Below are positions 1-38,649 of a DNA stretch of 38,649 nt, one piece after another. Each line of letters begins with the position of its first letter. The first letter of the stretch is position 1. Both the position numbers and the translations under genes were made by a program. This DNA comes from Candidatus Levyibacteriota bacterium (GTDB lineage: Bacteria; Patescibacteriota; Microgenomatia; Levybacterales; UBA12049): NCBI GenBank assembly GCA_016186625.1, contig JACPLG010000016.1:1-38649 (forward strand), written 5' to 3'. The notes below the pieces were generated by a model. It searched no databases, was not told the DNA's origin, and worked only from the letters and a program-made list of their open reading frames with translations.

Positions 1-1
1 A

Positions 2-3000
2 AAACATTATCGAGATTCCCTTCTTAGGAAGATATTTAGTAAAACTTTCAGGTTTGCTTTTGGAAGATTTCTTTTTGGACTGGATCATGATATTCAGGCT
101 GGGCTAAAGGTTTTCACAAGACAACTGTGGGAAACAGTAAAATTCATGCCTTCCTCCGGCTGGACATTTGACCTTGAATTTTTACATAGAGCAAAACAGG
201 CCGGATTTAAGATCCAAAAGCACAATATTATTTTTTATAAAAGAAAAAATGGTAAATCCAATGTTAATTTTGTAAAACAAACCGCTGAAATTGGCTTTAA
301 CGCGCTAAGAGTTAGAGTAAAAAGAATTCATCCGGCGCATATCCCTCCTTCGGATAAATATTCCATGCTTGGCGCAGGAATTGGACATAAAAAAAGAAAA
401 TATATCACCCATACTACAATCCCGCATCACACAACTGCGCTTAAAACAGCAACCTTATCACAAAAAATAATTATTTTGCTGCTGCTAACTGACATTGCAT
501 TAGGGCTATATATAAATCCTCTTCTTACTCTTCAGATTCTGATAGGAATTTTAAGCACAATTTATTTTATTGATGTTCTTTTTAATTTTTACCTGATATC
601 AAAAAGCCTGGACAAAACTAATGAAATAACTTCAACGGATGAGGAGATAGGAAACCTAAAAGACGCGGATTTACCCCTCTATACAATTCTATGTCCTTTA
701 TACAGGGAAGCGCGCGTTATTCCCCAGTTTCTAGATGCTATTGAAAAACTTTCATGGCCAAACGACAAACTTGATGTAATTTTGCTTCTTGAGGAAGATG
801 ACAGTGAAACCATTGAAAAAGCAGCAAAAATGAATCTTCCTTCCTATGTCAGGACTATTGTAGTCCCCCATTCTATTCCAAAAACCAAACCAAAAGCTTG
901 TAACTTTGGACTGGCACATGCAAAAGGAGAGTACATTGTGGTTTATGATGCGGAGGATATTCCCGATCCCCTGCAGCTCAAAAAAGCATTTCTTGGTTTC
1001 AAAAAGGCTGATAAGAATGTGATTTGCCTTCAGGCAAAACTTAATTATTACAACTCTCATCAAAATCTTTTAACAAGATTCTTTACGGCAGAATATTCTC
1101 TCTGGTTTGGCCTGACTCTTCCGGGACTTGTTTCACTTGATACAACTTTGCCCCTGGGGGGAACGAGCAACCATTTCAAAATTGAAAGCTTAAAAGAAGT
1201 TGAGGGGTGGGATCCGTTTAACGTAACTGAGGACGCTGACTTGGGAGTGAGACTTTTCAACAAAGGCTACAAAACCGGAATGCTGGACTCAGAGACTTTG
1301 GAGGAAGCCAACAGCAGAGTCGGAAATTGGCTGCGCCAGCGCTCCCGCTGGATAAAAGGCTATATGCAGACCTATCTTGTCCACACAAGAGGCTCTTCCC
1401 GGTCTGTTAACGGAGGCAGCAAACATTCGCTGATTTTCCATCTGATAGTTGGGGGGAAACTTGCATTTGTCCTTATTAATCCTTTCCTTTGGCTTGCAAC
1501 ATTTTCTTATTTTGCACTCTTCGCATACGTTGGGCCTGCAATTGAGGCAGTCTATCCGACTGTAGTTTTTTACATGGCTGTTTTTTCTCTTCTTTTTGGA
1601 AATTTCCTGTTCCTTTATTACTACATGATTGCCGTTGCCAAAAAAGGCCAGTGGAATCTTGTTAAGTTTGTAATTTTTGTGCCCCTTTACTGGGCAATGC
1701 TAAGTCTTGGTGCATTTATTGCTCTTTACCAGCTTATTTTAAAACCCCATTATTGGGAAAAAACAGTCCACGGCTTCCATTTGGACAAAAAAAGAAAAGG
1801 GTCTTTTGCAGAAGCCGTAATAGAAAGCGAGGAGCAAACTGCAGGCTTTGTTTTCCCTTGGAGACTCAGAGAAAGCTGGGCGCATGTTATCACAAATAGA
1901 AGTACTTATTTGGGGGGTTTTATTCTTGTCCTGTCCGCAGTAATTGCAAATTTTATGAACTTTGTCTTCAACGCCTATCTTGGAAGGGTTTTGGAGTTTA
2001 AGGATTTTGCACTCATTGGTTTAACCGGAAGCCTTTTGTCGCTATCAACAATTTTATTTGGGGCGTTAGTTACAACTACCAACTTCAGAGGCGGTTTTCT
2101 GATTGGAAAATATAATGACAGTGCCGCCTACAGCTTTTGGAAATTCATCAGAAAAAGGGCAATTATAATTTCAATAATTATTACTGCAACTTGGCTTATT
2201 GCCTCACCTCTTTTAAATGAATTTTTTAATACCGGAAATATTTATTTATTTCTTATCTTTGGAATAATCTTATTTTTTGGGCTTGCAAATTCAATTGACA
2301 GAGGTTTTTTATCTGCAAAACTGATGTTTAGATCCCTCTCAGCGCTTGCTCTCTTTGATCCTTTGGCAAAGCTTATTGTAGTTGCAGTCCTTGTTTATTT
2401 TGGCCTTAAGGAATGGGCATTTTCAGCAATACCAATTGCATTTTTGGGAACATTTCTTGTTGCCTGGTTTTTGATCAAGAAACTGTCTAAAGAAGGTGCT
2501 CACAAGGCGCCTGTTGCTGAAATTAAAAGTTTTCCAAGCAAATTCTTTTCCGCATCGCTTCTGATGGGCTTTTCATCAATTGCGTTTTTAACAGTTGATA
2601 TACTTCTTGCCAATTATTTCCTGCCCAACGAAGAAGCCGGAAAATACACCCTTCTTTCTCTGGTTGGAAAAATGGTCTATTTCACAGGCGGTCTGACAAC
2701 TCCTTTCGTTACTCCTTTAATCAGCAGGATCGAGGGCGCAAATAAAAACACTACCAAAACTCTATATTTTCTGCTTTTCTCAACTTTTGCTCTTTCTTTA
2801 ATGGGTTTTGTGGCATTTGGAATATACGGACATATAACAATTCCTTTTCTTTACGGACAAAAAGCCCACTCTATTGTTCCTTACTTAATTATTTTCACAT
2901 TAGGAATTGCAGCCTATACCGTCTCAAGAGTACTGGTCAAATACTACCTTGTAAAAAGAGTTTTTACTTTTACGGTTGTTACATCTCTGCTTGCAATATT

Positions 3001-4351
3001 GCAGATTTTATTAATAGCCAAATATCATTCAAGCTTCGGACAGATTGCAGTTGTCATGTCAATTGTTTGGGGATCGCATCTTATTTTAACTACCGCCCTT
3101 CATTTTGGAATAAAGTATGTCAGGGCTTTTGAAAACAACTTTTCAGACTTTCTGGCCCTGTTTACAACCAAAACCGAAAAAAGCGATAAATTTGGTATTT
3201 TAATCTTTAATTGGAGGGATACAAAGCATAAGTGGGCAGGAGGAGCAGAAAGCTATGTTCATGAGCTTGCCAAAAGATGGGTAAAAGGCGGGAATAGCGT
3301 TACTCTTTTTTGCGGAAATGACGGAAATTCTCCAAGAAATGAAAAGGTTGAGGGAGTAAATATTATAAGACGCGGCGGATTTTATATGGTTTATTTCTGG
3401 GCGTTCCTATACCAGGTATTAAAATTCAGGGGAAAATTTGACGCAATTGTGGACAGCGAGAACGGGATTCCCTTCTTTACGCCTTTTTATACAAGGACAA
3501 AAAAGTTTTTGCTCATCCACCACGTCCATCAGGAAGTTTTCCGAAAAAGCCTTATTCCGCCTTTTTCATGGCTGGCCTTATTTCTTGAGGCGCGCCTTAT
3601 GCCTTTTGCATACAGAAATGTCCAAGTAGTAACTGTTTCTCCTTCTTCCCAAAAAGAGATCATAAAACACCGTCTTACAAAAAAAGATCCCGGAATTGTT
3701 TATAACGGAGTCAATCATAGTTTTTACAAGCCTGCCAAAAAAAGTCAGTATCCTCTTTTCTCATGTGTTGGAAGGCTAAAACCCTATAAAAACATTGATG
3801 TTGCCATAAAAGCATTTAGTGAAGTTGTCAGATCATATCCTTTAGCAAAACTTATGATTGTAGGAGAAGGAGAAAGCTTACCCGGCCTTCAAAAGCTAAC
3901 CCGGGAACTTGACATTGAAAAAAGCGTTTCTTTCACGGGATGGGTCACAAATTCCAGGAAAGCCAAGATTCTTGCAAGAAGCTGGGTGGTAATCCAGCCC
4001 TCAATGATTGAAGGCTGGGGAATAACCGTGATTGAGGCAAATGCCGCGGGTACTCCGGTTATAGCATCTAACGTTAACGGGCTTAAAGACTCTGTTATAA
4101 ACAGTGAGACAGGTGTTCTTGTAAAAGCAGGAGACGTTGACGGATTTGTCCATGCAATGGTTGATTTTATTCTTGATGAGGAATATAGAAAAAATATGTC
4201 TCAAAATGCCAGATCATGGTCTTTGAATTTCAGCTGGAACAAAAGCGCAAAAGAATTCTTTGATATTGTTTCTCAGGCATATGATAAAAAATCTGCGCTA
4301 AAACCGGGAGGGTTGACATACGTTATCAACCGAATCCTATCAATTTTTTAA
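2..4351 (+). CDS. Multidomain glycan assembly protein, 5' truncated by window: DPM1-like GT2 C-terminus, processive-type membrane GT2, MOP/Wzx-like flippase, GT4
   Basis: The frame is open from base 2 through the listed 1401-aa ORF. Upstream residues include DHDIQAGLKVFTRQLWETVKFMPSSGWTFDLEFL (DPM1-like). Then YREARVIPQFLDAIEKLSWP...VYDAEDIPD...RQRSRW (GT2), a many-TM segment (about 2000-3130) resembling Wzx, then GGAESYVHELAKRW...EGWGITVIEANAAGTPVIAS (GT4). Confidence 0.85.
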   Translation, partial: KHYRDSLLRKIFSKTFRFAFGRFLFGLDHDIQAGLKVFTRQLWETVKFMPSSGWTFDLEFLHRAKQAGFKIQKHNIIFYKRKNGKSNVNFVKQTAEIGFNALRVRVKRIHPAHIPPSDKYSMLGAGIGHKKRKYITHTTIPHHTTALKTATLSQKIIILLLLTDIALGLYINPLLTLQILIGILSTIYFIDVLFNFYLISKSLDKTNEITSTDEEIGNLKDADLPLYTILCPLYREARVIPQFLDAIEKLSWPNDKLDVILLLEEDDSETIEKAAKMNLPSYVRTIVVPHSIPKTKPKACNFGLAHAKGEYIVVYDAEDIPDPLQLKKAFLGFKKADKNVICLQAKLNYYNSHQNLLTRFFTAEYSLWFGLTLPGLVSLDTTLPLGGTSNHFKIESLKEVEGWDPFNVTEDADLGVRLFNKGYKTGMLDSETLEEANSRVGNWLRQRSRWIKGYMQTYLVHTRGSSRSVNGGSKHSLIFHLIVGGKLAFVLINPFLWLATFSYFALFAYVGPAIEAVYPTVVFYMAVFSLLFGNFLFLYYYMIAVAKKGQWNLVKFVIFVPLYWAMLSLGAFIALYQLILKPHYWEKTVHGFHLDKKRKGSFAEAVIESEEQTAGFVFPWRLRESWAHVITNRSTYLGGFILVLSAVIANFMNFVFNAYLGRVLEFKDFALIGLTGSLLSLSTILFGALVTTTNFRGGFLIGKYNDSAAYSFWKFIRKRAIIISIIITATWLIASPLLNEFFNTGNIYLFLIFGIILFFGLANSIDRGFLSAKLMFRSLSALALFDPLAKLIVVAVLVYFGLKEWAFSAIPIAFLGTFLVAWFLIKKLSKEGAHKAPVAEIKSFPSKFFSASLLMGFSSIAFLTVDILLANYFLPNEEAGKYTLLSLVGKMVYFTGGLTTPFVTPLISRIEGANKNTTKTLYFLLFSTFALSLMGFVAFGIYGHITIPFLYGQKAHSIVPYLIIFTLGIAAYTVSRVLVKYYLVKRVFTFTVVTSLLAILQILLIAKYHSSFGQIAVVMSIVWGSHLILTTALHFGIKYVRAFENNFSDFLALFTTKTEKSDKFGILIFNWRDTKHKWAGGAESYVHELAKRWVKGGNSVTLFCGNDGNSPRNEKVEGVNIIRRGGFYMVYFWAFLYQVLKFRGKFDAIVDSENGIPFFTPFYTRTKKFLLIHHVHQEVFRKSLIPPFSWLALFLEARLMPFAYRNVQVVTVSPSSQKEIIKHRLTKKDPGIVYNGVNHSFYKPAKKSQYPLFSCVGRLKPYKNIDVAIKAFSEVVRSYPLAKLMIVGEGESLPGLQKLTRELDIEKSVSFTGWVTNSRKAKILARSWVVIQPSMIEGWGITVIEANAAGTPVIASNVNGLKDSVINSETGVLVKAGDVDGFVHAMVDFILDEEYRKNMSQNARSWSLNFSWNKSAKEFFDIVSQAYDKKSALKPGGLTYVINRILSIF

Positions 4352-4353
4352 TT

Positions 4354-5487
4354 ATGAAAAAAGATATTAAAATTTGTTTTTTTGGAACATATGACAGGGA
4401 ATATACGGCAAATAAAATTGTCTTACAGGGACTTTTGGAAAATAACATTCCTGTCTTGGAAGTAAATTCAGAGATAAAACTGACCAGACTTGACAGTCAA
4501 AAGGATATAACCTGGCTTGCTTTAATTAAACGAATACTTAGAAAGTATAAAATCTTTTTTGAAATATTTAAAAATTTAGATAAATTCAAAAAAACTGACG
4601 TAATTTATGTTGCATTTCCAGGACATTTTGACGTTTTGTTTGCCTGGCCGCTTGCCAAGCTATTCAACAAAAAACTGGTCCTTAATCCTGTTGTCAGCTT
4701 CTCTTACGGATTTACCCAGGAACAGACAATTCTTAGCAAAAACTCAATGCGCGCAAAAATTACCAAACTTGGCGAAACAGGAATTTATAAATTAATTGAT
4801 TTACTATTGCCGGATACACCTTTCCAAAAAGATTTTTTTAAAAAAACTTTCAATATTCCTGAGGAAAAAATTAAGGTTCTGCCGATAGGCGCTGATGACA
4901 AATATTACAAATACACGCCGTATACAAATAAAAGTAAAAAAATTAATGTTACCTATTACGGCCTTTACAGCCCAACGCACGGAGTTGAACATATAATTGA
5001 GGCGGCCAACATTTTAAGAAACAATAAAGATATAAAGTTTACATTTGTGGGCAACGGCAATACGTTTCAGAAAAATTTCGACAGGGCAGAAAGACTCGGT
5101 CTTAAAAGTGTAGAGTTTTTCAATAATACGCCCCTTGATCAACATCCTGCAATTATTGAAAAAGCAGACCTTTTCTTAGGCTTTTTGCAAAAACACCCTT
5201 TGGTGGACAGAGTTATTCCCAACAAAGTCTATCAAGGACTGGCGCTTGGAAAAGTAGTGGTAACAGCGGATGCGCCTGTTGCAAGAAGCATGTTTCACCA
5301 TGGGGAAGATATGTATCTGGTAAAGCCCTCAGACGGAAAAGCATTAGCCAAAGCAATTCTTGAACTTAAAAATAAACCCGAGATGAGAATCAGAATCGCA
5401 AAGAATGGCTACAAGTTATTTCTTGAAAAATTCACCCCAAAAGCAATCGGAAAAAAGCTAATAAAAAATATTGAGGAAATATTATGA
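4354..5487 (+). CDS. GT4-like glycosyltransferase
   Basis: 377 aa with Rossmann-like C-terminal half (NVTYYGLYSPTHGVEHIIEAANILRNNKDIKFTFVGNG; IPNKVYQGLALGKVVVTADAP); 2-nt gap from the previous ORF. Confidence 0.8.
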   Translation: MKKDIKICFFGTYDREYTANKIVLQGLLENNIPVLEVNSEIKLTRLDSQKDITWLALIKRILRKYKIFFEIFKNLDKFKKTDVIYVAFPGHFDVLFAWPLAKLFNKKLVLNPVVSFSYGFTQEQTILSKNSMRAKITKLGETGIYKLIDLLLPDTPFQKDFFKKTFNIPEEKIKVLPIGADDKYYKYTPYTNKSKKINVTYYGLYSPTHGVEHIIEAANILRNNKDIKFTFVGNGNTFQKNFDRAERLGLKSVEFFNNTPLDQHPAIIEKADLFLGFLQKHPLVDRVIPNKVYQGLALGKVVVTADAPVARSMFHHGEDMYLVKPSDGKALAKAILELKNKPEMRIRIAKNGYKLFLEKFTPKAIGKKLIKNIEEIL

Positions 5488-6302
5488 AACTAAAAAGAAA
5501 TACATTCTTATTTATCAGAAGCTTAATAGTTAATTTTGACTATATTCTTGGAAGTTTGCTAGGCATCAATAAAGACTATCTTAGCATTTTATGCTTTCAT
5601 AGCATCTCCGATGGTGGCAACAGATATTCTATAGGTCTTACTGATTTTAAAAGAGAACTTAAAACAATTTCCCAAAATGCAAATTTCGTAAATATAGACG
5701 AAGCCATAGAAGTAATCGGGGGACAAAGGGTTGAAAAACCATCAGTTGTTCTAACATTTGACGACGGGTATAAGGACGCTCTTAAAGTTGTGCCTTTAAT
5801 AAAAGAATACCAAATTCCTGCAGTAATATTTATTTTGTCCGACAGAAAAAATGCCAACCGGAAAGAATTAGACAATAAGACAAAATTGCTAAGTACTGAA
5901 GAAATCAAACAGCTTGTAAAAGAAGGGTGGACAATAGGCTGTCATAGTGCAACCCATGCAGATTTTACTTCTCTTTCGCCTTCTCAGATTAAAAAGGAAA
6001 TAATTGATTCTAAAAAATCCATCGAGAAAGAGATTGGTATAAAAATTAAATATTTTGCTTATCCAAAAGGAGTTTTGAGTGATGAAATTATAAAAGCTGT
6101 TAAAAAAGCAGGCTACATTGCTGCCTTTGGTGTTTGGCCAGGTAATGTAGAAAGAGGTTCAAATAAGTGGAATATACCAAGAATAGTCATTGACGCCTCA
6201 CATTCATTAGTAGATTTTCCGGCAATTTACAGCCCAAGCGTTCTATTTTTGCGAAGGATCACAGATCCTTTAAAAATTTGGGATCTATTTTTAAGCTTAT
6301 GA
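5484..6302 (+). CDS. Polysaccharide deacetylase (CE4/NodB-like)
   Basis: VVLTFDDGYKDALKVVPLIKEYQIPAVIFI and GCHSATHADFTSLS motifs; overlaps the previous ORF. Confidence 0.85.
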   Translation: MKLKRNTFLFIRSLIVNFDYILGSLLGINKDYLSILCFHSISDGGNRYSIGLTDFKRELKTISQNANFVNIDEAIEVIGGQRVEKPSVVLTFDDGYKDALKVVPLIKEYQIPAVIFILSDRKNANRKELDNKTKLLSTEEIKQLVKEGWTIGCHSATHADFTSLSPSQIKKEIIDSKKSIEKEIGIKIKYFAYPKGVLSDEIIKAVKKAGYIAAFGVWPGNVERGSNKWNIPRIVIDASHSLVDFPAIYSPSVLFLRRITDPLKIWDLFLSL

Positions 6303-7210
6303 AAAAATTAAAAGTATCAATCGGCATACCTGCCTACAATGAAGAGCGCAACATTAAAAATGTGCTTAAGTCCATTCTTGATCAAAAAGAAAAAAGTATC
6401 ACGATCAAAGAGATAATTGTTGCATCAGACGGAAGCACTGACAACACAGTTCAATTTGCAAAATCAATTGATGATCAACGATTAAAAGTAATTAAGTACG
6501 TAGGCAGAAGAGGGAAACCAACCATTCTTAACAGGCTTTTTAAAATTTTTAAAGGAGATGTGTTGGTTATAGTGGATGCTGACTCAATACTCAAAGATGA
6601 ATTGGTCATAGAAAGTCTTGTTTCAAAACTCCATAAAGACAAATCTATTGGAGTCATTACGGGAAATCCACAACCGTTACCTGCAGAAACATTTCTTGAA
6701 AGTGCAATTAATAATTATATATACGCCAGAAATAAAGTATTCGATAAATACGACATAGGTAAAAGCGCTTATACTGCACGCGGATTTCTCGTTTATTCTA
6801 AGAAATTTCTTAAAAATTTTATCCTTCCTGATGAAGTAATTAATGATGATACATATAGTTATTTTTATTGCTTAAGGAATAGCTATAGGGCGCTCAATGA
6901 AAAAGGTGCCGTTGTTCGGTATAGGCCTGCACAAACGATTAGTGAACACATCAAGCAATCCACTCGTCATTTAGCAGGTGGGGTTCAGCTCTATAGGTAC
7001 TTTGGACAAGAAGCTGTAGACAAAAAATTCAGTCTTCCAAAAATGGCTTTGTTAAGAATTATGCTTTATCAATTAATTAGAAACCCAATGGGATACATAC
7101 TCTTAAAGGCTCTAAATATATATTGTTTCTATCTTAGCAGAAAACAAGTTGAGAAATTTGACAATAAATGGGAGTCAATATCAACGTCTAAAAATTTATA
7201 TACAAGGTAA
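6299..7210 (+). CDS. GT2 family glycosyltransferase
   Basis: Likely start 6299 (ATGA overlap with upstream stop), MKKLKVSIGIPAYNEERNIKNVLKSIL...ASDGSTDNT...VDADS. Confidence 0.85.
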   Translation: MKKLKVSIGIPAYNEERNIKNVLKSILDQKEKSITIKEIIVASDGSTDNTVQFAKSIDDQRLKVIKYVGRRGKPTILNRLFKIFKGDVLVIVDADSILKDELVIESLVSKLHKDKSIGVITGNPQPLPAETFLESAINNYIYARNKVFDKYDIGKSAYTARGFLVYSKKFLKNFILPDEVINDDTYSYFYCLRNSYRALNEKGAVVRYRPAQTISEHIKQSTRHLAGGVQLYRYFGQEAVDKKFSLPKMALLRIMLYQLIRNPMGYILLKALNIYCFYLSRKQVEKFDNKWESISTSKNLYTR

Positions 7211-7215
7211 ATATT

Positions 7216-7812
7216 ATGGAAAAATTATTTAATATTTTTCGCTATTTCAGGCACTTTTTATTTTCGGGATTCTATCACCTTGGGTGGCCTGTGGTATTCA
7301 GAAGAAATATTGTTATTAACGGTCATGAATTTATATCTCTTGGGAAAAACGTAGTTTTGGATTATGACTGCGTATTGAATGTAATTACTCGTCATCAGAA
7401 TTACAAATATAACTATCAAAAACCTGTTATTAAAATTGAAGACAATGTGGGCATTACCAAAGGCGCATTTATCTCAGCAGTCAGATCAATCCATATTAAA
7501 AAAAATGTGATGATTGGGCCGTACTGCTTTATAGGAGACTACAATCACGGATATGAAGACATAACCAGACCAATTTCAAAACAGCCTTTAAAAAACATCA
7601 AACCTGTTGTTATAGAAGAAGGCGCCTGGATTGGCGCTCATGTAAGCATTGCATCCGGTGTTACCATTGGCAAAAATTCAGTAATTGGAGCAAATAGTGT
7701 GGTAACAAAAGACATCCCGGATTACTGCGTTGCGGTTGGGACTCCTGCGAAAATAATCAAAAGATATAACAAGAGAAATAATAATTGGAGAGAAATAAAT
7801 AAAAAAGGATAG
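7216..7812 (+). CDS. Hexapeptide-repeat (LbH) acyltransferase, WbbJ/Maa-like
   Basis: Isoleucine-patch repeats: IGPYCFIGDYNHG...VVIEEGAWIGAHVSIASGVTIGKNSVIGANSVVTKDIPDYCVAVGTPAKIIK. Confidence 0.85.
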   Translation: MEKLFNIFRYFRHFLFSGFYHLGWPVVFRRNIVINGHEFISLGKNVVLDYDCVLNVITRHQNYKYNYQKPVIKIEDNVGITKGAFISAVRSIHIKKNVMIGPYCFIGDYNHGYEDITRPISKQPLKNIKPVVIEEGAWIGAHVSIASGVTIGKNSVIGANSVVTKDIPDYCVAVGTPAKIIKRYNKRNNNWREINKKG

Positions 7813-7816
7813 AAAT

Positions 7817-8770
7817 ATGAAAACAAAACTAGCAAAACCAACAAACGTACATTTAATTACAGGTTTAATAATATCTATAATCCAATCTCTGACAAGAGGA
7901 TATTCTGATGCAGATATTCCAGAAAAAGTTGGCAAATATCTTTTAGTCCAGGTCATCAAAAAAGAGAATTTGCTAAAAGGATATGCTGTTGGGATATATC
8001 AATACAAAAAAGAAAAGGTATTTATTAAGACATGGAATGGCGATTTGAAAAACTTTGGTTATTACGCTTTGGTTAACGAATTTATCACCAGTAAAATTCT
8101 CTATAAAAAATTCCAATCTTATAATTCAAAAACAGTCAAAGGCAGAATTAAAATTCCGGAACCTATTAAATATATCTCTACCAAGGATTCACTCTCGCTT
8201 GTTTATGAATATGTAGATGGAGATACTTTAACAACAGCCTTATTAAAAGAGAAAGTTGAGATTTTGGCTTACATTTTAAAAGTACTCTGGGATATGTCTA
8301 ACGCTATTACAGAAAATGAAAAAAGGCAATTATTCAAACGAAATAAAATATTCTATATTGTATCGTTGCTAGCCTTCGCCATTCTAACCATAGTATCAAA
8401 TCCTAAAAACTGTAAAGTTGTTTTAAATGGGCTCTTAAAATGCATAAAAACATTTAGACTTTTAAATGAATCAAATCTTTGTATAGCTCATAGGGATTTA
8501 ACTCCTCACAATATTTTGGTAAACAATAAGGGAGTATATATTGTTGATTGGTCTAGAATGGCTTTGACGATCCCTAATTATGATATTACTTATATGTCAT
8601 TAATGCCGAAATTAAAACCAGTTGCAGATTTAATTTCTCAAAAAACTAATTTTAAACCCAATAAGTTTCTTAAAAACTATATTTTAATTCACTCTGCGCA
8701 TTCTTTCGGGGCTCCTGAAGGTTATGACAATTTCTATGAAAAAGAGCTTTATAGGCTATATGCAAGATAA
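7817..8770 (+). CDS. Kinase-fold / APH- or LPS-kinase-like phosphotransferase
   Basis: Catalytic-loop-like IAHRDLTPHNILVNNKGVYIVDWSRM and hinge-like LVYEYVDGDTL. Confidence 0.65.
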   Translation: MKTKLAKPTNVHLITGLIISIIQSLTRGYSDADIPEKVGKYLLVQVIKKENLLKGYAVGIYQYKKEKVFIKTWNGDLKNFGYYALVNEFITSKILYKKFQSYNSKTVKGRIKIPEPIKYISTKDSLSLVYEYVDGDTLTTALLKEKVEILAYILKVLWDMSNAITENEKRQLFKRNKIFYIVSLLAFAILTIVSNPKNCKVVLNGLLKCIKTFRLLNESNLCIAHRDLTPHNILVNNKGVYIVDWSRMALTIPNYDITYMSLMPKLKPVADLISQKTNFKPNKFLKNYILIHSAHSFGAPEGYDNFYEKELYRLYAR

Positions 8771-8774
8771 GAAT

Positions 8775-9686
8775 ATGAAAAAAGCAACAATTACAATTGG
8801 GATTCCTGCTTATAACGAAGAGCTTAATATTAAGTTCTTATTAAAGTCGCTGTTGAAACAGAAAGTGGAAAGCGCTGACATAAGCGAGATAATCGTTATT
8901 TCCGACGGGAGCACGGATAGAACAGTCGAGATTGCTAGTTCTGTAAGAGATGAAAGAATAAAAGTTATAGACCAAAAAGCAAGAATGGGCGGGAGAGCAG
9001 TCCAAAACGAAATTATTAAGAGAGCAAAAGGTGACATATTGGTAATGCTGGACGCAGATGTAATTCCTGTCGGAAGTAATTTTGTCGACGAAATAATTAA
9101 ACCGATTTTACATGATAAGGATGTAGGCTTAGTGGGGGCTAATATTGTAAGCGCAAAGCCTGATACTTTTGTAGAAAAGGTTATTTCGGCAAGCCATGAA
9201 CTTAAATGGGCGCTTTATAAGCGTATTAACAACAGGGATAACATTTACCTTTGCCATGGCAGAGCTAGGGCTTTTTCAAGAGGCTTATATAGAAAAATAA
9301 ATTGGCCCCAAAACGCACCAGAAGACGCCTACTCTTATCTCTTGTGTAAGAAAAAGGGATTTAAATTTATCTATGCTTCAAAAGCAAAAGTTATTTTTAG
9401 ATCACCGGCAAATTTAGCCGACCACTTTAAACAAAGCAATCGTTTTGTAAAAGGTAAAAAGGAGATGGAGAAATATTTTCCGGCCAGTTTTGTCAAAAAA
9501 CAATACAGATATTCAAAACTGCTTTTAGCACAAACAGTAACCGAGTATCTATTGAAAAATCCAGTAGCAATAATTGGTTACATCGCCATAACTGTTTATG
9601 TAAGGATTTTTGGTATTAAAGATTGGGTGAACCACGCCAAGTGGGATATTTCCCCAAGTACCAAAAAAATTATCTATGAAAAATAA
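8775..9686 (+). CDS. GT2 family glycosyltransferase
   Basis: Probable start 8775: MKKATITIGIPAYNEELNIKFLLKSLL...ISDGSTDRT...LDADV. Confidence 0.85.
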   Translation: MKKATITIGIPAYNEELNIKFLLKSLLKQKVESADISEIIVISDGSTDRTVEIASSVRDERIKVIDQKARMGGRAVQNEIIKRAKGDILVMLDADVIPVGSNFVDEIIKPILHDKDVGLVGANIVSAKPDTFVEKVISASHELKWALYKRINNRDNIYLCHGRARAFSRGLYRKINWPQNAPEDAYSYLLCKKKGFKFIYASKAKVIFRSPANLADHFKQSNRFVKGKKEMEKYFPASFVKKQYRYSKLLLAQTVTEYLLKNPVAIIGYIAITVYVRIFGIKDWVNHAKWDISPSTKKIIYEK

Positions 9687-10593
9687 CAAATTACCTACAG
9701 TTACAGTAGCAGTTAGCGCGTACAATGAGGAGGGAAACATAAGAGAGTTTCTTAGGTCTGTTCTTGATCAAAAGGAAGAAGGCTTTAAGATAGAGGCAGT
9801 ATGGGTTCATAATGACGGTTCTAGTGATTCTACGGCTCAAATTGTAAGGTCCTTCAAAAATCCCAAAATTAGACTTTTCGACCACAAAAAAAGAGCAGGA
9901 AAGGCAACTTGGCTAAATAGGATATACAAAGATTTAAAGTCCGATTTCCTGGTTCAATCAGACGCTGATGTTATTTTTACGCACAAATATGTAGTTAGAG
10001 ATATGGTTAAGCCGCTAATTGATAATCCAAAAGTCGGAATGACAGGAGGCAGTCCTGAGCCAATCAAAGGCGATACTTTCTGGGAAAAAATCTCAAGAGT
10101 TGCCTTTGAACCATACAAATACTTTCGCTCTGAAGTAAGAGGCGGAGACAATATTTTCTCGGCGGTTGGTCAAATGTTGGCATTTAGAAAAGAGGCAGTC
10201 AAAAAGATAAAAATGCCTGAAGATATGCTTACCAATGATATCTATACTTATTTTTGCTGCCTTACTCTTGGCTACAAATACAAGTATGCCGAATCTGCCA
10301 GGGTAGTATTTCGCGCTCCTCAAAATCTTTCCGATATAATTAAACAAAATGTCAGAAACCAAATAGGATATAAGAGAATGTATGAATTATTTGACCCTAG
10401 GCTTGTTGCAAAGGAATTTGAAATTCCTAAGGCTGAACGGCGCAAAAGGTTAGTTGCCCAAATTATAAAGTATCCTTTACATGCGACAGTTTTTTACTTT
10501 GTCAACAATTACTGCATATTAATAACTTTGTTTACGAAGGTGAAAATAGACGCCAAATGGCCTATGGCAGAAAGCACCAAAAAATTAATATGA
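9676..10593 (+). CDS. GT2 family glycosyltransferase
   Basis: TVTVAVSAYNEEGNIREFLRSVL...NDGSSDST...SDADV; paralogous to the two GT2 proteins upstream. Confidence 0.85.
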   Translation: MKNNKLPTVTVAVSAYNEEGNIREFLRSVLDQKEEGFKIEAVWVHNDGSSDSTAQIVRSFKNPKIRLFDHKKRAGKATWLNRIYKDLKSDFLVQSDADVIFTHKYVVRDMVKPLIDNPKVGMTGGSPEPIKGDTFWEKISRVAFEPYKYFRSEVRGGDNIFSAVGQMLAFRKEAVKKIKMPEDMLTNDIYTYFCCLTLGYKYKYAESARVVFRAPQNLSDIIKQNVRNQIGYKRMYELFDPRLVAKEFEIPKAERRKRLVAQIIKYPLHATVFYFVNNYCILITLFTKVKIDAKWPMAESTKKLI

Positions 10594-12209
10594 AAAAAAC
10601 GTTTGTGAAACTATTTATAACCATTTTAATTATTATTTTTTCAATATCTGCGCTGACTTTTTCCATAAAGGGTGCGGGCAGCAATCCTTTGTCTTACCAG
10701 ACAAAAAAAGATACTAGAGTTGGAGGTCCATTTGAAGCTTCCAATAGCTCAGCTCGTTATGCCCTAACCGAGTCAATAGTAAAAAATAAATCTTTGTTTT
10801 TAAACGAGAAACTAGCAAAATTCTCATCCCCTGATGTTGTTGAATATAAAGGAAAGTATTTATCTATTTTTACACCGGGTATTTCATTTATAGGGGTTCC
10901 TTTCTATATGATTGGTGATTTTTTCGGAATTCCCCAACTTTCGGCTTATTACTCAAATATTATCTTTGCGGTAATTAATATTATCCTTATTGCCTTTATT
11001 GTCAAAAGATTAAATCAGAATTTCTACGCAGGGCTTCTTGCCGGATTCGTATTCGCTTTTGCAACAAATGCATTTCCATATGCCCTAACTTACACACAGC
11101 ACATATTAAGCACAACAATAATTTTACTTGCAATTATTACCGCATTAGGCAAAAGATCGGCTTTTAAAAATATATTGTTTGGAGGGTTATTTGGATTAGG
11201 CGTGCTGGTGGACTTTCCTAATGCCTTCCTAATGCTGCCGATAGGAATTTATATACTCTCAAATCATATTACAAAAGAAAGCTTAAAAGAGAAAATAAGC
11301 CTTAAGATAAAACTTTCTATTCTTACTGTCCTAATAGGAATAATTCCATTTGCAGGGGTTTTTGGATGGTACAACTATCAAACAACTGGCTCATTCACCA
11401 AGATAGCACAGTCAATCGGGAGGTCTGATGCTTTTAGTCAAAACCTGCCACCTCATGTCTCCGCAAGCGTACCGGAAGCTATTGTCGAAAAAAAAGAATC
11501 CGGATTTTCTTTACCTTTTAGAACAAGAGCACAGCTAAACGGGTTTTACATACTGCTTGTTAGCAACGAGAGGTCTTGGATTTTCTATAGTCCAATTATT
11601 CTTTTGGGAATATGGGGATTTTGGATTTTATACAAAAAAAATAACAAAAAAAACTTTGCAGTCCTTTCTGCTGGGATCATCTTAATGGATATAGTGCTGT
11701 ATTCAATGTTTGGAGATCCATGGGGAGGCTGGGCTTTTGGGCCACGATATTTGATTCCTGCTGCAGCAATTCTCTCCATAGGAATTGGAGAACTGGTAAA
11801 CAGTTATAAGAAGAATATTTTCTTCTTTATTTTATTTATTGGCCTTTTTGTATACAGTGTTTCTGTAACTACACTCGGCGCGCTAACCACAGTCTCTATA
11901 CCTCCTAAAGTTGAGGCTTTAAACTTACCTTCACATATTCCATATACATATGAATATAATATTCAGCTTTTAAATACCGGATTTTCAGGCTCACTATTTT
12001 ATAATCTATATTTTGAAAGTATTATAAATGCTAAAACATATACCCTCATCATTGCGGGAGCAATTATTACAATGGGTATTCTTCTATATATGCTCGCTAT
12101 TTTTCAAAAAAACATGGTAGCTTCGCCAAGTACTGAATCGAGTCAGAAAACTTCAAGATTATTCAAAATTTTAAGAAGTAAAAATCAGGAGGACAAGGAA
12201 AATGTTTAA
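10590..12209 (+). CDS. Polytopic membrane protein, GT-C-like glycosyltransferase
   Basis: Likely start 10590 (ATGA overlap). Many TM segments and extracytoplasmic loops; WGGWAFGPRYLIPAAAIL resembles GT39/GT87-like proteins. Confidence 0.55.
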   Translation: MKKTFVKLFITILIIIFSISALTFSIKGAGSNPLSYQTKKDTRVGGPFEASNSSARYALTESIVKNKSLFLNEKLAKFSSPDVVEYKGKYLSIFTPGISFIGVPFYMIGDFFGIPQLSAYYSNIIFAVINIILIAFIVKRLNQNFYAGLLAGFVFAFATNAFPYALTYTQHILSTTIILLAIITALGKRSAFKNILFGGLFGLGVLVDFPNAFLMLPIGIYILSNHITKESLKEKISLKIKLSILTVLIGIIPFAGVFGWYNYQTTGSFTKIAQSIGRSDAFSQNLPPHVSASVPEAIVEKKESGFSLPFRTRAQLNGFYILLVSNERSWIFYSPIILLGIWGFWILYKKNNKKNFAVLSAGIILMDIVLYSMFGDPWGGWAFGPRYLIPAAAILSIGIGELVNSYKKNIFFFILFIGLFVYSVSVTTLGALTTVSIPPKVEALNLPSHIPYTYEYNIQLLNTGFSGSLFYNLYFESIINAKTYTLIIAGAIITMGILLYMLAIFQKNMVASPSTESSQKTSRLFKILRSKNQEDKENV

Positions 12210-13839
12210 TTTTAGGACTTTGGAATTATCACTGACTATTTCTGAGGATAATAGGCTTTTTAACTTATTTAGAAAGTTAATAAACAAATACATTTCCCAG
12301 ATTATTCTCTTATTCTTAGTATTTTTATCAACTTTTTCATTCCTTATTTACTACCAGAACGGCCTAGGACTCTCCTATAATGATGCTAGGTCCCACTTGG
12401 ATATTGGGAGAAGAGTTGTTGAGGGACTGAAACCGGGACTTGCCCAGCTGGGATCAGTCTGGCTTCCCCTGCCCCATTTTCTTATGATTCCAACAGTCTG
12501 GAATGACTTTATGTGGCATTCGGGGCTCTCAGGAGCCATCCAGTCTATGGCATCTTTTGTGGCAACAGGCGCCATAGTCTATATGTTTCTTAAAAAAATA
12601 GGCGTTTCTGTCCTGGGACGAATTATTGGTGTTCTTATCTTCGCACTTAATCTTAACATCCTATATCTTCAGTCCACCGCCATGACAGAACTTCTGCTCA
12701 TAGCCACCATGACAGCCGGAGTTTATTTTCTTATGCTCTGGAGCAAAGATGAGAAAATTACAAATCTTATATTTTCCGCTTTTTTTGTAATGCTCTCAAC
12801 ACTGGTCCGCTATGACGGCTGGTTTTTACTAGCCTTTGCAGGGCTTCTTATAATAATTGAGACTTTCAGAAAAAGAGGCTACAAAGTGACAGAAGGAACA
12901 ATTGTTTTATTCGGAACTCTTGCAGGGCTTGGAGTTGTGCTTTGGTTCCTGTGGAATCTTGCTATTTTTGGTGATCCCCTTTATTTTATTTACGGACCTT
13001 ATTCCGCGCATGCCCAGCAGACACAGCTTGAAGAAGCAGGAGTGTTGGTGACCAAAGGCGATATTCTTCTTTCAATAAAAATATATATTTACGCGCTTCT
13101 TTATAACTCCAACGCTTTTATTGCAATTATGGGAGCAATTGGAGCATTTGTTTTCTTTATTGATAAAAAAATAAAAACCGTAGTTAAGATTGCCTCAACT
13201 GCTCTTCTTGCGCCTCTTGCCTTTAATATCTTAGCGTTATATCTTGGCCATTCTGTTTTATTTATTCAGGGTCTCTCAGGCGATACATGGTTTAATGTGA
13301 GGTATGGCGTAATGCTTCTTCCCACATTTGCCATATTTATAGGATACCTTGTATATAAACTGGCACATCTGCGATATGTTCTTATTGGACTTACTGCTTT
13401 TGTTTTGTTCTTTTCTTTTGTAAATCAGGACGCAGTAACAATTGATGATGCCAGAGTGGGATCTTCTCAGAAAAATGTCTCGGAAGTCTCGGGCTGGCTT
13501 AGAAGCTATGCACAGGGGGAAGGATTTATACTAATTTCTGCTGCATCCCATGATGCCATAATCTTCTCATCAGGTCATCCTATGAAAAAATTCATACATG
13601 AAGGAACAGGACTTTACTGGGATCATGCAACTACAGCCCCTGACCGCTGGGCACGCTGGATTGTTATGAGGACAAATGATACAAATGATTCAACATTCAA
13701 GCTTATATCCCAAACAAAAGCGTATAAAGAGGGCTGGTACGCTCTTGTGGATTCATATCCTTTTGCAGATATATATGAGCTAAAACCAGAGTATTCTAAA
13801 AATCTAAATACCAAACCCGTTCTTGGAAAGCAAAAATAA
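12202..13839 (+). CDS. Polytopic membrane protein, GT39-like glycosyltransferase
   Basis: Early loop NDARSHLDIGRRVVEGLKPGLAQLGSVWLPLPH followed by about 10 hydrophobic segments, typical of GT-C proteins. Confidence 0.65.
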   Translation: MFNFRTLELSLTISEDNRLFNLFRKLINKYISQIILLFLVFLSTFSFLIYYQNGLGLSYNDARSHLDIGRRVVEGLKPGLAQLGSVWLPLPHFLMIPTVWNDFMWHSGLSGAIQSMASFVATGAIVYMFLKKIGVSVLGRIIGVLIFALNLNILYLQSTAMTELLLIATMTAGVYFLMLWSKDEKITNLIFSAFFVMLSTLVRYDGWFLLAFAGLLIIIETFRKRGYKVTEGTIVLFGTLAGLGVVLWFLWNLAIFGDPLYFIYGPYSAHAQQTQLEEAGVLVTKGDILLSIKIYIYALLYNSNAFIAIMGAIGAFVFFIDKKIKTVVKIASTALLAPLAFNILALYLGHSVLFIQGLSGDTWFNVRYGVMLLPTFAIFIGYLVYKLAHLRYVLIGLTAFVLFFSFVNQDAVTIDDARVGSSQKNVSEVSGWLRSYAQGEGFILISAASHDAIIFSSGHPMKKFIHEGTGLYWDHATTAPDRWARWIVMRTNDTNDSTFKLISQTKAYKEGWYALVDSYPFADIYELKPEYSKNLNTKPVLGKQK

Positions 13840-13897
13840 AAATCCAATTATTTAAAGCCTATTGTTTATTACTATAAGTTATGCTATAATCCGTAAA

Positions 13898-15178
13898 ATG
13901 TACGATACCACACTTGACAATTTTAAAAATCTTAAGAATCCAATAGATCTCATAGTAGTTGGTCTGGGCTTTATGGGGTTTGGATTCATCTCAGGTGTCA
14001 GATCTGTTCCAAATGTCAGGATTCCCCTGCTTATTTCAAGAAGGCCAAAGGAGTCTGCAAAATATCTCCAAAGAAACGGAATTCCCGCAGTAGTTGAGAA
14101 TGATATTGAAAAAATTAAGCAAAATTCCAAAAACGGAAAAATTTCAGTAAGCAGTGATTTGAATCTAATTTCAGAAATTCCTGCAGATGCAGTTTTTGAA
14201 GTAACAGGCACAGTTGGATACGGCACAGAAGCTGCTGTTAAAGCGATAAAGGCAAAAAAACATCTCATAACCATGAATCCTGAGCTTCAGGCAACAGTGG
14301 GGACAGAGCTTAAAATCCTTGCAGATCAGTATAAAGTAGTAATAACAGACGTTGTGGGAGACCAGCCGGGAAGCTTAACTCGCCTAATCTCTCAGGCAAA
14401 ACTTATGGGCTTTGAGGTACTTCTTGCCGGAAATATGAAGCGTTATCTTGATCTTTATGCAACACAGGAAAAAATGAAACCCTGGGCGGATGACAAAGGA
14501 CTAGCTGTTAGACAAACCACCTCCTTTACAGACGGCACAAAACAGGCAATTGAAATGACTCTTGTGGGAAATTACTACGGCATGGATATTATTCAATCTG
14601 GAATGAAAGGTCCCAGCGTTGAAACAGTACAGGAAGTGCTCCGGCATTTTAACTGGAAAAGTCTTCCAAAAAAAGGCATTGTTGACTATGTAATCGGAAA
14701 ATCACTTTTTCCCGGAATTTTTATTGTTGTAAAACACAAAGATCCTAATCAGAAAAAATATCTAAGATATTTGGGCTTGGGCGAGGGCCCCTTTTATGTC
14801 CTTTTTGAACCGTATCATCTTTGTCATCTGGAAGTAACCCAGACTTTGGCAAAAGTCCTTTTTTCAAATAAAGAAACCATTAATAACTCCGATAACCCGG
14901 GGCTTTTAACAATATCTGTTGCCAAAAGAGACATTAAAAAGGGCGAAGTATTGGACGGAATTGGCGGTGACATGGTTTACGGAGCAATTGAGACAATTGA
15001 AAGAAGCAAAGGGCTTCTTTCCGTGGGTCTGTCTTTTGATTGCGTGGTCAAAAAATCTATCAAAAAAGATGAACAGATAAAGTTATCATCGGTTGAACTA
15101 CCATATAATATGGCAACAAGACTCGCCTTTCCTTCAAAACAAAAGCCTTTTATAACAAAAGAATTTCTAATATCATAA
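13898..15178 (+). CDS. NAD(P)-dependent homoserine-dehydrogenase-like / SAF-domain oxidoreductase (DRL-like)
   Basis: Rossmann start DLIVVGLGFMGFGFISG; C-terminal SAF-like LLTISVAKRDIKKGEVLDGIGGDMVYG. Start placed at 13898 because a -10 (TATAAT, 13885-13890) lies inside the longer ORF. Confidence 0.65.
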   Translation: MYDTTLDNFKNLKNPIDLIVVGLGFMGFGFISGVRSVPNVRIPLLISRRPKESAKYLQRNGIPAVVENDIEKIKQNSKNGKISVSSDLNLISEIPADAVFEVTGTVGYGTEAAVKAIKAKKHLITMNPELQATVGTELKILADQYKVVITDVVGDQPGSLTRLISQAKLMGFEVLLAGNMKRYLDLYATQEKMKPWADDKGLAVRQTTSFTDGTKQAIEMTLVGNYYGMDIIQSGMKGPSVETVQEVLRHFNWKSLPKKGIVDYVIGKSLFPGIFIVVKHKDPNQKKYLRYLGLGEGPFYVLFEPYHLCHLEVTQTLAKVLFSNKETINNSDNPGLLTISVAKRDIKKGEVLDGIGGDMVYGAIETIERSKGLLSVGLSFDCVVKKSIKKDEQIKLSSVELPYNMATRLAFPSKQKPFITKEFLIS

Positions 15179-15182
15179 TTGT

Positions 15183-16577
15183 GTGGATAAAACTTCTAAT
15201 ATTTCCAGTTTAAAACTTTCTCCCGACAAAAAATATATTGTAACTGACAAAAATAAGCCTTTTTTCTGGCTTGCCGATACGTGGTGGTTTGGGGCGACTG
15301 TTAGAATGGCATGGCCGCAGCCGTTTAAAACCATGGTCTTGGACCGCAAAAAAAAAGGTTTTAGTGTTATACAGCTTGTTGTTGGATATCCACCGGAAGT
15401 GGACCTGGACTCGGAAGATACTAAAAATAGCGGCGGATATCCTTTTGATAAAAACGGAGATATTAATAAAAATTATTTTGAAGAAGTAGATAAAAAGATA
15501 AAATTTTTGATAGAAAATGATCTTGTCCCCTGTATTGTCGGCGGATGGGGACACCATATAGATTCTCTGGGAATAAATAAAATCAAAGAGCTGTGGCAGG
15601 AGATTATTAAGAGATACTCCCACTATCCTGTTGTTTTTTGTCTTGCCGGAGAACTGGACCTTTTTGAGTCTAAAAATAAAGCAATGATTTCTGACAAATT
15701 TATTACTGCTCTAGTAAAAAGAGTTCTTAGCCCTCTGCCCAAACCTGTAAAGAAAAAAATACAATCGCCTTTTGTTTCTAATACTTCCTATTACAAAGAA
15801 AGGGATATTTCTAAACTAAGCCCCAGGATAAAAAAATGGAATGAGATAGCAAAGTTTATTACAGAAACCGACACTAATGAAAACCTGATTACAGCTCATA
15901 TTTCTCAGCAAAAAACAGCAGACGATCTTCTTGGCCACCCTAATTGGCTGTCTGTCAACAGCATTCAGTCAGGGCATTCAAAAGACGTTATCCCCTTTAT
16001 GGTTAACTCAATTCTCCACAGTCCTAAAATGATAATTAATATGGAACCCTGGTATGAGGGGATTCTTTCTGATTTTGACGATTATTATCAAAGAGTTGCT
16101 TTCTGGCTGTGTATATTATCAGGTGCCAAGGGACATAGTTACGGCGCACACGGCATCTGGCAAATGGCAGATGGTGATAATTTTATGAAGCACTGGGGAA
16201 AGTCTGACTGGAGAAAGTCTAAAGATTTTTTGGGAGCCATACAGCTTGGAAAATCCAAAGAACTTCTTAAAAAGTATGAATGGTGGAAGCTTTCTCCAAA
16301 TTTTAAAATTATTAACCCGTGCTGGACCAGTGAAAACCCAATGAATCCGGTGGCAGCTGAAATAAAAAACAAGCAAATTATTATTTATTTCCCGGATTTA
16401 AGTCTTAATAAAAAATATGAGCTTACATTTCCTGTAAAAAGGGGCAATTACGAAATTTCATGGATAGATCCAAAATCGATGGAAGAAATAAAAAAGGATA
16501 TATTAAAAGGTAATCGCCTTCTGCCCCCTAAACGAGCTGGTGATAAAGATTTACTATGCATTCTCATTCAAAAATAA
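15183..16577 (+). CDS. DUF4038/apiosidase-like putative glycoside hydrolase
   Basis: GTG start. KPFFWLADTWWFGATVR...GFSVIQLVVGYPPEVD...WGHHIDSLG; C-terminal beta-rich tail (AAEIKNKQIIIYFPDLSLNKKYELTF...WIDPKSME). Confidence 0.65.
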   Translation: MDKTSNISSLKLSPDKKYIVTDKNKPFFWLADTWWFGATVRMAWPQPFKTMVLDRKKKGFSVIQLVVGYPPEVDLDSEDTKNSGGYPFDKNGDINKNYFEEVDKKIKFLIENDLVPCIVGGWGHHIDSLGINKIKELWQEIIKRYSHYPVVFCLAGELDLFESKNKAMISDKFITALVKRVLSPLPKPVKKKIQSPFVSNTSYYKERDISKLSPRIKKWNEIAKFITETDTNENLITAHISQQKTADDLLGHPNWLSVNSIQSGHSKDVIPFMVNSILHSPKMIINMEPWYEGILSDFDDYYQRVAFWLCILSGAKGHSYGAHGIWQMADGDNFMKHWGKSDWRKSKDFLGAIQLGKSKELLKKYEWWKLSPNFKIINPCWTSENPMNPVAAEIKNKQIIIYFPDLSLNKKYELTFPVKRGNYEISWIDPKSMEEIKKDILKGNRLLPPKRAGDKDLLCILIQK

Positions 16578-16620
16578 GCTTATGAAAGCCTTAAATGCTA
16601 TAATACGCAAATTAAATAAT

Positions 16621-17859
16621 ATGTTAAAAAAATTAATCTTATTAATAATTCTTATTGCATCTATTCTGGTATTATCTTTTGTCTTTAAAAAAGAATCTCA
16701 GCTGGTACCTGCCGCTCCGTGGTGGGAGTTTGCCTCAATTGATACCATGAAATACTCAAGGGACATTGCGCGGGAAAAGCTAAATGATTCCTCGTTTAAT
16801 GAGGTAATTGATAGACAAGTCAGGGATATTGCCGGGACTGGCGCAACACACGTTGCTATTGCAACTCCATATGATAGTGAGTTCTACCCTTTTCTTAAAA
16901 AATGGGTGGATGCGGCAAGGAAGCACAATCTAAATATCTGGTTTCGCGGTAATTTCTCCGGATGGGAAGGCTGGTTTGGTTATCCGGATATTTCACGGGA
17001 TGAGCATATTAAAAAAACCGAGGAATTTATCCTAAAAAACAAAAATCTTTTTAAAGACGGGGATGTTTTTACCGCCTGTCCGGAGTGCGAGAACGGAGGA
17101 CCTGGCGATCCAAGGCATAATGGCGATGTTGAAGGACACAGGGAGTTTCTGATTGATGAATACAAAATCACCAAGGCTGCCTTTAAAAAAATGGGAAAAA
17201 ATGTTGCCTCCAACTTTAATTCTATGAATGGGGATGTTGCAAGAATTATTATGAATAAAGAGACTACGCGCTCTCTTGACGGGATTGTAACAATAGACCA
17301 CTATGTCTCAACTCCTGAGAAATTAATAGAAGATGTAAGAAGGATAAGTAGAGCCTCCGGCGGAAAAATTGTTTTGGGTGAGTTTGGGGTACCAATTCCA
17401 GATATTCACGGAAAAATGAGCGAAGAAGAACAAGCAGAGTGGGTTGAAAATGCATTAGGAGAACTAAGAAAGATGCCGGAGGTTGTAGGTATAAATTACT
17501 GGACAAATACCGGAAGCACAACCCAGCTTTGGGATAACAAAGGAGTCCCAAGACTTTCCCAATCCATTCTTACTTCATTTTACAAAGCCCATATAGTTAA
17601 GGTTAGGATCATGGATGAAACAGGATCTATCTTAAGAAACGCAGAGTTGAGTATGGATGGAGCAAGACTTGAAAAGGATGATAATGGCACATTTAACATC
17701 CCTTATTTTGAAGACTCAGATATTATTAGTATAACAGCAGATGGATATTTTCCAAAAGAAGTAAAACTTTCAAAGACAAGTGAACAAGAGGCAGTTCTAA
17801 TTAAGAAAGACCAGGATATCATTTACCAAATACGCAGATTCTCCAAAAATTTGCTTTAA
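16621..17859 (+). CDS. Membrane-anchored/secreted TIM-barrel glycoside-hydrolase-like protein with C-terminal beta-sandwich
   Basis: N-terminal TM MLKKLILLIILIASILVLSF; NIWFRGNFSGWEGWFGYPDIS, DGIVTIDHYVSTPEKL, GKIVLGEFGVP. Start is approximate; the ORF track begins at 16540. Confidence 0.55.
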   Translation: MLKKLILLIILIASILVLSFVFKKESQLVPAAPWWEFASIDTMKYSRDIAREKLNDSSFNEVIDRQVRDIAGTGATHVAIATPYDSEFYPFLKKWVDAARKHNLNIWFRGNFSGWEGWFGYPDISRDEHIKKTEEFILKNKNLFKDGDVFTACPECENGGPGDPRHNGDVEGHREFLIDEYKITKAAFKKMGKNVASNFNSMNGDVARIIMNKETTRSLDGIVTIDHYVSTPEKLIEDVRRISRASGGKIVLGEFGVPIPDIHGKMSEEEQAEWVENALGELRKMPEVVGINYWTNTGSTTQLWDNKGVPRLSQSILTSFYKAHIVKVRIMDETGSILRNAELSMDGARLEKDDNGTFNIPYFEDSDIISITADGYFPKEVKLSKTSEQEAVLIKKDQDIIYQIRRFSKNLL

Positions 17860-17898
17860 GCTCCAACTTTGTTCAATTTAGCGCTATAGGATAGACTA

Positions 17899-17926
17899 TT
17901 GACTTTTATAACAATTATGATATAAT
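17899..17926 (+). promoter_or_regulatory. Sigma70-type promoter for the LASTG protein/sortase operon
   Basis: TTGACT (17899-17904), 16-nt spacer, TATAAT (17921-17926); a second TATAAT at 17929-17934. Confidence 0.6.
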
Positions 17927-17970
17927 CCTATAATATTTTCACAGGCAGGGTTTGTGACTGAATTTAAATA

Positions 17971-18537
17971 ATGTATAAGCAAAAATTATCCATATTTACT
18001 GCGTCTATAGTAATATTTTTATCGGCTTTTGTCGGCTCTGCAAACGCAACCACAATTCCCACATTTCCGGTTTGTGCCAACCCACAGGGACAAATCACAT
18101 CTTCTTATGAGTCCGGAGTTCACGGAGTTCCCGGAGATACCAACACCTACACTGGCAAGGATACGGTTTATAGCTTAAGCGATACAACATCAACCCAGTG
18201 TCTTTGCACGGACAACGGAGCTGGAATACAAACCAACTGGTGGAAAGCCGGATCTTTGACTCAAGAAGAAATTGACGTATTAATAACTGAGGGCTGGATT
18301 CTTATCCCTGACGGAAGCTCTTGGGGGCTCTTGGAGGGTCCATATTTGGCTAAAAACTCAAGATATGAGTGTGCTGGAAGCGGTGGAACATCGACAAGTA
18401 CAGCCGGCGCAAGTACCACGCAGGCAATTCTTTCTCTTGCTTCAACAGGAAACCTTAAATTTATAGCATCAATTTTTTTGACAGGTTCTGCACTTCTTTT
18501 ATCAGGGGTAGCACTTTCTATTAAAAGGAGGGGTTAA
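17971..18537 (+). CDS. Secreted protein with sortase-type C-terminal sorting signal (LASTG)
   Basis: Signal peptide MYKQKLSIFTASIVIFLSAFVGSANA; C-terminus LASTG + hydrophobic stretch + KRRG (LASTG at 18436-18450). Confidence 0.75.
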   Translation: MYKQKLSIFTASIVIFLSAFVGSANATTIPTFPVCANPQGQITSSYESGVHGVPGDTNTYTGKDTVYSLSDTTSTQCLCTDNGAGIQTNWWKAGSLTQEEIDVLITEGWILIPDGSSWGLLEGPYLAKNSRYECAGSGGTSTSTAGASTTQAILSLASTGNLKFIASIFLTGSALLLSGVALSIKRRG

Positions 18538-18538
18538 A

Positions 18539-19063
18539 ATGACTCTTCCCAAAGCGCTCATTCTTCTTGGTTTTCTCTTCCTTTTCTTTGGGTTTTATTT
18601 AGTAACACAACGCTATAGCCCTAAAACTCTGGAATTCAAAAATTTGGAAGTTAAAAATAGCATTCAGGCTGATGTGAGACCAGTGAGAATAGCAATTCCT
18701 TCTCTGGGAATAGAGGTGCCAATTTACCCCTCATCCATAAATAACGGCAAATGGGAATCTACCACAAAAGGAGTCTCTTATCTTTCCTCTTCTCCTGTTC
18801 CGGGAGAGACCGGCAATAGCATATTATATGGTCATAACTTTTCTACTCTCCTTGGCTCTTTGCCCAAAATTAAACCCGGAGAAAAAATTGAAATAACGCT
18901 AAGTAGCGGAGAAAAGAAAGTTTTTACGGTTAGATACACATCTATTGTTGATCCAACCCAAACGCACATACTAAATCAAACCGAGGATTCAAGAATAACT
19001 ATTTATACCTGCACGGGCTTTTTAGACTCTAAAAGATTCGTCGCAACCGCCCTGGCCAATTAA
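18539..19063 (+). CDS. Sortase (class D/E-like)
   Basis: N-terminal TM; ILYGHNF (catalytic His), ITIYTCTGFLDSKRFVATA (TLxTC-like Cys and Arg). Confidence 0.85.
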   Translation: MTLPKALILLGFLFLFFGFYLVTQRYSPKTLEFKNLEVKNSIQADVRPVRIAIPSLGIEVPIYPSSINNGKWESTTKGVSYLSSSPVPGETGNSILYGHNFSTLLGSLPKIKPGEKIEITLSSGEKKVFTVRYTSIVDPTQTHILNQTEDSRITIYTCTGFLDSKRFVATALAN

Positions 19064-19109
19064 TCCAATTAATCCCCGATTAATATTTTTTGTCAATCCT
19101 TATTTCCTC

Positions 19110-20099
19110 TTACCAGCGGTTGTGGACTTGAGGTTTCACCAGTTCCTCGTAAATTTTCTCTATTTTTTTATGAGTGGAAACGGATAACGGTTTAAGGCTT
19201 GATGCTTTGGCATTATCAATAACCTGCGAAGGCATCTTTCCTCCCGGAATTGTTGTGGAAACCTGCTTAAAATCAAGAATAAATCGCAGAGCAAACTCTG
19301 GCATGCTCATATATTCTGGCTTTATTTTTTCAAGCCTTTTTACAGCTTTTACTCCTGTTTTATAATCTACTCCTGCAAAAGTTTCTCCAACATCAAATGC
19401 CTCTCCATGTCTGTTGTAATTTCTATGATCTGTTTTAGGGAATTTCGATTCTAAATTATATTTACCTGTAAGGAGTCCGCTGGCCAAGGGGACACGAACT
19501 ATTATTCCAACATTCTTCTCTTTTGCTAATTTAAAGAAAAGTTCTTTGGGACGTTGCCTGAAGATGTTAAAAATTATCTGGACTGTTGCAACGCCTGGAT
19601 AATCTAGTGCTTTTATAGCTTGTTCGACTTTTTCAACACTTACTCCAAAGTGCCTTATTTTCCCTTTTTTCTTAAGTCTTTCAAGAGAATCGAACAGTTC
19701 CTGATTGTAATAAACATCATTTGGCGGACAATGAAGCTGAAGGAGATCCAAGGTATCTGCTCGTAAGTTTTTTAAACTCCTGTCAATAAACTTCTCAATG
19801 TTTTTCCCGTTATATCCCTCTGCCGTATGAGGGCTAAGTCTTCTTCCTGCTTTTGTTGCAACATATATCTTGCCCTTCCCTTTTCTTTCCTTAAGAAACT
19901 TTGCGATTAATTGTTCAGAATGACCATTCCCATAAACGTCTGCTGTATCTATAAAATTAACTCCCTGCTCAGCTGCCGCGTGGAGTGCTAGAAGCGCTTT
20001 TTTATCATCAACTCTCCCCCAGTCAGCACCAATCGCCCATGCGCCGAACCCGACTTCGCTTACTTTATATCCCGTCTTCCCAAGTGCTCTATATTTCAT
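19110..20099 (-). CDS. Aldo/keto reductase
   Basis: MKYRALGKTGYKVSEVGFGAWAIG...NFIDTADVYGNGHSEQLIAKFL...DLLQLHCPP; probable start 20099. Confidence 0.9.
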   Translation of the reverse strand: MKYRALGKTGYKVSEVGFGAWAIGADWGRVDDKKALLALHAAAEQGVNFIDTADVYGNGHSEQLIAKFLKERKGKGKIYVATKAGRRLSPHTAEGYNGKNIEKFIDRSLKNLRADTLDLLQLHCPPNDVYYNQELFDSLERLKKKGKIRHFGVSVEKVEQAIKALDYPGVATVQIIFNIFRQRPKELFFKLAKEKNVGIIVRVPLASGLLTGKYNLESKFPKTDHRNYNRHGEAFDVGETFAGVDYKTGVKAVKRLEKIKPEYMSMPEFALRFILDFKQVSTTIPGGKMPSQVIDNAKASSLKPLSVSTHKKIEKIYEELVKPQVHNRW

Positions 20100-20282
20100 A
20101 AAGGCTATCAAATTAGTCTAATCGAAATATAGTTTATTTACCTTGGGAAGTCAAAGAGGTAATTAGTTTTTTCGCCTCAAAAATGTTAGTTAGGTAATTG
20201 ATTAAAAAATAATTACTAATCTTAGTTTCTTTTTTTTATTCTTTTTTTATATATTCTTATATTTATATAGTTTTAGCCTAGG

Positions 20283-20310
20283 ACATTTTTCCGCTCGAGT
20301 TGAAATTTGT
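20283..20310. repeat. 28-bp direct repeat, copy 1 (downstream of PaaX-like gene)
   Basis: acatttttccgctcgagttgaaatttgt, identical to 20915-20942. Confidence 0.95.
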
Positions 20311-20311
20311 C

Positions 20312-20896
20312 CTAGATTCCGAAATATTTTTTATAAACATCTTCGTTTTCTATTTCTTTGACTTTGAGTAGTAGAACCTCGTTTCCCACATCAAACATCT
20401 CACGTAGATATTCTATCTCATTGTCACAAACAAAAGGTGTTAAATAAACACTCTCTTGTAGTCTTAAAAGCTGAAGTTTTTCCAACATATTTCTAAAATT
20501 ATCTCTTTGATATTTTTTAAGATTAGCAACGTCATAAATTATAACCCTCCATTTTCCATCAGTTTTTCTCTTAATCTCCATGCCTTCCAAATTATATTTT
20601 AAAATCTTTTGTCTTCCTTTTTTCGTAATTTTCACTTCTTCGCCAACAATTTCAACAACTTTCTGTGCTTGTAATCTTTTGATAAGTTTTCTTAAGTTAT
20701 AAATGTTATATTTTCCCCATTCTTTTTCATCTCTTTTTCTTTTTTCATTAAGTATGGGCTTTAAAATGATAGGCAATCCTGGCATAATTAGACTTCCTGC
20801 CAAAAATGCTCCCGCGCCTAAAAGAATTAGAACATCTTTTACTTTTGGATTAATTGGTTCTTTTTTCCTATTTCTCGAATCTTCTGTGGTAAGCAT
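20312..20896 (-). CDS. PaaX-like/Cas2-fold-tailed regulator-like protein
   Basis: C-terminus KWRVIIYDVANLKKYQRDNFRNMLEKLQLLRLQESVYLTPFVCDNEIEYLREMFDVG; N-terminal hydrophobic segment and winged-helix-like middle. The track starts at 20947; MLTTEDSRN (20896) is a likely start. Confidence 0.65.
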   Translation of the reverse strand: MLTTEDSRNRKKEPINPKVKDVLILLGAGAFLAGSLIMPGLPIILKPILNEKRKRDEKEWGKYNIYNLRKLIKRLQAQKVVEIVGEEVKITKKGRQKILKYNLEGMEIKRKTDGKWRVIIYDVANLKKYQRDNFRNMLEKLQLLRLQESVYLTPFVCDNEIEYLREMFDVGNEVLLLKVKEIENEDVYKKYFGI

Positions 20897-20914
20897 ACAT
20901 AAATATAGCTTAGC

Positions 20915-20942
20915 ACATTTTTCCGCTCGAGTTGAAATTTGT
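20915..20942. repeat. 28-bp direct repeat, copy 2 (upstream of PaaX-like gene)
   Basis: Identical to 20283-20310. Confidence 0.95.
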
Positions 20943-20980
20943 TCCAAGAAGTTAATAATGTTGGCTATGTTTGAAGTAAG

Positions 20981-21001
20981 GAGAATATAGACTTTTTAAG
21001 A
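20981..21001 (+). repeat. agaatatagact repeat, copy 1
   Basis: gagaatatagactttttaaga; identical to 21514-21534; a diverged copy lies at 22358-22391. Confidence 0.85.
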
Positions 21002-21017
21002 ATAAATATCAAGAGTC

Positions 21018-21046
21018 TTTACATAAGTAGGTAACAGGCATATAAT
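21018..21046 (+). promoter_or_regulatory. Promoter, probably leaderless, for 21055 CDS
   Basis: TTTACA (21018-21023), 17-nt spacer, TATAAT (21041-21046), 8 nt, ATG (21055). Confidence 0.65.
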
Positions 21047-21054
21047 GCCACATT

Positions 21055-21450
21055 ATGGAATCTGAGTTTTCAAGGTTAATGAGATACACAGAAGAACCCA
21101 GCGGAAATCCTACATACTCTTATGTCCAGACTGATGTTACGCTTCAAACAGTAAGCTCCCTTAAAGAGGAAGCTGTTAAATCAAGGGATACCGATGAGGC
21201 AGGAGATTTTCGTGTTACCCTTCTTGAAACTATGGCAGATGCGTTTCAGGCAGGTAAGCGTGTAAGATTTGTACCTGTAGTCTTAAAAGAGCAAGGAGTA
21301 ATGCCACTCGTTGTTATTTCAATAATGCCATTAAGAATTGGCGACAAACCAGAAGCAAGCCTCACAGTTATGGACACCGAAGCAATCAATTTACTTGAAG
21401 TAATTTTCCCTACATTTAATGGTCAAATAACAGAATCCGCTGCAAGATAA
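21055..21450 (+). CDS. Hypothetical protein
   Basis: 131-aa ORF with a well-placed promoter; no family recognised. Confidence 0.6.
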   Translation: MESEFSRLMRYTEEPSGNPTYSYVQTDVTLQTVSSLKEEAVKSRDTDEAGDFRVTLLETMADAFQAGKRVRFVPVVLKEQGVMPLVVISIMPLRIGDKPEASLTVMDTEAINLLEVIFPTFNGQITESAAR

Positions 21451-21513
21451 GAATACCAACTGATATTGGGTGGACATTTAAGAAGAGGTAATTGGTTAGT
21501 TTTTTCTCCAGCG

Positions 21514-21534
21514 AGAATATAGACTTTTTAAGAT
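21514..21534 (+). repeat. agaatatagact repeat, copy 2
   Basis: Identical 21 bp to 20981-21001. Confidence 0.85.
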
Positions 21535-21553
21535 TAGAGGTCAGGGGAAATTG

Positions 21554-21982
21554 CTAGCTATAAAATAATTTAACGTATCTCTTATTTTCATTAAATTCGA
21601 TTTTCTCAAATTTATCCATAAATCCAAACCTTCCTAAGAGCGGAATCGTATTCTCATATGCAAAATCTGCTTCTGTCGTTATTTTATATGAACCCACGAA
21701 AAATGTTATTTTATGGGTGTAAGTAGCGATTGGTACATTATCAATTCCCGCTGTTTTTCCTTCCTTTCCTTTTTTAACATTTAGTCCTAATGCCTCTCCC
21801 CAAACCCCTGGCAACAATATTCGATCAGCTCCGGTGTCAAAAAGACAATCTAGGGGGTTCATAACCTTTCTATTTTTTGTTAAAAACCTGATGGGAATTT
21901 TCGGGCGAAGTACTTCTACCTTCTCACCTGTCAAATAATCTGTTGCTACCTCAGGAACAAAATAAAATGTAATATCTTTCAT
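21554..21982 (-). CDS. Retropepsin-like aspartic protease-fold protein
   Basis: LDCLFDTGADRILLPGVWGEALGL (DTGA motif); distal IPLLGRFGFMDKF. Confidence 0.7.
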   Translation of the reverse strand: MKDITFYFVPEVATDYLTGEKVEVLRPKIPIRFLTKNRKVMNPLDCLFDTGADRILLPGVWGEALGLNVKKGKEGKTAGIDNVPIATYTHKITFFVGSYKITTEADFAYENTIPLLGRFGFMDKFEKIEFNENKRYVKLFYS

Positions 21983-22156
21983 TTACGGGGAAACAGTAAT
22001 ATCTGATCGGGGAATAAAAGAAACTATCAGCTCTTTATCTGTTTTGATTTTTTTCAATAAACCATCCAATGACTTAGACTTATTAACAATATGCTTCCTG
22101 TCTTTTGAATATGCAACCCACATATTTTCGTAACTAATGAGATCTTTTAGATTCAT
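21983..22156 (-). CDS. Small DUF5678-like protein paired with the retropepsin-like gene
   Basis: MNLKDLISYENMWVAYSKDRKHIVNKSKSLDGLLKKIKTDKELIVSFIPRSD; its stop codon abuts the next ATG (TAAATG). Promoter TATAAT at 22168-22163 (-), 6 nt from ATG. Confidence 0.55.
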   Translation of the reverse strand: MNLKDLISYENMWVAYSKDRKHIVNKSKSLDGLLKKIKTDKELIVSFIPRSDITVSP

Positions 22157-22249
22157 ATACATATTATACACATTACAATCAAGAATTAAAACAGATACTT
22201 CCTATGTAGAGTTTTATTAATTATAAATACTATCTTGAGAGTTGAAAGT

Positions 22250-22307
22250 CTAATTCTTCTGTCTCAGAAATGCGGGGATTCCTTAGTCAAGACTTAATTT
22301 TAGCTTC
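22250..22307 (-). repeat. Detached ftsZ 3'-end copy A (putative att scar)
   Basis: Minus-strand translation ...[10 protein letters not shown]-stop; 25/27 nt identical to the ftsZ 3' end at 30049-30075. Confidence 0.75.
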
Positions 22308-22434
22308 GATTCTCTACAAGCAACCTTAGTCTTAAGAAATCTTTTTTAAGTCTTGATTAGAATATAGACTGTTTGAGGAATAATTTCAAGTATTATCGAT
22401 ATAGGCTGTGTCGCTTTACGATATAATAACAGCT

Positions 22435-23094
22435 ATGAAAACAGTTCCTATTTGTATCTTTTGCGGAAGCCCAGCAGACACAAGAGAACATATTCCAGCA
22501 AAGCAGTTTTTCAAAGGAACTCCTGATATGAACCTTATTACTGTGCCATCGTGCAAAAATTGCAATAAAGGATTCCAAAAAGATGAAGATTTTTTCAGAC
22601 AATTCAATGCAGGCTTCTTAATGGACAGGTCGGAGAGGGCAAAGGAGTTAATGGAGAATCAGATTACAAGGTCAATTAAAAGAAAACCGGCGCTAGCTCA
22701 TCAAATGTTTAGTCAAATGCATTTAGTTGATGCTTATACCAAGTCTAAGAAAGTTTATATTGGTAAGGCAACGGCATATCATATTACTGCTTCTGACACA
22801 AAAAGAATTAATAGAATAGTCAGAAAGATTATAGAAGGTTTATTCTTCCACGAGTTTAAGCAGATTCTACCTAAAGATTGGGTCGTAAGAATTGTTTGGG
22901 TAAATCCCAAAGTAGAAAAAGAGCTTGGTTTAATTGAATTAGCTAAAACTTTAAAATGGAGAGTAATTAAAGAAGATACATTCGCATATGGAGTTGATTT
23001 TGTTCCGGAAACACATCAATCAATTTGGCTGATTGATTTTTTTAAGGTTTCACTTTTTTATCTGTTGGTGTTGGATAGAAAAACTGCTAAATAA
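22435..23094 (+). CDS. HNH-like / zinc-ribbon putative nuclease
   Basis: CIFCGSPADTREHIPAKQFF...CKNCNKGFQKDEDFFRQ (CxxC...EHI...CxxCN). Start at 22435 with TATAAT 7 nt upstream. Confidence 0.55.
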   Translation: MKTVPICIFCGSPADTREHIPAKQFFKGTPDMNLITVPSCKNCNKGFQKDEDFFRQFNAGFLMDRSERAKELMENQITRSIKRKPALAHQMFSQMHLVDAYTKSKKVYIGKATAYHITASDTKRINRIVRKIIEGLFFHEFKQILPKDWVVRIVWVNPKVEKELGLIELAKTLKWRVIKEDTFAYGVDFVPETHQSIWLIDFFKVSLFYLLVLDRKTAK

Positions 23095-23139
23095 TGTCGT
23101 AATTTAATCTGGAATGTTAATTTTTAAGAAGTCTAGCTA

Positions 23140-23826
23140 TCAATTGACTTCTATTCCTAAAGAACCGACATCTTTTATTAATTTTTGGGGAATTGGTGAC
23201 AAAGACCGTATTTCTTTTTCATACCCCCTTATTATTTCTTCGCCGTCTTTTAAAATCTGATCTAGAGATGGTATTGAACCAACTCCTAATCCAGCTTTTT
23301 CATAATCCGGTAATTTTTCTTTATCTTTCTTTTCATTTAATTCAAAATAAGTCTTAAAGTTATTTGAATTGAATAATCCCCAAACTAGACTTTCAAAGAA
23401 ATATACCTCTAAAGCCTCTCGCATCTCACTGCTTTTTAGGTCTTTTGAGCTTATCACATCTTTTTCCAAAGCTTTTAAATTTATCGGATCTATGTCTTTA
23501 GAAAATTTAGAAGGCTTAACAATATCTCTTGGGTTCTTATTGCCTCTCTCATTCCATAAAGGCTTTGAATCACTTACGACTTTAACTATATCGAATGATT
23601 CCTTGCTATCCCAATCGTTACCCCGAAACATAGTGGCGATTATTTCCAAAGCTAATTTAGGACGACAAGCACCAATACTTGCAGACCAATCAATCATTTG
23701 GTCAATAGTAGAATCTAAGACAAAGCTACTAACTACGGCCTCCGAATTAAGTAAGCCACGCCTTCTTGGCCAATTCATCTGGCGTAAAAGTCCCACAACA
23801 TAATAAAAACCAAAAATAGATGACAT
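23140..23826 (-). CDS. Hypothetical protein
   Basis: 228-aa ORF; no family recognised. Confidence 0.55.
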   Translation of the reverse strand: MSSIFGFYYVVGLLRQMNWPRRRGLLNSEAVVSSFVLDSTIDQMIDWSASIGACRPKLALEIIATMFRGNDWDSKESFDIVKVVSDSKPLWNERGNKNPRDIVKPSKFSKDIDPINLKALEKDVISSKDLKSSEMREALEVYFFESLVWGLFNSNNFKTYFELNEKKDKEKLPDYEKAGLGVGSIPSLDQILKDGEEIIRGYEKEIRSLSPIPQKLIKDVGSLGIEVN

Positions 23827-23897
23827 AGTTAATTCGAATCTACAAAGTTTAAATTATTATACTTCAAAAAATACTAAAAACACCAGTAAGGGGATAA

Positions 23898-24374
23898 TTA
23901 TTTATCGCTTTCTAATTCTTCTATTCGCGACCTACTTAGCTTCCAAATCTTTTTATCTATCAGATAACCTGCTTCGGCCTGCGTTTGCTGATAATTTTTA
24001 AGTCCAGAGATAATGGCATCTATTATTTCCTTATTACCGAAACGAACGAGGAAATCTCTAGTTGCTTCTTCGTCATTTGTATAAGAAATAAGTTCCATCT
24101 CTGTCCCTTCTAGAAGTTTAACTTTATCATGCATCTCTTGTTCATAATAATAGGCCTCCATTTTATTAAGCGCTCCTTGAATTATGGCAATTGGATATGG
24201 CAATAATGATTCAGGTATATCTATACCAAAAAGAATCCTAACTCCACCGAAATATTCAAGATGAGCACCCCAAACTTGAACGATATTTTTAGCTTCTTCT
24301 AGGGTTAGTTTTTCGGATATATGTTTTGAACGCAAACTATCCAGCTTTTCTGCCCTTTTCATCAAATCACTCAT
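23898..24374 (-). CDS. Hypothetical protein
   Basis: 158-aa ORF; promoter TTGACT-17-TATAAG-6-ATG on the minus strand. Confidence 0.6.
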   Translation of the reverse strand: MSDLMKRAEKLDSLRSKHISEKLTLEEAKNIVQVWGAHLEYFGGVRILFGIDIPESLLPYPIAIIQGALNKMEAYYYEQEMHDKVKLLEGTEMELISYTNDEEATRDFLVRFGNKEIIDAIISGLKNYQQTQAEAGYLIDKKIWKLSRSRIEELESDK

Positions 24375-24380
24375 ATCCCT

Positions 24381-24409
24381 CTTATATCGTATTTAATATT
24401 CAAAGTCAA
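24381..24409 (-). promoter_or_regulatory. Promoter for 23898-24374 gene
   Basis: Minus strand TTGACT (24409-24404), 17 nt, TATAAG (24386-24381), 6 nt, ATG. Confidence 0.6.
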
Positions 24410-24517
24410 AGCGATTACTATGTCGCACAATAGTAATATTGCGACGCGGTTTTGAGGCTGATTTATAATTCCCCCCTAGAGCTTTGAGGCTATGTTGAAA
24501 ACTATAAGATTTCATAA

Positions 24518-25141
24518 TTAGTTCTTTTTCTCAGCTTTTTCCCAAAACCATTTCCTACCCTTTACCCTTGAATCAAAGATATGTTGGCCGTCCCATTTAG
24601 CGTATATTGTTATCTCCAAAGAGTCTCCACTTTCCTGAAAGATTTTTAAATTTATTTTAGAATCGCCTTCCTCTAAAAAACAGAAGTCTTTAATCTCTTG
24701 GGCATAGCGTGAACCAAATCTCAAGAAAAATTGAAGATTTGTTATGTCTTTTCCCCTGTTTATGTGTTCGAAAAGATCCAAATACACCGTTTGATTAGGA
24801 AGTATTTCTCTACTTTCTGTATCAAGATGTGTCCAGCGTAAAGGAATAGGAAGAAAGTTTTTTCTAACCTTATTTCCATCATCAAACACTTCTACAATAT
24901 CTACTTGGACTTTCTTTGCTGTATCATTCCCGGAGTTCTTTATTACCAATCTCCATAAATCAAGAGATGGATTCTGGTTATTCTGTATAAGATCAACTAT
25001 TTCAATTTTAGGCTTATACCCAAGTCGCTTAAGTCCTCTCCCCCAAATAGCGATAACCAGTGCGGTCAGCGAAGCAATAATTGTGCCAATTAAAGCTCCG
25101 TATCTTACAAGAAAATCTGTAATGTTGGAAACAATATCCAT
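24518..25141 (-). CDS. Hypothetical single-TM membrane protein
   Basis: TM near N-terminus (YGALIGTIIASLTALVIAIWG) and a beta-rich soluble region; extended -10 TGCTATAAT 8 nt upstream of ATG. Confidence 0.6.
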   Translation of the reverse strand: MDIVSNITDFLVRYGALIGTIIASLTALVIAIWGRGLKRLGYKPKIEIVDLIQNNQNPSLDLWRLVIKNSGNDTAKKVQVDIVEVFDDGNKVRKNFLPIPLRWTHLDTESREILPNQTVYLDLFEHINRGKDITNLQFFLRFGSRYAQEIKDFCFLEEGDSKINLKIFQESGDSLEITIYAKWDGQHIFDSRVKGRKWFWEKAEKKN

Positions 25142-25421
25142 ATCTTACAATTATAGCAAAGGAGGATTCCAAAATTTACACGGTGGGGACTAGCACTTCT
25201 AATTGTGTAAAACACACAGGAGGTATTAGTGATTGCCCGCATATACCTTTGTGAATATATTACTGAAACACAACTGCAATGTTAGTCCAATGTAAATGCA
25301 ATAAGTAAAACGCAACTTAAATACAAGTTAAACATAACTATAGCATAACTATAATATGACTATAATATGAATTTTTTAATAAAAGGGGGTATTCCTTATA
25401 CATATTAAATTAAAATTTCAA

Positions 25422-25961
25422 TTAAAGTGCGTGTTCTTTGTCTAGGAGAAATCTCTTATAAACTTCATTGAGGTCTTTCACTTTATCCGGATCAAAGTAT
25501 TCTTTTGAGTTAAAACCTATTAAGCAGGTTTTACCATCTGGATTGTCCCCTACCCAAGCATAAAAGATTCTATCCGGTTTATCCTGAAATATAATTTGAA
25601 TATCTTTTCCGTTTTCTTGATTATCGTCAATAGTGGCAACTATAAACTTGCTTTTATAATAATCTCTGCTAAATGCATCAAGACCAGTTATTATCCCTTC
25701 TCTGCGATCTTCTTTAACAGCTCCTTGTAAGATACAAACTTGTGAACCGTCATTCGCTAGATAAGCATTAAAAGCTTTTCGAAGAAAAATAACAGAAGGG
25801 TTTTTATAAACTTGATAATATCCTTCAAGTTCTTTCTGATTGACAGAAACTTCTTGAGTTGTCTGTGGACTTGATTTACTTATTTGGGAGTATCCAATTG
25901 CAACAGCAACGATAATTAAAATAGCAATAAGTGGTAAATACGATTTATGAAATAGCTTCAT
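25422..25961 (-). CDS. Hypothetical membrane-anchored/exported protein
   Basis: MKLFHKSYLPLIAILIIVAVAIGYSQ TM/signal anchor; the track starts at 26018, 25961 is a plausible start. Confidence 0.55.
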   Translation of the reverse strand: MKLFHKSYLPLIAILIIVAVAIGYSQISKSSPQTTQEVSVNQKELEGYYQVYKNPSVIFLRKAFNAYLANDGSQVCILQGAVKEDRREGIITGLDAFSRDYYKSKFIVATIDDNQENGKDIQIIFQDKPDRIFYAWVGDNPDGKTCLIGFNSKEYFDPDKVKDLNEVYKRFLLDKEHAL

Positions 25962-25962
25962 T

Positions 25963-26298
25963 TCAATCTTTATTTTTTTGTATTTTGGGAAATAAAAATC
26001 TATAAAGCCCGAATCCAACCATATAGACAGTCAATACTATGATAGCAATTCTTGGTGATTCTTCTTCTATTTTACGCCAAAATAGCCACTTCTGCTTCTC
26101 TTTCTCATAGCAAGATACATATTGGTAATTATTCAAATCTTTTGATTTGCAATATTCTATTTTACTCGCATAGTTATCAAATACCGGTGATGAATATAAT
26201 TTCGAAATTAAGACTATCAAGGCAACAATAATGCTAGACGAAATTGCAATTACCTGAATCAGTTTTAGAAATCTCTCTCTACTAAAAGTCCTGTTCAT
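25963..26298 (-). CDS. Hypothetical two-TM membrane protein
   Basis: 111 aa with hydrophobic segments near both ends. Confidence 0.5.
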   Translation of the reverse strand: MNRTFSRERFLKLIQVIAISSSIIVALIVLISKLYSSPVFDNYASKIEYCKSKDLNNYQYVSCYEKEKQKWLFWRKIEEESPRIAIIVLTVYMVGFGLYRFLFPKIQKNKD

Positions 26299-26413
26299 AG
26301 TTCTAGTTGAATCTTACCTGTCAGTTAATATAAAAGTCAATAGTTTTTAGCCTTTAAATCTTTCCTTCTGCGTTATGTTTTAAGACCATCTCTTTTGTTA
26401 AGGTTGAAGCAAT

Positions 26414-26638
26414 ATGGCAGAAGTAAGAATAACCCAAAAAGATATACAGCTTGGAAAAAGAATAAGACGATTCAGAAAAAAGGTAGATTTAACACAAGAA
26501 GAACTAGCAGAGAAAGTCCGGGTAAGCACAACACACATTGGTCTGGTAGAAACAGGAAAGAGAAGATTAAGCCTAAAGACGCTTCAAAAAATTGCTTCAG
26601 CACTTGGCGTAAAAGTTAAAGATTTACTCCCCTTTTAA
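26414..26638 (+). CDS. Xre-family HTH regulator
   Basis: LGKRIRRFRKKVDLTQEELAEKVRVSTTHIGLVETGKRRLSLKTLQKIASALGVKVKDLL. Confidence 0.9.
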   Translation: MAEVRITQKDIQLGKRIRRFRKKVDLTQEELAEKVRVSTTHIGLVETGKRRLSLKTLQKIASALGVKVKDLLPF

Positions 26639-26674
26639 AAGTCGCGATCTTTTTCAGAATGTTATAATCACTTT

Positions 26675-27334
26675 GTGACGAAGAAGGGCTTTCAAACTGA
26701 ATTTAAAAATGTTCTTCTAGTTATTGAAAGAGAAGATGTAAAAAAGGCTGTAAAAGGATTGAGGATAAAATGGAAAATTCCAGATAATGGCTTCACAGAT
26801 ATTGATGACTACAATAAATGGATCAATGATTTAACAGAACAATTATTATCCAACTCCGAAAACGGTAGTCCTTCACGATATTCTCTTTTTCTTGATGACA
26901 TTAACACATTGTGTAGGAATCTAAAGATTCCCTCCTATTGGAAAGTTTTTCTAAGAACATATATTCCTACAGGCAAGGTTAAAGAAAAATTAGTCTTAAG
27001 AGTAAAGAGTCTCAATGCTCCTTCCATAAACATTGTCTTGAAAGGTAAAGAAGAAAAGATAAGATTAGAGTTTGGAGCGAATACGAAACTTGCAGACATT
27101 AAAACAATTTGGGGTAAGGTAAAAGAACATCAGAAAATATTACCAGATTATGACACTTCAAGAAAAAGACGAAGGCTTGTAAGGGATATAGAAATCTTCA
27201 AAAAATCACAAGCAGGGAAGAAACCAAAGGAAATCTACGAGGATTTACCTCCTGAAACTCCGGATGATGATTTAAGCCTACAGGCATTAAATAAAGCTTC
27301 TCAAAGAATGAAAAAAATTATAAAAGGACAATAA
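26675..27334 (+). CDS. Hypothetical element-borne protein
   Basis: 219 aa, GTG start; TATAAT at 26663-26668, 6 nt upstream. Confidence 0.55.
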   Translation: MTKKGFQTEFKNVLLVIEREDVKKAVKGLRIKWKIPDNGFTDIDDYNKWINDLTEQLLSNSENGSPSRYSLFLDDINTLCRNLKIPSYWKVFLRTYIPTGKVKEKLVLRVKSLNAPSINIVLKGKEEKIRLEFGANTKLADIKTIWGKVKEHQKILPDYDTSRKRRRLVRDIEIFKKSQAGKKPKEIYEDLPPETPDDDLSLQALNKASQRMKKIIKGQ

Positions 27335-27384
27335 TACTTCACCCCCTAATGTCCTGAACCTTACTTAATCTCTTGCTATTCTAA

Positions 27385-27490
27385 TGCTGATCCCTGAGGA
27401 GGGCTCGCAAATAAAGCGAGGGAGTCAAGTGGTTTGACTTGAAACCAGTCTCCTACGAAAGCCCTTCTTCCGTGGAGGCTGGTTTTTCTA
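27385..27490 (+). ncRNA. Candidate structured leader RNA / attenuator
   Basis: ctcgc-N7-gcgag; then overlapping stems tcaagt/acttga, tggttt/aaacca, and aaaccagtctcc/ggaggctggttt (27442-27453 with 27474-27485) followed by a T-run. Confidence 0.4.
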
Positions 27491-27497
27491 TTAAAGA

Positions 27498-27866
27498 ATG
27501 GAACATATAGAAAAGACAATAAAAGAAAAAAAGATTAACAGTTCTCCGGCTAACAGTAGAAATAAATATCTAAATACTGTTAACAGTAATAACGGTAGAG
27601 TTTTCCCTTATGCAGACGGAGAAGATTCAACTTCTGAAGGTTTAGCCGTTAAATTAGCTGAAGATTTAGATGATATGAAAAGTCTAAGGTATTACCAGAT
27701 TCTTGCCAAAGAAACTAATCATCAAATTCTCCTAGATACACTTTCTTATACGCTTGAAACAGATCGATTAGGAAAAATTAAAACGACAAAAGCAAGGTAT
27801 TTTATGTTTCTTTTAAAGGTAAGAGGAATCAGAACCAAATTCAAAAAAGAACAAAATGAAAAGTAG
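27498..27866 (+). CDS. Hypothetical protein of integrase operon
   Basis: 122-aa ORF overlapping the RHH gene start. Confidence 0.55.
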   Translation: MEHIEKTIKEKKINSSPANSRNKYLNTVNSNNGRVFPYADGEDSTSEGLAVKLAEDLDDMKSLRYYQILAKETNHQILLDTLSYTLETDRLGKIKTTKARYFMFLLKVRGIRTKFKKEQNEK

Positions 27867-28032
27867 AAAAAGCGACAAAAATTTATCAAAACAGATCCGT
27901 ATTGATGGCGGACTGCATAGATTACTCAAAATCAAGGCAAGTGAAGATTCTACAAGCATTAGAAGCCTTCTGGAGGCATTTATCGTGGAGATTCTAAAAG
28001 ACAAAACTGCCGGAAAAGAAATTGATTCTTGA
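27856..28032 (+). CDS. Ribbon-helix-helix DNA-binding protein (58 aa)
   Basis: Not in the ORF track (length cutoff): MKSRKSDKNLSKQIRIDGGLHRLLKIKASEDSTSIRSLLEAFIVEILKDKTAGKEIDS. Confidence 0.7.
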   Translation: MKSRKSDKNLSKQIRIDGGLHRLLKIKASEDSTSIRSLLEAFIVEILKDKTAGKEIDS

Positions 28033-29126
28033 TTTTTTGCAATATGTTAAATAAGATAAATAATAGTTTCCTACAATATCCCCTATCAACCTCAAGCCAC
28101 TCCCGAAAAGGGAGTATGTTAATAGACAAAAAAGATTTCTATTCATTTCTATCGGTTAAACAAGGATTATCTCAAAGCAGTATCAGGCATTGTATTATTC
28201 GTTTGAAAAAAATAAATGAGTGGTTCTCTGATAAAGACTTGACAAAAAAATCGATAGAAGATTTCTTTATGGAACTTAAGTTAAAAGGATTAAAAAATAA
28301 TTCACTTAATACCTACCGTTTTGTATTTATTCAGTTAAAAGAATACTTTAAAGACAGAGGTCTTTCGTTTGACTTTTTTGATGGATTCAAGTCTTTTAAG
28401 AAAACCAAATCACAAATAATCATTCTTACACAAGAAGAAATAGAAAAGATTTTAAATACCCCCTTATCTTACGGAAAACTATACGGGAAAGATTGTTCTT
28501 TTTTAGATTTCAGATATAGAACTCTAACAATGTTTCTTGCCTATACGGGGAGCAGATTTTCAGAAGCTACTAATTTAAAAATAAAATTTTTGGATTTAAG
28601 CGCAGGAAGAGCAACTTTCGTTGATACCAAAACTAATGAAAATAGAAGTGTTTTCTTCGCTGAACCTCTTAAAAGCAGATTAAAAGAGTTAAGTATAAAT
28701 AGGAATGAAAATGATTTTGTTTTTAGAAATTCTCAAGAAAAACAAGTGAATGCTCCGGATTTTAGTGAAGATTTAAAAAAACGGGCAAAAACTGCCGGAA
28801 TTACAAAAAGAATATATCCTCATATCTTCAGACACAGTTATATTACCCATCTTCTTGAGTCAGGAGTCCCGATTACAGAAGTAGCTAGTCTTGTTGGACA
28901 TAAAGACATACAAACAACTTATGGAAATTATATGCACTTAGCTGATAAAACTTTACAAAAAGCGGCAATGCGACACCCACTTGTAAGAAAAAATGTAAAT
29001 CCTTTAGAAATAATTAAAACAATAAAGGAAACGATAGAGAATCTTCACTTAGAAAATGATCCAAGATTTAAATATCAATTATCAGAAGGGGGTGATAAAT
29101 TAAAGTTTGAAATTTCTACTCTTTAA
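28029..29126 (+). CDS. Tyrosine recombinase/integrase (XerC/D-like)
   Basis: SAM-like N-terminus; TGSRFSEA (Arg), HIFRHSYITHLLESG (HxxR), LVGHKDIQTTYGNYMH (His and Tyr). True start may be 28044 or 28116. Confidence 0.9.
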   Translation: MIFCNMLNKINNSFLQYPLSTSSHSRKGSMLIDKKDFYSFLSVKQGLSQSSIRHCIIRLKKINEWFSDKDLTKKSIEDFFMELKLKGLKNNSLNTYRFVFIQLKEYFKDRGLSFDFFDGFKSFKKTKSQIIILTQEEIEKILNTPLSYGKLYGKDCSFLDFRYRTLTMFLAYTGSRFSEATNLKIKFLDLSAGRATFVDTKTNENRSVFFAEPLKSRLKELSINRNENDFVFRNSQEKQVNAPDFSEDLKKRAKTAGITKRIYPHIFRHSYITHLLESGVPITEVASLVGHKDIQTTYGNYMHLADKTLQKAAMRHPLVRKNVNPLEIIKTIKETIENLHLENDPRFKYQLSEGGDKLKFEISTL

Positions 29127-29235
29127 ACTCGTGATTTCATCTGTGAGGGTTTAGATTCCTCCAAGCCCTCACTATCAAACCACAAGCCACTTCCCTATTG
29201 TTTCCTACAGTTCCGTTAGTTATGATTTGGAAGAC

Positions 29236-29264
29236 AATAAAAAAGCACCTAAGTTAAGGTGCTT
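29236..29264 (-). terminator. Rho-independent terminator (minus strand)
   Basis: Minus strand aagcacct-taactt-aggtgctt followed by a T-run (plus 29243-29264 hairpin, A-run to the left). Confidence 0.75.
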
Positions 29265-29283
29265 GTAGAGGTTCTCTTAGTAG

Positions 29284-29341
29284 TTAGTTCTTCTGTCTTA
29301 GGAATGCGGGGATGTCTATGCCAAAGACTGTTCTTAGCTTC
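29284..29341 (-). repeat. Detached ftsZ 3'-end copy B (putative att scar)
   Basis: Minus-strand translation [18 protein letters not shown]-stop; the terminator lies just downstream. Confidence 0.8.
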
Positions 29342-29359
29342 AAACAACACTAAAAACAC

Positions 29360-29746
29360 CTAGGCATTCTTCATTGAATGCTTTTTTAACCATTTGGAAA
29401 TCTCTTCAATTTCTGGCTGCGAATTTTCTATATATAATGCATATTCTACTACTTCTTTTTGATCTGCAATAAATTTATAGCCATTAAGTTCCAAAAATGT
29501 CATCATGGAAAACATTGCAGTTCTTTTATTCCCGTCAACAAATTGATGATTCATAAGAAGTGAATGCACTAAGGAAGCTGCCTTGTCAAAAATGGAAGGA
29601 TAAAGATCAATACCGCTAAAAGTGGCTTGCGGACGCATAACAGCAGATTCAAGCAGCCCCAAGTCACGAAGACCGTGAGATCCGCCAAATTTGTCTATTG
29701 CAAGCTCGTGAAGAAGAAGGACGTCTTGCACCGTCAAGTATTTCAT
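29360..29746 (-). CDS. doc: Doc/Fic-family toxin (death-on-curing)
   Basis: MNHQFVDGNKRTAMFSMMTFLELNG matches the Doc HxFxDGNKR motif; lies directly behind an AbrB-like ORF. Confidence 0.85.
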   Translation of the reverse strand: MKYLTVQDVLLLHELAIDKFGGSHGLRDLGLLESAVMRPQATFSGIDLYPSIFDKAASLVHSLLMNHQFVDGNKRTAMFSMMTFLELNGYKFIADQKEVVEYALYIENSQPEIEEISKWLKKHSMKNA

Positions 29747-29758
29747 TATTTTTAGGAA

Positions 29759-30001
29759 TTATTTTTTAGCGAGTTCTGCAAAAGCCTTGCTGTATCTTTT
29801 TAATAAGCTTTTGGCAACAGCATAAACTTCAGGATCGATCGCGGAATCTACAACTTCTTGAGGATTAAAATCAATTATCAATCGCTTTTTTGAAGCTTCA
29901 TATTGAACTTTTGCAATATCCACATCTCCCACCTGTTTTAAAATATCTTTTGAGATGGTGAGTGCTTTTGAATTTCCAACAGTAATTAATTTTTGCATCA
30001 T
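29759..30001 (-). CDS. AbrB/MazE-like antitoxin
   Basis: MMQKLITVGNSKALTISKDILKQVGDVDIAKVQYEASKKRLIIDF swapped-hairpin N-terminus. Confidence 0.75.
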   Translation of the reverse strand: MMQKLITVGNSKALTISKDILKQVGDVDIAKVQYEASKKRLIIDFNPQEVVDSAIDPEVYAVAKSLLKRYSKAFAELAKK

Positions 30002-30039
30002 GTTATAACCATGTTATAATAATTTGTGGTATTTGTCAA
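30002..30039 (-). promoter_or_regulatory. TA promoter/operator between ftsZ stop and antitoxin start
   Basis: Minus strand TTGACA (30039-30034), 15 nt, TATAAC (30018-30013); tandem catgttataa at 29999-30008 and 30010-30019. Confidence 0.5.
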
Positions 30040-30045
30040 GAGAAT

Positions 30046-31215
30046 TTAATTCTTCTGCCTCAAAAATGCGGGGATGTCCCAGACTTCTTCATCATTTTCA
30101 TCAGGCGTCGGAGCCTGGGTTGTGGGAGCCTGGGTTGGCGTCTGATTATCCTGGTCCTGGGCAGGAGGTTCTTGCGGATTTTGGCCCGCTTGCTGGCCAA
30201 AGCTGGTTGAAGCCTGGTATTGCTGCTCCGCAGGTGTTACGAATTCGCGAAGTGTTTGGCGGGTTGAGTCAAACCCTGTCGCAATAACAATAATTTTCAT
30301 CTGATCTCTCATAGTCTCATCAATTATTGCTCCAAAAATTATATTCGCATCAGAATCTGCGGCCTGGGCAATAATTTTGGCTGCCTCATCAACCTCGCTC
30401 ATCGTGAGATCCGGGCCTCCTATGACGTTAAACAAAACGCTCCTTGCTCCTTCCATAGTAATTTCAAGAAGAGGTGAGGCTATTGCTGAACGAGCCGCAG
30501 CCTGCGCTCTATTTTCCCCAACGCCTGTTCCTATCCCCATAAGGCTGGTTCCTGCGTTTTGCATAATTGTTCTCACATCCGCAAAATCTACATTAATTAG
30601 TCCCGGCATAGTTATAAGATCCGATATTCCTTGGACTCCCTGGGTAAGAACAGAATCAGCGACTTTGAATGCTTCAAGAAGTGATAATTTCTTATCAACT
30701 ACGTCCAAAATTCTTTGATTTGGTATAACAACAAGAGTATCGACTTTGTCTTTTAGCTGTTCTATTCCCTCTTCCGCTGTTACCATCCTCCTCGTCCCTT
30801 CAAACGTAAAAGGTTTGGTAACAACCGCAACTGTTAATGCTCCTATTTCTTTTGCCGCCCGGGCAATGACCGGAGTTGACCCCGTTCCTGTCCCTCCTCC
30901 CATTCCGGCTGTTAAGAAAACCATGTCAGTCCCATCCAGAATATCTTTTAATTTTTCGTATGACTCTTCCGCGGCCTGAATTCCAATCTCTGGATTACCT
31001 CCCGAGCCTAGACCCTTGGTAAGCTCCTCACCGATTTGAACTTTAGTTGCTGCCTGATTTAAAAGAAGAGACTGTGCGTCAGTATTAACCGCTATAAAAT
31101 CCACTCCCTGAATGGATGACTGCGCGATCATGGAGTTGAGGGCATTACTTCCTCCACCGCCTACACCCATTACTCTAATCTTTGCAAAATTAGTTGTTTG
31201 AGGCTTAATGAGCAT
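30046..31215 (-). CDS. ftsZ: Cell division protein FtsZ
   Basis: [46 protein letters not shown]; tail [14 protein letters not shown]. Start [17 protein letters not shown] at 31215. Confidence 0.95.
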
Positions 31216-31264
31216 AGCCCAAGAATCGTAACAGAAGTTTACAAAAATATCAAATAGTAAAAAC

Positions 31265-31387
31265 TGATCAGAACACTCAGAAAACTCAGATGGCCAGAAG
31301 GTCGGAAGATCGGAAAGCCAGAGTTCCGGAATACCGAGGTCTGATTGTCGGAATCTCTGGTTCACCGAGTATTCCGAGTTTTCTGAA
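31265..31387. repeat. ~123-bp palindromic intergenic element, copy 1
   Basis: Contains cagaacactcagaaaactcagat (31269-31291) and a distal gtattccgagttttctgaa arm; inverted relative to 34154-34275. Confidence 0.8.
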
Positions 31388-31388
31388 G

Positions 31389-32678
31389 CTAGGGAATGAA
31401 GGATTTTATGAGATCAATTATTTTCTTAGGAAGTTTGCCAAGTCTTAAGGCGGGAATTGCGGGAATCGGCATTTTAAAACTCCCCGTGGATTCTACTCCT
31501 ATCATTGCACCGTAAATTGCAAGTCCCACAACATTAGCAAAAGGAGTGTCTTGAATTTCATCAATTATTCCTTTTATATTCTGCGGCTGTCCAATTCTAA
31601 CCGGCATGGCAAGCATTCTTTTTGCACACTCAGTTGCTCCTATGGTCAGGGCACCTCCTCCTGTTATTACCAAGCCTGACGGAGTCTGTCCGCCAAATCC
31701 TGACTTTTTAACTTCAAGCCCCACCATTGTGAATATTTCGTTTAGCCTTGGGCGAATAATACCATCCACTAATGTTTTTTGGGAAACTTTAGTAAGTTGC
31801 TCTGGAAGCCCCAGGGTTGCCAAATCAACTTCATCACTTGGACGTCTTTCTTTTGGCTCTCCCTCGGCCTCGTCAAATTTAACAATCTTTTTCGCAGGTC
31901 TTGAGAGAAAAAGCTTTACCTTCTCAGCCGATTCTAAGGAAATCCGAAGCCCTATTGCCAGATCATTTGTAATGTGGCGCGCTCCAATTGGAAGAACCGA
32001 TGAAAAGGCAACAGAACCTTCAATATAAATAGAAATATCAGTTGTGCCTGCTCCAATATCAACAAGAATGACTCCTAGTTCTTTTTCCGTGTCCGAAAGA
32101 GCGGAAAGGCTGCTAGCGTAACCTGAAAACACCAGTCCTTCAACGTCAACTCCAACTTGGGAAAAAGCTTTTTCAAGATTTCTAATAGTTGGGCTTCCGG
32201 CTGATACAATGTGAGTTTCAACTTCAAGCCTTGTCCCGCTCATTCCCACAGGGTCTTTTATCCCTTCCTGCCCGTCAACGGTATAGCTTCGGGGAAGGAC
32301 GTGAATAATCTCTCGTGTTGAGGGGAGAGAAACAGCCTTGGCTGCGTCAATGACCCTGGCAACGTCCCCCGGAGTTATCTCACCTTCAGGATGCGCTATT
32401 GCCACAACTCCGTGCGAATTTTGGGATTCAATACTGCTACCTCCAACTGAGGCAATAACACGCGACACTGAGACTCCTGCCATACGCTCAGCCGCCTCAA
32501 TTGAATTGTTTATGGCAACAACCGCCTCTTCAATATTTACAATCTGTCCCTTTTTAATTCCGGCGGAGTCTACTTCTGAAACGCCGAGCACGTTAACCAC
32601 CTCATCTACTTTTGTAATTACGCTGACTATTTTTGAAGTTCCTATATCTACGCCTACAACAATTTTTCCTTCATTCAT
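31389..32678 (-). CDS. ftsA: Cell division protein FtsA
   Basis: [58 protein letters not shown]. Confidence 0.95.
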
Positions 32679-32679
32679 A

Positions 32680-33096
32680 TTAAAAAGAGATAATAGGTTT
32701 TTGATACCTAAAATCCAAACGTTTAAACATCTTACCCTCTATTTTAAGACGAGCGAGGATTAATTGTAAAGAGGACAACTGCTCCTCAACATTCTTTTTT
32801 GGATCAATTATTACCTCGGAATTATTATCAAGTACTATCCTATAAGTCAAATCTTTTGATGTAGATATACTTTTATAATTAATTTTCTTTTCCATAAGAG
32901 TTTGTCTGATTATAAATCCTGTTGATGTCTGATTTCTTGATAATGGATTAAAAAATTCCGGAGTTTTTTGTAAAAAAGCCAGATAAAACAAAATGAAAAA
33001 GATTACAATTAAGCCAATAAAAATAAGCCCGATAAATAATTGTTTTCTTATTTTTTGTTTTTTTTGTTTTTTAGTTATTGTTTTTTGAGGCAGCAT
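32680..33096 (-). CDS. ftsQ: Short FtsQ/DivIB-like protein
   Basis: Basic N-terminus, one TM, C-terminal FKRLDFRYQKPIISF; position directly upstream of ftsA. Confidence 0.55.
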   Translation of the reverse strand: MLPQKTITKKQKKQKIRKQLFIGLIFIGLIVIFFILFYLAFLQKTPEFFNPLSRNQTSTGFIIRQTLMEKKINYKSISTSKDLTYRIVLDNNSEVIIDPKKNVEEQLSSLQLILARLKIEGKMFKRLDFRYQKPIISF

Positions 33097-34118
33097 AAAT
33101 AGTCTCAGCTATCTTTTTGGCAGCGTTTTTCGGAAAATGCGACTCCCCAGATTTGATTTTATAACTTGAGAGGTTTTGCATCATTTTGTTTATATCATGA
33201 AGAAAAATCTGGGGCGTTAGGGATTTTTGTTCTCCAATTTCTCCGAGGCCTAACCTTCTAACAAACATGGCGTTTTTAAGTTGTTCATCTTTTTGAGAAA
33301 CAGGCAGTGGAATAATATACGAGGGCTTTCTAAGAACTATAAGTTCAGATATTGTATTCACTCCCCCCCGAGAAATGACAAGACTTGCTTGTTTTATGAT
33401 ATATCCTATTATTTTCTTTAAGAATTAATAATTTATCAAAATCTCCAAACTCGGACGAATCACCTGTTTGATGGACTAGGGCGTATTTATCCAAAAGTTT
33501 GGTTAAATTCTCAGAAACAAGCTGGTTTATAAAATGAGACCCGATGCTTCCGCCCGTTATGTAGATAATGGGGTAATTACTGGGTAAGTCTATTTTTTTG
33601 GAGGGATGAGCAATCGAGCTTCTAATTGGATTCCCGGTAAAAACTATTTTCTCTTTCGGGAAATATTTTGAAGACGAGCTAAATGATATGCAAATTTTGT
33701 CTGCAAATCTTGCAACGATTCTATTTGTTGCTCCGGCTTCTAAAGTTTGCTCATGAATTACAACTGGTATCTTAAGTATTCGGGCCGCAAGTATAACGGG
33801 GAAACTAACATATCCACCAAAACCTACCACAACATTTGGTTTGAACCTACTCAAAATAAACAAAGCCTGAATAAAACCAATAGGAATTTTAGTCAGAGAC
33901 GGTACGGTTCTTCGGGTTATGCTTCGCTGTAGCCTCCCGGTTTTTATTTCGGCAAATTTTATTCCTTTTTTGGTAATGGTCTCATATTCCAAAGAAGTGG
34001 CCCTATCTCCTTCAATAGCTTTTTTTCGTCCAATATAAAGAATTTCAGCGCTTTTCCCAATTTCTTCTATTACCGAGAGGGCGGGCGTTAAATGTCCGCC
34101 AATTATTGCGATCTTCAT
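33071..34118 (-). pseudogene. murG: MurG, interrupted by a frameshift near 33404-33412
   Basis: The N-terminal ORF (34118-33345: VVVGFGGYVSFPVILAARILKIPVVIHEQ) and the other-frame C-terminal ORF (NTISELIVLRKPSYIIPLPVSQKDEQLKNA) together make one MurG. Confidence 0.85.
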
Positions 34119-34153
34119 AATTCACTGTCTCCTTTGACTATATTTTACTTCAT

Positions 34154-34275
34154 TTCGGAAAACTCGGAATACTTGGTTAATCGGGACTTCAGAACATCAG
34201 TGTTTCAGCCTTCTGGATTTCTGGCTCTCCGATTTTCAGATCCTCTGAACATCTGAGTTTTCTGAGTGTTCTGAA
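34154..34275. repeat. ~122-bp palindromic intergenic element, copy 2 (inverted)
   Basis: atctgagttttctgagtgttctg (34251-34273) is the exact reverse complement of 31269-31291; ttcggaaaactcggaatact at the other end. Confidence 0.8.
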
Positions 34276-34305
34276 TTATTTGCTATTTTCTATTTAATAT
34301 TTAAT

Positions 34306-35403
34306 TTAAACATGGTGGCTTTGACGAGAGATATTAATTAAAATGCCTACAGAAATGAGATTGACAGTCAGGGCTGATCCACCGTAAGAAATAAACGGAA
34401 GGGGAACCCCGGTTAAGGGTAGGAGGGCGGTTTGAGCACCTAAGTTAACAATTATCTGGATTGCTAGGTATGAGGCAATTCCTCCGGCAAGCAGGCGGCC
34501 AAAATTATCTTTAGCGCGGAAGGCAATATAAAATCCTCTATAAATAATAAAAAGCATAATAAGTATCACAATCGTTACCCCAACAAACCCAACTTCCTCT
34601 GCGGCAATTGCAAAAATTGAGTCTGTTGTTGCTTCCGGAAGATATGCATATTTCTGAAGCGAATTTCCAAGTCCAACACCAAACAGTCCTCCGGATCCTA
34701 GAGCTATCAAAATTTGTCTTAAGTGATATGATGTTGTTTCAAGATTTTGATGCGGGTTTAAAAATGTAGAGAGCCGCTCAGCTCTGTAGGGCTCAAGTAG
34801 AATTAATCCCAAACCGCCCAATCCTATAATAGGGATAAGACCAAGTATGTGAAAAACGCTACCTCCTGAGAGAAAATAGAGAACAACAGCAACACCTAAA
34901 ATTACTGCTGCTGTACCCATATCCGGCTGAAGCATTATTAAAAGAATTACAAGACCGATTAAAAGCAGGAACGCAAAAAATCTCCCCTTCTCCCGCGTTG
35001 AAAACCAAGCTGCCAAATATATAGTTAAGGCTAATTTTATAAATTCTCCCGGTTGAAGTACAAAAAATCCCAGATTAATCCAGCGCTTAGCTCCCAATGC
35101 CTCAACGCCTAAGCCAGGAATAAATACCATAAAAAGCAAAAAAATTGCGGAGAGTAGTATTGGCAATGCCAGATTGTAGTATTTATGATAATCAAAAAAT
35201 GAAAAAACAGAAAGTGCTATAAATCCAATTAATACCCAGTAAGTCTGGTCTTTTATATAGTGGTATTTATCACCGAAATCTCTGAAGGCAATGTAGCTTG
35301 ACGCATCATAAATCATGAAAAGTCCAAAAATTGTAAGTGCCAAAACTGCCAGAAGAAAAACAAAATAGGATTTTCTTATTGGTACTCTTTTTATTTCAAT
35401 CAT
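34306..35403 (-). CDS. ftsW: SEDS family protein FtsW/RodA
   Basis: GLFMIYDASS, LGAKRWINLGFFVLQPGEFIKLALTIYLA, MLQPDMGTA, ALLPLTGVPLPFISYGGSALTVNL. Confidence 0.92.
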   Translation of the reverse strand: MIEIKRVPIRKSYFVFLLAVLALTIFGLFMIYDASSYIAFRDFGDKYHYIKDQTYWVLIGFIALSVFSFFDYHKYYNLALPILLSAIFLLFMVFIPGLGVEALGAKRWINLGFFVLQPGEFIKLALTIYLAAWFSTREKGRFFAFLLLIGLVILLIMLQPDMGTAAVILGVAVVLYFLSGGSVFHILGLIPIIGLGGLGLILLEPYRAERLSTFLNPHQNLETTSYHLRQILIALGSGGLFGVGLGNSLQKYAYLPEATTDSIFAIAAEEVGFVGVTIVILIMLFIIYRGFYIAFRAKDNFGRLLAGGIASYLAIQIIVNLGAQTALLPLTGVPLPFISYGGSALTVNLISVGILINISRQSHHV

Positions 35404-35457
35404 GGACAACTATTATAGTATAGCCCAAAAACCTAAATTTCAAAAAGAAGAAGTATT

Positions 35458-36480
35458 TTAGTCTGATAAGAATGCTATAAAAAGACCTAAAACGGCGAAA
35501 AAGAAGCCAAAAAGCCATGCGCGCATGACAATTTTTGGTTCTTCCCAGCCCCTTTTTAAAAGAAGCAGATGAAATGGGGCAACCGGGAAAATTTTCCGTC
35601 CTAAATATTTCTTTCCAAGAATTTGAATTAGGGAGGATCCAATTTCGATCACAAACACTCCTCCTATAACTGCTAAAGCTATTAATTTATTGCTCAGAAG
35701 ACCTATCACAGCTAGAGTAGCACCCAAAGACATTGATCCTACATCTCCGAGCCAAATTCTTGCTTTGAAAATATTGAAATACAAAAACGCTGCAACAGAA
35801 CCTATTAGGATTGCAATAAAAATAGCAAGGGTCGAATCAAGAGCGGTTGATGATATTGCCAAAAATGCACCAAGGCAAATAAGAAAAAGCCCGCTTGAAA
35901 GTCCGTCAAGGCCATCAGCAATGTTAAAAGCGTTTACAAAAGAAACAATTGCGAGCATGGCAAGGAGTATATATAAAAATCCTAAGTCCAAAAGCCCAAT
36001 CCCCCGTATAAAAATTGTTGAATAATCAAGCTGGAAATATAAAATAAGTGCTATTAAAAAAGCAAGAGCCCACTGAAGTAAGAATTTATGCCTAAAACGC
36101 AACCCAAAAAATGCAAATCTCCCGGGATTATTGATAAGCTTTTTGATGTCATCATAAAGACCTAACGCTCCAAAACTAATGAATGCGAAAAGTAGTACAA
36201 TTATCACCCAAAGACGGGCATTAACTGCAAATATCCCCCAGCTCCATAAAGATAATACTGTAACAACCCCTATTATTAAAACCCCGCCCCCGAAAGGAGT
36301 TCCTACTTTCCACTTGTTATATTTGTCAAAAAAGGGTGTTGGTTTATTAAAGATATCAACAGTCCGCTGATTTTGCCGTCTTAGCTTTATTTTGTATAAA
36401 AAGTCTATAAAAGGAACGATTAAAATTCCTGTGATGACTAAAGAGAGCAGCGTCAAGCCTAAAAGCTTTGCTAAATCCAT
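35458..36480 (-). CDS. mraY: Phospho-N-acetylmuramoyl-pentapeptide transferase MraY
   Basis: LGLYDDIKKL, NAFNIADGLDGLSSG, IWLGDVGSMSLGA, FPVAPFHLLLLKRGWEEPKIVMRAW. Confidence 0.95.
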   Translation of the reverse strand: MDLAKLLGLTLLSLVITGILIVPFIDFLYKIKLRRQNQRTVDIFNKPTPFFDKYNKWKVGTPFGGGVLIIGVVTVLSLWSWGIFAVNARLWVIIVLLFAFISFGALGLYDDIKKLINNPGRFAFFGLRFRHKFLLQWALAFLIALILYFQLDYSTIFIRGIGLLDLGFLYILLAMLAIVSFVNAFNIADGLDGLSSGLFLICLGAFLAISSTALDSTLAIFIAILIGSVAAFLYFNIFKARIWLGDVGSMSLGATLAVIGLLSNKLIALAVIGGVFVIEIGSSLIQILGKKYLGRKIFPVAPFHLLLLKRGWEEPKIVMRAWLFGFFFAVLGLFIAFLSD

Positions 36481-36522
36481 GAACTACAATTATATATCTC
36501 AAATGCTCCAATATTCAAATTT

Positions 36523-38649
36523 TTAATTCCCCCTCGGTGCGACTTCCTGGATGATGTAGTTGGAGAAGCGGATCAGTTCTGGAGAGTTAAGGACAAAATC
36601 AGGTCTGTAGATTACTTTAACAGCGGGACACTGCTTGTTAAGATCTTCCCCAAGGTCTCTTTTTCTGTCTATATTTTTGTTAGAAAGACCGGCATTAGCA
36701 ATAATATTTCCTTCAATAGTTAGTGCTGAATCAAGACCTGAGGAAGCCTTAGCAAAGATAAAGTTACCATCTGCTGAATATATTCCTTCTATTCGGGTCA
36801 CTGTGGGTGCAACCGTAATATTGCCGCTTACTATAAAGTATGCAGTTATTCCGGCTGGAACAACTATGTTTCTTGCAATTGTAAGGTTCCCGTCAATTAA
36901 GAAAATATAGTCTCCTCCCGGTGTGGTAGTTGGGAAAGTGTACGCTCCTCCTATAAGAGTTACGTTTCCGGTATTTCTGTAGTTTCCCGGGGCAAGATCC
37001 CCCTTTAGAGTACAGTTGGTTCCGCTTCCTTCATTACAGGCTCTGGTTGTGTCTGTTGGTGAGAACATGGGTTTTATTGGCTGTCTTGATTTCTCAATAA
37101 TGCTTTTTACATAAGGATATGAAGTTTTAATTGTGCCTGCACGTGAAGGAGTGAAGGGGCTTAAAGTATCAAGCCATAGTTTTATATTTGCCTTTGTTCT
37201 TGGGTGGGCTCCTGTATCTGAGAAGATGGGACTTGTTCCTGTGAATACTACTCCTGCTGAGAGTTTGGTATCTTGCTCGGAAGAGACAAATGGCTGGGTT
37301 GATGGGCTGCAAACATCAACAGTTCCAGGGGGGACTACATTTTTAAGGCTGTCTCTGTCAAGTCTTACGTCTCCTCCAACGGATTGGAACCAGGAAGCAA
37401 CAGGTTCCTCCCTAATCCCAAAATTAACACCCTGCATACTTCCGGCACTACAATTTGTATCTCCTCCAACTGAGGCACATGTTGGGCCTAAATTAAAAGT
37501 AAGAGAATAAGGAGAAATGGAAGGGAATGTTGCTCTATAGCCTGCAGGAGGCCCAGAGTATGTTACGGTGTAGCTTCCTTCCACAAGTGTTTGGGGAGTA
37601 GTGAATCCAGTGCCAGGGGAAGATGAGAAATTGCCAACTCCTGATATATTTACAGTGCCACTTGTGTAGTTTTCTCCAGGATCTTTTCTACCATTGCCAT
37701 CAGTTGGCTCCGAGATCCCATCATTATCATCATCTATAAATACTCCTCCTTGGATAAAATAGGTTGATCCTGCTGGGACAGAGGTTATGTAGAAATGTTG
37801 ACCTTGAAGATCCCCACATCCCAGTCTAACACTCTTTGAATTTCCTCCAACAACTCTATGTCCGCTTCTTATTCCATCAGATCCTACTGTGTCAACAGAA
37901 ACTGTATAAGCTTTATTGTGATTAATATTGGTTGATAATCCACCAACAGAGTATCTTCCGTTAGAAGTATTAGTTAAATCACTTCCTACAACATTTCCCT
38001 GGGCATCTCGGATCCTTATTCTTACGCTTTTTCCCGTGGGAGGAATATATGACTCAATATCGCTTCCACCGCCTGATCCATCAGGATCCCAGAAGAGACG
38101 GCCTGAAATTGAGTATTCTCTCCAGTTGAGCCTGAAATTAACATTTGTATTAGGAACCTTTATATTTTCCTTAACCCAGGGAGTGTTGTCACTAGAGTTG
38201 GGAACATAAACACAGCTGTCTATTTTATTTCCATCAGAAAAAGTAAAGTCATCTCCTGTTCTTGATAACCTTATATCCTGAATGCTTCTTGGCCCAAAGG
38301 CAGGGAGATTGTTAAATCTGTAGTTTCCCTGGGCATTGGTAAGATCACTGTTACTCTGGTTCCAGGTACTCGCATCGTCATTTTTTCTGACTACCCGGGC
38401 TCCATCTGTGTAAGGATTTCCGCTGGGAAGAAGAACTTGCCCTGCAATTGGGCCGGTACAATTCCCTCCGCACTGGGAACCGGAAAAGCAGTTGGCAATG
38501 TTTCCAACCTGACACTGTTTTTCTACGCACGCTCCATTGTCTGTACAGCCATAATTCTGTTCGCACCGACCACTGCTACAGACCTGAGTCCCCGGACAAC
38601 TTCCGCAGTTTCTAACATTTCCACAGCCATCAGTAAAACTCCCACACTG
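36523..38649 (-). CDS. Large Cys-rich secreted/surface protein, 5' truncated by window end
   Basis: I translated 38649 to 37585 by hand and found no stop in the frame of the listed 36523-37584 ORF: ...CGNVRNCGSCPGTQVCSSGRCEQNYGC...GPIAGQVLLPSGNPYTDGARV...FIDDDNDGISEPTDGNGRKDPGE... then the listed 353 aa. Confidence 0.8.
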   Translation of the reverse strand, partial: QCGSFTDGCGNVRNCGSCPGTQVCSSGRCEQNYGCTDNGACVEKQCQVGNIANCFSGSQCGGNCTGPIAGQVLLPSGNPYTDGARVVRKNDDASTWNQSNSDLTNAQGNYRFNNLPAFGPRSIQDIRLSRTGDDFTFSDGNKIDSCVYVPNSSDNTPWVKENIKVPNTNVNFRLNWREYSISGRLFWDPDGSGGGSDIESYIPPTGKSVRIRIRDAQGNVVGSDLTNTSNGRYSVGGLSTNINHNKAYTVSVDTVGSDGIRSGHRVVGGNSKSVRLGCGDLQGQHFYITSVPAGSTYFIQGGVFIDDDNDGISEPTDGNGRKDPGENYTSGTVNISGVGNFSSSPGTGFTTPQTLVEGSYTVTYSGPPAGYRATFPSISPYSLTFNLGPTCASVGGDTNCSAGSMQGVNFGIREEPVASWFQSVGGDVRLDRDSLKNVVPPGTVDVCSPSTQPFVSSEQDTKLSAGVVFTGTSPIFSDTGAHPRTKANIKLWLDTLSPFTPSRAGTIKTSYPYVKSIIEKSRQPIKPMFSPTDTTRACNEGSGTNCTLKGDLAPGNYRNTGNVTLIGGAYTFPTTTPGGDYIFLIDGNLTIARNIVVPAGITAYFIVSGNITVAPTVTRIEGIYSADGNFIFAKASSGLDSALTIEGNIIANAGLSNKNIDRKRDLGEDLNKQCPAVKVIYRPDFVLNSPELIRFSNYIIQEVAPRGN

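What the first reader, a model, noticed from the sequence alone, without database searches (positions are those of the whole stretch)
2..4351. Giant fusion of glycosyltransferases and a lipid-flippase-like domain
One uninterrupted frame carries the end of a DPM1-like GT2, a second GT2 with QRSRW-type motif and TM helices, a Wzx/MOP-like multi-TM region and a C-terminal GT4. Initiation, elongation and flipping of a glycan are normally done by separate proteins, so this could be a one-polypeptide glycan assembly line. The start lies outside the window, so it may be larger.
Basis: partly seen in the sequence, partly recalled or inferred. Interest (0 to 1): 0.7.

Follow-up and report, generated by a model that had tools for sequence, protein, structure and literature searches.

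The report
Four-module glycan-assembly megaprotein of Patescibacteria
A tiny uncultured bacterium and dozens of its relatives encode one giant membrane protein that joins three sugar-transferring enzymes to a lipid-flipping transporter, jobs usually done by separate proteins, which suggests that their surface sugars are built and moved outward by a single machine.

Summary
ORF 2..4351 is one uninterrupted frame and runs off the start of the contig. Another contig of the same genome supplies the missing N-terminus (124 more residues, about 1,573 in all). The order is D-G-M-T: D, a DPM1/ArnC/GtrB-type polyprenyl-phosphate glycosyltransferase; G, a BcsA/hyaluronan-synthase-type GT2; M, a 12-helix MOP flippase (AlphaFold pLDDT 93; Foldseek MurJ, MATE, WzxE); T, a GT4. 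It is not an assembly join: 24 other patescibacterial contigs carry the whole D-G-M-T in one ORF, others as DG|MT neighbours or with modules lost, with the signature residues of G and T kept.

The 'assembly line' reading is partly supported. Fusion and topology put three cytosolic transferases on one flippase. But nothing in it is a canonical initiator: D should make polyprenyl-P-sugar donors, and phosphoglycosyltransferases lie elsewhere in the genome. The operon adds two GT-C-type enzymes, one of which (c3) tracks the M-T half (29 of 31 versus 1 of 19 loci). Best explanation: a three-component transmembrane glycosylation system (polyprenyl-P-sugar synthase, MOP flippase, GT-C), two components fused to a processive GT2 and a GT4. 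All folds are known; the architecture was not found described. Substrates and flipping are inferred.

The parts
2..4351 (+). D-G-M-T fusion ORF (1,449 aa in the window; about 1,573 aa with the 124 N-terminal residues on contig C1, L039:3-1019:-)
5..331 (+). Module D, C-terminal half: DPM1/ArnC/GtrB-type polyprenyl-phosphate glycosyltransferase (catalytic first half on contig C1: DDHSTD, DADL)
   Evidence: relative's D: PDB 5mlz (PfDPMS) 1.6e-29, ArnC 2.2e-22; fold ArnC/DPMS/GtrB
407..1795 (+). Module G: processive-type GT2 with two N-terminal TM helices and a C-terminal TM bundle; DAED 947-958, TED 1226-1234, QRSRW 1337-1351
1889..3142 (+). Module M: 12-helix MOP (Wzx/MurJ/MATE-fold) flippase
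3224..4276 (+). Module T: GT4 (GT-B) glycosyltransferase, EX7E motif 4010-4036
4354..5487 (+). Neighbour: GT4; its ATG starts 2 nt after the fusion's stop, suggesting one transcription unit
5484..6302 (+). Neighbour: polysaccharide deacetylase
6278..10593 (+). Neighbours: three GT2s (6278-7210, 8724-9686, 9676-10593), hexapeptide acyltransferase-like 7216-7812, APH/choline-kinase-like 7817-8770
10557..12209 (+). c3: PMT_2 (GT-C-type) glycosyltransferase; tracks the M-T half (29/31 loci with M-T, 1/19 without)
12202..13839 (+). c1: GT-C-like membrane glycosyltransferase (PMT_2 in 7 of 24 relatives); downstream of nearly every G-containing locus
16540..17859 (+). c4: N-terminally membrane-anchored, glycosidase-like protein with carboxypeptidase-regulatory-like domain in relatives
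17971..18537 (+). c5: surface protein with signal peptide and C-terminal LASTG sorting signal
18539..19063 (+). c9: sortase

Best explanation
This is a real four-module membrane megasynthase, conserved in Patescibacteria (shown). D, G and T face the cytosol and M spans the membrane with both ends inside (predicted topology). It most likely works like a 'three-component' transmembrane glycosylation system with several parts in one chain. D charges polyprenyl phosphate with a sugar from a nucleotide donor. M flips polyprenyl-linked sugar (D's product, or a glycolipid extended by T) to the outer face. The GT-C-type enzymes c3 and c1 of the operon then use it as donor to decorate a surface glycan. 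G polymerises the acceptor backbone like a cellulose or hyaluronan synthase. T adds a residue on the cytosolic side, before flipping. Shown: the fusion, its conservation, folds, signature residues, operon, and the association of M-T with c3. Inferred: sugars, lipid carrier, flipping, order of steps.
For: Single frame and conserved fusion. D: best solved relatives PfDPMS and ArnC, fold ArnC/DPMS/GtrB. G: BcsA at 1.9e-21 and HAS at 4.9e-6 by profile, DAED/TED/QRxRW kept, fold BcsA/HAS. M: 12-helix MOP fold, Pfam Wzx-type families, invariant D250 and near-invariant R46, K174, K274 in the A3 numbering. T: EX7E in all 43. Topology: D, then 2 TM, G, then about 4 TM, then 12 TM and T, keeps all catalytic domains inside. 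Rosetta-stone logic: DG|MT split but adjacent in six relatives, G next to M in three. Operon: GT-C-type c3 and c1; c3 in 29/31 loci with M-T versus 1/19 without (Fisher 1.9e-10, not corrected for relatedness); c1 in 46 of 50 and directly after DG in most loci where M-T is absent. Precedent for each step with separate proteins: polyprenyl-P-ribose synthase, MATE-family flippase and GT-C (PMC11127046); the Wzx-type flippase GacK in the streptococcal system (PMC8035078).
Against: No biochemistry exists and every relative is from a metagenome-assembled genome. MOP flippases most often carry lipid-PP oligosaccharides, and neither precedent paper shows flipping directly. DG-only and D-G-T loci have no M next to them, so D need not depend on M. 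Four relatives have lost the first six helices of M, which should destroy a normal flippase. A BcsA-like G may export its own polymer, making M unnecessary for G's product.
Confidence: 0.5

Rival explanations
1. Wzx-type assembly line, the first reader's reading: G and T extend one polyprenyl-PP-linked oligosaccharide primed elsewhere, and M flips that repeat unit for polymerisation or transfer outside; D is an accessory donor maker.
For: Isolated M domains match the Wzx-type Pfam families PF01943/PF13440; GT4 next to or fused with MOP is recurrent; the genome has a PF02397 primer, a second PF00953 enzyme and Wzy_C proteins.
Against: No primer or Wzy in this operon; G belongs to the processive self-secreting synthase group, not typical of repeat-unit building; D-G-T and half-M relatives persist without a whole flippase.
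Confidence: 0.27
2. Synthase-dependent polysaccharide system: G makes and exports a beta-linked polymer through its own channel, with c4 as the trimming glycosidase (like BcsZ in cellulose operons); M and T serve a separate side-chain pathway and are joined mainly for co-localisation.
For: G fold and motifs; c4 is glycosidase-like and follows c1 in many loci; in L092 the c1 protein is fused to a GH5 domain; the DG core exists without M-T.
Against: No channel shown; c4 has no confident Pfam glycosidase family in the window; does not explain why fused M-T is retained.
Confidence: 0.18
3. Assembly or annotation artefact: neighbouring genes joined by a missed stop, frameshift or chimeric contig.
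For: The 5' end lies at a contig edge with a 92%-identical overlap to another contig; some relatives are split.
Against: 24 other contigs from independent genomes carry the same order in one ORF; those aligned first are 43-56% identical to the window; no suitable internal starts.
Confidence: 0.02

Closest known systems
Three-component transmembrane glycosylation systems (GtrB/ArnC-type synthase + flippase + GT-C; C. youngae ORF15/ORF14/ORF12, PMC11127046; S. pyogenes with Wzx-type GacK, PMC8035078)
   Same: Polyprenyl-P glycosyltransferase, MOP-family flippase and GT-C-type enzymes encoded together
   Different: Synthase and flippase are one polypeptide here, with a BcsA-like GT2 between them and a GT4 after them; GT-C-type genes stay separate
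Wzx O-unit/capsule flippases (PF01943/PF13440; WzxE)
   Same: 12-helix MOP fold, Pfam family of the isolated domain
   Different: Fused between two glycosyltransferase modules; sequence too divergent for a PDB sequence hit to any MOP protein
BcsA cellulose synthase / hyaluronan synthase (processive GT2)
   Same: Fold, DxD, TED, QxxRW, cytosolic catalytic domain with TM bundle
   Different: 2 + about 4 TM helices, preceded by a second GT2 and followed by a flippase
Multi-domain glycosyltransferases such as chondroitin polymerase K4CP and PmHS2 (two GT domains in one chain)
   Same: Several GT activities in one chain
   Different: No flippase module, and here one GT is of the polyprenyl-P type

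Membership tests
DPM1/ArnC/GtrB polyprenyl-P glycosyltransferases (module D) | GT-A fold with DDxSxD and DxD motifs | tested here: met
   C1 ORF has DDHSTD and DADL; PfDPMS 1.6e-29 and ArnC 2.2e-22 with a relative's D; fold
DPM1/ArnC/GtrB polyprenyl-P glycosyltransferases (module D) | Makes polyprenyl-P-sugar from a nucleotide sugar | not testable with these tools
   needs an enzyme assay
Processive GT2 (BcsA/HAS; module G) | DxD, TED and QxxRW motifs with TM bundle | tested here: met
   kept across the 65-sequence G alignment; profile BcsA 1.9e-21; model
Processive GT2 (BcsA/HAS; module G) | Polymer made and secreted through its own channel | not testable with these tools
   fold only
MOP superfamily flippase (module M) | 12 or more TM helices in two six-helix lobes, MOP fold | tested here: met
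   pLDDT 93, twelve TM-length helices; MurJ TM 0.73, VcmN 0.73, WzxE 0.68
Wzx-type (PF01943/PF13440) rather than MurJ or MATE | Matches the Polysacc_synt families over the cut-off | tested here: met
   window PF13440 29.9 bits (cut-off 23); relatives to 3.3e-18; Foldseek alone does not separate the subfamilies
Wzx-type (PF01943/PF13440) rather than MurJ or MATE | Translocates polyprenyl-linked glycan | not testable with these tools
   needs transport assay
GT4 (module T) | GT-B fold families with EX7E motif | tested here: met
   PF13439 + PF00534; EX7E in 43/43
Three-component transmembrane glycosylation system | Polyprenyl-P synthase, flippase and GT-C encoded together | tested here: met
   D and M in one ORF; c3 is PMT_2, c1 PMT_2 in 7/24 relatives; GT-C fold of c1 not modelled
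Three-component transmembrane glycosylation system | Sugar actually passes from polyprenyl-P donor to an outside glycan | not testable with these tools
   needs genetics and glycan analysis
Wzx/Wzy repeat-unit pathway | Priming phosphoglycosyltransferase and Wzy polymerase in the same gene cluster | tested here: not met
   PF02397 at C8 and second PF00953 at C13, Wzy_C at C3 and C16, none in the operon; the PF00953 gene in the window lies in the FtsW/FtsZ cluster

The most novel reading that the evidence does not exclude
A self-contained synthase-flippase in which donor charging, chain growth and translocation are physically coupled, so that the glycolipid is handed from the glycosyltransferases straight into the flippase cavity, a true one-polypeptide glycan assembly and export machine.
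Probability: 0.3. Interest if true: 0.85.

Novelty: new variant of a known kind. Interest (0 to 1): 0.6.

Why it matters
Fusion shows that nature puts a polyprenyl-P-sugar synthase, a processive GT2, a MOP flippase and a GT4 in one pathway. Whether glycosyltransferases hand lipid-linked sugars directly to flippases is an open question in this field (my own knowledge), and a single polypeptide with natural split, half-flippase and flippase-less forms would make it testable. It also gives a defined gene system for the little-known cell surface of Patescibacteria, which probably matters for contact with their hosts.

Tried and rejected
Assembly join or read-through: rejected (24 complete fusions elsewhere; no suitable internal start). 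'No flippase because Pfam is silent' in the whole-protein scan: rejected after scanning the isolated domain and modelling it. Orexin-receptor hits of the M profile in the PDB treated as membrane-protein noise. GT4 module swap: in the T tree the closest G/M relatives L117 and L053 sit in another clade, but holding them with the window is not rejected (AU p = 0.145); left as a lead. Five text searches for an earlier description of the fusion found none, but the library holds open-licence papers only.

Full report
Observation. The window is the whole of contig C12 of a 0.92-Mb genome. Its first ORF, 2..4351 (+), is open over 1,449 codons and runs off the contig start. Contig C1 of the same genome ends in a 339-aa ORF that overlaps it tail to head by 648 bp (92.3% identical). 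The first 99 bases of the window are identical to C1 and the differences begin after that; of the codons that differ, 23 are synonymous and 16 not. I read this as an assembly fork: a shared word of the assembler, after which two strains part. C1 thus gives the missing start, with the DDHSTD and DADL motifs of module D, and a length near 1,573 aa; the relatives aligned first have 1,531-1,573 aa when complete.

Modules. D resembles dolichyl-phosphate mannose synthase of Pyrococcus, ArnC and GtrB (with a relative's intact domain). G is a GT2 closest by profile to bacterial cellulose synthase (1.9e-21) and then hyaluronan synthase; DAED, TED and QRxRW are kept throughout, and its model matches BcsA and HAS. 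M is missed by Pfam in the long protein, but alone it matches Polysacc_synt_3, and relatives reach 3e-18 for Polysacc_synt. Its model has high confidence and the MOP fold. T is a GT4 with EX7E in 43 of 43. Two TM helices before G, about four after it and twelve in M put D, G and T on the cytosolic side.

Relatives. In the collection of one genome per species, almost all strong matches are Patescibacteria: Levybacteria, Roizmanbacteria, Amesbacteria, Gottesmanbacteria, Daviesbacteria, Woesebacteria, Doudnabacteria and others. The window's own organism is probably a Levybacteria relative, judged by its nearest rows only. Of 71 G-bearing ORFs analysed, 24 are complete D-G-M-T and 2 more (the window and L051) reach a contig edge; 6 are DG with an adjacent MT gene, 13 DG alone, 5 G-M-T without a detected D, 4 G-half-M-T, 1 D-G-T; the rest are single G, G next to M, frameshifted or cut. 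In the G tree the window sits inside a 35-row set (SH-aLRT 100) dominated by full fusions; the half-M forms are one nested set (98), i.e. a later loss of D and of the first six helices of M. The tree is a quick one, with many open forks. In an even draw of 381 phylum genomes the strong matches are a minority (30 genomes, about ten with G to T in one frame), so the system is widespread but patchy.

Operon. The fusion is followed after 2 nt by a GT4, then a deacetylase, GT2s, an acyltransferase-like and a kinase-like gene, then c3 and c1 (GT-C-type), c4 (glycosidase-like), c5 (LASTG surface protein) and c9 (sortase). The order c3-c1-c4 recurs in many relatives. c1 is in 46 of 50 informative loci and directly follows DG in most loci where M-T is absent; c3 is in 29 of 31 loci with M-T and 1 of 19 without (relatedness not corrected). 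In L115 the kinase-like neighbour is itself fused to the end of the protein. In L092 the c1 protein carries a GH5 domain.

Mechanism. D is not an initiator in the lipid-PP sense. Enzymes of its kind make polyprenyl-P-sugars that are flipped and used outside by GT-C enzymes; systems with a MATE-family flippase (PMC11127046) and with a Wzx-type flippase (PMC8035078) are described, as separate proteins. The same roles here lie in D, M and c3/c1, which makes this reading the most economical. G and T add a backbone synthase and a further cytosolic transfer. The classical Wzx/Wzy reading stays possible: primers and Wzy-type proteins exist in the genome, but not in this operon.

Novelty. Every module belongs to a known family. 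What is new, as far as the searched literature shows, is a conserved single polypeptide of polyprenyl-P glycosyltransferase, processive GT2, MOP flippase and GT4. I rate it a new variant of a known kind. The substrate of every module, the flipping, and translation as one chain remain to be shown; all relatives come from metagenome-assembled genomes.

Noticed in passing
L046:4744-8178, L047:741-4154, L048:5969-9244, L084:173-3763: G-M-T relatives that have lost D and about the first half (six helices) of the MOP module; one nested clade. A half flippase kept between two glycosyltransferases may dimerise or have another role.
   Followed up: partly
L115:9968-15685: 1,905-aa five-module version with a C-terminal APH/choline-kinase-like domain that is a separate neighbour gene in the window (7817-8770).
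   Followed up: partly
L092:12051-14711 (same as L042:4742-7405): GT-C-like c1 protein fused to a GH5 cellulase-type domain; c1 homologues of similar length (850-870 aa) in L082, L093, L096, L097, L112.
   Followed up: partly
17971-19063: Small surface protein with C-terminal LASTG signal next to a sortase at the end of the operon, recurrent in relatives: perhaps the anchor of the glycan or a glycosylated target.
   Followed up: partly
L101:9974-13435: D-G-T fusion without the MOP module (1,153 aa), inside the fused clade.
   Followed up: partly
13862-16577: DRL-type oxidoreductase followed by an apiosidase-like glycosidase between c1 and c4; the oxidoreductase recurs in only some relatives.
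   Followed up: no
20312-20947: PaaX_M / Cas2-like small protein; its context was not examined.
   Followed up: no
28029-29126: Phage-type tyrosine integrase between the glycan operon and the division genes (FtsZ, FtsW, MraY-type).
   Followed up: no
genomes G183, G333, G364, G293, G223: T-like GT4 domains inside 650-700-aa frames, probably another fusion of this GT4; not examined.
   Followed up: no
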